From contig JAFUZJ010000018.1 in assembly GCA_017476665.1 (NCBI GenBank), positions 1 to 59,636 on the forward strand: DNA of 59,636 nucleotides, read 5' to 3'. The notes beneath the pieces were generated by a model, which saw nothing but the letters and a program-made list of their open reading frames with translations, did not search any database and had not been told where the DNA came from. This DNA is from Lachnospiraceae bacterium (lineage in GTDB: Bacteria > Bacillota > Clostridia > Lachnospirales > Lachnospiraceae). The translations under genes were made by a program, and so were the position numbers. Shown here piece after piece: positions 1 to 59,636 of this stretch; within the stretch, counting starts at the first letter, position 1, and every line of letters starts with the position of its first letter.

Positions 1-79
1 AGCTTTGCAGGTAACGGAGCACCTCAGAGCGGGATTCGTAGTTGGGGAAAATATGTGCTAAGTTCTTTTTGTGTTTCAT
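1..79 (-). CDS. 5' end of an unidentified minus-strand gene
   Basis: Reading the minus strand, an ATG at 79 follows a strong AAAGGAGGA ribosome binding site by about 8 bases and opens a frame of 26 codons that runs off the window edge (begins MKHKKNLAHIFPNYESRSE). A consensus promoter lies further upstream (227-255, minus). The visible stretch is basic and then acidic and aromatic. I do not recognise the family from so short a piece, so no function is assigned. That this is a real gene start is well supported by the promoter and ribosome binding site. Confidence 0.6.
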   Translation of the reverse strand, partial: MKHKKNLAHIFPNYESRSEVLRYLQS

Positions 80-226
80 GAATTTAAAATCCTCCTTTGA
101 TTTGTTTGCTTTGTGGGGTGAGCTGGGGGTATATATTGTTTGGAATGGGATAAAGCGTGCTTATCAATGTCTTTCTTGGAAATCTTGGCTGAAGCAGCCA
201 GATGATTTGTTGGAATGATATGTCGT

Positions 227-255
227 ATTGTAATACAATTAATTTGCGGTGTCAA
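227..255 (-). promoter_or_regulatory. Promoter for the minus-strand gene at the window start
   Basis: On the minus strand, TTGACA (255-250), a 17 bp spacer and TACAAT (232-227) form a near-consensus housekeeping promoter. The -10 box lies inside a small dyad (GTATTGTAATAC, 226-237), which could be an operator. The 80-366 gap otherwise holds a long untranslated leader and no gene I can support. Confidence 0.6.
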
Positions 256-366
256 TGTGTTTTTAATTTTATACGGACTCCCAGAATCTAAATTTACCAT
301 TGACTTGTTATCATACATTGCCATATAATGAAATTGCGGATTCCTCTGCGGAGGAGGAAACGATGT

Positions 367-1203
367 ATGGCAAAGAAAACATTACAGGAACAGACGATCA
401 AGGACAACTTCCTATTTGCTGCGGCAATGATGGACGGGGATAATAGCAAGGCGTTCTTAAGCTGTCTTCTCGGCAAGGATATTCAGCGCGTGGAGATCAG
501 CTATGAGAAGAGTATTGTTTACCACCCGGAGCAGAAGGGGATACGGCTCGATGTGTTTTGCGAGGATGAAGAGAACACGCGGTACAATGTCGAAATGCAG
601 GTACTCAATCGGAAGATTTTAAAGCGGGCAAGGTATTACCACGGACAGATCGATATGGAGTTATTGCTTGCGGGTATGGAGTACGAGAATCTGCCGGACA
701 GCTTTGTGATCTTCATCTGTGACTTCGATCCCTTTGGGGGCGGGAAGTATCAGTATACGGCGCGGATGAAGCTGAAGGAGATGCCGGAGGCGGAGTATGA
801 GGATGGGACGCATACCATTTTTCTGAGCACCAAGGGCAGGAACGGATCGGAGGTTCCGGGAGAGTTGGCGGCATTCTTGCAGTTCGCGGGGGCGGGTCTG
901 GAGGCCAGCGAAGCGGATTATGCAAGTGATCTGGTGAAGCGGTTCCAGCACTCGATCCACAAGATCAAGTCTGACCGCGAGATGAGGAGCAGGTATATGT
1001 TGTTTGAAGAGATGATGCGGGATGAATATAAGGCCGGCAAAGTGGATGGCAGGGCAGATCATGTAGTTGAAGTTGTTCGCCGGAACAAAGCCAAAGGCCG
1101 TACTGTGTCTGAAATCGCAGAATTCTTGAACGAAGACGTAGACAAGATCGCTGCCATCTACGACACATGTGAAGCTACAGATGTAGAAACGAAAGATGAG
1201 TAA
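367..1203 (+). CDS. Rpn family PD-(D/E)XK nuclease / putative transposase
   Basis: A protein of 278 residues of the Rpn/PD-(D/E)XK group (PDDEXK_2-type). The nuclease core is visible: an Asp in GIRLDVFCED followed about 15 residues later by VEMQ, the family's D...ExQ signature, with the typical N-terminal TIKDNFLFAAAMMDG and a C-terminal helical tail. Family members promote RecA-independent recombination and make DNA breaks in E. coli; many Firmicute genomes carry numerous copies. The start at 367 is chosen because GAGGAGGAAA lies 6 bases upstream; the longer frame from 328 encodes a basic, non-family extension. It stands alone with no operon partner. Confidence 0.85.
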   Translation: MAKKTLQEQTIKDNFLFAAAMMDGDNSKAFLSCLLGKDIQRVEISYEKSIVYHPEQKGIRLDVFCEDEENTRYNVEMQVLNRKILKRARYYHGQIDMELLLAGMEYENLPDSFVIFICDFDPFGGGKYQYTARMKLKEMPEAEYEDGTHTIFLSTKGRNGSEVPGELAAFLQFAGAGLEASEADYASDLVKRFQHSIHKIKSDREMRSRYMLFEEMMRDEYKAGKVDGRADHVVEVVRRNKAKGRTVSEIAEFLNEDVDKIAAIYDTCEATDVETKDE

Positions 1204-1360
1204 TCTACACAAGTATTCTGATGTACAAAAGATCTAACGGTGAAAAACTGTCTGATGATAGGACCATTCGGTCAAAATATTTCAACCAATAAACGATTAA
1301 TCATAAAAAGAGAACAGGGGAATCCGTAAACTTTGCCATATAAAATTATAGATTGGGGTG

Positions 1361-1389
1361 TTGAATATATCGCTGAAATCTGCTAAAAT
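1361..1389 (+). promoter_or_regulatory. Promoter of secA-prfB
   Basis: TTGAAT (1361-1366), 17 bp spacer, TAAAAT (1384-1389). It lies about 80 bp before the secA start in the 1204-1470 gap, which otherwise shows no gene. Confidence 0.5.
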
Positions 1390-1470
1390 ATTCTTTAGCT
1401 ATGCAATCAGACGTGTAGAACCGTGTGAGGAATGAGTAGCAAATTTGTAAGGAACAGGTTTAAAACGAAT

Positions 1471-4044
1471 ATGACATTAGCAGAAAAGATTTTCGGCACC
1501 CATAGCAGCAGGGAGTTAAAGAGGATTGAGCCGATCGTGGATAAGATCGAGGCGCTTCGGCCCACGATGCAGGCGCTTTCGGATGCGGAGCTCAGGGGCA
1601 AGACCGAAGAATACAAGAAGAGGCTGGCAGAGGGAGAGACACTGGATGATCTGCTTCCGGAGGCTTTTGCTACGGTGCGTGAGGCGGGTAAGAGAGCGTT
1701 GAACATGGAGCATTACCGTGTGCAGCTGATCGGCGGTATTATCCTGCATCAGGGCCGCATCGCGGAGATGCGTACCGGTGAAGGTAAGACGCTGGTATCC
1801 ACGTTGCCGGCGTATCTGAATGCATTGGAAGGCAAAGGCGTGCAGATTGTCACGGTCAATGACTATCTGGCAAAGCGTGACGCAGAGTGGATGGGACAGG
1901 TGCATGAGTTCCTGGGACTGAAGGTCGGTGTGGTCCTGAACGGTATGACCACAGAGGAGCGGCAGGCTGCCTATAATTGTGATATCACGTATGTGACGAA
2001 CAATGAGCTGGGTTTTGACTATCTGCGTGATAATATGGCGATCTATAAGGAGCAGCTGGTGCTGCGGAATCTGCATTATGCGATCATCGATGAGGTGGAC
2101 TCCGTGTTGATCGATGAGGCGAGAACGCCTTTGATCATATCGGGACAGAGCGGCAAGTCCACGTCCCTGTATGAGGCATGTGATATCCTGGCACGCCAGA
2201 TGAAGCGCGGTGACGACATGGAGGAACTGTCCAAGATGGACGCCATCATGGGTATCGTGCAGGAGGAGAACGGTGACTTTATCGTTAATGAGAAGGATAA
2301 GGTGATCAATCTGACGGCAGCCGGTGTGGAGAAAGTGGAGCAGTTTTTCCATATTGCGAACTATGCGGATCCGGAGAATCTGGAGATTCAGCATAATATT
2401 ATTCTGGCATTGCGTGCACACAATCTGATGTTCCGTGATCAGGATTATGTGGTGAAGGATGACCAGGTGCTGATCGTGGATGAGTTTACCGGACGTATCA
2501 TGCCGGGACGTCGTTATTCGGACGGTCTGCATCAGGCGATCGAGGCGAAGGAGCATGTGAAGGTGAAGCGTGAGTCCAAGACGCTTGCCACGATCACGTT
2601 CCAGAATTTCTTTAATCTGTTTGACAAGAAGTGCGGCATGACCGGTACGGCTTTGACGGAGGAGAAGGAGTTCCGTGATATTTACGGGATGGACGTGGTG
2701 GAGATTCCCACCAATAAGCCGGTGGCGCGTATCGATCTGCAGGATGCTGTTTATAAGACAAAGAAGGAGAAGCTGCATGCAATCCTGGATGCAGTGGAGG
2801 AGGCGCATGCCAAGGGGCAGCCGGTTCTGGTCGGCACGATCACGATCGAGGCCAGTGAGGAGATCAGCCGTATGCTGCAGAAGCGCGGCATTCAGCATAA
2901 GGTGCTGAATGCGAAGTTCCATGAGATGGAGGCGGAGATTGTGGCGGATGCCGGTATCCATGGAGCGGTGACAATCGCTACGAACATGGCAGGTCGTGGT
3001 ACGGATATCAAGCTGGATGAGGAGGCGAGAGCTGCCGGCGGTCTGAAGATCGTGGGTACGGAGCGTCATGAGTCCAGACGTATTGACAATCAGCTGCGTG
3101 GCCGTTCTGGACGTCAGGGTGATCCGGGTGAGGCGAAGTTCTATATTTCCCTGGAAGATGATCTGATGAGATTGTTCGGTTCCGAGCGTCTGATCTCCAT
3201 GTTTAATTCGCTGGGAATCCCGGAGGGACAGGAGATTGAGCATAAGCTGCTGACCAATGCCATCGAGAATGCGCAGAAGAAGATCGAGAGCAATAACTAC
3301 GGTATCCGTAAGAATCTGCTGGAGTATGACTATGTCATGAGCGAGCAGAGGGATATCATTTATGAGGAGCGCAGACGCGTGCTGAACGGCGAGAGCATGC
3401 GCGACTACATCTACAAGATGATCACGGATATCACGGAGAACTGTGTGGATATCAGTATTAATGATGATGTGAACAAGGAGGAGTGGGATTACAACGAGCT
3501 GAATACGCTGTTGTTGCCCACAATTCCCCTGGAGCCTGTGACCGCGGAGCGTGTGCATAAGGGCGGCAAGAACAGTCTGAAGCAGCAGCTGAAGGAAGAG
3601 GCTGTGAAGCTGTATGAGGCGAAGGAAGCGGAGTTCCCGGAGCCGGAGTCCATTCGTGAGATTGAGCGTGTGATCCTGTTGAAGGTGATCGACAGAAAGT
3701 GGATGGATCACATTGATGATATGGATCAGCTGCGTCAGGGAATCGGGCTGCAGGTGTACGGCCAGAGAGATCCGGTTGTGGAGTATAAGATGCAGGGCTA
3801 TGAGATGTTTGATGAGATGACGCAGAACATCAAGGAAGAGACCGTGCGTCTGTTGCTGCATATCAAGGTGGAGCAGAAGGTGGAGCGTGAGCAGGTGGCG
3901 AAAGTGACCGGCACGAACAAGGATGATTCTGTGGCGAAGGCGCCGAAAAAGCGTGAGGCTGTGAAGATTTATCCGAATGATCCCTGCCCCTGCGGAAGCG
4001 GCAAGAAGTATAAGCAGTGTCATGGCCGGAAGGGCGCGGTTTAA
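1471..4044 (+). CDS. secA: Preprotein translocase ATPase SecA
   Basis: SecA is the motor ATPase that pushes unfolded preproteins through SecYEG at the membrane. Seen here: the N-terminal [14 protein letters not shown]; Walker A MRTGEGKT at about residue 100; the DEAD-type box [13 protein letters not shown] at about 205; NMAGRGTDI and [13 protein letters not shown] helicase motifs; and a C-terminal zinc-binding tail [14 protein letters not shown], the SecB/ribosome-contact domain. The 857-residue length is normal. The start at 1471 is preferred over 1432 because homologues begin M(T/G)LLEKIF-like and an AGGAACAGG lies upstream. It is followed after 32 bp by prfB, the usual Firmicute arrangement. 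Confidence 0.95.
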
Positions 4045-4076
4045 GGGCGCGGATGAAAAGTTGAAGGTGGTTTCAA

Positions 4077-5195
4077 ATGGTTGAATTGGATCAGATGAAG
4101 GCAGAGATTCTGCCTTATGAGCAGGGGTTGAGGGAAGTGAGAGCTTCCCTCGATCTGGATAATAAGTCAAAACGGATCGAAGAGTTGGAGATGGAAATGG
4201 AGGCGCCCGGTTTCTGGGATGATCCGGAGAAGTCCAACCAGAAGATGAAGGAACTGAAAAATCTGAAGGATACCGTGGAGCAGTGCGACAGGCTTTCGGC
4301 GCAGTATAATGATATCCTGGAGCTGATCGAGATGGGGTATGAGGACGAAGATCCGGAGATGGCAGCGGATATCCGGAGGGAGCTGGATGAGTTCCTGGCG
4401 GAGTTTGATGAGCTGCGGATCGGCACGCTGCTCTCCGGAGAGTATGATAAGAACAATGCGATCCTGAAGCTGAACGCAGGCGCCGGCGGTACCGAGAGCT
4501 GCGACTGGGCGGGAATGCTGTACCGTATGTATACCCGTTGGGCGGAGCGGAAGGGATTTCAGGTGGAGGTGCTGGACTATCTGGACGGCGATGAGGCGGG
4601 GATCAAGTCTGTGACTTTCCAGGTGAACGGTACCAATGCCTACGGTTATCTGAAATCGGAGAAGGGGGTGCACCGTCTGGTGCGGATCTCGCCCTTTAAC
4701 GCGCAGGGCAAGCGTCAGACTTCCTTCGTTTCGCTGGATGTGATGCCGGATATCGAGGAAGATCTGGATGTGGAGATCGATGAGAAGGATTTGCGGATCG
4801 ATACGTATCGAAGCAGCGGTGCCGGCGGTCAGCATATCAACAAGACTTCTTCGGCGGTGCGTATCACGCATATTCCCACGGGTACCGTGGTGCAGTGTCA
4901 GAATGAGAGAAGCCAGTTCCAGAACAAGGATAAGGCGATGCAGATGTTGAAGGCAAAGCTGTATCTGTTAAAGATGGAAGCTAATGTGGAGAAGTTGTCG
5001 GACATTCGTGGTGAGATCAAGGATATCGGCTGGGGCAATCAGATCAGGTCTTATGTATTGCAGCCGTACACGATGGTGAAGGATCACCGCACCGATGTGG
5101 AGACGGGAAATGTGGACGCCGTGTTGGACGGCGCCATCGATCCGTTTATCAACGGATATTTAAAGTGGATCAATACGACGCCTGAGAACGCATAA
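4077..5195 (+). CDS. prfB: Peptide chain release factor 2
   Basis: RF2 recognises UGA/UAA stop codons and triggers peptide release on the ribosome. Visible signatures are the tripeptide anticodon SPF (RISPFNAQGKRQ, about residue 204) and the catalytic GGQ in SSGAGGQHINKTSSA (about residue 250). The 372 residues run in one open frame: the in-frame UGA programmed frameshift near codon 25 that autoregulates RF2 in many bacteria is absent, and the equivalent position reads ASLDLDNK without a stop. A GAAGGTGG ribosome binding site precedes it. Likely cotranscribed with secA. Its last 26 bases overlap the convergent gene. Confidence 0.95.
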   Translation: MVELDQMKAEILPYEQGLREVRASLDLDNKSKRIEELEMEMEAPGFWDDPEKSNQKMKELKNLKDTVEQCDRLSAQYNDILELIEMGYEDEDPEMAADIRRELDEFLAEFDELRIGTLLSGEYDKNNAILKLNAGAGGTESCDWAGMLYRMYTRWAERKGFQVEVLDYLDGDEAGIKSVTFQVNGTNAYGYLKSEKGVHRLVRISPFNAQGKRQTSFVSLDVMPDIEEDLDVEIDEKDLRIDTYRSSGAGGQHINKTSSAVRITHIPTGTVVQCQNERSQFQNKDKAMQMLKAKLYLLKMEANVEKLSDIRGEIKDIGWGNQIRSYVLQPYTMVKDHRTDVETGNVDAVLDGAIDPFINGYLKWINTTPENA

Positions 5196-6009
5196 GATTC
5201 AGGAAGAAGAATGCATATACTACGTTTCTATAAGGCATGATCCAGAGGTTTCCGATGCCGAAGCTCAGGAATCCCAGAAACATCAGGGGAAGGAAGCTGA
5301 GTTCCAACAGGAAGAGGTGCATCTTGTGTCCGCGCATAATGCGGATGCTTAATCTGAGGATATCCGAGACGTTCCGCTCCGGGACATCTAAGAGGAGCAT
5401 GTAGGATTGGGAGATCGCCAGACCGATCGGAAGATATACGGCAGCGCCGATGAGAAGCAGACAGAGTGCAAAGAGGATTTGCGCACTGTCTGTATTTGTT
5501 TGTGTCTGAAGCTGTTGGGCATAGCTTTGGATCAGCTGTGTGGGGATCAGATAAAGCTGGGAGGCAACGACAAAGACCGCGCTGATTCCCAGAGATTTCC
5601 TGAACTGTGCGCGGAACCCGTAAAACAGATCCGTCATCTGAACCGTTCTGCCGCAGGCTATGTTCAGGCACATAAAGGTGATTCCCACATTGAAAACAGA
5701 GGTAAATGCGGAAACAATCGCCTGGATCACATAGTCGATTATGGAATACACCGGCATATATTCTTCCAGATATGTGGTGTTTTGCAATAAAACGACCAGC
5801 TGGTCGGGGCTCATGCCGCTGGTGGCGAGATCGCTGCCGATCAGGATCAGACTAAAAAAGAAGCTGGCAAAGAACTCAACCGTGAGCTGTATTGCCAGCG
5901 TCATAAGTCCGGTCAGGAAGATGACCGGTATTATTTTTTTGTAATTGCCCTCCAGGGCGTCTTTGGCCCTGTCTTTCAACTGGGCGCGGGTCAGAAGTGC
6001 TTGTTCCAT
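5170..6009 (-). CDS. DUF975 family integral membrane protein
   Basis: A protein of 279 residues with about five or six hydrophobic segments, opening with the basic LLTRAQLKDRAKDALEGNYKKII amphipathic stretch typical of DUF975 proteins and ending with a short hydrophobic tail. The function of the family is unknown; proteins of this type are abundant in Clostridia. It converges on prfB and overlaps its 3' end by 26 bp, with no terminator evident between them. The next two genes upstream on the same strand have their own start signals. Confidence 0.75.
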   Translation of the reverse strand: MEQALLTRAQLKDRAKDALEGNYKKIIPVIFLTGLMTLAIQLTVEFFASFFFSLILIGSDLATSGMSPDQLVVLLQNTTYLEEYMPVYSIIDYVIQAIVSAFTSVFNVGITFMCLNIACGRTVQMTDLFYGFRAQFRKSLGISAVFVVASQLYLIPTQLIQSYAQQLQTQTNTDSAQILFALCLLLIGAAVYLPIGLAISQSYMLLLDVPERNVSDILRLSIRIMRGHKMHLFLLELSFLPLMFLGFLSFGIGNLWIMPYRNVVYAFFFLNLMRSQASY

Positions 6010-6045
6010 AGCTGCCTGCCTTATGTCTATTTATCCTATTTATGT

Positions 6046-6546
6046 CTATACGTCAAATTTGGCATTGGCTCCCGCCAATTTGCCGTAATCTCTTGCTTTC
6101 TTATCCTGTTGGTAAGGATTTTTCTCGTCGTTGTACTTGATCTGTGTGGTGGTAAGACCGCCGGATACATAGCTGCGTCCGCATTCCGGGCAGATTGCCG
6201 TGTGGATCGCCACGGAAGCGCGGAGTACTTTGCCGTTGTGCTGTGCCGCCTCGGTGTAAGCGTTGCTCACATGCTCCTGCTCGTGGGCGCGCACTCTGGC
6301 GCCGGCGCTTTCTGGAGAGATATGCTGTGCTGTCTTAAAGGACACCATCTCATCGGAGCCATCCTGGTATTTGCGCCTCTTGCAGGTTTCACATTCGCCG
6401 TCGCCCTTTATCTTGTCTTCCTGTCCGGGCATCCCCGGGAGTTTCTTCGCATCTTCGGCAGCGGATACACCGGTGCCTGTCTCGGCACGGCCGGTCTGAT
6501 AAGGACTATATGGACTGTAATTAAAATTTAATGGAGAGATTGCCAT
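6046..6546 (-). CDS. Putative HExxH-type metalloprotease-like protein (CJM1_0395/SprA-related)
   Basis: A 166-residue protein starting at MAISPLNFNY behind an AAAGGAGGTATCGGT ribosome binding site. It carries ARVRAHEQEHV, an HEXXH zinc-protease-type motif (HEQEH), then a CPECG pair and an earlier CETC pair that could bind metal. The arrangement (short disordered N-terminus, RAHEQxH, then TxxQIxY near the C-terminus) resembles the small SprA-related / CJM1_0395 putative metalloprotease group. There is no signal peptide. Its start overlaps the end of the upstream membrane-protein gene by 19 bp, so the two are probably cotranscribed. Activity is inferred only. Confidence 0.6.
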   Translation of the reverse strand: MAISPLNFNYSPYSPYQTGRAETGTGVSAAEDAKKLPGMPGQEDKIKGDGECETCKRRKYQDGSDEMVSFKTAQHISPESAGARVRAHEQEHVSNAYTEAAQHNGKVLRASVAIHTAICPECGRSYVSGGLTTTQIKYNDEKNPYQQDKKARDYGKLAGANAKFDV

Positions 6547-6869
6547 ACCGATACCTCCTTTATTGTATTCCAAAGTTCCGGGTCCTGCTGTACCGTATAG
6601 ATCGCATAGACACACATGCTGATCCCGAGGGCAATGCCGATGCAGGAGAGGAAAACTCCTGATTTGCTCACAGGCGGCATGGGGGCTCCGCTTCGTTTGG
6701 TGAGGACGGCAAAGAGGATGCCGAGCGCGCCTGCCGGAACGGAAAGGACTCCGGTGCAGCAGAGGAATACGGAAAGCAGGCCACAGAGAAAAGAGGCTGT
6801 GGAAAAGAGACTGATCCGGTTGCCTGCTCTGTCGGTATTGAATTCTGCCTGAAAGTCGTTGAAATCCAC
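6528..6869 (-). CDS. Small two-helix membrane protein (DUF4190-like)
   Basis: 113 residues with a short hydrophilic N-terminus (MDFNDFQAEFN), then two long hydrophobic helices joined by a short basic loop, the layout of DUF4190-type proteins. A plausible promoter on the minus strand (TTTACA with TATAGT about 18 bp away, near 6910-6940) precedes it. It overlaps the HEQEH gene downstream, suggesting a two-gene unit. No function is known. Confidence 0.55.
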   Translation of the reverse strand: MDFNDFQAEFNTDRAGNRISLFSTASFLCGLLSVFLCCTGVLSVPAGALGILFAVLTKRSGAPMPPVSKSGVFLSCIGIALGISMCVYAIYTVQQDPELWNTIKEVSVWQSLH

Positions 6870-6965
6870 TTTTTTCCCCTGCCTGCCACAGCTTATACTT
6901 TATTGATTATACTATAGCACGTTTTGCGTGGGTTTGTAAATCCTTTTTAAAATTCACAAAAAAGA

Positions 6966-6994
6966 TTGAAAAAAACCGCATTTTTCAATACAAT
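6966..6994 (+). promoter_or_regulatory. Promoter of tex
   Basis: TTGAAA (6966-6971), 17 bp, TACAAT (6989-6994), then a small TGCCG/CGGCA hairpin in the leader. The tex start at 7047 is about 50 bp downstream. Confidence 0.6.
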
Positions 6995-7046
6995 AAAAGC
7001 AGCATGAAAAAATGCCGTCCGGCAGGAGAAGAGACAGGGAGAGCAT

Positions 7047-9506
7047 ATGGATATCTTACAGACATTAAAGGAAGAACTGAAGGTTGAGAAATGGCAGGTG
7101 GAGGCTGCGGTAAAGCTGATCGATGAGGGGAACACGATTCCTTTCATCTCCCGGTACCGCAAGGAGGTCACGGGTTCGCTGAATGACGAGCAGCTGAGAA
7201 ATCTGCATGAGAGGCTGCAATATCTGCGGAATCTGGAGGAGAAGAAGGAGCAGGTGCTTGGCAGTATAGAAGAACAGGGTATGTTGACGGAGGAACTGAA
7301 GGCGAAGATCCTCGCGGCGGATACGCTGGTACTGGTGGAGGATCTGTATCGCCCGTATCGTCCGAAGCGGAAGACCAGAGCCAGTGTGGCGAAGGAGAAG
7401 GGACTGGACGGGCTGGCGCAGTTTATTCTGGCGCAGGAGACGTCGGCGCCTGTGGAGCAGGAAGCGGAGAAGTATCTGTCCGAGGAAAAAGAGGTAAAGA
7501 CGGTGGCGGACGCCATCCAGGGGGCAAAGGATATCATTGCGGAGGCAATCTCCGATGAGGCAGACTACAGACTTTATATCCGGAACATCACTGCGGAGGA
7601 GGGGATCATCACCAGCACGGCCAAGGATGAGAAGCAGCAGTCCGTGTATGAGATGTACTATGCGTTTGAGGAGCCGGTGAAAAAAATTGCCGGGCACAGA
7701 GTGCTGGCGCTGAACCGCGGCGAGGCGGAGAAGGTGCTGACGGTGAAGGTGAATGCGCCGGTGGAGCGCATCGTGCGTTATTTGGAGAAGCAGAAGATCA
7801 CTTCCCAGAACCCTTATACCACGCCCCTCCTGCAGGAAGCGGTGGCGGACAGCTATGAGCGTCTGATCGCGCCTGCCATCGAGCGTGAGATCCGTAATGA
7901 TCTGACGGAGAAGGCGGAGGACGGCGCCATCAATGTGTTTGGCAAGAATCTGGAGCAGCTTCTGCTGCAGCCGCCCATCGCGGGGAAGGTGGTTCTGGGA
8001 TGGGACCCGGCTTTTCGTACAGGATGTAAGCTGGCGGTGGTGGATGCCACCGGAAAAGTGCTGGACACCAAGGTGATCTATCCCACGGCACCCCAGAACA
8101 AGGTGGAGGAAGCCAAGGCGGAGTTGAAGAAGCTGATCAAGAAATATCATGTGGATCTGATCTCCGTGGGGAACGGTACGGCGTCCCGGGAGTCGGAGCA
8201 GGTGATCGTGGAGCTTTTGAAGGAGCTGGATCGGCCGGTGCAGTATGTGATCGTGAATGAGGCCGGGGCGTCGGTGTATTCCGCGAGCAAGCTGGCGACG
8301 GAGGAGTTTCCCCAGTTTGATGTGGGGCAGAGGAGCGCGGCATCCATCGCCCGCAGACTGCAGGATCCGTTGGCGGAGTTGGTGAAGATCGATCCGAAAT
8401 CCATCGGAGTGGGGCAGTATCAGCATGACATGAACCAGAAGAAGCTGAGCGATGCGCTGAATGGTGTGGTGGAAGACAGTGTGAATAAGGTGGGCGTTGA
8501 TCTGAATACGGCTTCGGCGCCGCTGTTGTCTTATATTTCCGGCATCAACAAGACCATTGCAAAGAATATTGTGGATTACCGCGAGGCCAACGGCAGATTC
8601 ACGAACAGAAAGCAGCTGCTGAAGGTGGCGAAGCTGGGGCCGAAGGCGTATGAGCAGTGCGCTGGATTCATGCGCATCACGGACGGGGACAACCCGCTGG
8701 ATGCCACCAGTGTGCACCCGGAATCCTATGAAGCGGCGGAGAAGCTTTTGGCGAAGCTGGATCTGACCATGGAAGATGTGAAGGCCATGCAGAAGAAGGC
8801 GGCAGAGCAACGTAAGAGCGGCGCGGCAGGTGCAGGCGGCAAAGCTGGCGGTGCGGCAGGTGCTGCAGCAGCGGGAGCAGGTGCGAAGGGAAGCGCGGCG
8901 AAAGGCGGCGTGACGAAGGGCGGCAGCGACAGAAATCAAAAGCTTCAGGTGCGCAACACCAATACCGCCATGGGGAAGGCGCTGGCGGCAGCTTTGGGCG
9001 GCGTAACCCTGCAGGAGGAGACACCCGCGAAGGGCGCCGGGAAGAGCGGCGCAGGCGGAGACAGAGGCGGCGCGGCTGAGCGCACGGGAAGCGCGGTGGC
9101 CTCCGGGCTGGAGAAGCGCGTCGGGGATAAGAAGAAACTGGCGGAGGAGCTGGGTATCGGTGAGATCACACTGACAGATATCTTAAAGGAGCTGGAGAAG
9201 CCGGCGCGTGATCCCAGAGACGATATGCCCAAGCCGATCCTGCGGAGCGATGTGCTGGATATGAAGGACTTAAAGCCCGGTATGATTTTAAAGGGAACGG
9301 TGCGGAATGTCATTGATTTCGGCGTATTTGTGGATATCGGGGTGCATCAGGACGGACTGGTACATATCTCGCAGATTACGGACCGTTATATCAAGCATCC
9401 GCTGGAGGCGGTCAGCGTGGGGGACATTGTGGATGTGCAGGTGTTGGATGTGGATGCGGCAAAGAAACGGATCAGTCTTACGATGAAGATTAAAGCGGCA
9501 AAATAG
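7047..9506 (+). CDS. tex: Tex family RNA-binding transcription accessory protein
   Basis: Tex is a cytoplasmic nucleic-acid-binding protein related to eukaryotic Spt6. Domains in order: the N-terminal Tex helical domain (VEAAVKLIDEGNTIPFISRYRKE), the YqgF-like domain (GKVVLGWDPAFRTGCKLAVVD, about 320), helix-hairpin-helix (YISGINKTIAKNIVDYREANG, about 495) and a C-terminal S1 domain (MILKGTVRNVIDFGVFVDIG, about 750-819). Residues roughly 585-690 are an extra Gly/Ala/Lys-rich low-complexity stretch placed between the HhH region and the pre-S1 linker; typical Tex proteins are about 720 residues, this one 819. The insert is described separately. Confidence 0.93.
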   Translation: MDILQTLKEELKVEKWQVEAAVKLIDEGNTIPFISRYRKEVTGSLNDEQLRNLHERLQYLRNLEEKKEQVLGSIEEQGMLTEELKAKILAADTLVLVEDLYRPYRPKRKTRASVAKEKGLDGLAQFILAQETSAPVEQEAEKYLSEEKEVKTVADAIQGAKDIIAEAISDEADYRLYIRNITAEEGIITSTAKDEKQQSVYEMYYAFEEPVKKIAGHRVLALNRGEAEKVLTVKVNAPVERIVRYLEKQKITSQNPYTTPLLQEAVADSYERLIAPAIEREIRNDLTEKAEDGAINVFGKNLEQLLLQPPIAGKVVLGWDPAFRTGCKLAVVDATGKVLDTKVIYPTAPQNKVEEAKAELKKLIKKYHVDLISVGNGTASRESEQVIVELLKELDRPVQYVIVNEAGASVYSASKLATEEFPQFDVGQRSAASIARRLQDPLAELVKIDPKSIGVGQYQHDMNQKKLSDALNGVVEDSVNKVGVDLNTASAPLLSYISGINKTIAKNIVDYREANGRFTNRKQLLKVAKLGPKAYEQCAGFMRITDGDNPLDATSVHPESYEAAEKLLAKLDLTMEDVKAMQKKAAEQRKSGAAGAGGKAGGAAGAAAAGAGAKGSAAKGGVTKGGSDRNQKLQVRNTNTAMGKALAAALGGVTLQEETPAKGAGKSGAGGDRGGAAERTGSAVASGLEKRVGDKKKLAEELGIGEITLTDILKELEKPARDPRDDMPKPILRSDVLDMKDLKPGMILKGTVRNVIDFGVFVDIGVHQDGLVHISQITDRYIKHPLEAVSVGDIVDVQVLDVDAAKKRISLTMKIKAAK

Positions 9507-9534
9507 AAGGAAGCGGTAAAGTAATCAAAGTAAA

Positions 9535-9594
9535 TACCGGCATGCATTTTGAAAACAGGATTTTGAATTTCAAATGTATGCCGGTATATTTTAT
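9535..9594. terminator. Bidirectional terminator between tex and amt
   Basis: A 15 bp stem (9535-9549 with 9572-9586, TACCGGCATGCATTT with one G-T wobble) and a 22-base loop, followed by TATTTTATATTT on the plus strand and a T-rich stretch on the minus strand. It sits between the convergent tex and amt genes and can serve both. Confidence 0.75.
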
Positions 9595-9615
9595 ATTTGG
9601 AGATATGTTATCGTT

Positions 9616-11388
9616 TTATTCCACGTCCTGCAGGGCAGCGTAATCTTCTTCGCCGGTGCGGATCTTGACCACTTTATCCACATTATAGACAAAGATCTTG
9701 CCGTCGCCGATATGGCCGGTGTAGAGAGCTTTCTTGGCGGCGTCCACCACTTTTTCCACAGGGATCTTGCTGACTACCACTTCCACCTTGATCTTGGGCA
9801 GCAGGGTTGCATCCACCTCGACACCGCGGTAACGCTCGCCGGCGCCCTTCTGGATGCCGCAGCCCATGACCTGGGTGACGGTCATGCCGGTCACGCCCAG
9901 ATTGTTCAGTGCTCTCTTCAGGTGGTCATAGCGGGAGAGCTTTGCGACGATCACAATCTTGTGGATGCCGGTGTTCAGATCAGGCAGCGCTGGTGCCTCC
10001 ACAACCTTTACGGCCGCCTTCTGCATGGCCGGTGAAGCGGCGTCGAAGTCGTGCACGCCCAGGTCTGTATTCTCGTTCTCCTCCACGATGTTGCCGGTCA
10101 CATCCATAATGCTGAAGCCTGCGTATGCGGAGGTCAGACCATGTTCGGTGATATCCAGACCGGTCAGCTCCTCTTCCTCGGAGGCGCGCAGTCCCAGGGT
10201 CGCCTTAATGACAGAGAATGTAATGAAGATTGTGACTACAGTCCAGGCAGCTGTTGCACACATACCCAGAAGCTGGATGCCTAAGAGTTTGAAGCCGCCG
10301 CCATAAAAGAGACCGGTCATCACATTGCCCTGTGCGTCCACCAGGCTGTAGCCTGGCACGGTATCTGTGGAGAAAAGACCGACAGCGATGGTACCCCAGA
10401 TACCGTTGCAGCAGTGAACCGCCACTGCACCCACAGGGTCATCTACGCGGAGTACATTATCCAGGACCCATACACCGAATACCACCAGCACGCCGGAGAC
10501 GGCACCGATGATGGCAGCGCCCAGCGCATCCGCCGTATCGCAGGGAGCGGTGATGGCTACCAGGCCCGCCAGGGAGGCATTCAGACACATAGAGACATCG
10601 GGTTTTCCGTATTTGATCCAGGTAAAGATCATGCAGACCACGGTGGCAATTGCCGGTGCGATCGTGGTGCTGACAAAGATGGCACCTAGCTGATCTACGC
10701 TGGTGGCAGCGGCTCCGTTGAAGCCGTACCAGCCCAGCCACAGGATGAATACACCCAGGGCACCCATAGGGATGTTGTGGCCGGGGAAGGCATTTACTTT
10801 TGTGATCTTTCCGTTGGAGTCCTTTACAAACTTACCGATACGGGGCCCCAACATCCAGGCGCCCACCAGGGCACAGATACCGCCCACCATATGGATACAG
10901 TTGGAACCGGCGAAATCGTGGAAACCGATCTGGGCAAGCCAGCCGCCGCCCCAGGTCCAATGGGCTTCGATGGGATAGATCACCGCCGAGATTACTGCGG
11001 AGTACACACAGTAGGAAATGAAGCGTGTGCGCTCTGCCATGGCGCCGGACACGATGGTCGCGGTGGTAGCGCAGAACACCAGGTTAAATACAAATCCTGC
11101 CCAGTCAAAATCGGAATAATTGGTAAAGATATCAAAGTTCGGCATTCCCAGAAATCCGCCCAGGATATCCTCCCCCAAAAACAATCCGAAACCGATCAGA
11201 ATAAAGGTAACGGTACCGATACAGAAATCCATCAGGTTTTTCATAATGATATTGCCGGCGTTCTTCGCACGGGCAAACCCACATTCCACCATGGCAAAGC
11301 CCGCCTGCATCCAGAAGACCAGCGCGGCGCCCGCCAGAAACCACACAGCAAAGAGACGTTCATCGATTAAAGCAAGTACTTCATTCAT
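9616..11388 (-). CDS. amt: Ammonium transporter fused to a C-terminal P-II (GlnK) domain
   Basis: The first about 430 residues are a classic Amt/Rh channel with some 11 hydrophobic helices and signature blocks GAMAERTRF, HxWGGGW and DFAGSNCIHMVGG; it conducts ammonium inward. After an acidic linker (about 440-472) a complete P-II fold follows (IHKIVIVAKLSRYDHLKRAL ... ERYRGVEVDA ... GHIGDGKIFVYNVDKVVKIRTGE), including the T-loop Tyr-Arg-Gly. P-II proteins normally plug Amt from the cytoplasm according to 2-oxoglutarate, ATP and ADP, so a tethered regulator is implied. The start at 11388 (MNEVLALIDE) has AGGAGGAGTGAGA before it. Divergent from glnN. Confidence 0.93.
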   Translation of the reverse strand: MNEVLALIDERLFAVWFLAGAALVFWMQAGFAMVECGFARAKNAGNIIMKNLMDFCIGTVTFILIGFGLFLGEDILGGFLGMPNFDIFTNYSDFDWAGFVFNLVFCATTATIVSGAMAERTRFISYCVYSAVISAVIYPIEAHWTWGGGWLAQIGFHDFAGSNCIHMVGGICALVGAWMLGPRIGKFVKDSNGKITKVNAFPGHNIPMGALGVFILWLGWYGFNGAAATSVDQLGAIFVSTTIAPAIATVVCMIFTWIKYGKPDVSMCLNASLAGLVAITAPCDTADALGAAIIGAVSGVLVVFGVWVLDNVLRVDDPVGAVAVHCCNGIWGTIAVGLFSTDTVPGYSLVDAQGNVMTGLFYGGGFKLLGIQLLGMCATAAWTVVTIFITFSVIKATLGLRASEEEELTGLDITEHGLTSAYAGFSIMDVTGNIVEENENTDLGVHDFDAASPAMQKAAVKVVEAPALPDLNTGIHKIVIVAKLSRYDHLKRALNNLGVTGMTVTQVMGCGIQKGAGERYRGVEVDATLLPKIKVEVVVSKIPVEKVVDAAKKALYTGHIGDGKIFVYNVDKVVKIRTGEEDYAALQDVE

Positions 11389-11520
11389 AATCTCACTCCT
11401 CCTATTCAAGTTAATATGATCGGTCAAGTCTAAGCTGTTATATACTGTCGTTCCGTGTTGTTTTGTTTCATCCCGCGGCGATGAATGATGGAATGACACT
11501 ATAAAAACAGATTAGAATAA

Positions 11521-11561
11521 GAAAAGAAAAAGGCGCCTTCCCTTTTTAGGGAAAACGCCTT
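11521..11561 (-). terminator. Promoter-proximal terminator/attenuator in the amt leader
   Basis: On the minus strand, AAGGCG/CGCCTT (11561-11556 with 11535-11530) encloses an inner CCC/GGG stem and is followed by TTTTCTTTTC. The hairpin begins about 8 bases after the predicted start of the amt transcript, well before the gene (11388), so transcription of amt must read through it. It could be an antitermination target; the regulator is not seen. Confidence 0.6.
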
Positions 11562-11575
11562 TGTTCTTGTTTGGG

Positions 11576-11604
11576 ATTGTAAAACAGGTTTGGAGAATTG
11601 TCAA
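11576..11604 (-). promoter_or_regulatory. Promoter of amt
   Basis: Minus strand: TTGACA (11604-11599), exactly 17 bp, TACAAT (11581-11576), an almost perfect housekeeping promoter. Tandem 30 bp repeats lie directly upstream of the -35 box. Confidence 0.7.
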
Positions 11605-11670
11605 GGGGGAATTTTGAAAAAGAAATGGTTGACAGGGGGAATTTTGAAAAAGAAATGGTTAACAGGGGGA
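11601..11670. repeat. 30 bp tandem repeat upstream of the amt promoter
   Basis: Two near-identical 30 bp units (11601-11630 and 11631-11660, differing only in the first few bases) plus a partial third (11661-11670). The shared core is CAGGGGGAATTTTGAAAAAG-like. They directly abut the amt -35 box with a period close to three helical turns, so they may be regulator binding sites. A short open frame through them (11598-11792) looks like chance. Confidence 0.7.
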
Positions 11671-11784
11671 TTAAAAAAACAACTCTCTTTTTACATTTGT
11701 GTTTTGTGGATAGAATAATACAATCTGGGGGGTGTGGAGGATATAAAGGGATTGAAAGAAGGGATTGGCAGAATTGTGGAAACT

Positions 11785-11974
11785 TGACTTAAAACACATT
11801 TTTCTTATTTCAGTCCCAATAATTTATAGTATTACGATTTCGCAACAACGAAAAAATGATATTTTTGCAATACAATTTAAATATTTACATTTAATAGCAA
11901 TAAAATAACTGATATTATGATAAAAGGACTAAAAAAAATGACTTAAAATGCAAAAATTATGTTTCAGTCCCAAT
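11785..11974. repeat. Pair of 36 bp motifs with conserved ends in the amt-glnN gap
   Basis: Copies at 11785-11820 and 11939-11974 share TGACTTAAAA at one end and TTTCAGTCCCAAT at the other, while the middle 13 bases differ. Each copy is itself an imperfect dyad (GACTTAAA with TTTCAGTC). The copies are 154 bp apart in very AT-rich DNA. Function unknown; operator pair or decayed element are both possible. Confidence 0.5.
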
Positions 11975-11990
11975 TAAAAGAAAGAAGGGC

Positions 11991-12405
11991 ATAATATGTC
12001 AGGCGGTTCGTCAATGCTTACTTGAAAAGGCAATGGTATGATTGTATAATCAAAGAAGCATTAAGAGAAATGGCAGAATTATTAGGGGAGATATATAAAA
12101 TGTCGTTTGTAAACTGTATGCTGGAAGAACAAGAAAGAAGAGAGTATTGGGTTTCACAAATAGGTAAAATTTGAAGGCGGTACGATAGACAGAGACCGTG
12201 ATATAAGACTACGACTCCTGTTTTGAAACAGGAAATTCGAAAAAATGATATATATTGGTATTCTGTGATGTTGGATAAAATAGATCAGGATGAGACCGTC
12301 CTTCAAGTGTTTCGAGAAGCAATAACGGCTTATGCTGTTGATGGATATATAGGTGTATTTACAAAAATTAATAATAAGTGTGAAAAAATTTATATTCAAT
12401 TTTAG
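11991..12405 (+). pseudogene. Remnants of unidentified coding sequence
   Basis: Two short open stretches look translated but lack proper starts. 11991-12174 encodes ...YLKRQWYDCIIKEALREMAELL...EEQERREYWVSQIGKI and stops; 12223-12405 encodes about 60 residues (YWYSVMLDKIDQDETVLQVF...) after an in-frame stop at 12199. They may be pieces of one decayed gene or small genes missed for lack of a start codon. I do not recognise the family. Confidence 0.3.
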
Positions 12406-12446
12406 AACAAGAATAATCAAGATGAAAATAATTTTTTAAAATTTTC

Positions 12447-12475
12447 TTGACACGAAAAATGAACTGTGCTATTTG
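12447..12475 (+). promoter_or_regulatory. Promoter of glnN
   Basis: TTGACA (12447-12452), 17 bp, TATTTG (12470-12475). The -35 is perfect and the -10 weak. A terminator hairpin begins about 12 bases after the -10 box. Confidence 0.5.
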
Positions 12476-12487
12476 TATTTATAAAGC

Positions 12488-12530
12488 GAAGGCGCTTAGG
12501 GTAATTCCCTGAGCGCCTTCTTTTTATTTT
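12488..12530 (+). terminator. Promoter-proximal terminator/attenuator in the glnN leader
   Basis: A 14 bp stem (12488-12501 with 12507-12520, one G-T pair), loop TAATT, then TTTTTATTTT. It starts within about 6 bases of the predicted transcript start and lies 115 bp before glnN. The outer stem AAGGCG/CGCCTT and position match the hairpin before amt. Alternatively it ends a transcript from further upstream, but the promoter sits between. Confidence 0.7.
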
Positions 12531-12549
12531 CGCGAGCATTGAGGCACGC

Positions 12550-12567
12550 GGACACGCTTGCGTGTCC
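12550..12567. repeat. Perfect 8 bp inverted repeat in the glnN leader
   Basis: GGACACGC-TT-GCGTGTCC, followed by two copies of CGAAAGCCGC about 12 bases apart. GC-rich and unlike the AT-rich upstream DNA. Part of the same motif (CGGACACGCTT) recurs inside the large palindrome after glnN. Role unknown. Confidence 0.5.
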
Positions 12568-12644
12568 ATGGGCCGAAAGCCGCGAAACCGAAAGCCGCAA
12601 AGCGGGTTGAGGAAACAAAATTATCATCTGAGGAGGACAGGATT

Positions 12645-14771
12645 ATGAGCAGTTATGGAGCAACATGTGAAAAGAAGCAGTCGGTGACAGACATTTACGG
12701 AAGCCTGGTGTTCAATGACAAGGTCATGAGGGAAAGACTTCCCAAGGATATTTATAAGGCGGTACATAAGACGATCATGAACGGAACCCATCTGGAGCTG
12801 GATGTGGCGAACTCGGTGGCAGCGGCCATGAAGGAGTGGGCCGTAGAACTGGGGGCAACGCATTTTACACACTGGTTCCAGCCGATGACAGGGCTCACCG
12901 CGGAGAAGCATGACAGCTTTCTCTCCCCGGAGCCGGACGGTACGGTGATCATGGAATTTTCGGGAAAGGAGCTGGTGAAGGGGGAGCCGGATGCATCCAG
13001 CTTTCCTTCCGGGGGACTTCGGGCCACCTTTGAGGCCAGAGGCTATACCGCATGGGATCCGTCTTCACCGGCGTTCATCAAGGATGGGACCTTGTATATC
13101 CCCACCGCGTTTATCTCATACGGCGGCGAGGCGTTAGATAAGAAGACACCGCTCCTGCGATCCATGGAGGCGCTGAATGTGCAGGCAGTGAAGGTGTTGC
13201 ATCTGCTGGGCGATACGGATGTCAGCCATGTGACCACCACGGTGGGATCGGAGCAGGAGTACTTCCTGATCGACAAGTCTATGTACATGAAGCGGAAGGA
13301 TCTGCTGTTCTGCGGCAGGACGCTATTGGGTGCGGCGGCGCCCAAGGGGCAGGAGATGGAGGATCACTATTTCGGCGTGTTGAAGCCGAAGGTATCCGCC
13401 TTTATGCATGATCTGGATGAGGAGCTGTGGAAGCTGGGGATTCCGGCGAAGACGAAGCACAATGAGGTTGCGCCATCCCAGCACGAGCTGGCACCGGTGT
13501 TTGAGACCGCGAATGTGGCGGTGGATCACAACCAGCTGACCATGGAAGTGATGAAGAAGGTGGCGGATAAGCATGGGTTTGCGTGTCTGTTGCATGAGAA
13601 GCCCTTTGAAGGGATCAACGGTTCCGGTAAGCACAACAACTGGTCCATCGGTACAGACACCGGAATCAACCTGTTGGATCCGGGCAAGAAGCCTGCGGAG
13701 AATGTACGGTTTCTGGTGTTTCTGATGGCGGTGATCACGGCCGTGGATGATTACGCGGATGTGCTCAGACTTTCCGTTGCAACCGCAGGAAACGATCACA
13801 GACTGGGAGCGAACGAGGCACCGCCTGCCATTATCTCGATCTTTGTGGGTGATGAGCTGGCAGCCGTGCTGGATTCCATCGAGAAGGGGACCGCGTTTGA
13901 GGGAACCGGCAAGATCAACATGAGCGGCGCGGAGGTGCTGCCGCATATCACCAAGGATACCACGGACCGGAACAGAACATCGCCTTTCGCGTTTACAGGC
14001 AACAAGTTTGAGTTCAGAATGCCGGGTTCGGCGGTGTCTGTGGCAAATGCGAACATTGTATTGAATACGGCGGTGGCGCAGGCACTGGCGGATATTTATG
14101 AAGAGTTGAAGGATGTGCCCGCGGAGGAGCTTTCCGGGGCAATCCAGAAGCTGTTAAAGTCCAGACTGGAAGCCCATAAGCGGGTGCTGTTCAACGGAAA
14201 CGGATACACGGACGAATGGGTGGAGGAAGCGGCAAGACGTGGCCTGGATAACCTGAAATCCCTGCCAGATGCAATGCCCCGTTGGATCACGGACAAGAGC
14301 GTGAAGCTGTTCACCACACACAAGGTACTCACGAAGGAGGAGATCTTCTCCCGCTATGAGATTCTGTTGGAGAACTACACGAAGGCGGTTCACATCGAGG
14401 CGCTGACCTTGCAGGAGATGGTGCGGAAAGACTTTACCAGCGGACTGCTGGCCTATATGAAAGATCTGACCGAGGAGGCAGCAGGGAAGAAAGCGCTGTT
14501 GTCGGCGGAGGCCTGCGTGATGGAGGAGGGCATCCTGACGAAGCTTTCGGCGGATGCAAAGGAGATTGCAGGAAAGCTGGAGCAGCTGGCAGCCGATACG
14601 AAGCAGGCAGAGCAGAAGACGGATGTGCTGGAGGGCGCGAAGTATTATGAGAGCGTCGTTTTAAAGGATATGGAGGAGCTGCGGAAGTTTGTGGATGACG
14701 CGGAGGAGTTGATACCGGATCAGTACCTGCCTTATCCGACCTATGGAGCGATGTTGTTTGCACTGCGGTAG
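12645..14771 (+). CDS. glnN: Glutamine synthetase type III
   Basis: Forms glutamine from glutamate, ammonium and ATP. The 708-residue length and sequence are those of the GSIII (GlnN) family, not the about 450-residue GSI. Visible blocks include [37 protein letters not shown] and [11 protein letters not shown], which hold metal- and substrate-binding residues of the GS fold. The start at 12645 ([11 protein letters not shown]) follows GAGGAGGACAGG; the frame open from 12558 is a low-quality Lys/Ala extension translated from leader hairpins. Together with the divergent amt-P-II gene and the downstream gltBD it forms an ammonium assimilation block. Confidence 0.95.
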
Positions 14772-14790
14772 GGGAGTGCGCAAAAATATT

Positions 14791-14922
14791 GTGGACATGA
14801 TATGTTTTATTTCGGACACGCTTTCGCTCCGTGAAAAACGTAACGGACACTAAGGCACCAAAATACGGTGCCTAAGTGCCGACGTTTTTCAAGGGTCCTG
14901 GCACAAAACATATCACGCCCAC
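14791..14922. repeat. Large imperfect palindrome (about 132 bp) between glnN and gltB
   Basis: Three nested stems fold the whole segment: 14791-14808 with 14905-14922 (16 of 18 paired), 14832-14841 with 14882-14891 (10 of 10), and about 14844-14859 with 14867-14881 around a 7-base loop. There is no strong T-run after it, so it is not a plain terminator. Such structure fits a small non-autonomous mobile palindromic repeat or a structured RNA. Confidence 0.6.
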
Positions 14923-15013
14923 AACTTAAGTTTTCGCAAGCTCTAACAGGGCAATTTTTTTATGGGCAGGAAAGTGTGCGGTTTGCACAGATTATGAAAT
15001 AAGGAGATTGGGT

Positions 15014-18000
15014 ATGGAGACGAGGGCAGAGAAGAAAAACCGAAAAGCGGAACAGAAACCGGTACCGGCTATGCCGGATTACAGTGGGCTGTATCGTGAG
15101 CGGGATGCATGCGGCATCGGCGCGGTGGTGAATATTGACGGGCGCAGGACGTATGAGGTGCTGGACGACGCGCTGAGTATTGTGGAGAAGCTGGAGCACA
15201 GAGCGGGAAAGGACGCCACGGGAAAAGTGGGAGACGGCGTGGGAATCCTGGCGCAGATTTCCCATGAATTCTTCAAAAAGGCTGTGAGCGGCAAAGAAAA
15301 GGCGAAGGACGGCTGCGGCGGAATTGAATTGGGAGAAGCGGGAGACTACGGAATCGGTATGTTTTTCCTGCCCCAGGATAAGATGAAGCGGACCTTTGCC
15401 ATGCGGATGTTTGAGGTGATCGCGGAGAAGGAAGGGCTGGAGGTTTTGGGCTGGAGACAGGTGCCGACGCATCCGGAAATCCTGGGACAGGTGGCGGTGG
15501 ACTGCATGCCGGACATCCGCCAGGTGTTTTTAAAGCGGCCGGAGTCGGTGGAGAGAGGGCTTGCTTTTGACAGAAGACTTTATGTGGTGCGCAGGGAGTT
15601 TGAGCAGAGTTCGGAGGATACCTATATCTGCTCGTTGTCGTCGAGAACCATTGTGTATAAGGGCATGTTTCTGGTAGGGCAGCTCAGAAACTTCTATGAG
15701 GACCTGCAGGATAAAGATTACAGGAGTGCCATCGCGCTGGTACACTCGCGGTTTTCCACGAACACCACGCCTTCCTGGGAGCGGGCGCATCCGTACCGGA
15801 TGGTGGCGCACAACGGGGAGATCAACACGATCCGCGGAAATATCGACAGGATGTTGGCCCGTGAGGAGACCATGTCCTCCGAGGTATTCCAAGGCGATCT
15901 GGACAAGATTTATCCGGTCATCTCCAAGACCGGATCGGATTCCGCCATGTTGGATAACACATTGGAATTCCTGTACATGAACGGGATGGAACTGCCCCTT
16001 GCCATGATGATGATCATTCCGGAGCCTTGGAAACACAACGGATTTATGACCCAGGACAAAAAAGATTTTTATCATTATTACGCGACTATGATGGAGCCCT
16101 GGGACGGACCGGCGGCCATGCTTTTCTCGGACGGGGAAACCTTTGGTGCGACATTGGACCGGAACGGTCTGAGACCTTCCCGATACTATGTGACGGATGA
16201 TAACAGACTGATCCTGTCTTCGGAGGTGGGGGTGCTGGATATCGATGCGGCCCATATTGTGAAGAAGTCCAGGCTGGAGCCCGGCAAGATCCTGTTAGTG
16301 GATACGAAGGCCGGCCGGATCATTTCCGATGAGGAGTGCAAGCGGGATTATGCGGCGAGAAATCCTTACGGGGAATGGCTGGACAGGAATCTGCTCCGGC
16401 TGAAGGATCTGCATATCCCGAACCGGAAGATCCCGGTACATACCCAGGAAACCCGGGACAAATTGTATAAGGCATTCGGGTATTCCTATGAGGATGTGAT
16501 GCAGCAGATCCTGCCCATGGCGGAAAACGGAGTAGAGCCCACCATGTCCATGGGGCATGATGTGCCGCTGGCGCTGTTGTCCAAGGAGCACCCGCTGTTG
16601 TTTCATTATTTTCAGCAGTTGTTTGCCCAGGTGACGAACCCGCCCATTGATTCCCTGCGGGAGAAGATCGTGACGGATACCACGGTCTACATTGGTTCCG
16701 ACGGAGATCTGTTAGCGAAGAAAGCGGATAACTGCAGGGTGCTGGAGGTGGACAATCCGATCCTCACAGGCGTGGATATGCTGAAGATCAAGTCTCTGGA
16801 TCAGCCGGGATTTCGAGCGGAGACGGTTTCTCTTTTGTATTATAAAAATACTTCCCTGGAGCATGCGCTGACACAGCTGAACATTGCGGTGGACAGGGCG
16901 GCGGCAAACGGGAAGAATATCATTATTCTGTCCGACAGAGGCGTGGATGAAAACCATGTGGCAATCCCGTCCCTGTTGGCGGTATCCTCGGTGGAGCAGC
17001 ATCTGGTGCAGACCAGAAAGCGCACGGTGGTGTCGCTGATCCTGGAGAGTGCGGAGCCCAGAGATGTGCATCAGATCGCGACGTTGTTGGGATTCGGCGC
17101 GAGAGCGGTGAACCCGTATCTGGCGCAGGAGTGCATCTCGGAGCTGATCGACAGGGGACTGTTGGACAAGGATTATCACACGGCCATTGAGGACTATAAT
17201 CACGCGCTGCTGTCGGGCGTGGTAAAGATCGCGGCGAAGATGGGAATTTCCACGCTGCAGTCCTATCAGTCGGCCAGGATCTTTGAGGCCATCGGGCTGT
17301 CAAGGGAATTGGTGGACACTTATTTCATGGGCACTGTGAGCCGGATCGGCGGCATCGGGATCAAGGAGATCAGCGAGGATATCTCCGCCCGTCATGATCA
17401 TGCTTTTGATCCGCTGGGGCTGGCGGTGGATACCACTTTGGATTCCGCCGGATTCCATTCGCTGAAAAGCGGTCCGGGGCATGAGGATCATCTGTATAGC
17501 CCGGAGACGATCATCACGCTGCAGCAGGCGGTGCGCAGTGAGAGTTATGAAAAATTCAAAGAATATACCGCGCTGGTGGACGATCCTAAGAGGCCGCACA
17601 CGCTGCGGAGTCTGCTGGCGTTTAACCGGGTGCAGGAGCCTGTGGATATCAGCGAGGTGGAGCCGGTGGAATCCATCGTGAAGCGATTCCAGACCGGGGC
17701 CATGTCTTACGGTTCCCTGTCTTATGAAGCTCATTCCTGCCTGGCCATCGCCATGAATCGGTTGGGCGGTAAGTCCAATACGGGTGAGGGCGGCGAGGCC
17801 GTGGAGCGTTTCGGCACGGAGAAAAACAGTGCCGTAAAGCAGGTGGCATCGGGACGGTTCGGTGTGACCAGCGCGTACCTGAACAGCGCCAAGGAGATCC
17901 AGATCAAGATGGCGCAGGGGGCAAAGCCCGGAGAGGGCGGACATCTGCCGGGGAAAAAGGTGTATCCCTGGGTGGCGGCAACCCGCTTTTCCACGCCGGG

Positions 18001-19612
18001 GGTGTCTCTGATCTCACCGCCGCCTCATCATGATATTTATTCCATCGAGGATCTGGCGCAGTTGATCTTTGACTTAAAGAACGCGAATACGGACGCGAGA
18101 ATTTCCGTGAAGCTGGTATCGGAGGCAGGGGTGGGAACCATCGCTGCCGGCGTGGCAAAGGCCGGCGCCCAGGTGATCCTGGTATCCGGGTATGACGGGG
18201 GAACCGGCGCGGCGCCTTATTCCTCCATTCACCATGCGGGATTGCCCTGGGAGCTGGGCATCAGCGAGGCACATCAGAGCCTGATCGAGAACGGCCTGCG
18301 GGAGCGGGTGGTGCTGGAGACGGACGGCAAGCTTATGAGCGGCAGAGATGTGGCCATCGCGGCTCTTTTGGGCGCGGAGGAATTCGGGTTTGCCACGGCA
18401 CCGCTTGTGTCCATCGGGTGTATGATGATGCGGGTGTGCTCCAAGGATACCTGTCCTGTGGGTATTGCAACTCAAAATGAGAAGCTGCGGGGTTGTTTCC
18501 ACGGAAAGCCGGAGTATGTGATGTGCTTCATGCGGTTTGTGGCCGAAGAACTCCGGGAGATCATGGCGGATCTGGGCTTCCGCACGGTGGACGAGATGGT
18601 GGGACGCACGGATTGCCTGAAGAAGAAAGAGAAGTTTGAGGCGCCCAGAGCGGTACTGGCGGATCTGGATACGATCCTGAATCCCGGTTTTGCAAAGGCA
18701 AAGGATCTGCATTTCGACGAGACGAGAGTGTACGATTTCCATCTGGAGACCGGTAAGGACGAGGCGGTGCTCTTGCCTGCCTTTGCGGAGGCGCTTACGG
18801 GGAAAAAGAAGCCGAAGGGCGAGCGGGTGCAGGTGGAGGTGTCCAGTACAGACAGAGCCTTCGGCACGATCCTGGGAAGCAGGATCACCAGGCAGTATCA
18901 GAATACTTTGGCGGAGGACAGTTTCGTGGTGGATTGCACGGGCGGCGGAGGACAGTCCTTTGGCGCATTTCTGCCGAAAGGTCTGACGATCCGGCTCACC
19001 GGTGACGCTAACGACGGTTTTGGAAAGGGGCTGTCCGGCGGAAAGCTGGTGGTGATGCCGCCTGCGAAGGCAGGCTATGACGCCCATGAGAATGTGATCA
19101 TCGGAAACGTGGCGCTCTATGGCGCAACCTCCGGCAAGGCTTATGTTTGCGGTCTGGCGGGAGAGCGGTTCTGTGTGAGAAACTCCGGCGCCGTTGCGGT
19201 GTGCGAGGGCTGCGGCGATCACGGTCTGGAGTACATGACCGGCGGCCGGGCCGTGGTGTTGGGTATGACGGGAAAGAACTTTGCGGCGGGTATGAGCGGC
19301 GGTATTGCTTATGTGCTGGACAGAGAGCATACGCTGTATCTGCGCATGAATAAGGATATGGATTCTTTGTTGGAAGTGACGGAGAAGTATGACATTGAGG
19401 AACTGAAGGAGATTTTGGAGGACTATGTGAAGGAAACGGGTTCGGTGTTTGCGAAAGAGATCCTGGAGCACTATGCGGAGTATTTGCCGGATTTTAAAAA
19501 GATTGTGCCGAATGACTACCAGCGGATGTTGTCTGCCATCTCAAAGTTTGAGGAGCAGGGAATCCCTCACGACAACGCCGTGCTGGAAGCGTTTAAGGAG
19601 GTGTCCAAGTAA
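15014..19612 (+). CDS. gltB: Glutamate synthase large subunit
   Basis: Transfers the amide of glutamine to 2-oxoglutarate with GltD supplying electrons. Order of domains: class II amidotransferase with the nucleophile Cys in RERDACGIGAVV (about residue 33; a short N-terminal propeptide is normally cut to expose it), central domain, FMN/2-oxoglutarate synthase domain (AMSYGSLSYEAH, GGKSNTGEGGE, VSGYDGGTGA), [3Fe-4S] cysteines in CSKDTCPVGIATQ (about 1142), and the C-terminal GXGXG beta-helix. 1532 residues, normal. ATG 15014 has AAGGAG seven bases upstream and is preferred over TTG 15008. The stop overlaps the gltD start (TAATG). Confidence 0.96.
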   Translation: METRAEKKNRKAEQKPVPAMPDYSGLYRERDACGIGAVVNIDGRRTYEVLDDALSIVEKLEHRAGKDATGKVGDGVGILAQISHEFFKKAVSGKEKAKDGCGGIELGEAGDYGIGMFFLPQDKMKRTFAMRMFEVIAEKEGLEVLGWRQVPTHPEILGQVAVDCMPDIRQVFLKRPESVERGLAFDRRLYVVRREFEQSSEDTYICSLSSRTIVYKGMFLVGQLRNFYEDLQDKDYRSAIALVHSRFSTNTTPSWERAHPYRMVAHNGEINTIRGNIDRMLAREETMSSEVFQGDLDKIYPVISKTGSDSAMLDNTLEFLYMNGMELPLAMMMIIPEPWKHNGFMTQDKKDFYHYYATMMEPWDGPAAMLFSDGETFGATLDRNGLRPSRYYVTDDNRLILSSEVGVLDIDAAHIVKKSRLEPGKILLVDTKAGRIISDEECKRDYAARNPYGEWLDRNLLRLKDLHIPNRKIPVHTQETRDKLYKAFGYSYEDVMQQILPMAENGVEPTMSMGHDVPLALLSKEHPLLFHYFQQLFAQVTNPPIDSLREKIVTDTTVYIGSDGDLLAKKADNCRVLEVDNPILTGVDMLKIKSLDQPGFRAETVSLLYYKNTSLEHALTQLNIAVDRAAANGKNIIILSDRGVDENHVAIPSLLAVSSVEQHLVQTRKRTVVSLILESAEPRDVHQIATLLGFGARAVNPYLAQECISELIDRGLLDKDYHTAIEDYNHALLSGVVKIAAKMGISTLQSYQSARIFEAIGLSRELVDTYFMGTVSRIGGIGIKEISEDISARHDHAFDPLGLAVDTTLDSAGFHSLKSGPGHEDHLYSPETIITLQQAVRSESYEKFKEYTALVDDPKRPHTLRSLLAFNRVQEPVDISEVEPVESIVKRFQTGAMSYGSLSYEAHSCLAIAMNRLGGKSNTGEGGEAVERFGTEKNSAVKQVASGRFGVTSAYLNSAKEIQIKMAQGAKPGEGGHLPGKKVYPWVAATRFSTPGVSLISPPPHHDIYSIEDLAQLIFDLKNANTDARISVKLVSEAGVGTIAAGVAKAGAQVILVSGYDGGTGAAPYSSIHHAGLPWELGISEAHQSLIENGLRERVVLETDGKLMSGRDVAIAALLGAEEFGFATAPLVSIGCMMMRVCSKDTCPVGIATQNEKLRGCFHGKPEYVMCFMRFVAEELREIMADLGFRTVDEMVGRTDCLKKKEKFEAPRAVLADLDTILNPGFAKAKDLHFDETRVYDFHLETGKDEAVLLPAFAEALTGKKKPKGERVQVEVSSTDRAFGTILGSRITRQYQNTLAEDSFVVDCTGGGGQSFGAFLPKGLTIRLTGDANDGFGKGLSGGKLVVMPPAKAGYDAHENVIIGNVALYGATSGKAYVCGLAGERFCVRNSGAVAVCEGCGDHGLEYMTGGRAVVLGMTGKNFAAGMSGGIAYVLDREHTLYLRMNKDMDSLLEVTEKYDIEELKEILEDYVKETGSVFAKEILEHYAEYLPDFKKIVPNDYQRMLSAISKFEEQGIPHDNAVLEAFKEVSK

Positions 19613-21126
19613 TGGGAAAAGCAACCGGTTTTTTGGAGTATGAGAGAAAAAATAACGGGGATATCCCGGTCAGAGAACGGGTTCTGAATTTCAAGGAGTT
19701 TCACACACCTCTTTCGGAAGGGGAGCGCAGGGAGCAGGCGGCGCGCTGTATGAACTGCGGTGTGCCTCTGTGTCAGTCGGCCATGAAGCTTTCCGGTATG
19801 GTGACGGGCTGTCCGCTGCACAATCTGATTCCGGAGTGGAATGACCAGATCTGGCTTGCCCATGATGAGCATGCGTTTCATCGTTTGAATAAGACCAGTA
19901 ATTTCCCGGAGTTTACGGGGCGGGTGTGTCCGGCGCTGTGCGAGAAGGCGTGTATGAACGGGCAGTTCGGGGAGCCTGTGAGTGTGCATGACAATGAGCT
20001 GTTCCTGATCGAGAAGGCGTTTGCGGAGGGGTATATCAAGCCCCGCATCCCGAAGGTGCGCAGTGAGAAAAGAGTGGCTGTGGTGGGCAGCGGTCCCTCC
20101 GGACTGGCGGTGGCGGATGAGCTGAACCACAGAGGACATACGGTGACGGTGTACGAGAGAGAGCCGGAGATCGGGGGACTTTTGATGTTCGGTATCCCGA
20201 ATATGAAGCTGGATAAGTCGGTGATCTTACGAAGGAAAAAACTCATGGAGGAGGAAGGGGTGACCTTTCTCACCGGAGTGGATGTGGGCAAGGATATTAC
20301 GGCCAAAGAGCTGCGGGCGCAGTATGACGCGGTGGTGCTGTGCTGTGGCGCGAAGCAGCCCAGAAGCCTGGCAGGGGCGGACATGGAGCAGACCAAGGGA
20401 ATTTACTATGCGGTGGATTTCCTGGGGGATGTGACCAAGAGCCTGCTGCGTGCGGAGGAGAAGAGTGCCGCGCAGGGTGCTGCACAAGGTGCGGAAGCGG
20501 TGAAGCTGCCTGCGAAATACGGCAGTGTCAAAGGAAAGCACGTGGTTGTGGTCGGCGGCGGAGACACCGGCAATGACTGCATCGGCACGGTGATCCGTCT
20601 GGGGGCCAGGTCTGTGACTGCATTGGAGATGATGCCGGAACCTCCCATGGAGCGGGCGGCAAACAATCCCTGGCCGGAGTGGCCCAAGGTGAAAAAGACG
20701 GACTACGGTCACGAGGAGGCCATTGAACTGTTTGGGCATGACCCCAGAGTGTATGAGACTACGGTGAAGGAATTTATTACGGATAAAAATCACAGGCTGA
20801 CCAAGATAAAGACCGTGCAGGTGAAATTTCAGGATGGGAAGCTTGCGGAGGTGGCAGACAGCGAGAAGGAGCTGCCATGCGAACTTCTGTTGATCGCGGC
20901 AGGGTTTGTGGGCTGTGAGCCGTATACCGCGGAGGCATTTGGCGTGGCGAGGACAAACCGGGGCACCGTGGAGACCGCCCCGAATCAATATGCCAGCAGT
21001 GTGGATGGCGTATTCACGGCAGGAGATATGCACAGAGGGCAGTCGCTGGTGGTCTGGGCGGTATGCGAGGGCAGAAACTGTGCCAGGGAAGTGGATGAGT
21101 ATCTGATGGGGTACACGGTCAAATAA
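19612..21126 (+). CDS. gltD: Glutamate synthase small subunit (NADPH)
   Basis: Supplies electrons from NADPH via FAD and two [4Fe-4S] clusters to GltB. Cys-rich N-terminus (ARCMNCGVPLCQS, TGCPLHNLIPEWN, GRVCPALCEKACM), FAD-binding VVGSGPSGLAVADELN at about residue 155, and NADPH-binding VVVGGGDTGNDCIG at about 310. 504 residues, with a short Ala/Gln-rich insert near 283-295 (AQGAAQGAEA). Translationally coupled to gltB by a 1-base overlap. Confidence 0.95.
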   Translation: MGKATGFLEYERKNNGDIPVRERVLNFKEFHTPLSEGERREQAARCMNCGVPLCQSAMKLSGMVTGCPLHNLIPEWNDQIWLAHDEHAFHRLNKTSNFPEFTGRVCPALCEKACMNGQFGEPVSVHDNELFLIEKAFAEGYIKPRIPKVRSEKRVAVVGSGPSGLAVADELNHRGHTVTVYEREPEIGGLLMFGIPNMKLDKSVILRRKKLMEEEGVTFLTGVDVGKDITAKELRAQYDAVVLCCGAKQPRSLAGADMEQTKGIYYAVDFLGDVTKSLLRAEEKSAAQGAAQGAEAVKLPAKYGSVKGKHVVVVGGGDTGNDCIGTVIRLGARSVTALEMMPEPPMERAANNPWPEWPKVKKTDYGHEEAIELFGHDPRVYETTVKEFITDKNHRLTKIKTVQVKFQDGKLAEVADSEKELPCELLLIAAGFVGCEPYTAEAFGVARTNRGTVETAPNQYASSVDGVFTAGDMHRGQSLVVWAVCEGRNCAREVDEYLMGYTVK

Positions 21127-21137
21127 GGGGTGAGGCG

Positions 21138-21461
21138 ATGGAGATTTATCAATTCTTATTTCGGGATGGTCTGCTGCAGGACAGCGACAGGAAGAAACTG
21201 CTGGACTACTGTGAAAATAAGCTGTACAAGCTGGAGCAGTATGACAGGGAGAATGCCACTGCACTGCAGGAGACTGTGTTAGCCTATTACAAAAACGGCT
21301 TCAGTGTGGTGCATACGGCCAAGGCGCTGGGACTTCATCGTAATTCCCTGCGGTACCGGCTGCAGAAGATCTGGGACCTTCTGCAGCTGGATCCGAATGA
21401 TTATATGGGTTATCTGGAATTGGTAAACTGCCTGTTGGTGAGGCGTATGATACAGGGTTAA
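21138..21461 (+). CDS. Stand-alone PucR/CdaR-type C-terminal helix-turn-helix protein
   Basis: 107 residues. The second half (ALQETVLAYYKNGFSVVHTAKALGLHRNSLRYRLQKIWDLL) is the PucR C-terminal HTH (HTH_30) that normally ends 400-500 residue regulators such as CdaR and PucR; here the sensory and GAF parts are absent. It begins 12 bp after gltD with a GGGGTGAGG ribosome binding site, so it is likely the third gene of the gltBD operon. A role in controlling nitrogen genes is inferred from position only. Its last 4 bases overlap the convergent sulfatase-type gene. Confidence 0.75.
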   Translation: MEIYQFLFRDGLLQDSDRKKLLDYCENKLYKLEQYDRENATALQETVLAYYKNGFSVVHTAKALGLHRNSLRYRLQKIWDLLQLDPNDYMGYLELVNCLLVRRMIQG

Positions 21462-23137
21462 GGTCGGAAAACTTTTCCGGTGGGGATGAGCGTGTCGTTA
21501 TCGCTTGCGAGACCGTGTTGTATATACTCCACAAGATTGTTGCCGTTTTCGTCCGGTAACAGGCAGCGGCGCTCCCGTTTGTCGCCTGCTTTATACTCGA
21601 AGACGGAATCGCCAAGGCTTCCGTCAAGCAGTTTCTCGTAAGCGGCGGGAAAATCTTCCTGCGAGATCGGGGCGGAGTTGACCTGCATCACATCATGTGT
21701 CTCCCCAAATCCTTTTATGAAGAGAATCGGGTCCTGACGGCCGATAGATGCAGACTGTTCATCCCAGCCAATACCGTGATCCGCCAGTATGATGATCACA
21801 CTGTTGTCATATACTCCCTGGGCCTTGAGCCTGTTCAGATAAGTGTCGATCATGGTGTTGGTTGCTTCCACACAATCTGTGTAGGATGTTAAACTGCTGT
21901 ATTCCATATTGCGGTTCAGTTCAAAAGGATAATGGGCGCCGGCGATGTGGAGCAGCTTAAATCTGGGCTTTTTATCCTGGGCGATCGTCAGGTCGTTGTC
22001 CCGATGTAGAGCATAAAACGGCCAGTTGGAATAAAAAAAGTTCCAGACTTTGTATTCGTCTGCCGACGCATTGAAATGTTCCGTGAATTCCGTGGGAAGC
22101 ACCTGGCTGTATGGCTTCAACTGGTATGGCAGATATTTATAGCCAACCAGGCGGAGCCATACTTTGGCAAAATCTAACGGATGTTCCAGGTTTCTCGCCT
22201 GGTCGATAATGTTTTCGTAACAGAGTACTTTGTCGCTTGTGAGCGGTGCTGCGTCCGTATACAATCCCATGACATATTTTTGGGATTGCAGCTTCTGCAC
22301 CAACGGAGATTCGAGATAGGTCCATTCATTATAGGTATCAAAATCCTCCTGATATTCATACCATTTTCCGCCCACCAGAAACGGCAGTGCATTTACGGTA
22401 TAACCGTATCCGCTCACCACGTTGTCATAGTAGGTGAAATCTTTGAACATTACTTTATCTTCCGGATATTTTTCCAGTGTCTTGTTTTCATATTCAATGT
22501 CCACAGTGTCTACCACCAGAATGATAAAATTCTTGTCAGCGGAGTATTCCATCCAGTTTTTATCGGTTATGACAAGGTCCAGTTTCCGGACGAAGCCTTT
22601 ATTCAGAACACCGGTTGTCACGGTAGTAAAGACGAAGATCAGGAGCATCACGCAGGAAGTGATGCGAACGAGCTTACAGAATCTTGCTTTTTTGAGCAGA
22701 AAAAAGAGTACACCGAGAACAAGGAAGACAAGGATCCATAAGATCAGACTCTGTCTGTACTGGGCTGTGTACCGGCTCCAGTCGATCGAACTGCCGTCCA
22801 GTTCTGCCAGATCTTTTACAAAGTAATTTCCCTGAACATAAAGGGCGACATAGACGGAAAAAGCGAGAAATAGCGCATAAGGGCTGAACTTTGGCAGCAC
22901 GGCATAAAGAATTGTGTATCCGGCAATGCATAGGATCGCGCATACAAGAAATGTCACCGCGCAGACGGGAAACAGGGTATATACATCAAAGATATAGTCC
23001 ATGGAATTTTGAAAATAAATGCATAGCGGTTCGAACATGCACAGCATGAACGCCGCTGTGACTGACAAAAAAATGCCCGCATAGTAGGCGTCTGTATTAA
23101 AACGCAGTCTTTTCTTTTTTTCTTTATGGGTCTTCAT
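21458..23137 (-). CDS. Membrane-anchored sulfatase / LTA synthase-superfamily protein
   Basis: 559 residues. The N-terminus has five hydrophobic helices (to about residue 190), followed by a large extracytoplasmic alkaline-phosphatase-superfamily domain: KNFIILVVDTVDIEYE opens the fold, and VIIILADHGIGWDE carries the metal-binding ADHG. It resembles phosphoglycerol/phosphoethanolamine transferases acting on envelope polymers. The usual nucleophile Thr/Ser in a NxxSxxxT block is not obvious (the DTVDI segment occupies its place), so activity is uncertain. The start at 23137 (MKTHKEKKK) has ACGGAGG before it. Monocistronic. Confidence 0.7.
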   Translation of the reverse strand: MKTHKEKKKRLRFNTDAYYAGIFLSVTAAFMLCMFEPLCIYFQNSMDYIFDVYTLFPVCAVTFLVCAILCIAGYTILYAVLPKFSPYALFLAFSVYVALYVQGNYFVKDLAELDGSSIDWSRYTAQYRQSLILWILVFLVLGVLFFLLKKARFCKLVRITSCVMLLIFVFTTVTTGVLNKGFVRKLDLVITDKNWMEYSADKNFIILVVDTVDIEYENKTLEKYPEDKVMFKDFTYYDNVVSGYGYTVNALPFLVGGKWYEYQEDFDTYNEWTYLESPLVQKLQSQKYVMGLYTDAAPLTSDKVLCYENIIDQARNLEHPLDFAKVWLRLVGYKYLPYQLKPYSQVLPTEFTEHFNASADEYKVWNFFYSNWPFYALHRDNDLTIAQDKKPRFKLLHIAGAHYPFELNRNMEYSSLTSYTDCVEATNTMIDTYLNRLKAQGVYDNSVIIILADHGIGWDEQSASIGRQDPILFIKGFGETHDVMQVNSAPISQEDFPAAYEKLLDGSLGDSVFEYKAGDKRERRCLLPDENGNNLVEYIQHGLASDNDTLIPTGKVFRP

Positions 23138-23223
23138 AATAGCCTCCGTAATTTTGAACATCATTTCAGACAATAGGATAGCATTTCGATGTGGAAAAAT
23201 CAAGAGAGTGCGTAAAGACGTCG

Positions 23224-23281
23224 AGAATTAAAAACTCTTAAGAATTGTTAACTTGTGACGTCAGGGAACAGGTGATAAGAT
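23224..23281 (+). promoter_or_regulatory. LytTR-like operator and promoter, copy 1
   Basis: Half sites AGAATTAAA (23224) and ATTGTTAAC (23244) have their central TT pairs 21 bp apart, with a third ACTCTTAAG (23234) between. They end at the -35 box TTGTGA (23253-23258), 17 bp spacer, TAAGAT (23276-23281). The stretch 23232-23284 is nearly identical (about 46 of 53 bases by eye) to 27131-27183 before the other lipoprotein unit. Confidence 0.6.
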
Positions 23282-23325
23282 GGAATTGTAGTGATACGAC
23301 AATTGGGCGGGGAGAAAATCAGCGG

Positions 23326-24438
23326 ATGAAGAAAAGAGTTGTAGTATACGGAGTGCTTCTTTTATTGGTGATGTGCATGGGACTGGTTTCATGTGGGGCT
23401 GTGCGGGAAAATTCCGCGGAGCCGGAAGGAGATATGAGGGATTCCGATACAGCTTCAGCGGAGCAGGTATCATCCCAAATCCCTGAGCGCCTGGTGGAGG
23501 AAATCGGGGAGACGGGCAGAATTGATGCGGTCATTGCAGTACCGGATTGTGTCAGGGAGAAGGGATTTCAAAAGGCGACGGCGAAACGGGTGGATATTGA
23601 TCAGGACGGGGTGCTGGCTTTTTTGGAGGAATTTTATCACCCGCGCAAAGGAATCGAATATGAGCAGGGGATTCAGTATCGGGGGGAGGATGACATGTAT
23701 CTGTTTTTCCCCAAAGAACCGCAAGGGGGCGCATCGATGACCAGTTCTTTGCGGAATTATATCTCGATGGCATACCGCGACGGACTGGCGGAGGACTATA
23801 ATCGGGATTTATATCCCATAGATACCACGCTTGAGGGTTTTTCTCTGGAGGATTGTGATGAGATGCTTGGGAAGTTTCATCAGAGCATAGGGCTGACCGG
23901 TGATGTGGGTGTGGTACATTGGGCGCTGGATCATAGAACGATGGAGGCGGAGGCGGTGGAATTACATGTGGACGGACCGGACACAAAGCTGGATTACCGA
24001 TGGACTGCCGGGGATGACAGCTATTATTGCGCCGTGTCCCAATTATGTAACGGAATGCCGATTCTTTCGTCTTTTTATATTGTCGCCTATGCTGACATAT
24101 TGAATGCCGGCGGCTACAATTGCCTGATCAATCGGGACCGGATCATTTCGTTTTCTGTGGAAAATATCTATGACATTCAATACGAGGAGGCCTGTGAGGA
24201 ATTGTTGGCGTTTCCGGAAATTGTTGAAAAATATAAGGATTACAGAAGTTCTTTGGGGCAGAATTATGAGACGACAGTGACAGATATTGCCATGAGAGTC
24301 TTTGCCATCAATCAGGGGAAGGATGAATATGAACTGGTTCCTGTATGGATCTTTTACGGCAGATGGAGGGATACGGAGGAAGACGTTACCGGGGCGCATG
24401 CAATATTTATTCATGCAGTTACGGGGGAGAGGTTATGA
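23326..24438 (+). CDS. Lipoprotein of unknown function
   Basis: 370 residues with a clear lipoprotein signal (MKKRVVVYG, hydrophobic run, lipobox LVSC at about residue 25), so it is exported and lipid-anchored. The mature part is acidic with many aromatic residues and no motif I recognise. Preceded by a GGCGGGGAGA ribosome binding site and the LytTR-like promoter described above. It converges on the sensor kinase gene, 34 bp away. Control by the neighbouring two-component system is inferred from the shared promoter element. Confidence 0.75.
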   Translation: MKKRVVVYGVLLLLVMCMGLVSCGAVRENSAEPEGDMRDSDTASAEQVSSQIPERLVEEIGETGRIDAVIAVPDCVREKGFQKATAKRVDIDQDGVLAFLEEFYHPRKGIEYEQGIQYRGEDDMYLFFPKEPQGGASMTSSLRNYISMAYRDGLAEDYNRDLYPIDTTLEGFSLEDCDEMLGKFHQSIGLTGDVGVVHWALDHRTMEAEAVELHVDGPDTKLDYRWTAGDDSYYCAVSQLCNGMPILSSFYIVAYADILNAGGYNCLINRDRIISFSVENIYDIQYEEACEELLAFPEIVEKYKDYRSSLGQNYETTVTDIAMRVFAINQGKDEYELVPVWIFYGRWRDTEEDVTGAHAIFIHAVTGERL

Positions 24439-24472
24439 TATGTCGCATGAAAAAATTATTATACAAGGAGCA

Positions 24473-25831
24473 TCAGAGAGTCCCGGCACACGACAAGGAT
24501 TGGCGGCGCATGTTCTCATCAATGATCGGAATGAGAATGTCCAGGATGAATAGATTTTCGACTTTGGTTGAGAGGAATCCGTTATTTTCCTGAACCGCCT
24601 TTTCCATATTGGCGAGACCATATCCGTGGTTTAATGTGTCTTTCCGGGCGGCGTCGGATGCTGCATCCGAATTGTACGGATAGGCGTTCTCGGTATGGAT
24701 GCGGAACTTGTCGTTGTCGGTGGTCTCGATGGCGATGAAGAAGCTGCGGTTTTTAAGCCCCGGACTGCTGCATGCTTCCAAAGCGTTGTCGAGGAGGTTG
24801 CCCAGTATGATACAGAGGTTGTAGTCGTCCACGGGGATACGGTTGCAGTCCACGTTTAAGTCAGCATCGAAGGTGATGTGGTTGGCGTGGAAGATAGTTT
24901 CGTAGTTGGTGAGGAAAGCATCGATCACAAGATTTCCGGTGTTGTATCTGACGTAGGTGGATTCCAGGTCTGTGATGGCGGAGTGGGTGTAGTCGAGCAG
25001 GTTTTGCAGGTCGTCATGGCGGATATATTCCTGAATGGAGAAATAGTGTTTTTTCACATCATGAATGATCCGGCGGTTTTGGCGATAGGCTTCACTGAGT
25101 TGGTTGTATTTCTCTTTTTGGAACGTAAGCTGTTGCTCCATTTGGAGATTTTTGAATTCTATGGCGGCGTATTTCCGGCTGCCCTGAATGAGAATGAAGT
25201 TGATGATATTCAAGAGGGCAAGACTTAGGAATAGGGAGTTGTAGAAAAAGGTGTCTCCCTTGTAGATGATCTTTAAGGGCAGGAGACAGTAGATGAACAG
25301 CGTGATGACCGGCGTGGTGAGCAGGAGTGCATTGTATTCCGCCTGAGGCATAGTGATATTGTCTTTTCGTCGGAAGAAAGAGAGAGCAATGCACAGAATG
25401 AGCAGAATCAGTTTGGAACCACCGTTCATAGTGTTGTATAGGATATCTGTGTTGTCCGTGCTTAAAAAGAGAGGGTTTACTTTGGAGACAATATAGGTGA
25501 AAAGGATTTCTCCCATGGACGCGAGAATCTGGAAGACAAAGGCAGTCAGAAGCTTTGCTTTGACGGAAGCCTTGAAGAAAAAGCAAAGCAACAGTGTGGT
25601 GAGGAGGCTGATGGCTATGGTGATGGCTTTCGCATAGGGAAAAGGGTGGTTCTTAAGCAAAATTTCATTTAGGTAGAGCACAAGCTCCACGGTGATGAGC
25701 GCGGCAAAATAGAGTCCATCAAAATGAAATTCATTTTGAAGGGAAGTTTTTTTGGAAAAAAGACTGTTCAGAAAAACAGTTAAGATCAGCATATCCAGTA
25801 AATAGGTGCTCACTGTGATCAGGATATTCAT
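24473..25831 (-). CDS. AgrC-like sensor histidine kinase (GHKL ATPase)
   Basis: 452 residues. Six or seven hydrophobic helices to about residue 210, a coiled linker (YAAIEFKNLQMEQQLTFQ), then the phospho-acceptor region RRIIHDVKKHYFSI with its His at about 260, and a GHKL ATPase with N box ILGNLLDNALEAC and a G box HGYGLANMEKAV. This is the AgrC/ComD-type peptide-sensing kinase layout, pairing with LytTR regulators. No AgrB or obvious peptide precursor gene lies nearby, so the signal is unknown. The start overlaps the response regulator's stop by 4 bp (ATGA). Confidence 0.85.
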   Translation of the reverse strand: MNILITVSTYLLDMLILTVFLNSLFSKKTSLQNEFHFDGLYFAALITVELVLYLNEILLKNHPFPYAKAITIAISLLTTLLLCFFFKASVKAKLLTAFVFQILASMGEILFTYIVSKVNPLFLSTDNTDILYNTMNGGSKLILLILCIALSFFRRKDNITMPQAEYNALLLTTPVITLFIYCLLPLKIIYKGDTFFYNSLFLSLALLNIINFILIQGSRKYAAIEFKNLQMEQQLTFQKEKYNQLSEAYRQNRRIIHDVKKHYFSIQEYIRHDDLQNLLDYTHSAITDLESTYVRYNTGNLVIDAFLTNYETIFHANHITFDADLNVDCNRIPVDDYNLCIILGNLLDNALEACSSPGLKNRSFFIAIETTDNDKFRIHTENAYPYNSDAASDAARKDTLNHGYGLANMEKAVQENNGFLSTKVENLFILDILIPIIDENMRRQSLSCAGTL

Positions 25832-26577
25832 TGGCGCAGACCTCCTCTTTTGATGGCTACAATCTTGTTTCGATAATTGTCCAGTAATGCTTTTTTATTT
25901 TTTCTGCTGACGGTGATTCTGGCGCCGTTGTCTAAAACAATTTCCATGTCGTTTATATAGTGAATGTGGGTCAGGTTCACCAGTACGGTGCGGCTGCAGA
26001 TGTGGAAGGCATGTTCCAGCAGCAGGTTTGTCCAGGTGGTCAGAATACCCTTGGCGTGGATCTGATCATCATGCAGATAAAAACAGAGTTCTTTATTCTT
26101 GGCATCTACGGTTTCAATGTAGTAGATGTCATCGATATTTAAGGTGTATTCGTTTTCATATCCATCAATGATGGAGATCAAGCTCTTGTTGTATTCTATG
26201 TCATAGAGGATGTCGTCCATCAGTTTTGTGATCTCATTTGCGGTGACCGGTTTCTGGATAAAGTGGTAGGGGTGGACTTTGAAGCTGTCCTGCATGTATT
26301 TGGGATAGTTGCTGACAAAGACAATGATCACATCATGATCGATGGTTCTGCGGATGGTATCGGCAATGGTGATGCCGCTTTCGCCGGGCATTTCGATGTC
26401 GATCAGCAAAAGCTGAAATTGATGCTGTTCCGTGTAGTTGGTCAAAAGCTCTCTGCCGTTCTCAAATTCTTCTATATGAAAGTCATAGTCGCGGTTGAAG
26501 GCGTAGCTGTTCAACAGACGATTTACTTCGGCGCGGTCGGTTTGTGTGTCGTCACATATGGCGATATTCAGTGTCAT
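25828..26577 (-). CDS. LytTR-type response regulator
   Basis: 249 residues: receiver domain (NIAICDDTQTDRAEV; phospho-acceptor Asp in LLLIDIEMPGESG; conserved Lys in FIQKPVT) followed by a LytTR DNA-binding domain (YIETVDAKNKELCFYL ... HICSRTVLVNLTHIHYIN). Partner of the adjacent AgrC-like kinase. LytTR proteins bind direct repeats about 21 bp apart next to a -35 box, which is what is seen at 23224 and 27122; a paired ACAGTT site also lies 36 bp before this gene, suggesting autoregulation. Confidence 0.9.
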   Translation of the reverse strand: MTLNIAICDDTQTDRAEVNRLLNSYAFNRDYDFHIEEFENGRELLTNYTEQHQFQLLLIDIEMPGESGITIADTIRRTIDHDVIIVFVSNYPKYMQDSFKVHPYHFIQKPVTANEITKLMDDILYDIEYNKSLISIIDGYENEYTLNIDDIYYIETVDAKNKELCFYLHDDQIHAKGILTTWTNLLLEHAFHICSRTVLVNLTHIHYINDMEIVLDNGARITVSRKNKKALLDNYRNKIVAIKRGGLRQ

Positions 26578-26612
26578 GCGTGTGATCCCCTTTGTCTTTC
26601 CGTATAAGTAAG

Positions 26613-26633
26613 TAACAGTTCCGGACAGTTACC
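26613..26633. promoter_or_regulatory. Paired ACAGTT sites before the LytTR regulator
   Basis: ACAGTT occurs at 26615-26620 and again exactly 10 bp later at 26625-26630, inside an imperfect 21 bp dyad (GTAACAGTTCCGGACAGTTAC). The same ACAGTTAC core forms the outer half site at 27122. Position 36 bp upstream of the regulator start suggests autoregulation. Confidence 0.45.
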
Positions 26634-26751
26634 AATATACATGATAGCGGAATTTTATGCAATGGGGGGATTTTGGGGGATGAATGGGTGGAAATTGCGG
26701 ATGAGTGGCATAGGAGAATGCCTAAAAAGTGAAAAAGCCAGAGAATGTTGT

Positions 26752-27075
26752 TCAGTTTTTGAGAATTTTGACTATTTCCAATATCTTCTGCTGTTCGGAT
26801 ATGGTCATTTTAGATAGTTCCTGCTTTAGCTCGATCAAGATATTGTCATCAGTGAAACCGAGGATGTCATTCGGTGTGGTCTCGAGTTTTTTACAGTATC
26901 CAAGGAGCATCTCAATGCTTGGTTTTGAGACGCCTCTCTCTACTGCAGAGATGTGGTTTTTGGTGAGACCGGTTGATTCTACCATGTCGGATTGCAATAA
27001 TTTATGGGCTTCCCGTGCATATTGCAAAAGCCTTCCGATTCTTGCATTTTCAGCTTCGTTTGTTTTGTTTGCCAT
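26752..27075 (-). CDS. XRE-family helix-turn-helix regulator
   Basis: 107 residues. The Cro/CI-type HTH is clear (IGRLLQYAREAHKLLQSDMVESTGLTKNHISAVERGVSKPSIEMLLGYCKKL), followed by a short helical tail (LIELKQELSKMTISEQQKILEIVKIL) that could dimerise. No good ribosome binding site precedes ATG 27075. It lies between the LytTR regulator and the second lipoprotein unit, whose promoter is within 50-110 bp of this start, so divergent regulation is plausible but unproven. Confidence 0.8.
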   Translation of the reverse strand: MANKTNEAENARIGRLLQYAREAHKLLQSDMVESTGLTKNHISAVERGVSKPSIEMLLGYCKKLETTPNDILGFTDDNILIELKQELSKMTISEQQKILEIVKILKN

Positions 27076-27121
27076 TTGCAAGCAGTCAACGGCTATTCAT
27101 GATGAATCTGCATGGTTCTGA

Positions 27122-27180
27122 ACAGTTACAAAACTCTTACGAATTGTTAAGTTGTGACATTAGGGAACGAGTGATGAGAT
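27122..27180 (+). promoter_or_regulatory. LytTR-like operator and promoter, copy 2
   Basis: Half sites ACAGTTACA (27122) and ATTGTTAAG (27143) lie 21 bp apart, with ACTCTTACG (27133) between. -35 TTGTGA (27152-27157), 17 bp spacer, TGAGAT (27175-27180). Nearly identical to the segment at 23224-23281. The leader to the gene is about 130 bases. Confidence 0.6.
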
Positions 27181-27318
27181 GGATCCGTTCATCCATTTAT
27201 TTTGCCGTTTCATCCGAAAAAACGATCTCTTTGATCTTTTATTGTGCTATAACAGGGATAATTCAATAAGCAGTCTGGAAATTAATAGGATTGAAGGGAT
27301 AGGTGGTGGAAAAAACAT

Positions 27319-29622
27319 ATGAAAAGAAAGTATTTTGTATGGATGATATCCGCGCTGCTCCTTCTCTTGGGCATGGCAGCGTGTGCAACAGGCGGGGATG
27401 AAGGGGTGGGGCAGAATCAAAACAGGGGGCAGAAACAAAAAGGAAAACAGAATCAGACAGGCGGGACAATAGGCAACAGAGAAGGATCCAAAGGAGAAGC
27501 AGAGACTTCAGAAGACATTTCACAACAGTATATTTATTCCCGCGAAGTGATTGATTTTGCTGAATACGGGAGCGGTGTAGTGATTCACGATCTTGTCTGT
27601 GCAGATGACCGGATATTTGTCTTGATGGAGGTACGCGAGTGGGGCGCTGAGCCGGAGGACAACAGTCAAAAACAGGAAAGCACCAGTTATTACCGGGTGT
27701 TCTCCTGTATGTCTGACGGGAGTGCAAAAACGGTATCTAAGGAAATCAATCTGCCGGAAAGCGGCGGATATATCAGTGAATTGCAATTATCCGGCAACGG
27801 GTGCGTAGCCGGGTTGTTTTATTCTGAGGCGGATGATTCCGTAAGTCTGCTGTTATGGGATGCGTTTCAAGATGTCCGTTGGGAAAAAACGGCGGCTTCC
27901 GGTGGGGAGCTTTTTGCCGGAACGGATCAGTTTGTACTTTTTACAAAAAGCGGAAAAGACAGGATGATACATTTCTATAACGGACAGGGAGAATTGACAG
28001 AAAGCGTCAAGGCAGAGGGGGAAGGCTTCGATAATTTTGAGTACTGTTTTTTTACGCAGGAAAACAAATTCCTTGTCATCAGAACGGACCGGGAGGGAAG
28101 TGCTTGCGCGGAAATCTATACGGGGGATGGGAGATTGGAATCGCATCGAAAACTGCCGGATTGTGTTCCGATGGGGCAGAAACGGATTTTTCCGGCAGGC
28201 AATGAGGCTATCCTGTGGTGTGATTCAACAGGTGTGTATCGGTTGGATTTAGGGGAGAATACGCCTGCGGAAATCTTTTCCTTTGTAGATGCTGATTTGG
28301 ATACGGATGGGTTTCAACTGGTACAACAGATAGACGAAGTCAGCATTGCGGGAATATTTGATACAAGCGGCACAGTGAAGCTCGGACTTTTTGCCCGTAC
28401 GCAGGGGGTGGAAGGAACCCTGCGGCAGAGTGTGGTGTTGGGGACTATGGGGGAGTTGGATGCAGACTTAAGGAGTCAGATCATATCCTTTAACCGGCAA
28501 AATACCGGGTACAGGATCATGGTAAAGCAATATATCACCTATGATGAGGAGCAGAACGCCCTCGTCCAGTTGAATGCGGATATTCTGTCGGGGAATATGC
28601 CGGACATTTTGCTCATGGATCAAGAACTGCCTCTCCAAAGTTATATTGCAAAGGGACTGTTGGCAGATGTGGGAAAACTATTGGAGGAAGATAAGGAACT
28701 TGACAGCGGGCAGTTTGTGACGAATGTCATGGATGCTTTTCGGGTGAACGGCACGCTGTATTATGCGACACCTGCTTTTTGTGTGGATACGCTTGTGGCA
28801 AAGCAGTCGAAGGTGGGAAAACGGACAGGCTGGAATACAGCGGAGTTTTTGGCTGTGAGAGCAGCTCTGCCGCAAGGTATGGAGGTGCTGTCCGAAACCT
28901 CCAAGGAGGACTATTTGCGGGATTATATGCGGGTATGCGGCAGAGAGTATGTGGATATGAATGCGGGAAAAGCGAATTTTCAGTCAGAGGATTTTGCGGA
29001 GGCGCTTCGGTTTGCAGCAGGATTGCCGGACTATGCGGAAAGGTTTGATTCTGGTGAAAATAGTTATGATTCCCGGTATATCGAGGACAGAGCCCTGCTC
29101 CAACCGGTTACGATCCGCAGGATCAGCGATCTGGCACAACAAATCAATGGATGTATCGGGGAAGAAATTTCATATGTGGGCTATCCGACAGAGAGCAGAG
29201 AGGGTTCCTGTATCCGGGTGTATGGAAATGCTTTCGTGCTTTCCGGTCAAGGTGACAGATTGGATGGGGCATGGGAATTTGTGCGGTATTTTCTCACAGC
29301 GGATTATCAGAGAAAGGAAATGTACACAGGAGGATTGCCCATCAGAAAGGATATTTTTGAGGAAAAGGCAAAGGAGGCAGCAGACTATGAAGGATATTGC
29401 TTTGTCAATGATGAATGGATTGCGTTGGCGCCTATGACACAGCCGCAGATTGACAGGGCGGTGGACTTCATTATGGGAGTGCATAATCCGGCTTTTGAGG
29501 ATGAGGTAATCATAAGGATTATCTTGGAAGAAGCGGAGAGTTTCTTTCAGGGGCAGAAAAGTGCCGAAGCAGCAGCGGGGGTGATTCAGAACAGGGTGCA
29601 GCTGTATCTGAATGAGAAATAA
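27319..29622 (+). CDS. Lipoprotein with propeller-like N-half and solute-binding C-half
   Basis: 767 residues. Lipobox MAAC at about residue 22, then a Gln/Lys/Gly-rich disordered linker. Residues about 70-370 show repeated short beta-like blocks ending in aromatic or Asp-Gly turns, possibly a beta-propeller. Residues about 375-767 look like an ABC extracellular solute-binding protein (FNRQNTGYRIMVKQY, NADILSGNMPDILLMD, ending EEAESFFQGQKS...IQNRVQLYLNEK). No permease or ATPase genes are adjacent, so it may be a sensor or binding lipoprotein rather than an importer part. Paralogous to the gene at 30463. The LytTR-like promoter lies upstream. Confidence 0.7.
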   Translation: MKRKYFVWMISALLLLLGMAACATGGDEGVGQNQNRGQKQKGKQNQTGGTIGNREGSKGEAETSEDISQQYIYSREVIDFAEYGSGVVIHDLVCADDRIFVLMEVREWGAEPEDNSQKQESTSYYRVFSCMSDGSAKTVSKEINLPESGGYISELQLSGNGCVAGLFYSEADDSVSLLLWDAFQDVRWEKTAASGGELFAGTDQFVLFTKSGKDRMIHFYNGQGELTESVKAEGEGFDNFEYCFFTQENKFLVIRTDREGSACAEIYTGDGRLESHRKLPDCVPMGQKRIFPAGNEAILWCDSTGVYRLDLGENTPAEIFSFVDADLDTDGFQLVQQIDEVSIAGIFDTSGTVKLGLFARTQGVEGTLRQSVVLGTMGELDADLRSQIISFNRQNTGYRIMVKQYITYDEEQNALVQLNADILSGNMPDILLMDQELPLQSYIAKGLLADVGKLLEEDKELDSGQFVTNVMDAFRVNGTLYYATPAFCVDTLVAKQSKVGKRTGWNTAEFLAVRAALPQGMEVLSETSKEDYLRDYMRVCGREYVDMNAGKANFQSEDFAEALRFAAGLPDYAERFDSGENSYDSRYIEDRALLQPVTIRRISDLAQQINGCIGEEISYVGYPTESREGSCIRVYGNAFVLSGQGDRLDGAWEFVRYFLTADYQRKEMYTGGLPIRKDIFEEKAKEAADYEGYCFVNDEWIALAPMTQPQIDRAVDFIMGVHNPAFEDEVIIRIILEEAESFFQGQKSAEAAAGVIQNRVQLYLNEK

Positions 29623-29658
29623 CGGAAATTTTCTGTAATTGACAAGGAGGGATTTGTG

Positions 29659-30332
29659 ATGAAGAGAAAGAAATTTGTTATTGGATTGTGTGTGGGTTTG
29701 TGTCTTGTATTGGGGGCATGTAAAATGGGGACAGAGGAGAACCATGAGGATGCTTATGGGGACACGGCCGGATCAGTTCATCTGAAAACCATGGAGAGCG
29801 CGGTTATTGCAAGTCAGGAGGATGTGAAACGGGAGGCGGCTGATGAGGCGATCAATACGAACAAGACAATGATGCTGAACCGAAGATGGCGGACGGAGAG
29901 GATGGAAAGCGGGAATGGTGGGTTGTCAATTTTGCCAATGAGGAGCAAAATTATGTGAGTATCATCATCTGTGACGGTGCGGTGGATGTGGTGGAACATT
30001 TTGACCGCAACTGGAACAATGGGCTGCTCGATCAGGCGGATATTAAGCTCACGGCAAAGGAGGCTGCGGAACTGGCAAAGAAGTTAGGCATGCGCGGCGG
30101 AAATCCGGAGAATCCGGAGGACTGGGCCTATGGGTATCACTTTAAGATGTCCTATGATGCTTTGGCAGTAACCCCGGAGGACAGAAGAATTTTCCTGGAG
30201 GTGATCGGCGTTTCGCCTGACGGGAACTTTGCGCATATTGATTTTGATGCGGTCACGGGTGAGTTGTTGCTTGCTGTGGAGGAAATTGAGCATGAGAACG
30301 GGGAGACGGAATGGCGCGGCTGGGGGGATTGA
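29659..30332 (+). pseudogene. Frameshifted small lipoprotein
   Basis: 29659-29958 opens with a strong ribosome binding site (AAGGAGG) and a lipoprotein signal (MKRKKFVIGL...VLGACKM), then degenerates into Arg/Met-rich out-of-frame residues. A second frame, open from 29847 to 30332, continues with a sensible sequence (DGKREWWVVNFANEEQNY ... HIDFDAVTGELLLAVEEIE). The two join at about 29847-29880, so one protein of about 220 residues has been broken by a small insertion or deletion. It could also be a sequencing error. Same lipoprotein cluster. Confidence 0.6.
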
Positions 30333-30354
30333 GGTAAAATATCCGTGTGAAATG

Positions 30355-30390
30355 TGGCAATTTGCGATTAAAGCAGACTGCCAATTTTTT
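30355..30390 (+). terminator. Terminator after the frameshifted lipoprotein
   Basis: An imperfect stem TGGCA...TGCCA (30355-30365 with 30373-30383) followed by ATTTTTT. It separates the 27.3-30.3 kb unit from the next lipoprotein genes; a weak TTTACA promoter follows at about 30395. Confidence 0.5.
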
Positions 30391-30462
30391 GTGATTTACA
30401 AAAAAATTGAAACCTTCTGATACTCTGTTGCATCTAATCAGTAAAGGGGCGAAGGAGAGACC

Positions 30463-32808
30463 ATGAAAAAGAAAATATACAGGATGATGGTATTGTTGAC
30501 GACGGTTCTGTTGTTTGCTGTGAGTTGTGGGAAAAAGGATGAAGTGAATGGTGGAAGCAATCTGTCAGAAGCGCAGTCGAAGAAAGGAACGGCATCGGAG
30601 GATAAAGGTTCGTGGAGATTTTCCCATGCAGCATTGGAGGAACGGTATGAGCTGGCAACGGTAAAGGAGGATAAGATTTACGGCTGTTATTATACCGGAG
30701 AGGGACTGGCGGTCTCAGTCCAGGATATGGAGGCGGGGGCATATAAGAATGGGTTTGGGATTTGGGAAAGCTATGTGATTCCGGGTGTGACGGAAATCCA
30801 GAATATGACGGTGGATTCCCAAAACCGGATCTGTCTCTTTGGTGTTGCGGAAACGGGGAATACACTGTGGCAGGTGGAGCAGAATGGCGAAATCCATGTG
30901 ATAGAGAACATAGAGCTGGAGGATTTGGGGGAGTTTGTATCGCCGAAAGGTTTTTGGGCGGATAGTAAGGGACATTATTATCTGTGGTATGGGATGTCGG
31001 TTCCATGGAGCGAGGCATATGAAAGGGAAACAAAGGAGGGTGGAACCTGGGAGAGCGAAACCGGAGATGGTGAAAGCAAAGGGAGGATCGTATATACCAG
31101 TCTTGACCGGATCTATGTGAAGGATCAGAACATGCATACCATCTGCTATGAGCAGGTTCCTGATTCCGGTTACAATAAATTGGTGAGTCTGTTATTTGAT
31201 GAAGACGGGATTCCAATGCTGTTGGCAAAGGACGAGGAAGGGTATTACATGCGCAGGGTGCGGACGGAGAAACGGGATGCGTATGAGCCGCAGCGCATAG
31301 AGGAGCCAGACGAGAACGGCAGTCTCTCTGATCATGGGCAGGGTGCTTTGTATGGTTTGGAAATGGGAGGTAATCTTGCGCTGACGAAGCAGGGACTTTT
31401 ATACACAAGGGACGGTGCCCTGTATCTGTATCACACGGAAGACGGCAAAGAGGAAAAGCTTTTGGAGCTTGCGGGCGGCGGTATTCTTGAGGACGATATT
31501 ATTTATCTGGGCATGCGGGGGGAAAGCATTGATATCATAGATAATTATCAGGGCAGCAAGGGGTCGGAGTATACCAGGGCAGAGATTGGGGAGAGTACGC
31601 AGGCAAGGGTGTCTCTGGGGGTGATGCAGCTGCAGCCTAAAATGCAGGAAGCAATTGCAGCTTTTAACCGGTATCAGGATGAGGTGTGGATTGAGCCGGT
31701 TGTGTATGTGGAGGGATATGACTATGACGAAGGGTACGAAAAGCTAAAGCTGGAGTTGTTGCAGGGGAAGGCGCCTGACATTATCGCCACAGAGGGAATT
31801 GACTATGAGGTGCTGGCAAATGCGGGGGCATTTATGGATCTGTACGGATTTATGGATGAGGATACGGAAGGTAACAGGGAGAGGTTTGTTTCCAGTGTAT
31901 TGAAAGCATATGAAGTGGACGGAAAGTTGTATACTGCGGCACCGAATTTTTTCATCTATTCTATGTGGGGCGGCAGCAGTCTGGTGCAGGAGAGAAGCGG
32001 CGTGGATATGGAGGAATTGATGCGGATTCTCCACGAGAAGGGAGGGAGCGTCAACAGTATCTATGGTTTCGGCGGTGACGAAAGTGTGCTAAGAACGCTG
32101 TGCACGCTGGGGATGGACGAGTTTGTCGATTGGGACAAGGATACCTGTGATTTTACGGGGGAGGGATTCTGTGAACTCTTGGAATTTGTGAAAGAATACA
32201 GGGAACCGCAGTTTGACAGCTTATATAAGGCAATCCGGGAGAGGGAGATTCTGCTGAGTGAAGGGATGATCGGATCTGTGGAGGAATATTGTCTGCAATC
32301 GGAGCTGTATGGGGAAAGGGTGGAATTTATCGGATATCCCTCAGCGAAGGGAAGCGGAGTGGCGGCGAGTATGAACGGTATGCTGGCAATCAATGCGAAG
32401 AGCGGGAATCCGCAGGAGGCGTGGAAGTTTGTGAAGTTTTATTTGCTGCATGGCTATGATTATGATAGGGTTGGATTTCCGCTCATGAGAGAGCGGCTGG
32501 AAGAGGTGTTCACAGAGGCTATGGAGGAAAGGCAGGAGCCGGGAGAAGACGGAGTGACTGAAAGGGGGGCAAAGATCAGTTACAGGGAAAAGGATATTGT
32601 GGATCTTGTGATTTTTAAGGCGGAGAAGGAGGATGTGGAGGCTGTAAGGAATCTGGTGGAACGGGTGACAGGGAAGTTCGAGTACAACAATGAGATACAG
32701 AATATCATTGATGAGGAGGCGGAGAGCTTTTTCCGGGGACAGAAGTCCTTGGGGCAGGTGACGGAGGTGATTCAGAACAGGGTGCAGTTGTATTTGAATG
32801 AAAGATAA
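30463..32808 (+). CDS. Second propeller-like / solute-binding lipoprotein
   Basis: 781 residues, paralogue of the protein at 27319. Lipobox AVSC at about residue 22. The N-half (about 60-360) has the same irregular beta-rich pattern with Trp/Tyr/Gly-Asp turns. The C-half resembles a type 1 solute-binding protein (AAFNRYQDEVWIEPVVY, LLQGKAPDIIATEGIDYEVL, ending EEAESFFRGQKSLGQVTEVIQNRVQLYLNER). The shared 30-residue C-terminus with its paralogue is the most conserved part. No transport partners nearby. Ligand unknown. Confidence 0.7.
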   Translation: MKKKIYRMMVLLTTVLLFAVSCGKKDEVNGGSNLSEAQSKKGTASEDKGSWRFSHAALEERYELATVKEDKIYGCYYTGEGLAVSVQDMEAGAYKNGFGIWESYVIPGVTEIQNMTVDSQNRICLFGVAETGNTLWQVEQNGEIHVIENIELEDLGEFVSPKGFWADSKGHYYLWYGMSVPWSEAYERETKEGGTWESETGDGESKGRIVYTSLDRIYVKDQNMHTICYEQVPDSGYNKLVSLLFDEDGIPMLLAKDEEGYYMRRVRTEKRDAYEPQRIEEPDENGSLSDHGQGALYGLEMGGNLALTKQGLLYTRDGALYLYHTEDGKEEKLLELAGGGILEDDIIYLGMRGESIDIIDNYQGSKGSEYTRAEIGESTQARVSLGVMQLQPKMQEAIAAFNRYQDEVWIEPVVYVEGYDYDEGYEKLKLELLQGKAPDIIATEGIDYEVLANAGAFMDLYGFMDEDTEGNRERFVSSVLKAYEVDGKLYTAAPNFFIYSMWGGSSLVQERSGVDMEELMRILHEKGGSVNSIYGFGGDESVLRTLCTLGMDEFVDWDKDTCDFTGEGFCELLEFVKEYREPQFDSLYKAIREREILLSEGMIGSVEEYCLQSELYGERVEFIGYPSAKGSGVAASMNGMLAINAKSGNPQEAWKFVKFYLLHGYDYDRVGFPLMRERLEEVFTEAMEERQEPGEDGVTERGAKISYREKDIVDLVIFKAEKEDVEAVRNLVERVTGKFEYNNEIQNIIDEEAESFFRGQKSLGQVTEVIQNRVQLYLNER

Positions 32809-32853
32809 TGGAAGTTGTGGAAATTGGATGAAATGCTGAGGGAGGAATTCGTG

Positions 32854-33744
32854 ATGATGAGAAAACAGTTAGGAATCGTGTTATTGGGAGTGTGTTTTTG
32901 GTTGGCTGCGTGCGGAAATACGGAGGCGGACGGGAACCCCGGGGCGGGCGAGGTGGTTCATCAGGAGCAGCTGAATCAACAAGTGGGATTGAAGCGAGGA
33001 AACGATCCGGCTATGGGAAAGGAACTGGAAATGGTTGTGCTTGAAAAAAGTGTGGATGGCTCCGGCGACCGATGGAGTGTGGAGACGGAGGGGCTGCGTA
33101 TTACTTTGGATACCACAGATTCCCGTGAAAAGCCGGCAAGATTGATGATCGGGGAGAAGGAATATCCGTTTTCTTATGCGGGATATGAGCCGGTGGCGGA
33201 GAGACCGGAGGCGGCGTTCTATGATGTGAACGGGGATGGTGTCTTGGATGTGTTGATGAGGGGCGAGGCGTATCGGACAGAGCTTCGGCAGGATGTGTAT
33301 TTATCCGACGGCAAGGGAGGTTACATAGAGCTGGGAGATATGACATGGAACCGGCTGGAGCCGCTACAGAATGCGGTACAGTTTGAGACCCGGTTTGCGG
33401 ATCATAATAAGGTGCATGTGATTTGCAGGGATTGGAATATTGACAGTGTGCTGGATATTAAGGCAGACGATTTCCTGGAGATCGCGTTGGAAGAGGGGAT
33501 TTATGATGAGAAGGGTGAGGTTACGGAGTATGGAAAGAGCATTGTGCTGGACAGTCTGCAAGGGCGGGCGGTTCGGTATCTGGTGCGGGATGACCAAATT
33601 GTGGTACTCCGTTATGAGGCGGAGATTGAGACCGGGTATAGCGAGTATGGTCTGGGGCAGGAAATGGTGTTTACTTATTTGATCGGGGATGCCGGGTATG
33701 TGCTGGAGAGTGTGACAGTGGAAGCGATGACAGACAGTGAGTAG
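32854..33744 (+). CDS. Lipoprotein with a DVNGDG calcium-loop-like motif
   Basis: 296 residues. Signal with lipobox LAAC (about residue 20), then a polar region and a beta-rich body. FYDVNGDGVLDVLMRG resembles an FG-GAP/EF-hand-like calcium loop (DxNxDGxxD). Otherwise unrecognised. Start 32854 follows GGGAGGAATTC; it comes 45 bp after the upstream lipoprotein gene, likely in the same transcript. A strong terminator follows. Confidence 0.7.
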   Translation: MMRKQLGIVLLGVCFWLAACGNTEADGNPGAGEVVHQEQLNQQVGLKRGNDPAMGKELEMVVLEKSVDGSGDRWSVETEGLRITLDTTDSREKPARLMIGEKEYPFSYAGYEPVAERPEAAFYDVNGDGVLDVLMRGEAYRTELRQDVYLSDGKGGYIELGDMTWNRLEPLQNAVQFETRFADHNKVHVICRDWNIDSVLDIKADDFLEIALEEGIYDEKGEVTEYGKSIVLDSLQGRAVRYLVRDDQIVVLRYEAEIETGYSEYGLGQEMVFTYLIGDAGYVLESVTVEAMTDSE

Positions 33745-33752
33745 GGACAGAT

Positions 33753-33781
33753 AATTCCCGCTGAGTACAGCGGGAATTTTA
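33753..33781 (+). terminator. Terminator closing the lipoprotein cluster
   Basis: Perfect 11 bp stem AATTCCCGCTG (33753-33763) with CAGCGGGAATT (33768-33778), AGTA loop, short T-run. Confidence 0.8.
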
Positions 33782-33790
33782 ATGTAAAAT

Positions 33791-34288
33791 GGACGAGACA
33801 ATTTCTTTTCCGGCATTGATTTGAGGACACCCCTGACCGGACTGATGGGATATCTTGAGGTTTGCAGAAAAATGGATTCAGACGTTTCCGGTAAGAAAAC
33901 CTATCTGGAAAAATCGATGGAAAAGGCAATACAGATCAGGACTAAAGTGGAGTACGCATTGGGAGACTACTTATCGGAGCTCTGTGCACAACTGGACTAT
34001 CTGGGATTTGGCGTTTCCAGTTCCGACTTGGAATGGCATGATGTGAAGATTCAGATTCATTCAGATTATTTGGGACGAATCATGAATATTTCGTCCAGCT
34101 ATCTGGAAAATGAAGTAGGCATAAGCGTCAGCAACTATATAAAAAGTGATAATGCAAGAATTCAGGGGTCACAAATAGGGGTGAGTAATATCCTAAAGAT
34201 GATGCAGCAGATGAACGGGAAGGGTGAAGTATATTCGGAAAAGGATATTTATCGGATAACGCTGTGGTTTTCTATTTATAAAGAATAG
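33791..34288 (+). pseudogene. Degraded sensor histidine kinase
   Basis: A kinase remnant: DLRTPLTGLMGYLEV is the phospho-acceptor helix, but the His codon (CAT at 33814) is separated by one extra base from GAT TTG AGG, so it is frameshifted. The following sequence keeps a dimerisation helix and parts of the ATPase (DYLGRIMNISSSYLEN, VGISVSNYIK, GSQIGVSNILKMM, YRITLWF), but the D/G box region is shortened and the whole sensor half is missing. No partner regulator is present. A dead gene left beside the lipoprotein cluster. Confidence 0.65.
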
Positions 34289-34344
34289 GTTTATAAAGAA
34301 TAAAATTACATAGCGCTTGTCCTGCATTGCGGTTTCACGGAAAC

Positions 34345-34435
34345 TATGATAAGATAAAACTGTAAACGGTTTTATTCAAAGTTGCTTCGCAATTTCCGAT
34401 GCGCAAAAGGCGTGCGCAGAAAAGATGATAAGATA
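34345..34435. repeat. Two ATGATAAGATAA repeats upstream of the AAA-ATPase gene
   Basis: The 12-mer occurs at 34345-34356 and 34424-34435, 79 bp apart, in the 180 bp gap before the AAA-ATPase gene. Each could contain a -10 box (TAAGAT). Otherwise the gap shows no gene. Confidence 0.35.
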
Positions 34436-34469
34436 ATATTAAGCTTCGTTTATGGAGGTGGCGTGGATT

Positions 34470-36161
34470 ATGGCAAGAGAGATTGCGATTGGTGTTCAGG
34501 ATTTCAGCAATTTGATTGAGAACAATTATTTTTATATTGATAAAACTGCATTTATCAGGGAATGGTGGAATTCCGGAGATGCGGTTACGCTGATCACACG
34601 CCCGCGCAGGTTTGGCAAAACGCTGAACATGAGCATGCTGGAATGCTTTTTTTCCAATAAATATGAGGGCAGGGTCGATCTGTTTGAAGGGCTGGATGTG
34701 TGGAAAGATGAGGAATTCCGTAAAGTGCAGGGAACTTATCCTGTTATCTTTCTGTCTTTTGCAGGGGTAAAGCAGGTGACCTATGAAAAAACAAGGGACC
34801 TTATCAATGAACTGATCACAAAACTGTTTATACAGTATGAGTGGCTTTTCAAAGATGTGCGTTTTACGAAAAAAGATAGGGAGTTCTATGACCAAGTGTC
34901 AAGAGGCATGGATGATGTTGTCGCGTCCATGTCCCTGAACATGCTCTGCGAATGGCTGCATAGGTATTATGGCAAAAAGGCCATAGTCCTATTGGATGAA
35001 TACGACACACCCATGCAGGAAGCCTATATAAACGGCTTCTGGGATGAGCTGGTCGCATATACGAGGGCGCTGTTCAACAATACTTTTAAGACCAATTCGT
35101 CACTGGAGCGGGCGGTTATGACCGGGATCACACGTGTCAGTAAAGAGTCCATTTTTTCTGATTTGAACAACCTTACAGTAGTTACCACTACGTCTGATAG
35201 ATATGCAAAGTCTTTTGGATTTACGGAAACAGAAGTATTTGCTGCCATGGATGAGCAGGGAATACCGGAGTCAGAAAAGGAAAAGGTAAAGTTCTGGTAT
35301 GATGGGTTTACTTTTGGCAAAGTGACGGATATTTACAACCCATGGTCAGTGACGCTGTATCTGGACGAGAGAAAGTATGATACCCACTGGGCAAACACCA
35401 GCGGGAACGGCCTGGTCGGCAAGCTGATCAGGGAAGGTGACAAAGGGATCAAGACGGAATTTGAGAGACTCTTAAATGGAGAATCTATAGAGGCGAAGAT
35501 TGACGAACAGATCATATTTAGCCAACTGGCTGGGAACAGGAATGCAATCTGGAGCTTGCTTCTTGCGTCAGGGTATCTGAAGGTAGCAAACGTTGTGTTC
35601 AGCAGTGCGGGAAAACCGACCTATCGGCTTGCTTTGACCAATTATGAAGTTAAGTGTATGTTTGAAACCATGATTGAAGCATGGTTTGCACAGACAGAGG
35701 ATTTTGGCGAATTTGTATCTGCCATGTTTAAAGGCGACGTAAAAAGTATGAACCGTTACATGAACAAGGTGGCGCTGAACACATTCAGTTACTTTGACGC
35801 TGGCAATAAACCTTCCGAACAGCGGGAACCGGAACGCTTTTATCATGGCTTTGTGCTGGGACTGATCGTAGACAAAGCGGAAGATTATATGGTGAAATCC
35901 AATCGGGAAAGCGGTTATGGCCGGTATGATGTGGTCATGGAGCCGAAAGATACAAAGAATGTGGCAGTCATCATGGAGTTTAAGGTGTTTGACACGGAAG
36001 ATGAGGAGAAAGAGCTTGTGGATACCGCAGCTAACGCCTTAAGGCAGATTGAGGAGAAAAAATATGATGCTGATCTGTTGCAGAGGGGGATACCTTTGGA
36101 AAATATCCTGAAATACGGTTTTGCTTTTGAGGGTGAGAAATGCTTGATCCGGAAGGGATGA
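34470..36161 (+). CDS. AAA-ATPase-like / PD-(D/E)XK nuclease family protein
   Basis: 563 residues of the AAA-ATPase-like plus PDDEXK_9 (DUF1703) family, present in many copies in gut Firmicutes and Bacteroidetes. N-terminal FSNLIENNYFYIDKTAFIREW and RPRRFGKTLNMSML (a Walker A variant), Walker B-like KAIVLLDEYDTPM, then the C-terminal nuclease-like core (GYGRYDVVMEPKDTKNVAVIMEFKVF: D...ExK). The role is not established; mobile or conflict-related functions have been suggested. Start 34470 is chosen for the TGGAGGTGG 8 bases upstream. Not linked to neighbours. Confidence 0.85.
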   Translation: MAREIAIGVQDFSNLIENNYFYIDKTAFIREWWNSGDAVTLITRPRRFGKTLNMSMLECFFSNKYEGRVDLFEGLDVWKDEEFRKVQGTYPVIFLSFAGVKQVTYEKTRDLINELITKLFIQYEWLFKDVRFTKKDREFYDQVSRGMDDVVASMSLNMLCEWLHRYYGKKAIVLLDEYDTPMQEAYINGFWDELVAYTRALFNNTFKTNSSLERAVMTGITRVSKESIFSDLNNLTVVTTTSDRYAKSFGFTETEVFAAMDEQGIPESEKEKVKFWYDGFTFGKVTDIYNPWSVTLYLDERKYDTHWANTSGNGLVGKLIREGDKGIKTEFERLLNGESIEAKIDEQIIFSQLAGNRNAIWSLLLASGYLKVANVVFSSAGKPTYRLALTNYEVKCMFETMIEAWFAQTEDFGEFVSAMFKGDVKSMNRYMNKVALNTFSYFDAGNKPSEQREPERFYHGFVLGLIVDKAEDYMVKSNRESGYGRYDVVMEPKDTKNVAVIMEFKVFDTEDEEKELVDTAANALRQIEEKKYDADLLQRGIPLENILKYGFAFEGEKCLIRKG

Positions 36162-36374
36162 AACTGAATAAACAAGTATTTTCCCGGAGTGGTGCCAATG
36201 TGGTGCTGCTCCGGTTTTTAATGCGGTCAGCCCCATCGACCATGGAAACAGGAACATGAAGAAATAAAATGTGAAATGTATGTAACAAAATCCGGGGGTA
36301 ATCTCGTTATTATTAATAGATGTGGAAATAATGTTTTGGGAACGATTGAACTTTGGTGTGTAAGGTAAACTACA

Positions 36375-36914
36375 ATGATTTTAACAATGACTTTTGATAC
36401 GCCTGCCGACAAAAGCAGGTTTGAGGAAATCTATGAAACCTATAAATTCTTGATGATGAAGGTAGCTTATGGCGTATTACAGGATCGGTTTCTGGCGGAA
36501 GATGCGGTGCACAATGCCTTTGTGAACATTTCTGGGAAAATGGCACAATTAGAAAATATGGATGAAACCGGCATCAAGAGGTATCTGATTGTCGTAACTA
36601 AAAATGCGGCGATTGACATTTGGAGGAAGAGGAAAATACGCAGCGAAAAAGAGGTGGAATTTGATGCGGCAGGGGAGGAAAGGCTGTCAATGACAGGGAC
36701 GGAAAGCAGTGTTGACAATGAGATTCTGGATGCGTTTCAAAGGCTTCCGGATATTTACAGGGATGTATTTCTGCTGAAATATGCGCACTGTCTTGAAAAT
36801 GATCAGATCGCGGGGGCTTTGAAGATTTCTGAGTCAACGGTAAGGCAGAGAATTGCGCGAGGCAAGGTTCTGCTAAAAAAAGAACTGGAAGAATTGAATG
36901 GAAGGGGGAATTAA
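36375..36914 (+). CDS. ECF-type RNA polymerase sigma factor
   Basis: 179 residues. Region 2 (FEEIYETYKFLMMKVAYGVLQDRFLAEDAVHNAFVNI) and region 4 (FQRLPDIYRDVFLLKYAHCLENDQIAGALKISESTVRQRIARGK) are both present, joined by a short linker, as in alternative extracytoplasmic-function sigma factors. Followed 2 bp after its stop by a DUF4367 membrane protein that is probably its anti-sigma partner. The ribosome binding site is weak. Target promoters are unknown. Confidence 0.88.
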   Translation: MILTMTFDTPADKSRFEEIYETYKFLMMKVAYGVLQDRFLAEDAVHNAFVNISGKMAQLENMDETGIKRYLIVVTKNAAIDIWRKRKIRSEKEVEFDAAGEERLSMTGTESSVDNEILDAFQRLPDIYRDVFLLKYAHCLENDQIAGALKISESTVRQRIARGKVLLKKELEELNGRGN

Positions 36915-36916
36915 TC

Positions 36917-37609
36917 ATGGCAAATGAAAACCTTGTAATTACAGATGAATGGCTATATCAGACAATGCCTCTTATCGATCAGGCACTGCTTGAGAAAATA
37001 GAGGGCGAGGTGGACTATGAATATGAGTTTTCGGATCAGTTTGAGAGGAAAATGCGGAAACTTATCGTCAGAGAGAGGAGGCTGAGGTTCTGGTATGGAC
37101 TTTCCGGACGAACCAGAAGGGCAGCGGCAATCGCAGGTATCGTAACGGCTTCCTTATTGCTTGCTACCATGTCGGTGCAGGCATATCGCTCACACTTTTT
37201 TGAGACAATCAAGACCGCATGGGAGGATTCCACGCTGTACACTTACCTGGTTGGTGAAAATGGGGAGAGTGAATCAGATGAATTTCAAGCCATGGTGCCG
37301 AAAGCTATCCCGCAGGGATATAAAATAGTAGAGGAGACAAAAGGGGAGTTAAGGTATTCGCTGCTTTATGAAAACGACAGAAAAGAGATGTTGGACTGGA
37401 ATCAGGAGAAGGTAACGGATGCGTTATCGATTGTCATGGATACAGGGTATGATTGGGAAAGGATTGTGGAAAAAGGCGGAAGGGATGTCACAATCCATGG
37501 ATATTCCGACGGGTACAAGGCAGTTTATTATGAATATGAAACGTATATATTTACAATCTATGCCGATAATGTGGAGATTTCGGATATTTTAGCGATGCTC
37601 CCGGACTGA
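36917..37609 (+). CDS. DUF4367 single-pass membrane protein, likely anti-sigma partner
   Basis: 230 residues. About 65 cytoplasmic residues, one transmembrane helix (AAAIAGIVTASLLLATMSVQAY), then an outside DUF4367 domain (PKAIPQGYKIVEETKGEL ... YEYETYIFTIYADNVEISDILAML). This layout, directly behind an ECF sigma gene and preceded by GGAAGGGGGAAT, matches clostridial sigma/anti-sigma pairs. Its anti-sigma activity is inferred from position and topology. Confidence 0.8.
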   Translation: MANENLVITDEWLYQTMPLIDQALLEKIEGEVDYEYEFSDQFERKMRKLIVRERRLRFWYGLSGRTRRAAAIAGIVTASLLLATMSVQAYRSHFFETIKTAWEDSTLYTYLVGENGESESDEFQAMVPKAIPQGYKIVEETKGELRYSLLYENDRKEMLDWNQEKVTDALSIVMDTGYDWERIVEKGGRDVTIHGYSDGYKAVYYEYETYIFTIYADNVEISDILAMLPD

Positions 37610-37685
37610 AATCAGAAGGATCCAAAAGAAGTTTATGAAGCAGAAAAAATATAAAGTGTATCATAAGATAGGGGGAGGCAGACTC

Positions 37686-38570
37686 ATGGAAGTAAATTCA
37701 ATGGACATCTCGTCATTGCAGAAAATAAGCAGCACAAATGTGGAAAAGGAGTTCATTCGCACATTGGCCGAAAAGGATCAGACGGATCATTCCCGGAAAG
37801 ACAGGGATGTTTTTATCAGGAGCAGCGAGGATGCGTATTCCGGAACCTATCATACAAATGCCGGAAAGAAAACAAAATATTTATCGGCTGAAATTCTTGC
37901 GCTTGTCAACGGCGAGATAAACGGTCAGCATACGATAGGGGACGTACATTACCTGAAAAACGGTATGTCTTTTACTTCTGACCAGATACCCCCGATCAAT
38001 ACATGCAAGTTAGAGGAAGTGAAAGCGGAAAATAATTGTATGGATTTTGGGAGAAACCGCTATTTCAAATATGTATCCAAGGACGGTAAAGAGCATCCGT
38101 TATATACCAATGAGGAAGGGATAGGTTCGCTTTATTCCGAGTATTTACGGGGGGCTCCTTATGACGGGACGCTGCAGAGATATGCAAGGTTTTGGATGTA
38201 TGTTGGTACTGCCAGGGAAGATTTAGTATATATTGGAGAGACTTTTCCCAAGTCGGAGATCAAGAGTTATTTGGAGGAAGCAGGAATACAGCCGGGTTTT
38301 TTTACGATAAAAATGGGTGACACGGAAACCACGAGATTTTACTCTACAGGGGAAAATACAGGTTATCTATTTACAAAGAAACATTATGATGAGAAGTATG
38401 ACAGCCTTACCAAAACAGGGGAACTGCTCTACAAGCATAAGCCGGGCAGTGTGTTTAAGTTTCAGGGAAAGGAATATGTGCTAAGTGAAAATCATACTCT
38501 GGATATACCTTATGGAGTGGATATTTTTTCAAATGAAGGAATGGAATACCCAAGTCTTGAAGAAAATTGA
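37686..38570 (+). CDS. Hypothetical protein
   Basis: 294 residues, start at MEVNSMDISSLQKIS behind AGGGGGAGGCAG. No signal peptide or membrane segment. It is mixed alpha/beta with many Tyr, Lys and Glu residues, and the block RYARFWMYVGTAREDLVYIGETF near the middle is the most distinctive part. I do not recognise a family. It follows the sigma/DUF4367 pair by 76 bp in the same direction and may be cotranscribed with it. Confidence 0.65.
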   Translation: MEVNSMDISSLQKISSTNVEKEFIRTLAEKDQTDHSRKDRDVFIRSSEDAYSGTYHTNAGKKTKYLSAEILALVNGEINGQHTIGDVHYLKNGMSFTSDQIPPINTCKLEEVKAENNCMDFGRNRYFKYVSKDGKEHPLYTNEEGIGSLYSEYLRGAPYDGTLQRYARFWMYVGTAREDLVYIGETFPKSEIKSYLEEAGIQPGFFTIKMGDTETTRFYSTGENTGYLFTKKHYDEKYDSLTKTGELLYKHKPGSVFKFQGKEYVLSENHTLDIPYGVDIFSNEGMEYPSLEEN

Positions 38571-38740
38571 GATATGATAACCCTGATTATGCATAGTGTT
38601 CATTTATGAAGAAATCGTTACTGCCCGGACGGGCGAAAAGGTTACAATAAGTAAAAGAATAGAAATGGATGGTATATTGACGAAAAAGCTTCCATAGAAA
38701 AATTTTAATGCGTATCAAATGAGCTAAGGAGGGAGATGGA

Positions 38741-39736
38741 ATGAAGGTAAACAACATGACAATTTTCATGGGGGACGAGACGGCAAGAGCACGGCATGGG
38801 GCGCTTGTGGCGCAGGAGAATAGCGGAGCGAAGTCTGTCGGACCAGGGGCTGCGAAATCTGGCGCGAAGTCGGTGGATGCCAGCGGCTTAAAGGCGGCTT
38901 CTGATCCTGTGGCGCAGAAGAAAGCACAGGCACAGAAACAGGCGTTAAGGCTGGTGGGAGATGTGTTTGCGAACGATAGGAAGGTGGACCAGGATCTGGA
39001 GGGCAGGCGCGAGAGAATCAGACAGTTGCAGCAGGAAAACGGCGAGTACAGGCGCTCCATACAGGATATCGAGAATAACCGGGAGGAGTTTCGCAAGAAC
39101 AGCGGTGTTGCGGCGGACAGCGAAGAGGAGAGGGAGCTGCGGCTTTTGGCAAAGGAGAAGGAGGCGGGCTTTGCCGGTTCTTCGGTGCATCTTACGGACG
39201 AGGAGTGCAAGGAGATCGCGGGGATAAAGGACAGAGGGCTTACCCAGTATCAGCAGGATTCCCTTGCGATGAAAGAGGATGAGCGGTATTTTGCGGAGTC
39301 GATTCATAAATCCAAGCAGGAGATTGAGACAGAGAATGCCATCATTGCAAGGACGAAAATGGAGCAGCTTAAGTCCCACGCCATGGCGGATGCGCAAAAA
39401 GAGGCGGAGCAGATTATGAAGAAGGCCTCTGAAGATATCGTGAACCTGCTTGTGGGAGAGGCGAAGGATCATATCGAGGAAGAACTGGAAGAGAAGAAGG
39501 AGGCTGCAAAAGAGGAAGCAGAGAAACGGGAGGAAATTCAGGAGAAGATTGATACTGCAAAGGAGCGGAAGAAGGAGCAGGAGGAACTTACAGAAGATAT
39601 TCTGGAGGCAACCCAAGGGCAGATATCCGGAGCGTCCGGCATGAATGAGGCACAGCAGGAGATTAAAGACATGATGAATAAAATGAAGCTCATCGAGGAG
39701 GATGTTAAGGGCGCTGCGGTGGATCAAAACGTGTGA
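38741..39736 (+). CDS. Coiled-coil hypothetical protein
   Basis: 331 residues, Ala/Glu/Lys/Gln-rich and almost wholly helical after an N-terminal disordered stretch (SGAKSVGPGAAKSGAKSVDASG). Long coiled-coil segments cover about 75-140 and 185-300 (for example EEELEEKKEAAKEEAEKREE). The opening MKVNNMTIFMGDE resembles the MEVNSMDIS start of the preceding gene. Strong ribosome binding site (AAGGAGGGAG). Function unknown; no signal peptide. Confidence 0.7.
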   Translation: MKVNNMTIFMGDETARARHGALVAQENSGAKSVGPGAAKSGAKSVDASGLKAASDPVAQKKAQAQKQALRLVGDVFANDRKVDQDLEGRRERIRQLQQENGEYRRSIQDIENNREEFRKNSGVAADSEEERELRLLAKEKEAGFAGSSVHLTDEECKEIAGIKDRGLTQYQQDSLAMKEDERYFAESIHKSKQEIETENAIIARTKMEQLKSHAMADAQKEAEQIMKKASEDIVNLLVGEAKDHIEEELEEKKEAAKEEAEKREEIQEKIDTAKERKKEQEELTEDILEATQGQISGASGMNEAQQEIKDMMNKMKLIEEDVKGAAVDQNV

Positions 39737-39780
39737 GAGGAGCGCCGGATAGGAATGCTTTCATTTGCTGCCTCCTTTTA

Positions 39781-40419
39781 CTATTCCTCACTCATTACTG
39801 CGCTCAATAGTATAAGACCTTCATAACATATGTCTTCACCCTTTGGTATGCTGTCAAAAAAATTTGATTTTTCCATCGCTTTCATCTGGCTTTCCGGCAG
39901 ATGCTCGATTACATAAAGCGAATTGCAATATACCGAAAACTGGATTCTGAACATATTGCGCTGTTCATCGGTTGCGTTCGGGAACTGTTTGATCAGAACA
40001 CTTTTCAGTGTCTCTTGATATGGAGCCGTCTCTTCCACAAATTTTTTCCAGTTATCATCACTGTATTCATGTCTCCACACGGGCAGTTGAAGTGAAAGTA
40101 GTTTCAGAAGAAGCTGTCTCTCCCATAATATAGAGGCAAGTTTGCGGCAAAACCTTTCTCTTGCCATTTTTCGTTTCAGAAAAATTTGAAGATCATCGTT
40201 TAGTTCTTCGTACTCCTGGATCATGAGGTCTGTGAAGACATTCTCTTTCTTTTCATAATAGTGATACATAGACGGACGAGAGATTGATGTTTGCTCAGCA
40301 ATCGTTGCCAGAGTGATCGCATCATAATCTATCGTCATAAGCTGTTTTCTTGCCGCATTCAAAATCTCGTTCTTCCTTGCGGCGAGTTCTTCATCTGTGC
40401 GTGCTCTTAATTTTCCCAT
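39781..40419 (-). CDS. TetR family repressor
   Basis: 212 residues. The N-terminal HTH is typical (RKNEILNAARKQLMTIDYDAITLATIAEQTSISRPSMYHYYEKKENVFTDLM), followed by a variable helical ligand-binding region. Start 40419 (MGKLRART) follows GCGGAGGTCAT. Divergent from the FMN reductase-hydrolase pair with a 13 bp inverted repeat in the gap, so it very likely controls both itself and that operon. Inducer unknown. Confidence 0.88.
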   Translation of the reverse strand: MGKLRARTDEELAARKNEILNAARKQLMTIDYDAITLATIAEQTSISRPSMYHYYEKKENVFTDLMIQEYEELNDDLQIFLKRKMARERFCRKLASILWERQLLLKLLSLQLPVWRHEYSDDNWKKFVEETAPYQETLKSVLIKQFPNATDEQRNMFRIQFSVYCNSLYVIEHLPESQMKAMEKSNFFDSIPKGEDICYEGLILLSAVMSEE

Positions 40420-40451
40420 TCTATGACCTCCGCAGGATTCTTTCTCGTTCA

Positions 40452-40538
40452 AATATATCATATAACGGACTTTTTGTCAACTTATAACAAACAATGTGTC
40501 GGTACGGTATTGACAAATTGTTTGTTATATGCTATGCT
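40452..40538. promoter_or_regulatory. TetR operator and divergent promoters
   Basis: Perfect inverted repeat: TATAACAAACAAT (40483-40495) and ATTGTTTGTTATA (40517-40529). Plus promoter TTGACA (40510-40515), 17 bp, TATGCT (40533-40538); the right arm lies inside its spacer. Minus promoter TTGACA (40480-40475), 17 bp, TATATT (40457-40452); the left arm sits just upstream of its -35. Binding would block both. Confidence 0.75.
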
Positions 40539-40567
40539 CACTTTAAACTTTTTAAGGAGGGTTTGAG

Positions 40568-41191
40568 ATGGCAAAGATCTTATTCATCAACGGCAGCCCG
40601 AATGAAAATGGCTGTGTTTCAACCGCTATGGATGAAGTGATCCATTTATTAAATGAGAACGGCATTGAAACGGAGAAACTTTGGCTGGGGAAAAAGGCGA
40701 TGCCGGATTGCATGGCTTGTATGAAATGTCAGGAAACCGGTAAATGCGTTTTTCAAGATCAGGTGAATGAAATTGGTTCGCGCATTGATGAGTTTGATGG
40801 AATCGTTGTAGGTTCTCCTGTTTATTACGGCGGACCGAACGGCCGTCTCACATCCTTTCTCGACCGCCTGTTCTTCAGCGTACCTGATGACAAGTTTAAC
40901 GGAAAGCTCGGTGCAGCAATCGTCTCTTGCAGGAGAGGCGGTGCCTCAGCTGCGTTTGAACGCCTCAATCAGTATTTTCTGATGGAAAATATGCACGTTG
41001 TCAGTTCACAGTATTGGAATCAGGTGCATGGCTTTTCAGCAGAGGATGTTAAGAAGGATGAGGAAGGTCTTCAGACAATGCGAACGCTGGCAAGGAACAT
41101 TGTGTGGCTCTTAACATCAATTGAAAAAGCCCAAAATGCCGGGCTTTGTGCTCCGCAGCATGAAACGAAGACATTTACAAATTTTATCTGA
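40568..41191 (+). CDS. NAD(P)H-dependent FMN reductase family protein
   Basis: 207 residues of the flavodoxin-like fold: LFINGSPNENGCVSTAMDEV binds FMN phosphate, then a CMACMKCQETGKC cysteine cluster typical of iron-sulfur or zinc-type clostridial members, and GSPVYYGGPNGRLTSFLDR, a conserved flavin contact. Likely reduces quinones, flavins or xenobiotic electrophiles with NAD(P)H. Ribosome binding site AAGGAGGGTTTGAG. First gene of the TetR-controlled operon. Confidence 0.85.
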   Translation: MAKILFINGSPNENGCVSTAMDEVIHLLNENGIETEKLWLGKKAMPDCMACMKCQETGKCVFQDQVNEIGSRIDEFDGIVVGSPVYYGGPNGRLTSFLDRLFFSVPDDKFNGKLGAAIVSCRRGGASAAFERLNQYFLMENMHVVSSQYWNQVHGFSAEDVKKDEEGLQTMRTLARNIVWLLTSIEKAQNAGLCAPQHETKTFTNFI

Positions 41192-41207
41192 AGAAAGGAA
41201 TTATATT

Positions 41208-42107
41208 ATGGAACATGTTACTTTTAAAAACTTTGAGACTGTAATGAGCGGGAACCTTTTTTTGCCCGATGACTTTGACGCATCTAAAAAGTATAAAGCA
41301 CTGACCGTCGTTCATCCGGGCGGCGGAGTGAAGGAGCAGGTTTCCGGTTTGTACGCAGAGGAGATGTCTAAGCAGGGCTATATCGCGCTGGCCTTTGATG
41401 CTTCTCATCAGGGCGAGAGTGGGGGTGAACCCCGGTATCTGGAAAACCCCTATGAGCGCGTGAACGATGTGCGAGCGTCCGTAGACTATCTCGCGAGCCT
41501 GCCCTATGTGGATGAGAACCGGATCGGCTGTATCGGCATCTGCGCCGGAGGTGGGTATTCAGTGAATGCGGCGTGCTCGGAACATCGTATCCGCGCCATC
41601 GCCACTGTCAGTGCGATGGATGTAGGCGATTCCTACCGGCAATCCTATCCCTATGATGCTGTTGACAAGGCGCTTTTGGAGGCCGGAAAGCAGCGTTCTG
41701 AACTGTATGCCGGAAAGGATGCACGCTATATTCACTACATTCCCGATACTCTGGAGGAGGCTGAGGCTACCCATTCTGCTATGATCCTGGGAGCTTATGA
41801 TTATTACAAAACGCCCCGTGCCCAGCATCCAAATTCCAAGAATATTCTGTTGGAGATCAGTCTGGACTATCTGCTTTCTTTTAACGCGTTTGAACCCGTG
41901 CCGTATCTCCTGACACAGCCCCTTTTAATGATCGCAGGTACCGAGGCGGAAACCCGTCACTACAGCGAAAACGCTGTGGGACTTGCCAAGGGAAAGAAGG
42001 AACTGTTCCTGCTGGAAGGTGCGGATCATATGGATCTGTATGACAATCGAAAGTATATCCCCTTAGCTGTAGCTAAACTGGTCAGCTTCTTTAGAGAAAA
42101 CCTATAA
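41208..42107 (+). CDS. Alpha/beta hydrolase, dienelactone-hydrolase-like with Cys nucleophile
   Basis: 299 residues. The hydrolase fold is visible in LTVVHPGGGVKEQVSGLYAE, the nucleophile elbow GCIGICAGGGYS and the late His in GADHMDLYD. The elbow has Cys where most alpha/beta hydrolases have Ser (G-x-C-x-G), as in dienelactone hydrolase. Starts 16 bp after the FMN reductase with AGAAAGGAAT upstream; both are under the same operator. Substrate unknown; a role in detoxifying quinone-like or lactone compounds is inferred. Confidence 0.8.
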   Translation: MEHVTFKNFETVMSGNLFLPDDFDASKKYKALTVVHPGGGVKEQVSGLYAEEMSKQGYIALAFDASHQGESGGEPRYLENPYERVNDVRASVDYLASLPYVDENRIGCIGICAGGGYSVNAACSEHRIRAIATVSAMDVGDSYRQSYPYDAVDKALLEAGKQRSELYAGKDARYIHYIPDTLEEAEATHSAMILGAYDYYKTPRAQHPNSKNILLEISLDYLLSFNAFEPVPYLLTQPLLMIAGTEAETRHYSENAVGLAKGKKELFLLEGADHMDLYDNRKYIPLAVAKLVSFFRENL

Positions 42108-42128
42108 TCTGAGTATGGAGGTAACAAA

Positions 42129-42282
42129 ATGAACGAGATCAAATTTGCGCAGGTAACCGCATCTGCAGTACAAGTATCTCTTCAATTATGATCCGAAAAA
42201 TACCTTTGACGTGGCGGCATATCTGAAGCAAAAACTGAAGGTGAACCCGGAGGATAAGTTTGAGGCTTATGAAATAGAGTGA
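42129..42282 (+). pseudogene. Truncated gene fragment behind the hydrolase
   Basis: A good ribosome binding site (GGAGGTAACAAA) and ATG 42129 give only about 20 codons (MNEIKFAQVTASAVQVS...) before a stop. A different frame, 42172-42282, encodes KYLFNYDPKNTFDVAAYLKQ...EAYEIE and ends properly. They look like the two ends of a gene with an internal deletion or frameshift. Family not recognised. Formerly the third gene of the TetR operon. Confidence 0.45.
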
Positions 42283-42317
42283 GAAAAAAGTACGGGGAAT
42301 TGCTGTCCATAGTGATA

Positions 42318-42346
42318 TTGAAACTATTTCCGGCTTGCGGTAGAAT
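42318..42346 (+). promoter_or_regulatory. Promoter of the 42.4 kb gene cluster
   Basis: TTGAAA (42318-42323), exactly 17 bp, TAGAAT (42341-42346), about 86 bp before the next start. Confidence 0.6.
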
Positions 42347-42431
42347 ATATAAACGAAAGACCTAATTCCCGGCTATGTCGGAGGACGGACGACCTATTTT
42401 GTTAATGAATGATGATTGGGCATAAGGATTG

Positions 42432-42971
42432 ATGAAAAGCCGATGGAATACGGGTGCAGAGGGCGGGCATGGTATGAAAAAAGGACAGCGGAAAGTGATT
42501 TTGCCAAAAACTGCACAGATAGCTTTGATTTTGGCGCTGGCAGCATTGTGTGTATTGGTGTTTATGTGGCCTATTGTGGGGGAGAGCTTTGGGTATACGA
42601 CAAAGAAGGTGAAGGTGCATTATGTGGCGGAGATTCCGTTTGAGGCGTCCGGGCAGTATGTGGAGTATGTGATGAATACGGCGCCGCGGCTTGATTTTAT
42701 GAAAGCGGAGGATAGACAGAAACTGCAGAAAATTTTTGAGAAGGCGCAGCTTGGTGAGGCGGAAATCGCCGAGATCAATGCGAAACTGGATGAACTGCCG
42801 GAGGACGCTTGGATATATTACAGCGTGGGGTGGAAGTTGAAGTACATCTATTATACGGATAGTCCGGGAAGTTATGGCTGGAACGGATTTTATGAGATTG
42901 GAGATGGCAATGCGGTGTATCTGTACTGGGGGGAGGAGGAAATCGGGTGGCCGATCGATGGGTATATTTGA
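42432..42971 (+). CDS. Single-pass membrane-anchored hypothetical protein
   Basis: 179 residues if started at 42432 (AAGG five bases upstream); an alternative ATG at 42474 gives MKKGQRKVILPKTAQ and may be the true start. One transmembrane helix (TAQIALILALAALCVLVFMWPIV), then an outside domain with many Tyr and Glu and a Trp/Gly-rich end (SPGSYGWNGFYEIGDGNAVYLYWGEEE). No family recognised. Overlaps the next, broken gene by 25 bp. Confidence 0.55.
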   Translation: MKSRWNTGAEGGHGMKKGQRKVILPKTAQIALILALAALCVLVFMWPIVGESFGYTTKKVKVHYVAEIPFEASGQYVEYVMNTAPRLDFMKAEDRQKLQKIFEKAQLGEAEIAEINAKLDELPEDAWIYYSVGWKLKYIYYTDSPGSYGWNGFYEIGDGNAVYLYWGEEEIGWPIDGYI

Positions 42972-43411
42972 GTGGGATACTGGGCGGAGGTCTTCTGTTC
43001 GTGGTTTTGGCGGTTGTGGTTTGGATGAATTATGCGCCTGTTGTTGCGTATCCTTATGCGAATCTGGAAGGGATCACGATCGGATATTTTGATGAAAAGA
43101 AAGGAACGTATCAGGAGATTTTGGTTGAGGAGGACGGGGAAAGGAGGCGCATTTATGATGTGTTGAAACGTGCCAGATTGATGAGAGTGAATAGAGGTCC
43201 CGGGGACAATAATGGTTAGGATGGCTGGAGTATTGGGTTGCGGTTTCGGGACGGGACAGAGTGGTATGATTCGGGTGTCTGGGGCGTGGAGTATGGGTGC
43301 CGGAAGTATATCAGGAATAAAAGGGATAACAGTGTAGAAGGAGTAGTGATCATTTCCAGTGAGGAGTTGTTTGATGTGGTGGAGGAATATTTGAATATAG
43401 GCAGGGAATGA
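42947..43411 (+). pseudogene. Membrane protein interrupted by an in-frame TAG
   Basis: The frame starting at 42947 (MADRWVYLSGILGGGLLFVVLAVVVW, one membrane helix) stops at TAG 43217-43219 in ...RGPGDNNG. The same frame continues open for 63 more codons (DGWSIGLRFRDGTEWYDSG ... ELFDVVEEYLNIGRE) to TGA 43409-43411, with sensible composition. A single nonsense mutation therefore splits a protein of about 154 residues. Function unknown. Confidence 0.6.
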
Positions 43412-44490
43412 GAATTTTGATGGACAAAATAGAAAAAATAGACAAAATAGAAAAAAAGCAGTTTTACGGCAATAAGGAGTTGGTTTCATATGTGGTGCCG
43501 GAGACGGTGACAGAGATCGGGGATTGGGCGTTTGCGCGTTGTCGGAGGTTGAAGTGGATTGCGGTTCCGAAGGGACTTGAGCGGATTGAGAGAGAGGCTT
43601 TCGCAGGGTGTGAGAGTCTGGTTGTGGCACATTTTTATGAGGGGAATTGGGAAGAAACCTGGGAAGGTTCGGGAAAAGAGTCGGAACAAGAGGCAGGTCT
43701 GAAAGTCCGGACGCTGTCGAAGAAACAGCAGCTAGAGGGAGAACTTATGGCGCTTGCTCTTCGATATTTTCCGGAGGCGCAGAGCATAGTGAACGCGATG
43801 CGGGATAAAACGCTGGCAGCAGGCGCGGCAGGCTGGCTCAGGGGCTGGGATGAGGCTTGCGGGCGCTTTCTGCAGAGACTGGATGAGGAGGGCTTTGTGC
43901 CGTTTTTGGCGGGCGGAGAAGAGGATTATGCGGACGATGGGGAGAGCCTGGCAGCGTATTGCAGGGAAGCGCGGTTGACGAAAGCCAAGGTGGTGTATCG
44001 AAGGCTGTTGGCGGATCTGGTGGGAGCGGAATGGGGATTTGGACTGACGGAGGAGGTGCGGGTGTTTTACCAGGCGGCGCTTAGGGATAATGATGGGAAT
44101 TTTGCTGTATTGATGGGACTGGATGGGTACTTTAGGGAGGCAGTGGAACTGTATGAGGCGGCAGGGCTTTTGACACAGAAGAAGATCAGAGGGTTGCTTC
44201 AGCAGCTGCCGGAGGACATGGTTGAGCTGCGGGCACTCTATGATGTGTTTCACAAACCTGTGACCAGTGAGGAAGCAGATGATGGGATTTCCCAGGCGGT
44301 GGCGCAGCGGCTGGGTGAGGAGGATGTTCTGTCTGTGAGGGCTTTCGTGGGATTTATGAGAAGACGGAGACCTATGGCGGTCTGCTGGGAGTGGTGGATC
44401 TGGAGATCAGTCCGCAGCTTGATTTGGTGGCAAAGAACAGTGGCATGGATTGGTATGCCTGTTATCCCCAGCTGGAGTATTTTGAGGTAG
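43408..44490 (+). pseudogene. BspA-type leucine-rich-repeat protein with a frameshifted C-terminus
   Basis: N-terminal residues 15-80 are a BspA-like LRR_5 unit (YVVPETVTEIGDWAFARCRRLKWIAVPKGLERIEREAFAGCESL), followed by a helical region rich in Leu, Ala and Glu to about residue 312. The last about 48 residues turn into out-of-frame Arg/Trp-rich sequence (RRRRPMAVCWEWWIWRS), while another frame carries the natural-looking continuation (44343-44570). The reading frame therefore breaks near 44340. The LRR head suggests ligand or protein contacts; there is no signal peptide. Confidence 0.6.
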
Positions 44491-44570
44491 CGCCGGAGAT
44501 CGGCGATGACGGATGGCTGGTGGTTACTATGCCGGATGGAGCTGGAACGGCGTCCGGGAGAAAGGTCTGA
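44343..44570 (+). pseudogene. Out-of-frame continuation of the LRR-protein region
   Basis: A 76-codon stretch in a different frame from the gene it overlaps, with normal protein composition (GIYEKTETYGGLLGVVDLEI ... WYACYPQLEYFEVAPEIGDDGWLVVTMPDG). It has no start codon of its own. It is either the displaced C-terminus of the LRR protein or the remnant of a second gene fused by deletion. A further short frame (EFENPEEMYEYLEEYKGSN, to about 44628) suggests a second shift. Confidence 0.45.
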
Positions 44571-44658
44571 ATTCGAGAATCCAGAGGAAATGTATGAGTA
44601 TCTGGAGGAGTATAAGGGCAGCAATTAAGAGGCAGTATGAGTTGCGAACGGAGCTGTG

Positions 44659-44976
44659 TTAAGCGAGGCGCAGGATGCACTCGCAAAGGAATACGGCGAT
44701 ACAGGCAGAAAGGGCTACTACGGTGAGCCCTTTTCCTCTGTAGGAAAGGAAGACTGCAACCAACATGCCGACAACGGCGGACAGCACGAAAGCTGTTGCA
44801 CTGAAGATCGCGGGGATGGTCATGGCGGTCAGGACTGCGTAGGGAATGTAGTATAAAAAGGACCGGATAAAGCGGTTCTCAATTTTTTTGCTGATTGCGG
44901 CAAAAGGGATGGCGCGCACCAGGTAAGTGGTGCCTGCCATGAGAAGCAGATAAGGAAAAAAGGTGTTATTGGGCAT
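44659..44976 (-). CDS. azlD: AzlD-type branched-chain amino acid transport subunit
   Basis: 105 residues, three or four hydrophobic helices (NTFFPYLLLMAGTTYLVRAIPFA; SFLYYIPYAVLTAMTIPAIF; VALSACIAVFLCECIL). The TTYLVRAIPF segment is characteristic of AzlD. Works with AzlC as a branched-chain amino acid exporter. Start 44976 (MPNNTFF) has GGAGGAACC upstream, which lies inside the end of azlC (11 bp overlap). Confidence 0.85.
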   Translation of the reverse strand: MPNNTFFPYLLLMAGTTYLVRAIPFAAISKKIENRFIRSFLYYIPYAVLTAMTIPAIFSATAFVLSAVVGMLVAVFLSYRGKGLTVVALSACIAVFLCECILRLA

Positions 44977-45703
44977 GGTTTGGTTCCTCCGTTTGGTTTT
45001 CTTCCAGGGCAATTGGGTGTAGGATCGATGAAACGATGGCTGCGGCAATGGCGCATACGCTGATGGCCAGACCGTTTGAAAGCCGGTTCAGCACAGGCAC
45101 GTAGGTGAAGCAGGTGCTGAGCAGGGCTGCGATCGACACGGTGAGGATGACGGGATGGCATTTTTTCATCTCGGGCGTGACGATGGCGATGAACATGCCG
45201 TAGATGGCAAGTCCCAGTGCGCTCATGATCCGCTCCGGCAGAATGTTGCCGAGGATGGCGCCAAGGAGGGTACCGCCGCCCCAGCCGAGGTATGGCAGCA
45301 GGGCGAGGCCGGCAAAAAAGGCCCGGGAAACCACCGGCTGACTCACGGCCACCGCGAAGATCTCATCCGTGATCAGGGCGCCGAACAGAAGACGCCAGAT
45401 GCCGCGGAAGCGTTCATTCACTTTTTGGGACAGAGAGATGGACATGAAGGAGTAGCGGATGTTGATGGTCAGCTGCGATACCAGCATGTCCAGGTATTGT
45501 CCGGGCACCAGCATGGTGGTGATGCCGGAGAATTGTCCGGCACTGGTGGTGCACATCAGGGAGATGAGCGTCGCCTGCCAGGGGGTAAAACCGTAGGAGA
45601 CGGCGATGATCCCGAAGGTGAAGGACACCGACAGGTAGCCGAGGGCTATAGGGATGCCCGCTTTCAGGCCGTCTGTGAAATTTTTTATCAGTTGTGTCGT
45701 CAT
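44966..45703 (-). CDS. azlC: AzlC-type branched-chain amino acid transport subunit
   Basis: 245 residues, about six to eight hydrophobic helices. Typical AzlC blocks: FTDGLKAGIPIALGYLSVSFTFGI, CTTSAGQFSGI and LLFGALITDEIFAV. Start 45703 (MTTQLIKNF) with AAAAGGATT upstream; the longer frame has no ribosome binding site. Cotranscribed with azlD. The pair exports branched-chain amino acids or their analogues in related bacteria. Confidence 0.88.
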   Translation of the reverse strand: MTTQLIKNFTDGLKAGIPIALGYLSVSFTFGIIAVSYGFTPWQATLISLMCTTSAGQFSGITTMLVPGQYLDMLVSQLTINIRYSFMSISLSQKVNERFRGIWRLLFGALITDEIFAVAVSQPVVSRAFFAGLALLPYLGWGGGTLLGAILGNILPERIMSALGLAIYGMFIAIVTPEMKKCHPVILTVSIAALLSTCFTYVPVLNRLSNGLAISVCAIAAAIVSSILHPIALEENQTEEPNHAQ

Positions 45704-45817
45704 GGCAAAAATCCTTTTATCTATGGAATCCTTTTTATGAATTGTTTTCACGCGAATATTTATTTTACTATTGCAGGCGGGGAATTGCAAGCAGATTTGT
45801 AAAACGGGAAAAAAGTG

Positions 45818-45846
45818 TTGTTAATTTGAGGAAAAACCGCTATACT
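45818..45846 (+). promoter_or_regulatory. Promoter of the EAL-domain gene
   Basis: TTGTTA (45818-45823), 17 bp, TATACT (45841-45846); gene start at 45887. Confidence 0.55.
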
Positions 45847-45886
45847 TAAAGAAGAGGAAGTCTTTTACTTTGGTTGGGGGTTGGAC

Positions 45887-47605
45887 ATGCATTTAGAGGA
45901 ACCGATTATCACGTATTTGAATGAACTGGTACATGCGGCGTCGGAGCGGAACCTGGATCCGGGGGATTACAGGCAGTTATGCGAATCGCTGCAGGTGGCT
46001 AAGATGTATTATGATATGGATCTGGGAGGCGGGGATCGCTATCGGGATCAGCGTACTCAGAAGCTTGTGATCGAGAGCCAAGAGCAGGAGAACAAAATTA
46101 TCCTGTTTGACAACGGAGAGCCTACAGGCGAGAAGATGGTCTATACCTATTATTACAATGGTGAACAGGAATATGTCCATGCCTATATTGAGTTGAGGCA
46201 GGGAATCCGGTGGGAAGATCTGGACTCTGAAGTGTATCAGTTTATGGCGGATATGATCTATCTGATCGTCAGCAGGCAGAATATGCGGTTTATGTTGGAT
46301 TTTGCCGAAGCAACAGATGTGCAGACCGGTATTCCCAACAGTGCCTTGATCCGGAAAAAGTACGGAGAGATCGTAAAGCGTGTTTCGCCGGAAGATATTC
46401 TGGTGCTTTATGTGAATCTGCAGAATTTTAAATATGTGAATGAGGTGGGAGGCGCCAAGTGCGGTGATGAAGTCATCATCCGATACGCCAGGCTATTGCT
46501 CAATTCGGTAACGGAGGATGAGTGTGTCTGCCGTATGGGTGGGGATAACTTCGGACTTTTTATTTATAAAGATCACCTTGATGGACTGATGGAAAAGCTG
46601 AAATGTGTCAGCGTAGGAGACTTGCAGACCATGCCGGGTCGCCATTTTGAGATCACGCCATGGATCGGAATATCTCAGGGAAAACCGGATGACAGAAGAC
46701 CTTTCGGAGCCAGACTGGAGGAGGCTTCTACGGCGTGTAACATGGGAAAACGAGTGTTTAAGAAGAATGTGGTGTTCTTTTCCGAGCAGTTGATGGGGCA
46801 GATCGCGCGGGGGCATGAGATCATTGCGATGTTCCATCCGGCGGTGAAAGGACATGAGTTCCATCCGTTTTTCCAGCCGAAGGTGGATATGAAGACGGGA
46901 GAACTTGTGGGCTTTGAAGCGCTCTGCCGCTGGATCCATGCGGGTAAGTTTATTTATCCGGATCAGTTTATTCCGGTGCTGGACAGGGAAGGGCTGATCC
47001 ATGAGCTGGATATGGCTATTTTCGAGGAGACTTGCCGGGCAATCCGAAAATGGAAGGATATGGGGTTGAACCCTCCGCGGATATCTTCCAATTTTTCCAG
47101 AAAAAATCTGTATGTGGCAGACATTGAGAATAAGATCCGAAGCGTCATTGAGGGCTGCGGAATAGAAACCGAGGATGTTGAAATCGAGATCACGGAGAGC
47201 GTAAACGGAGAGGAATATGATCGGTTGATCGAGTTTGTGAAGCGCTTGAAGGCGTATGGGCTGCATATTTCGGTGGATGATTTCGGCACAGGGTATTCAT
47301 CCATGGCACTGATCCATAATATCGATGCGGATGTGATCAAAATTGACAAGAGTTTTGTGGACGAGGTGCCGGGAAAGGCCAAGGCGGAGGTGCTGATTGA
47401 AAGCATTATCAGTCTGGCAAAGCGTCTGAATATGTCCGTTATCGCGGAAGGTGTGGAGACGGCGGAGCAGGGAAAGGAACTGATTAAGCTGGGATGCTAT
47501 TACGCCCAGGGATATTATTACAGCAAACCTGTAGATTTTGATCGGGCCACGGAATTGATTAAGAATCCACCGTTCAAAACTATTCTTAAAAACGCAAATT
47601 CATGA
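45887..47605 (+). CDS. Cyclic-di-GMP phosphodiesterase (degenerate GGDEF + EAL)
   Basis: 572 residues, no membrane segment. An N-terminal region of unknown type (1-135) precedes a GGDEF domain whose active site reads RMGGDNFG at about residue 216 (GGDNF instead of GGDEF), so cyclase activity is doubtful. The EAL domain is complete: GFEALCRW (about 343), NFS, EIEITES, SVDDFGTGYSS, IKIDKSFV and VIAEGVE keep the metal-binding and catalytic Glu/Asp/Lys residues. Likely degrades c-di-GMP in the cytoplasm. Start 45887 (MHLEEPI) or the TTG two codons earlier; the ribosome binding site is GGGGG-like. Monocistronic. Confidence 0.85.
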   Translation: MHLEEPIITYLNELVHAASERNLDPGDYRQLCESLQVAKMYYDMDLGGGDRYRDQRTQKLVIESQEQENKIILFDNGEPTGEKMVYTYYYNGEQEYVHAYIELRQGIRWEDLDSEVYQFMADMIYLIVSRQNMRFMLDFAEATDVQTGIPNSALIRKKYGEIVKRVSPEDILVLYVNLQNFKYVNEVGGAKCGDEVIIRYARLLLNSVTEDECVCRMGGDNFGLFIYKDHLDGLMEKLKCVSVGDLQTMPGRHFEITPWIGISQGKPDDRRPFGARLEEASTACNMGKRVFKKNVVFFSEQLMGQIARGHEIIAMFHPAVKGHEFHPFFQPKVDMKTGELVGFEALCRWIHAGKFIYPDQFIPVLDREGLIHELDMAIFEETCRAIRKWKDMGLNPPRISSNFSRKNLYVADIENKIRSVIEGCGIETEDVEIEITESVNGEEYDRLIEFVKRLKAYGLHISVDDFGTGYSSMALIHNIDADVIKIDKSFVDEVPGKAKAEVLIESIISLAKRLNMSVIAEGVETAEQGKELIKLGCYYAQGYYYSKPVDFDRATELIKNPPFKTILKNANS

Positions 47606-47714
47606 TTTGTTTACAAAGATTTTAGAAAGTGTTAGCATTTTCCGATACACAAACATAGAAATTGTGATATAATATTCACAAAGGGAAAATTTTGTGAGAG
47701 TACTGGAGGTTCTT

Positions 47715-47894
47715 ATGGCAGAACAGATTGCGAAATGTCCCGCATGTGGCTCGGAGAATTGTAAGGTCGAAAACGCATCAAGCAATGCCTTTGCGCATTG
47801 GGTCAGATGTATGAGTTGTGGGAACTGTGGACGTACCAAGATGACTGCGGGAGCGGCCATCAAAAGCTGGAATAAGGGAGAGAAGAGAGAGTAG
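47715..47894 (+). CDS. Small zinc-ribbon protein, Lar-like
   Basis: 59 residues: CPACGSENCKVENASSNAFA...WVRCMSCGNCG...AGAAIKSWNKG. Two CxxC pairs and the terminal A-I-x-x-W-N match the Lar restriction-alleviation type zinc ribbons carried by phages and mobile DNA. Start 47715 has TGGAGGTTCTT upstream. It lies just before the FMN riboswitch and is not related to riboflavin transport. Family membership is from pattern only. Confidence 0.65.
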   Translation: MAEQIAKCPACGSENCKVENASSNAFAHWVRCMSCGNCGRTKMTAGAAIKSWNKGEKRE

Positions 47895-47938
47895 CGGCTA
47901 GGTGGCTCCGGATCTCCCGAAGCGTGAAAACTGAATAT

Positions 47939-48061
47939 CTATTTTTCGGGGGTGGGTGAAATTCCCTACTGGCGGTAAAGTCCGCGACCTGTATCTGCAT
48001 GATACGGCTGATTCGGTGAGATTCCGGAACCAACAGTAAAGTCTGGATGGGAGAAAAATAG
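47939..48061 (+). ncRNA. FMN riboswitch (RFN element)
   Basis: Contains the conserved RFN core: GGGGTGGGTGAAATTCCCTA, GGCGGTAAAGTCCGCGA, GATTCGGTGAGATTCCGGAA and CCAACAGTAAAGTCTGGATG, closed by P1 stem CTATTTTTC (47939-47947) with GAAAAATAG (48053-48061). Binds FMN and lowers expression of ribU downstream, by the terminator at 48177-48202. Confidence 0.95.
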
Positions 48062-48176
48062 CAGATGTTATTTTATGCTGCAAGCTCGATGTGTCTATGC
48101 TGGATTAGGGCATGGTGGGATATGTGTATACAAACATACATAAGCGCGAGCAGCATAAAACAAGATCAGACTGTTA

Positions 48177-48202
48177 CCCGAATCGAAAGATTCGGGTTTT
48201 TT
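48177..48202 (+). terminator. Expression-platform terminator of the FMN riboswitch
   Basis: Perfect 8 bp stem CCCGAATC/GATTCGGG with GAAA tetraloop and TTTTTT, 90 bp before ribU. Confidence 0.85.
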
Positions 48203-48293
48203 GCGTCCTGTGGGGAAAACATGGCGCAGATATAAAATCACATACAAATTTTACGGCGAAATGTTGACAGGCATTTGGCAGAGAGGAGAAAAA

Positions 48294-49028
48294 ATGAGTA
48301 AATTAGTGGAAACAGCGGCAGCAAATACTGCTACGGTGTTGGAATTTCTGGCGGTGATCGCAGGCGTCTTCGTGGCGGGAATTCTGCTGGAAAAAGCGGC
48401 ACAGAAGAAACAAGGGGTGAAAGAGAAGGTCTTTACCACCAGGAAGATGGCAGTGATCGGGATGTTCTCGGCGTTATCGGCGGTATTGATGATATTGGAG
48501 ATTCCGCTGTGGTTTGTACCGGGATTCTACAAGCTGGATTTCAGTGAGCTGCCGATTTTGATCGGAACGTTTGCGTTCGGGCCGATGGCGGGGGTGATGA
48601 TGGAGCTTGTGAAGATCTTGTTAAAGCTCTGTATTAAGGGAACCGGTACGGCATTTGTTGGAGAACTGGCGAACTTTACGGTGGGATGCAGTTTTATTTT
48701 GCCGGCTTCCGCAGTCTACGCGTTCCGCAAGACAAAGAAAAATGCGATCCTGGCCTGCGTGATCGGCACTTTAGTGATGACTATCTTTGGGACGATCTTC
48801 AATGCGGTATATCTGCTGCCTGTTTTTGCCAGGATGTTCATGCCGATGGAGAAAATTCTGGCAATGGGTGTTGCGTGTAACCCGTTTGTCCGGGAAGACA
48901 GTCTCACCAGTTTCGTGATTGCCTGCGTGGCCCCTTTGAATCTGATTAAGGGCAGTCTTGTATCGGTGATCACACTATGGGTTTACAAGCCTTTAAGCCC
49001 GATCATAAAGTCTGGACATACGAAATAA
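48294..49028 (+). CDS. ribU: Riboflavin ECF transporter S component
   Basis: 244 residues, about six hydrophobic helices. RibU-type blocks are visible: MAVIGMFSALSAVLMILEIPLWFVPGFYKLDFSELPILIGTFAFGP, with the family KLDFSELP and the AFGPxAG that follow. Binds riboflavin and docks on the shared EcfAA'T module (not in this window). Control by the upstream FMN riboswitch confirms the substrate. Start 48294 (MSKLVETAA) has AGAGAGGAGAA. The N-terminal 40 residues carry an extra helix (TVLEFLAVIAGVFVAGILL) beyond the core. Confidence 0.93.
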   Translation: MSKLVETAAANTATVLEFLAVIAGVFVAGILLEKAAQKKQGVKEKVFTTRKMAVIGMFSALSAVLMILEIPLWFVPGFYKLDFSELPILIGTFAFGPMAGVMMELVKILLKLCIKGTGTAFVGELANFTVGCSFILPASAVYAFRKTKKNAILACVIGTLVMTIFGTIFNAVYLLPVFARMFMPMEKILAMGVACNPFVREDSLTSFVIACVAPLNLIKGSLVSVITLWVYKPLSPIIKSGHTK

Positions 49029-49231
49029 GGGGGATAATGATGACTGTGAAAGTCAAAAATTAAAATCTGATTTATGACATTTGCGTCATGAGATTTATGA
49101 GTTAAATGTCAGATAAAGAACGTTTAAAAATAAGGATTTGAAATTAATGACAGATCAATTGACAGAAATGATAATTTATTTCTGAACCGGATAATTTAAA
49201 ACGCATGTTATTTGATTTGGCATTATTGTTC

Positions 49232-49260
49232 TTGCTTTTTGAGCGGGAAAACCATATAAT
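49232..49260 (+). promoter_or_regulatory. Promoter of the YcxB-like / tsa operon
   Basis: TTGCTT (49232-49237), 17 bp, TATAAT (49255-49260), followed by a terminator-like hairpin from 49275. The rest of the 49029-49331 gap is AT-rich with no gene. Confidence 0.6.
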
Positions 49261-49274
49261 GATTTGGAAAGAAT

Positions 49275-49311
49275 AAAGCACCTGCAAAACATTGCGTAGG
49301 TGCTTTTTCAA
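49275..49311 (+). terminator. Terminator/attenuator just after the tsa-operon promoter
   Basis: AAAGCACCT (49275-49283) with AGGTGCTTT (49298-49306), an inner GC pair around AAAACATT, and a TTTTT tract. It lies 14 bases after the -10 box, so it acts on this promoter's transcripts as well as any from ribU. Confidence 0.7.
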
Positions 49312-49334
49312 GGTATACAAAGGTAGACAGAGTT

Positions 49335-49811
49335 ATGGTAGAATTGGATATTAAAATCGAAGCCGGAGATCTGTACGATTATATGCTGATGCATAATTAC
49401 CACAGCGCAGCAGGGCTTCTGGGCAGTGGCGTGGGTGCAGTGGCAGTGCTGGTCGGTGTGTCAAGAGAGGAGGCAATCTTCTGGATCGCCGGCATCGTGT
49501 TGCTGTTGTATCTGCCGTGGACCCTGTTCCTCAAGAGCCGTCAGCAGATTCTGAATAATCCGGCTTTTCGGGAGAAATTACATTATAAATTGGATGAAAG
49601 CGGAATTACGGTCTCACAGCATGGAGAGGAGCAGCATCAGGCCTGGGAGAACATGGTGAAAGCGGTGTCCACCGGACACAGTATCATTGTGTATACAAGC
49701 AGGGTGAATGCGACTATTTTTCCGAAACGGGAGTTGGGAGATAAAAAAACGGATGTTATCGAAATGATCTCAACACATATGCCTCCCGCCAGGGTGAAGA
49801 TTCGCAATTAA
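49335..49811 (+). CDS. YcxB-like membrane protein
   Basis: 158 residues: a short N-terminus, two hydrophobic segments (AAGLLGSGVGAVAVLVGV; EAIFWIAGIVLLLYLPWTLFL), then a soluble C-terminal domain typical of YcxB-like proteins (YKLDESGITVSQHGEEQHQAWENMVKAVSTGHSIIVYTS ... IFPKRELG). Function of the family is unknown. Located 41 bp before tsaE and likely the first gene of that operon. Confidence 0.7.
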   Translation: MVELDIKIEAGDLYDYMLMHNYHSAAGLLGSGVGAVAVLVGVSREEAIFWIAGIVLLLYLPWTLFLKSRQQILNNPAFREKLHYKLDESGITVSQHGEEQHQAWENMVKAVSTGHSIIVYTSRVNATIFPKRELGDKKTDVIEMISTHMPPARVKIRN

Positions 49812-49851
49812 AACAGATCCGACTAAAATCAGAAGAAAGCGGTTTGGTGGT

Positions 49852-50295
49852 ATGTCTGACAATAATATAGAAGTGATTGAAACAAACGGACCGGAGGAGA
49901 CGTATGCTCTGGGAGAGAAGATGGGGCGCGCATGCAGACCGGGGCAGGTCTATACACTGATCGGTGACCTGGGTGTGGGCAAGACGGTATTTACTCAGGG
50001 ATTGGCAGCGGGATTGGGAATCCGTGAGCCGGTGAACAGCCCGACGTTTACCATTTTGCAGGTATATGAAGAGGGCAGACTGCCTTTTTACCATTTCGAC
50101 GTGTATCGGATCGGCGATGTGTCGGAGATGGATGAGATCGGATATGAGGATTGTTTCTACGGTCAGGGGGTCAGCCTGATCGAATGGGCGAATCTGGTAC
50201 CGGAGATCCTGCCGGAGCATTATATCAGGATCACGATAGAGAAGGATCTGCAAAAGGGGTTTGATTACCGGCGGATCAGTGTGGAAGAGCGTTAA
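49852..50295 (+). CDS. tsaE: tRNA threonylcarbamoyladenosine ATPase TsaE
   Basis: 147 residues. P-loop GDLGVGKTVFTQGLAAGLGI, SPTFTILQVYEEGRLPFYHFDVYRI and SLIEWANLVPEILP are TsaE signatures. Part of the TsaBDE complex that adds threonylcarbamoyl to A37 of ANN-decoding tRNAs. The next gene encodes TsaB (fused to RimI); tsaD follows 3 kb later in the same run. Confidence 0.95.
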   Translation: MSDNNIEVIETNGPEETYALGEKMGRACRPGQVYTLIGDLGVGKTVFTQGLAAGLGIREPVNSPTFTILQVYEEGRLPFYHFDVYRIGDVSEMDEIGYEDCFYGQGVSLIEWANLVPEILPEHYIRITIEKDLQKGFDYRRISVEER

Positions 50296-50308
50296 GGGAG
50301 TCGGGGAA

Positions 50309-51505
50309 ATGAAAATTCTGGGAATAGACAGTTCCGGACTAGTGGCAGGTGTCGCTGTGGTGGAAGACGATGTGCTACTGGCGGAATATAATGTAAATTA
50401 TAAGAAGACGCACTCGCAGACACTTTTGCCGATGTTAAATGTGGTGCGGGAAATGATCGAGCTGGATCTGAACAGTGTGGATGCTATCGCCATCGCGTCG
50501 GGGCCGGGGTCTTTTACCGGATTGCGGATCGGTTCCGCTACGGCGAAGGGGCTGGGATTTGCGTTGGACAAGCCGTTGGTGGAGGTTCCTACCTTAGAGG
50601 GACTGGCATATAATCTGTGCGGAACGGGAGCCTGGGTGTGTCCGCTGATCGATGCGAGAAGAAATCAGGTCTATACGGGAATCTATGCGTTCCGGCAGAA
50701 GGAACTCTGTGTGGTGGAGCCGCAGTGTGCGGTTGATATTTCCTATATTATAGGAAGATTAAATGAATTGGGGGAGACGGATCCGGAGAGAGAAGTAATC
50801 TTCTTGGGAGACGGCGTCCCTGTTTACAGAGAACAGTTGGAGCAGGGCGTGAAGATCCGACATTCCTATGCGGTGGCTGCAAACAACAGGCAGCGGGCGG
50901 CAAGCGTGGCGGCACTGGGACTGGCGTACTATGTAGCACATCAGAAAGGTGAGGCAGGGCAAATGTCCGGGTGCGGGAAGGTGGTATCAGCGGCGGAGCA
51001 TCGGCCGGAGTATCTGCGCCAGAGCCAGGCGGAGCGGGAACGACAGGAAAAACAGGGCGTTTTATTGCGGGATATGACTCCTGCGGATGTGTCGGCGTTA
51101 GCGCAGATGGAGCGGGAAATCTTCAGCATGCCGTGGTCCGAGAAGTCTTTTGAGGAATTGTTTCAATATTCTTATAAGGTAAATCTGGTGGCGGAGCAGG
51201 ACGGAAGGGTAGTCGGCTGTATCTGTATGACGTTGATCGGCGAAGAAGGCGAGATCGACAAGGTGATGGTGACGGATGCAATGCGCGGGCGCGGCGTCGG
51301 AACGGCTCTGGTGCGGGAAGCGCTGCGATGCGGAAGCGAGCGGGGCGGGGAAGTGTTTACCCTGGAAGTACGGAAAAGCAATGCGGCAGCCATTGCGCTG
51401 TATGAAAAGACCGGTTTTTCGTCTGAAGGGATCCGGCCTGATTTTTACGACAAGCCGAAAGAGGATGCGGTGATCATGTGGAACCGCATGTCGAAAGGTG
51501 TGTAA
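50309..51505 (+). CDS. tsaB: Fused TsaB - RimI protein
   Basis: 398 residues. Residues 1-230 are TsaB (KILGIDSSGLVAGVAVVED, KKTHSQTLLPMLNVV, IAIASGPGSFTGLRIGSATAKGLG), the scaffold of t6A synthesis. After a Gln/Glu-rich linker (about 235-255), residues 258-398 are a GNAT acetyltransferase of the RimI type (RDMTPADVSALAQMEREIFSMPWSEKSFEEL; acetyl-CoA loop VTDAMRGRGVGTALV; YEKTGFSSEGIRPDFY), which acetylates ribosomal protein S18 N-termini. In most Firmicutes these are adjacent separate genes; here they are one frame. Start 50309 (MKILGID), 13 bp after tsaE. Confidence 0.93.
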   Translation: MKILGIDSSGLVAGVAVVEDDVLLAEYNVNYKKTHSQTLLPMLNVVREMIELDLNSVDAIAIASGPGSFTGLRIGSATAKGLGFALDKPLVEVPTLEGLAYNLCGTGAWVCPLIDARRNQVYTGIYAFRQKELCVVEPQCAVDISYIIGRLNELGETDPEREVIFLGDGVPVYREQLEQGVKIRHSYAVAANNRQRAASVAALGLAYYVAHQKGEAGQMSGCGKVVSAAEHRPEYLRQSQAERERQEKQGVLLRDMTPADVSALAQMEREIFSMPWSEKSFEELFQYSYKVNLVAEQDGRVVGCICMTLIGEEGEIDKVMVTDAMRGRGVGTALVREALRCGSERGGEVFTLEVRKSNAAAIALYEKTGFSSEGIRPDFYDKPKEDAVIMWNRMSKGV

Positions 51506-51596
51506 GATAAGGCGGGCAATAATTACCAGTCCGATCTGCAAACGCCTATAGTATACTCATAGGTGGAAATTCTCGCAAAATACAGGAGGAAGCGCC

Positions 51597-51821
51597 ATGA
51601 GAAAATACGAAAAAGTAATCTGCAATCAGTGTAAGAAGGAATTGAGATCCGAGGGAAAATATCTGAAGGAGGGATGTTTTTCCGTGGATTACACGTTTGG
51701 ATATTTCAGCCGCAAGGACGGTACCCGGCACAGATTTGATCTGTGTGAGGAATGCTATGACAAAATGGTGGCGGGCTTTGCCATCCCTGTGGAGGAAGAT
51801 GAGGAGACAGAATTATGCTAG
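51597..51821 (+). CDS. Small four-cysteine (zinc ribbon-like) protein
   Basis: 74 residues: VICNQCKKEL ... DLCEECYDK, two CxxC pairs that probably bind zinc, with an aromatic middle (DYTFGYFSRKDGTRHRF) and acidic tail. Strong ribosome binding site (CAGGAGGAAG). Overlaps the rnz start by 7 bp, so translation is probably coupled. Function unknown; conserved small proteins like it occur beside metabolic genes in Clostridia. Confidence 0.7.
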   Translation: MRKYEKVICNQCKKELRSEGKYLKEGCFSVDYTFGYFSRKDGTRHRFDLCEECYDKMVAGFAIPVEEDEETELC

Positions 51822-52726
51822 ATGTTTGTCTGCTGGGAACCGGCGGCATGATGCCGCTGCCATATAGGTGGCTCACAGCATTGATGCTGCGTTATAACGG
51901 AAAGAGTATCCTGATCGACTGCGGAGAGGGAACGCAGATCGCGCTGCGCGAAAAGGGATGGAGTCCCAACCCCATCGACATTATCTGTTTTACCCATTAT
52001 CATGCGGATCATATCAGCGGATTGCCGGGGATGCTGCTGACCATGGGGAATGCGGAGCGGACGGAGCCGCTGTTGCTGATCGGTCCCAAGGGTTTGAACC
52101 GGGTGGTTTCTTCTCTGCGGGTGATCGCACCGGAGCTTCCGTTTGAGATCAAGTGTGTGGAAATTTCGGAGCATGAACAGAGTTTTTCTTTTGACGGATT
52201 TCGAATTGATGCTTTCAAGGTGAACCATAATGTGGTATGCTATGGGTATAGTATGCAGATAGACCGCGCCGGCAGATTCGACCGGACGCGGGCGGAAGCG
52301 CTTGGGATTCCGATGAAGTGCTGGAACCGTCTGCAAAAAGGCGAAACGGTAGAGATGGATGGTGCCGTGTTTACACCGGATATGGTGCTGGGAGAGCCCA
52401 GAAAAGGGATCAAGGTGACTTACTGCACGGATACCCGGCCTACGGACAGTATCCTGACCCATGCAAAGGATGCGGACCTGCTGATCCTGGAGGGAATGTA
52501 CGGAGAGCCCGACAAGATCGACAAGGCGAAAGAGCATAAGCATATGACGATGTATGAGGCCGCAAGGATCGCCCGGGACGCGAAGGTGCCGGAGATGTGG
52601 CTGACGCATTACAGTCCTTCCCTAACGCATCCGGAGGAATTTATCGGGGATGTGCGGAAGATTTTCCCCAATACGATCGCGGCAAAGGACGGCAGATCGG
52701 TAGAATTAAATTTCAAGGAAGAATAA
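51815..52726 (+). CDS. rnz: Ribonuclease Z
   Basis: 303 residues of the metallo-beta-lactamase fold: LGTGGMMPLPYRWLTALMLRYNGKSILIDCGEGTQ, the metal motif FTHYHADHISGLPG, and later CTDTRPTDSI and GMYGE ... KEHKHMTMYEAARIA. Matures the 3' end of tRNA precursors lacking CCA. Length and motifs are standard. Sits between the tsaB-rimI fusion and tsaD, giving a tRNA-maturation theme to the cluster. Confidence 0.92.
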   Translation: MLDVCLLGTGGMMPLPYRWLTALMLRYNGKSILIDCGEGTQIALREKGWSPNPIDIICFTHYHADHISGLPGMLLTMGNAERTEPLLLIGPKGLNRVVSSLRVIAPELPFEIKCVEISEHEQSFSFDGFRIDAFKVNHNVVCYGYSMQIDRAGRFDRTRAEALGIPMKCWNRLQKGETVEMDGAVFTPDMVLGEPRKGIKVTYCTDTRPTDSILTHAKDADLLILEGMYGEPDKIDKAKEHKHMTMYEAARIARDAKVPEMWLTHYSPSLTHPEEFIGDVRKIFPNTIAAKDGRSVELNFKEE

Positions 52727-52732
52727 AAAAGA

Positions 52733-53314
52733 ATGAAAAAGGCGACGGCTCGCACGACGATCATAATCGTCCTGCTGGTGGTGGCGGTGGTTGGATATTA
52801 TGCGTATCTGGCGAATAAGAGCAAGGAGAGCAAAGCGGAGGCATCCATGACGGTGGTGGAGACCACGCTGAGCAGGGATCTGACAAGGGATTACCCGCCC
52901 ACACCGAAAGAAGTAATTAAATATTATAATGAAATTCTTCGTTGTCTTTATAATGAGGACAGTTCTGAGGAGGAGATCGGGGCGCTCACGGTGAAAATGC
53001 GTGAGCTTTATGATGATGACCTTTTGGCGATCAACGAGCTGGGGACGCATCAGATGATGCTGATGGCGGAGATTGCTGACTGGAAGACAAACAGCAGGCG
53101 GTATATCAGTTTCAGCCCGGCTTCCAGCACGGATGTGGACACTTACGAGTACAACGGCAGATCGTGTGCCAAGATCGCGTGCGCATACGGGATTACGCAG
53201 GAGGGGCGTAATTTTCAGATCACCCAGATCTATGTGCTGCGCAAAGATGAGAATAAGCATTGGAAGATCCTGGGCTGGATGGATGAGTCTCTGATTGAGC
53301 CGCAGGAGGAATAA
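52733..53314 (+). CDS. Single-pass membrane-anchored protein (DUF6715-like)
   Basis: 193 residues: one N-terminal transmembrane helix (TTIIIVLLVVAVVGYYAYLA), then an extracytoplasmic domain with TPKEVIKYYNEILRCLYNEDSSEEEIGALTVKMRELYDDDLL and an NTF2-like late beta part (NFQITQIYVLRKDENKHWKILGWMDE). Resembles the conserved clostridial DUF6715 type. Starts 6 bp after rnz and ends 12 bp before tsaD. Function unknown. Confidence 0.7.
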   Translation: MKKATARTTIIIVLLVVAVVGYYAYLANKSKESKAEASMTVVETTLSRDLTRDYPPTPKEVIKYYNEILRCLYNEDSSEEEIGALTVKMRELYDDDLLAINELGTHQMMLMAEIADWKTNSRRYISFSPASSTDVDTYEYNGRSCAKIACAYGITQEGRNFQITQIYVLRKDENKHWKILGWMDESLIEPQEE

Positions 53315-53326
53315 GACAGAGGAACT

Positions 53327-54340
53327 ATGGAAGAAAATGTAACGATATTGGCAATAGAGAGTTCTTGCGATGAAACTGCGGCGGCAGTGGTGAGAAACGG
53401 AAGGGACGTCCTTTCCAACGTGATCTCATCGCAGATCGCACTCCATACACTGTATGGCGGAGTGGTTCCGGAGATTGCATCCCGGAAACATATTGAAAAG
53501 ATCAATCAGGTGATCGAACAGGCGCTGCAGGAAGCGGGAGTCACCCTGCAGGATATCACGGCGATTGCTGTGACATACGGCCCGGGGCTGGTGGGGGCGC
53601 TCCTGGTGGGCGTGTCCGAGGCGAAAGCAATCAGTTTTGCGACGGGGATACCGCTGGTGGGCGTGCACCACATCAGCGGACATATCAGTGCGAATTATAT
53701 TGAACATAAGGAATTGGAACCGCCTTTTGTCTGCCTGGTGGCGTCAGGAGGACATTCCCATCTGGTGATTGTGCGGGATTACGGTGTGTATGAGATTATT
53801 GGCCGCACCAGGGACGATGCGGCAGGGGAGGCTTTTGACAAGGTGGCGAGAGCCATCGGCCTGGGGTATCCTGGAGGCCCGAAGATTGACAAACTGGCCA
53901 GGGAAGGAAACCCGGATGCAATCGTTTTCCCCAGAGCAAAGGTGGCGGAAAACAAGTATGATTTCAGTTTCAGCGGTCTCAAGAGCGCTGTGCTGAATTA
54001 TCTGAATGGTTGTCAGATGAAGGGAGAGGAAGTCTGCCAGGCGGATGTGGCGGCTTCGTTCCAGAAGGCTGTGGTGGATGTGCTGGTTGAGCATTCTCTG
54101 CATGCGGTAAAGGCTTTTGGCTATGACAAGTTTGCCATTGCGGGCGGCGTGGCATCCAACTCTGCACTGCGAGGTGCGTTTGAGACGGAATGTCAAAAGC
54201 GAGGGATCGCCTTCTATCATCCGAGTCCCATTTTGTGCACGGACAATGCGGCGATGATCGGGGCTGCGGGATATTATGAATATTTGAAAGGGGTGCGTCA
54301 CGGGTATGATCTGAACGCCGTGCCGAATCTGCAGTTATGA
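53327..54340 (+). CDS. tsaD: tRNA threonylcarbamoyltransferase TsaD
   Basis: 337 residues. [29 protein letters not shown], the metal-binding [37 protein letters not shown] and [11 protein letters not shown] are all characteristic. Transfers threonylcarbamoyl to tRNA A37 with TsaB and TsaE, both encoded just upstream. The stop overlaps the ispD start (ATGA). Confidence 0.96.
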
Positions 54341-55098
54341 AAGACGGAAAGAAATGTACGGCGGTGGTGCTCTCGGCAGGGAGCGGGAACCGTATGAAAA
54401 ACGTGCAAAACGGGGTGGCAAAGCAGTACATGGATCTGGGCGGGAAGCCGGTGATCTGCTATTCGCTGCAGGCGGTTGAAGCTTCGTCTGTGATCGATGA
54501 CTGCATTCTGGTGGTCGGCGCGGAGGATGTGGAGTTTGCGACCAAAGAGATTATAGAAAAGTATCATTTTTCCAAGACGACAGAAGTGATCGTCGGCGGA
54601 GCGGAAAGGTACCTTTCCGTTCGGAATGCGCTGCGTGTCATCGAGAAACGCTGTCTGGCGGAGTCTGCCGTGGATGGATATGTGTTTATCCACGATGGTG
54701 CCAGACCTTTCCTGACGGAGAGCATACTGGAGCGGCTGGCGGATGCAGTCGTGGAGGCGAGAGCGTGTGTGGCCGCGATGCCTGCGAAGGATACCGTGAA
54801 GATTGTGGATGACCATGATCTGGCAATTCAGACCCCGGACAGGAGAACAGTCTGGAATGTGCAGACCCCCCAGGTGTTTGAGACGGGACTGATCCTGACG
54901 GCCTATGAGCGGCTGGAAGGCAGGCTGGAACGGATGAGGGAACAGGGAATCGCTGTGACGGACGATGCGGGAGTTGTGGAACTGTTTACGGACTGCAGGG
55001 TGAAGATGGTGAAGGGATCTTACCGGAACATAAAAATCACGACGCCGGAGGATATGATTGTTGCGGAGGCTTTTTTAAAAAATACAGCGGATCAATGA
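54337..55098 (+). CDS. ispD: 2-C-methyl-D-erythritol 4-phosphate cytidylyltransferase
   Basis: 253 residues. Nucleotide-binding [68 protein letters not shown] and TPQVFE are IspD hallmarks. Third step of the non-mevalonate isoprenoid pathway. Overlaps tsaD by 4 bp. Length is slightly above the usual 230; the 7-residue KRCLAESA segment before FIHDGAR accounts for part. Confidence 0.93.
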
Positions 55099-55110
55099 AA
55101 AGATGATGAG

Positions 55111-55183
55111 AAAATGCGGATTGTTTTGTGCAGGTGATACAAATGAGATTTTTCAGAATGCACAAATTATTCCGCATTTTTTT
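55111..55183 (+). terminator. Terminator after ispD
   Basis: AAAATGCGGA (55111-55120) with TCCGCATTTT (55171-55180), plus inner TTTGTGC/GCACAAA, followed by a T-tract. Long but clear. Confidence 0.6.
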
Positions 55184-55267
55184 GACTAAAATGCCGAAAA
55201 AAACCTCCTCTGGATAATTTTTTAAAAATCCTGCCCTAAAAAAATGCCATAAAACAAAATTTGTGTC

Positions 55268-55321
55268 TTGCATTTTGTACATAACAATGGTAAAGTAATC
55301 TTAAGTCGGAAATTGTTCCGA
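55268..55321 (+). promoter_or_regulatory. Promoter and 5' hairpin of the sugar ABC importer
   Basis: TTGCAT (55268-55273), 17 bp, TAAAGT (55291-55296). A perfect 6 bp dyad TCGGAA-ATTG-TTCCGA (55306-55321) lies at about +4, so it could be an operator or a 5' mRNA-stabilising hairpin. Confidence 0.5.
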
Positions 55322-55353
55322 TGAAACATTCTATTTTTTTAGGGAGGAAAAAA

Positions 55354-57021
55354 ATGAAGAAGAAAGTTTTATCTGTACTTCTTGCAACCGCTATGGTAGC
55401 TTCTATGGCTGCCTGCAACAACGGTGGCAACGATGCTTCCAGCGCACAGCCTAGCACTAGCGCAGGAAACACAGGATCTTCCGCAGCAGCACCTGTTGAG
55501 GAGACCCCTTATGTTCTTGAGGACCTCTACATCACTGTAGATGGTACTGTAACCGCAAACGTAGACAACCGTCAGGATGCATTTGTTGAGCAGTGGGAGG
55601 CTGCAGTTTCTGAGAAACTGGGTCATCCGATCAAATTGCACATCAATCAGCCTGATCACTCCAAGTATGCTGACAACATTTCTCAGCTGCTTACAACCGG
55701 TAGCGTTGGCGATGGTTCTTATCCTGATGCTATGATCATGAGCGCTACTATGTTCAGACAGTACGAGAGCACCGGTATTCTTTGGAACATGGCTGATGCA
55801 TATGACAACGCTGAGTTCCAGAGCAGAATTACCCTGCCCAGCATCAACGAGAATATGAAGACCAAGAACGGCGAGCTGTTCGGCTTTGCTCCTACTTATG
55901 GTAACGGATGTGTTACCTACATCAAGCAGTCTTGGTTGGATAAGGCTGGCAAGAAGATTGAGGACATCAAGACTTATGATGATTACTACAATCTCCTGAA
56001 GACCTTCGCTGACGGCAAGACCTATGGTGTGATCGCAGCCGGCTTCGGTAAGCTGGATGAGGCTCCTTACATCAACTATATGCCTGAGTTCTGGCAGGAT
56101 GCATATCCCGCATTCTATCAGAAGGATGGTAAGTGGGTAGACGGCTTCCAGGAGGAGGCTACCGCTAAGGCTCTGGACAGACTTGCTCAGGCTTATGCTG
56201 ACAAGATCATTGATCCTGATACCGAGGGCGCTTCCACAAAGATCGCTCGTGAGAAATTCTTCTCTAACGATCAGACCACTTCCGAGGCAGCTTTCACTTA
56301 CTGGGCTGGTACCTGGCTTAGAACTCTGACCAACAACATGGAGAAACAGGAAGTTGACAACGATCTTGGCGATGACAGACTGGTACAGCTTCCTCCTATC
56401 AAGGAGATTAAGGATTCTTGGGGCGGCTACCTGAACAGAGAAGCTCCTGTATGGGTTATCACCGATGACGGCGACGGCAGCAATGCTCGTGAGCAGGCTA
56501 TCTTCGATGCTCTGCTTGAGACCATGCTGGATGGTGACACCGTTCAGACTCTGTGGACCTACGGCGCAAAGGGCGTTCACTGGGATACCAAGGCTGAGAC
56601 CTTCAAGACCAACGCTGGTACCGACAAGGAGAAAGAGTACACCTACGAAGAGGGCAAGTTCCACTTGCTTCCTACTCCTAACGATCCTAACTCCATCTGG
56701 AAGAAGAACCACTTGGATGCAGTCCTGGTAATCGCTCCTCTGACCAACGGCTATGTTGATAACGATGAGCTGGTAACCAAGGGTAACAAGTTCTTCACCG
56801 AGAACTGTGTAGATGCTCCTACCGCAGCTGCTTGTGAGACCTTGACTGAGGTAAACGCAGACATGACTGTTGATAAGACCACTCTGATGAACACTGTTGT
56901 TGCTGGTGGCGGTAAGTTCGAAGGAACCGACATCAAGACCGGTGCCGATGCTATTGCAGCATATCAGAAGAAGTGGGGAGATACTGCAGCTCAGATTCTT
57001 GACGAGTTGAATGCACAGTAA
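55354..57021 (+). CDS. ABC transporter solute-binding lipoprotein (sugar type)
   Basis: 555 residues. Lipobox MAAC at about residue 20, then a Ser/Asn/Ala-rich linker and a large solute-binding domain (DNISQLLTTGSVGDGSYPDAMIMSATMFRQYESTGILWNM; GELFGFAPTYGNGCVTYIKQSWLDKAG) of the LipO/YtcQ kind that serves YtcP/LplB-type importers of oligosaccharides. The codons favour T/C endings (gct, act, aac), unlike the surrounding genes, as in highly expressed genes. Start 55354 has AGGGAGGAAAA. Followed by two permeases; ligand not deducible. Confidence 0.9.
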   Translation: MKKKVLSVLLATAMVASMAACNNGGNDASSAQPSTSAGNTGSSAAAPVEETPYVLEDLYITVDGTVTANVDNRQDAFVEQWEAAVSEKLGHPIKLHINQPDHSKYADNISQLLTTGSVGDGSYPDAMIMSATMFRQYESTGILWNMADAYDNAEFQSRITLPSINENMKTKNGELFGFAPTYGNGCVTYIKQSWLDKAGKKIEDIKTYDDYYNLLKTFADGKTYGVIAAGFGKLDEAPYINYMPEFWQDAYPAFYQKDGKWVDGFQEEATAKALDRLAQAYADKIIDPDTEGASTKIAREKFFSNDQTTSEAAFTYWAGTWLRTLTNNMEKQEVDNDLGDDRLVQLPPIKEIKDSWGGYLNREAPVWVITDDGDGSNAREQAIFDALLETMLDGDTVQTLWTYGAKGVHWDTKAETFKTNAGTDKEKEYTYEEGKFHLLPTPNDPNSIWKKNHLDAVLVIAPLTNGYVDNDELVTKGNKFFTENCVDAPTAAACETLTEVNADMTVDKTTLMNTVVAGGGKFEGTDIKTGADAIAAYQKKWGDTAAQILDELNAQ

Positions 57022-57149
57022 TCTCTAAAACTGTTCTAAATTCAGGTTGGGATAGCCAAACTTGATATTTTATCCGGTGGGCATCGGGTCCGGGCGATCA
57101 GGTGCCCATCGGGATAAATATAAAAAACTATAATAAAGCGGGGTGTCTT

Positions 57150-58097
57150 ATGAGCAAGAAAAAAACGACCTCTACCGGCGCAGAGATCCGTCAGAAGCCT
57201 TTAGGTATGCGAATTTGGAACCACAGGGGCTATTATCTGATGTTCCTCCCGGTATTCATCTATGTATTGATCATCTATTATTGGCCCATGTTGGGTATCC
57301 GTTTTTCATTTTATGATTACACCTTGAAAAAGATGGAATTTGTTGGATTGAAGCATTTCCAGTCTTTATTCAAGGACAGAGATTTCTGGAGATCATTCAA
57401 GAACACTCTGGAACTTTCCGTTACAAAATTGATTATTACCACCGCGGCGTCGGTACTTGTCTCGGTGTTCATCAATGAGATGCACAATCTGACAGTGAAA
57501 AAGTCACTGCAGACAGTCATCTATCTGCCGCACTTTATGTCCTGGACAGTTACGGCAGCAATCTTTACCTTGTTCCTATCTACTTCCTCCACCGGTATGG
57601 TGAATGAGACTCTGAAGAGCTGGGGCGTGATCAAGGAGAGTATTGATTTCCTGCACAGCACGAGTCTGTGGAGACCTGTATTCTATGTGGTGAATATATG
57701 GAAAGAGACAGGTTGGGGAACCGTTATCTTCCTGGCCACCTTGTCAGGTATCAACCCTGAGTTGTATGAGGCGGCGGATATCGACGGCGCAACCAGAATG
57801 CAGAAGATTTGGTACGTTACCGTGCCTGCTCTGTTAAATACCGTCATTATCGTGTTGATCCTGAACCTTGCTAAGGTTCTGAACATGTTCGAGTCGGTAT
57901 TCGTTATGTACAACAACCGAGTATTTGAAGTGTCTGACGTTATTTCGACTTACATTTACAGAAAGACCTTCCTTACCGCAATTCCGAACTACGGCTACAC
58001 CACTGCAGTTGGTCTGTTTAAGTCTTTGGTTGGTTGCTTGTTAGTTTTGATTTGTAATGCAGCAAGTAAAAAAATCCGCGGACGCGGAATTATGTAA
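57150..58097 (+). CDS. ABC transporter permease (LplB/YteP type)
   Basis: 315 residues, six hydrophobic helices: YYLMFLPVFIYVLIIYYWPMLGIRFSF begins the first. The EAA loop, which docks the ATPase, is YEAADIDGATRMQKIWYVTVPAL. N-terminus is basic (MSKKKTTSTG). Inner-membrane partner of the next gene for importing an oligosaccharide or similar solute. No ATPase gene is next to it, as is common for this subfamily, which shares an MsmK-type ATPase. Confidence 0.92.
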   Translation: MSKKKTTSTGAEIRQKPLGMRIWNHRGYYLMFLPVFIYVLIIYYWPMLGIRFSFYDYTLKKMEFVGLKHFQSLFKDRDFWRSFKNTLELSVTKLIITTAASVLVSVFINEMHNLTVKKSLQTVIYLPHFMSWTVTAAIFTLFLSTSSTGMVNETLKSWGVIKESIDFLHSTSLWRPVFYVVNIWKETGWGTVIFLATLSGINPELYEAADIDGATRMQKIWYVTVPALLNTVIIVLILNLAKVLNMFESVFVMYNNRVFEVSDVISTYIYRKTFLTAIPNYGYTTAVGLFKSLVGCLLVLICNAASKKIRGRGIM

Positions 58098-58112
58098 AGG
58101 AGGGCTTAAAGA

Positions 58113-58979
58113 ATGGCAAAGAACGATATGGCATCAAGCGGCCCCAAGACTCATGTACATGTATTTGACGTAGTAAACTACATAGTGTTTGTAATTCTTG
58201 CGTTGATCATCATTGTTCCTATTTGGAAGGTTGTGGTAGATTCCTTCAACGCGGTGGGTGTGTACCAGTTTAAGCTTTGGCCTACACAGCCTACATTAGG
58301 TGGTTACCAGACGATTTTGTCCACATCCAAGTTGTACAGACCGTTTTTGAACTCTGTGATCACAACAGTTTTCGGAACCTTGCTTGGTCTGGTAATGTCC
58401 ACACTGGGTGGTTATGTACTCTGTCAGTTTGAAATGCCCGGTAGAGAGATCATGGCATTCTTCCTGCTCTTTACAATGATCTTCTCCGGTGGTATGATCC
58501 CTGAGTACTTGGTTATGAAGCAGCTTCACTTGACCAACAACATGTGGATCCTGGTTGTAAAGCATGGTATGAACGTATACAATCTGGTATTGATGAGAAA
58601 CTTCTTCGAGGGAATTCCTGCATCTCTGTTTGAAGCAGCTAAGATTGATGGTTGCTCACCCATGGGAATCTTCTTCAAGATCGTGCTTCCGCTTTCCAAG
58701 GCAGCACTTGCATCTATCGGACTTATGTATGCCGTTACTGTGTGGAACGATTATTCCACAGTTCAGATTTACATCACAACTCGTGATCAGGTTAACTTCC
58801 AGTACATCCTGAGAGTTATGGTCATGGATGGTGATACGCCGACATCGGGATATAAGGTATCACAGAATACTTTGTATTATGCAGCAATCGTTATGGCAAT
58901 CCTGCCTTTCATGATTCTGTATCCGTTCCTGCAGCAGTACTTCGTTACCGGTGTGAATATCGGTGCAGTTAAGGAGTAA
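58113..58979 (+). CDS. ABC transporter permease (LplC/YtcP type)
   Basis: 288 residues, six hydrophobic helices. Typical YtcP/LplC layout: N-terminal VNYIVFVILALIIIVPIWKVVVDSFNA, EAA loop FEAAKIDGCSPMGIFFKIVLPLS and the C-terminal QQYFVTGVNIGAVKE. Starts 15 bp after its partner with AAAGGAGGGCTTAAAG. Completes the importer; a terminator follows. Confidence 0.92.
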   Translation: MAKNDMASSGPKTHVHVFDVVNYIVFVILALIIIVPIWKVVVDSFNAVGVYQFKLWPTQPTLGGYQTILSTSKLYRPFLNSVITTVFGTLLGLVMSTLGGYVLCQFEMPGREIMAFFLLFTMIFSGGMIPEYLVMKQLHLTNNMWILVVKHGMNVYNLVLMRNFFEGIPASLFEAAKIDGCSPMGIFFKIVLPLSKAALASIGLMYAVTVWNDYSTVQIYITTRDQVNFQYILRVMVMDGDTPTSGYKVSQNTLYYAAIVMAILPFMILYPFLQQYFVTGVNIGAVKE

Positions 58980-59031
58980 TCGGCAGAATATCAGTGTATT
59001 ATTCATTTAGTTATAACACCCCGAAGATCAT

Positions 59032-59064
59032 GGCTTGCGGTGCGAGAGTACCGCAAGCCTTTTG
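59032..59064 (+). terminator. Terminator of the sugar importer operon
   Basis: Perfect 10 bp stem GGCTTGCGGT (59032-59041) with ACCGCAAGCC (59050-59059), then TTTTGGGTTTT. Confidence 0.85.
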
Positions 59065-59100
59065 GGTTTTCAGCTTTTTTTCTTTTTTTGAAAAAACCAG

Positions 59101-59129
59101 TTGACACATAATGCTATTTTTGGTAGAAT
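59101..59129 (+). promoter_or_regulatory. Promoter of the serine tRNA cluster
   Basis: TTGACA (59101-59106), exactly 17 bp, TAGAAT (59124-59129), 28 bp before the first tRNA. Confidence 0.75.
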
Positions 59130-59157
59130 AATTTTTGCCGCTGATGAGCGGATTCAT

Positions 59158-59243
59158 GGAGAGATATCGAAGTGGTCATAACGAGGCGGTCTTGAAAACC
59201 GTTTGTCCGCAAGGGCGCGTGGGTTCGAATCCCACTCTCTCCG
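59158..59243 (+). tRNA. tRNA-Ser (anticodon TGA)
   Basis: 86 nt. Acceptor stem GGAGAGA pairs with TCTCTCC, anticodon loop CTTGAAA gives TGA (reads UCA and relatives), a long variable arm (TTGTCCGCAAGGGCGC) and T-arm GGGTTCGAATCCC. The long variable arm marks tRNA-Ser. Discriminator G; CCA is not encoded. Confidence 0.95.
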
Positions 59244-59312
59244 TTAGGGAGTTGAGTGTTTGTGAAGAACTCCCAATCGGTTTCAAAATATAATGTATAT
59301 TTGATTCAACCT

Positions 59313-59401
59313 GGAGAAGTACCCAAGAGGTTGAAGGGACACCCCTGGAAAGGGTGCAGGTCGTTAATAGCGGCGCGAGGGTTCAAATCCCTCCTTCTCC
59401 G
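59313..59401 (+). tRNA. tRNA-Ser (anticodon GGA)
   Basis: 89 nt. Acceptor stem GGAGAAG with CTTCTCC, anticodon loop CTGGAAA gives GGA (reads UCC/UCU), a long variable arm (about 19 nt) and T-arm GGGTTCAAATCCC. 69 bp after the first tRNA-Ser and probably cotranscribed. Confidence 0.95.
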
Positions 59402-59636
59402 TTTGGCAGAAATGCCAAGTGCAAATTGCGAAGCAATTTGTAAACGATCCGATTGCGGATCGTATGGTACCTTGACAAATAAACAGCAATGCAACCCTGA
59501 AAATTCCAAACGTTCTGATTCCCCTCTGAGGGTCAGAGCGAAAGAAAATTCAGAGAACAAACAAACCTAAATCTGATCTCGTCGAGAGACGGGACAGATC
59601 CGGAAAGCCAGATAACACTGGCGAGGAACAAACAAT
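59402..59636 (+). other. Structured non-coding DNA at the window end
   Basis: No gene is supported. Several small dyads follow the tRNAs: TTGGCA-GAAA-TGCCAA, CAAATTGC-GAA-GCAATTTG and ACGATCCG-ATTG-CGGATCGT. Then comes ACCTTGACAAATAAACAGCA, which resembles spacer or leader sequences of rRNA operons in related bacteria, and CCCCTCTGAGGG. It may lead into an rRNA or further tRNA operon beyond the edge; this is a guess from resemblance. Confidence 0.3.

Follow-up and report, generated by a model that had tools for sequence, protein, structure and literature searches.

A putative receiver-only Agr-type two-component system flanked by surface lipoprotein genes in a gut Lachnospiraceae bacterium

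We describe a locus from a gut bacterium which, with moderate confidence, we interpret as a receiver-only two-component system of Agr type with a set of surface lipoproteins as its output. The window, i.e., the whole stretch of DNA analyzed, comprises 59,636 nt (Lachnospiraceae bacterium, assembly GCA_017476665.1, contig JAFUZJ010000018.1, positions 1-59,636, forward strand) and derives from a genome of 3.6 Mb that is 97% complete. Within it, a kinase and a regulator (24473-26577, minus strand) are flanked by lipoprotein gene 1 and by a unit of four lipoproteins (unit 2). The pair probably controls these lipoproteins, because similar pairs are often retained next to these lipoproteins in related bacteria, and we infer the same control within the window. 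The features of the locus are the following.

23231-23284, plus strand: shared element copy 1, 41 nt upstream of the lipoprotein gene 1 start codon
23326-24438, plus strand: lipoprotein 1 (lipobox; weakly DUF6034-like, predicted YycH/YycI/YpeB-like fold)
24473-25831, minus strand: AgrC-like sensor histidine kinase (HATPase_c_5, 2.6e-13; TM-like segments, H-box, AgrC match in PDB)
25828-26577, minus strand: LytTR response regulator (Response_reg, 4.7e-16; LytTR, 5.3e-14)
26623-26632, plus strand: GRACAGTTAC, a candidate half-site of putative function upstream of the regulator gene
26752-27081, minus strand: small XRE-type HTH regulator gene (HTH_3, 2.8e-8)
27120-27129, plus strand: second candidate half-site GRACAGTTAC just upstream of element copy 2, likewise of putative function
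27130-27183, plus strand: shared element copy 2, 135 nt upstream of the start codon that opens unit 2
27319-29622, plus strand: propeller/solute-binding lipoprotein (SBP_bac_8, 7.2e-16; lipobox)
29656-30332 (29656-29958 and 29886-30332), plus strand: frameshifted lipoprotein gene, two overlapping open frames, lipobox in the first piece
30463-32808, plus strand: solute-binding lipoprotein of 781 aa (SBP_bac_1, 4.1e-10; lipobox)
32857-33744, plus strand: lipoprotein with a lipobox and a weak FG-GAP match (0.029, below the cut-off)

Domain matches confirmed the arrangement given in the initial annotation, in which an AgrC-like kinase and a LytTR regulator on the minus strand lie amid plus-strand lipoprotein units; both genes are intact. 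Its count of four lipoproteins plus one frameshifted also held, as five plus-strand proteins carry a lipobox and the broken gene consists of two overlapping open frames. The XRE-type HTH gene, located between the LytTR regulator and element copy 2, had been overlooked. Packing within unit 2 is not tight everywhere, with a gap of 130 nt at 30333-30462. The H-box of the kinase is intact (RRIIHDVKKHY), and its sole PDB match at E <= 0.01 was the kinase module of S. aureus AgrC (0.0032). Crude hydropathy revealed seven TM-like segments (at 1, 39, 64, 93, 134, 166, and 195) separated by short gaps, in place of any sizeable outer sensor domain in the N-terminus. Two features of Agr systems (AgrB, AgrD, AgrC, AgrA) are present at the locus, namely an AgrC-type multi-pass kinase with HATPase_c_5 and an AgrA-type regulator with a LytTR domain.

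The nearest kin of the pair also point to Agr. In the tree, the window regulator joined those of loci L097 and L098 (97/81) and then that of L099 (99/94), and AgrB adjoins the regulator-kinase pairs of L098 and L099. The window kinase was 39% identical to the kinase of L097 and 43% identical to that of L098, which adjoins AgrB. The window lipoproteins were not seen in these three stretches, all of which are short (3.7-13 kb). The locus differs from Agr in that no AgrB was detected in its genome and in that the neighbors of the pair are lipoproteins. Specifically, the AgrB model (PF04647) gave no match in the 97% complete genome (15 candidates scored); no control genome passed the cut-off either, and the same model does detect AgrB in relatives. 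No piece of AgrB was found in the window and no AgrD was recognized among the small ORFs at the locus. The proposed lack of peptide-signal genes was thus upheld for AgrB across the whole genome. The same two differences separate the locus from RgaS-RgaR of C. difficile and VirS-VirR of C. perfringens, which are likewise AgrC-like receiver pairs without adjacent signal genes but whose genomes carry agrBD elsewhere. One study describes RgaR sites as direct repeats and names agrB1D1 and a small RNA among the targets (PMC10602386). Among the matches listed from the open-licence PMC literature, no description of a kinase-regulator-lipoprotein composition was found.

Next we turn to conservation, which the initial annotation had proposed to look for in relatives. 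The outcome was mixed: none of the relatives examined shows the exact neighborhood, but pairs of its parts did recur, with LytTR pairs that are non-orthologous to that of the window: its regulator was 23-30% identical to the lipoprotein-linked regulators of its own genus and of lipoprotein 1 loci. No orthologue of this regulator was seen in 100 other congeneric genomes, since the best-scoring matches were only 30-33% identical. LytTR regulators were found within 6 kb of all five congeneric relatives of lipoprotein 1 (expected 0.21, P = 7.4e-8), of 7/16 relatives of the first solute-binding lipoprotein (expected 0.48, P = 1.4e-7), and of 3/15 relatives of the second (expected 0.45, P = 0.009), with shared ancestry ignored in all three probabilities. 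In four loci (L071 and L072, which are nearly identical, L079, and L121) the lipoproteins are preceded by related regulators on the same strand. A single conserved motif in relatives lies upstream of both types of lipoprotein unit and of some regulator genes. This motif, TGTC[GT]TTT[CG][AG]TGC-N6-GGTTG, had nine sites in 138 genomes as opposed to two for the reversed pattern, and six of the nine, including all four exact ones, adjoin a LytTR regulator-kinase pair. With N7 instead of N6, matches in the 138 genomes fell to three, equal to the reversed control (3). The regulators of this motif group form one clade (100/100), serving either lipoprotein 1 relatives or solute-binding lipoproteins, depending on the species. 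The N6 motif was not found in the genome to which the window belongs. The enrichment of LytTR regulators beside relatives of the lipoproteins, together with the motif upstream of lipoprotein units and some regulator genes, supports the earlier proposal of a likely lipoprotein regulon.

Within the window, one copy of a 54-nt element precedes each lipoprotein unit, and the two copies are 87% identical. A 33-nt pattern built from both copies had two matches in the window and none in shuffles, and a 22-nt pattern with up to three mismatches matched only these two places in the 3.6-Mb genome, with no third copy; the shared element is therefore more than chance. It had been presented as a common promoter element of both units, of which the shared element stood, while promoter status is judged from position because a simple sigma-70 scan flags neither copy. 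In Agr systems the regulator binds ahead of its target promoters, at direct repeats spaced by about 21-22 nt. The elements contained none above the chance level, direct repeats with periods of 19-24 were equaled by 10/100 and 30/100 shuffles, and pairs scoring similarly in a search for AgrA-type boxes were common across the window. The window holds three occurrences of the half-site GRACAGTTAC, where 0.10 would be expected; one of the three is inside a gene. A search of the fetched loci of relatives did not recover the 54-nt element (best 22/34, against 19-20 for shuffled sequence); the likeliest candidate, in L082, sits within a receiver-domain gene. A reading of the elements as the start of a broken AgrB gained no support from the search for AgrB pieces in the window.

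The lack of LytTR-type repeats beyond chance is one reason to consider that the XRE protein, rather than the LytTR regulator, acts on both elements, with the pair present by chance or for another target. As a candidate regulator the XRE protein is just as well placed: its gene starts about 50 nt from element copy 2, and the core of copy 1 holds a near-palindrome, TTAAGAATTGTTAA, a frequent trait of HTH operators. We consider this unlikely, as the palindrome is weaker in copy 2, copy 1 is not close to the XRE gene, and relatives of the window lipoproteins are linked to LytTR pairs. An XRE-like gene adjoining a regulator-kinase pair was also noted in L169 and L125.

Returning to the receiver-only reading, lipoprotein 1 suggests a further component. 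It is predicted to have a YycH/YycI-like fold, as in kinase-accessory proteins, which are its best fold matches of known role; 5coz is a solved, uncharacterized relative within its family. No paper on DUF6034 was found in the open-licence PMC literature. YycH and YycI are anchored by a membrane helix. Lipoprotein 1 resembles these partners of WalKR in its predicted fold and in adjoining a kinase gene, but it has a lipid anchor in place of the helix, and the window kinase and regulator belong to other families, the kinase being AgrC-like and not WalK-type. The same family of lipoproteins leads ABC operons: in 22/25 loci an ABC ATPase gene follows the lipoprotein 1 relative on the same strand, in most of them at about 1.6 kb, with usually one or two multi-pass membrane proteins in between. 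The statement that no transporter is involved thus applied to the window unit and not to most of these loci. On this basis lipoprotein 1 could belong to an ABC transporter module for peptide-antibiotic sensing or immunity that has lost its ABC genes here, which we regard as improbable given their absence from the window unit and the role of the best fold matches.

Carbohydrate sensing, in which the solute-binding lipoproteins would bind an oligosaccharide and deliver it to the kinase, appears less probable still. In three-component sugar-sensing systems a binding protein presents the sugar to a kinase, and solute-binding lipoproteins are what the window shares with them. The 27319-29622 protein combines an N-terminal beta-propeller (strands at residues about 71-376, mostly with high pLDDT) with a carbohydrate-type solute-binding domain at the C-terminus; its whole model scored only 59.5, that of the solute-binding half is of low quality, and propellers head its Foldseek list. 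The C-terminal domain is closest to the sugar-binding protein CbpC (3.9e-14 in PDB) and to Lmo0181 (1.5e-9), and a paralogue in the same genome (L039) adjoins two ABC permease genes. For Roseburia, one study lists a polysaccharide locus that includes a kinase as well as a LytTR regulator (PMC5320581). On the other hand, by crude hydropathy the AgrC-like kinase lacks a sizeable extracytoplasmic sensor domain of the kind that contacts the binding protein in such systems, the scan of window proteins from 21 to 42 kb identified neither a permease nor a glycosidase, and the nearest regulators are linked to AgrB. Nutrient capture, as proposed initially, is only one option, considering the kinase-accessory fold predicted for lipoprotein 1. 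A point against the favored reading is that LytTR linkage of the second solute-binding lipoprotein concerned a minority of loci. Finally, a duplicated upstream segment devoid of regulatory meaning is very unlikely, for although the copies stay identical through the presumed -35 to -10 stretch, where conservation is not needed, and yield similar runs of about 13 residues when translated, they occur only upstream of the regulator-flanking lipoprotein units and nowhere else in the genome.

In the receiver-only system that we favor, an extracellular ligand, probably a peptide not produced by AgrBD of the same cell, would act on the multi-pass AgrC-like kinase, leading to phosphorylation of the LytTR regulator. 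The regulator would bind the window elements, acting at the upstream regions that bear them, and would switch on lipoprotein 1 to one side of the pair and the propeller/solute-binding unit to the other. Lipoprotein 1 may contact the kinase outside the membrane and feed back on it. More tentatively, Agr-type receiver pairs of gut Lachnospiraceae might have repeatedly lost their signal genes and kept or gained a lipoprotein output, some of it (YycH-like) acting back on the kinase; such bacteria would listen to the peptides of neighbors and remodel their own surface while emitting no signal. If true, this would tie peptide quorum sensing to large and mostly uncharacterized lipoprotein families of gut Lachnospiraceae, offer a clue to the function of the lipoprotein 1 family (5coz), and provide a testable case of listen-only signaling among gut bacteria. 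With the motif of relatives, part of the regulon can be searched for directly. In one relative (G044), an AgrD-like ORF, AgrB (1.8e-31), an XRE gene, a regulator, a kinase, and a solute-binding lipoprotein occur together in a single locus, and in a locus from another genus (L102) AgrB and a regulator-kinase pair (regulator 31% identical) accompany a solute-binding lipoprotein that is truncated where the contig ends. Pieces of AgrB are retained in two relatives, one of them weak.

The initial annotation had placed a LytTR two-component pair among lipoprotein units that begin with a common element. This observation holds, both in gene content and in the 87% identity of the two element copies, within a draft genome of 3.6 Mb that is 97% complete. 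The locus comprises the following features:

23231-23284, shared element, copy 1
23326-24438, plus strand, lipoprotein 1
24473-25831, minus strand, AgrC-like kinase
25828-26577, minus strand, LytTR regulator
26752-27081, minus strand, small HTH gene of XRE type, separating the regulator from element copy 2
27130-27183, shared element, copy 2
27319-33744, plus strand, unit 2, four lipoprotein genes, the second frameshifted; the first (27319-29622, propeller/solute-binding) and the one at 30463-32808 are the first and second solute-binding lipoproteins

The kinase, regulator and XRE gene lie on the minus strand between lipoprotein 1 and unit 2, and a lipobox was present in all five lipoproteins (for the frameshifted gene, in its first piece). 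Seven TM-like segments were found in the kinase, whose intact H-box closely resembles that of the L098 kinase, which is encoded next to AgrB (L-numbers denote loci fetched from relatives, G-numbers genomes). In a PDB sequence comparison of the window's kinase, S. aureus AgrC alone reached E <= 0.01. An XRE gene likewise adjoins the regulator in G044 (L169).

LytTR regulators lay within 6 kb of lipoprotein 1 relatives at 5 of 5 congeneric loci (0.21 expected; P 7.4e-8), of the first solute-binding lipoprotein at 7 of 16 (0.48 expected; P 1.4e-7) and of the second at 3 of 15 (0.45 expected; P 0.009), where the P values assume independent loci and the loci are in fact non-independent. Expected values take the PF04397 count per genome as density, with 10 per 3.1 Mb assumed for three records. 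In the first solute-binding group, the regulators of L071, L072 and L079 belong to one clade, and the L121 regulator shares 80% identity with that of L071 across 135 residues. The regulator lies within 1.5 kb in these four loci, at 2.3 kb in L125, at 4.1 kb in L078 and at 4.5 kb in L070, where it is called from the LytTR profile match alone; several stretches stop at contig ends.

The 16 loci of the first solute-binding lipoprotein came from a scan of 84,980 genomes, and their carriers were mostly labelled Acetatifactor or Lachnospiraceae, with one labelled Gastranaerophilales and one just 'bacterium'. Relatives at 40-65% identity were found in 13 of 137 other congeneric genomes (two matches, in G027 and G061, end at contig ends), alongside a broad set of remoter paralogues. 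Two paralogues of this lipoprotein occur in L039, from the same genome, with two ABC permeases and HlyD-like and MacB-like genes between them. For the second solute-binding lipoprotein, 31 other congeneric genomes gave hits at E <= 1e-100; neighbourhoods were examined for 15 of 33 other places, and a sixteenth, in L071, was left out of the count because its distance from the L071 regulator exceeds 6 kb.

A motif, TGTC[GT]TTT[CG][AG]TGC followed by GTTG, was found upstream of lipoprotein 1 relatives and, in G106, G015 and G044, also upstream of units that contain a relative of the second solute-binding lipoprotein; in G015, a LytTR regulator was absent from the 20 kb examined. In 74 stretches (1.16 Mb), which were picked for these genes and are hence a non-neutral sample, there were 10 sites with at most one mismatch (reversed sequences 0; shuffle mean 0.0) and 17 when two were allowed (reversed 4; shuffles 4.4). 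With fixed N6 spacing and at most one mismatch, 138 congeneric genomes held nine sites, and the reversed pattern gave two. Six of the nine, including all four exact sites, adjoin a LytTR regulator-kinase pair, accompanied by a lipoprotein 1 relative in G046 and G093, a solute-binding lipoprotein unit in G106 and G044, a lipoprotein without assigned family in G129 and a contig end in G101; the sites in G104, G107 and G100 have no adjoining LytTR pair. Regulator genes in L131, L155, L165 and L197 have variants of the box in front of them as well. The regulators of the motif group form a single clade of ten in the tree (100/100 support), which serves lipoprotein 1 relatives or solute-binding lipoproteins, depending on the species. 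The clade connects the two kinds of lipoprotein found on either side of the window's pair. The window's genome held no site of the N6-spaced motif at up to one mismatch. For the window itself, regulation of the lipoproteins by the pair is a likely reading. L154 and L155 each carry two LytTR pairs of different clades together with a solute-binding lipoprotein and a lipoprotein 1 relative, and L155 holds a third pair.

A 22-nt pattern of the shared element, allowing three mismatches, matched genome-wide only the two known copies, the second of which has the divergent XRE gene on one side and unit 2 on the other. A repeat scan of both copies for LytTR-type direct repeats found none beyond chance, and a promoter scan flagged neither. 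In a search for AgrA-type boxes in the copies, pairs that scored about as well were frequent elsewhere in the window. GRACAGTTAC (0.10 expected in the window) occurs at 26623, before the regulator gene, at 27120, beside element copy 2, and at 57544, within a gene. In the regulator clade of L154, L155 and L212, TTTTGACA-type repeats with a 22-nt period precede the lipoprotein gene (10/11 identical in L154, equalled by 0/100 shuffles; 9/11 in L155; 9/11 in L212, matched by 10/100 shuffles). L152 has a repeat with a 21-nt period (10/11; 2/100 shuffles as good), and most remaining upstream regions scanned for direct repeats gave nothing above chance. A sulfatase-family membrane protein gene (21458-23203, minus strand; 35% paralogue in L040, same genome) is divergent from lipoprotein 1, and element copy 1 may therefore serve it too.

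The window's regulator groups with those of L097 and L098 (97/81) and then L099 (99/94), and AgrB adjoins the pairs of L098 and L099. Since the kinase was matched at E <= 1e-25 in 9 of 396 other genomes sampled in the family and the top-scoring congeneric regulators are 30-33% identical to that of the window, the pair may have been acquired from another genus. No AgrB was found in the window's genome as a whole (97% complete). A stretch of 2 kb in L102, from another genus, contains AgrB together with a related pair and the first part of a solute-binding lipoprotein. Within the motif clade, the G044 locus combines an AgrD-like ORF (5062-5211, assigned by eye, without Pfam match), AgrB (1.8e-31), XRE, regulator, kinase and lipoproteins, and G093 has a short AgrB-like piece, weak alone (0.034), between regulator and lipoprotein. 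Outside it, a truncated AgrB piece in G071 (3.3e-9; L161:6399-6800) adjoins its lipoprotein-linked LytTR pair. These AgrB pieces and gene sets fit a loss of the signal genes with the receiver and lipoproteins kept. At L230:7010-7251, an AgrB piece and perhaps an AgrD piece (by eye) lie beside a lipoprotein-linked LytTR pair.

AgrC-like pairs separate from agrBD are already known in RgaS-RgaR and VirS-VirR (PMC10602386), and one Roseburia polysaccharide locus is listed with a LytTR regulator among its genes (PMC5320581). Among the literature matches listed, none described a pair of Agr type together with these lipoproteins. The novelty lies in a variation on such pairs, with a receiver-only system of Agr type linked to surface lipoproteins.

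Lipoprotein 1 had matches at E <= 1e-12 in 5 of 137 other congeneric genomes, and its profile (E <= 1e-8) matched 21 of 396 other genomes sampled across the family. Outside the genus, 20 stretches covered 20 of 26 other places of the profile search; 17 have a same-strand ABC ATPase gene downstream, mostly about 1.6 kb past the lipoprotein with membrane proteins in between, in four a LytTR regulator was present at 6 kb or less, and a fifth had a kinase alone. All five congeneric loci have both an ABC ATPase gene and a LytTR regulator. With the ATPase downstream in most loci, the lipoprotein 1 family therefore usually heads an ABC transporter operon. The window's lipoprotein 1 unit is without ABC transporter genes. 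G516 (L199) is similar to the window: a LytTR pair is flanked there by two lipoprotein 1 relatives, the second weak (1e-7), and an ABC gene is absent downstream.

Directly after the last lipoprotein of the window lies a short histidine kinase remnant (33821-34288, plus strand; HisKA match 1.9e-4), followed on the same strand by an AAA-ATPase/PD-(D/E)XK protein (34452-36161; PF09820, PF08011), with a 64% relative close to a distant kinase relative in L103, and by an ECF-type sigma factor gene and a DUF4367 protein (36375-37609). In the G122 relative (L071), an ECF-type sigma gene sits between the solute-binding lipoproteins. Near the window end (55321-58097, plus strand), a 566-aa protein without Pfam match precedes an ABC permease gene (BPD_transp_1, 57102-58097, plus strand).
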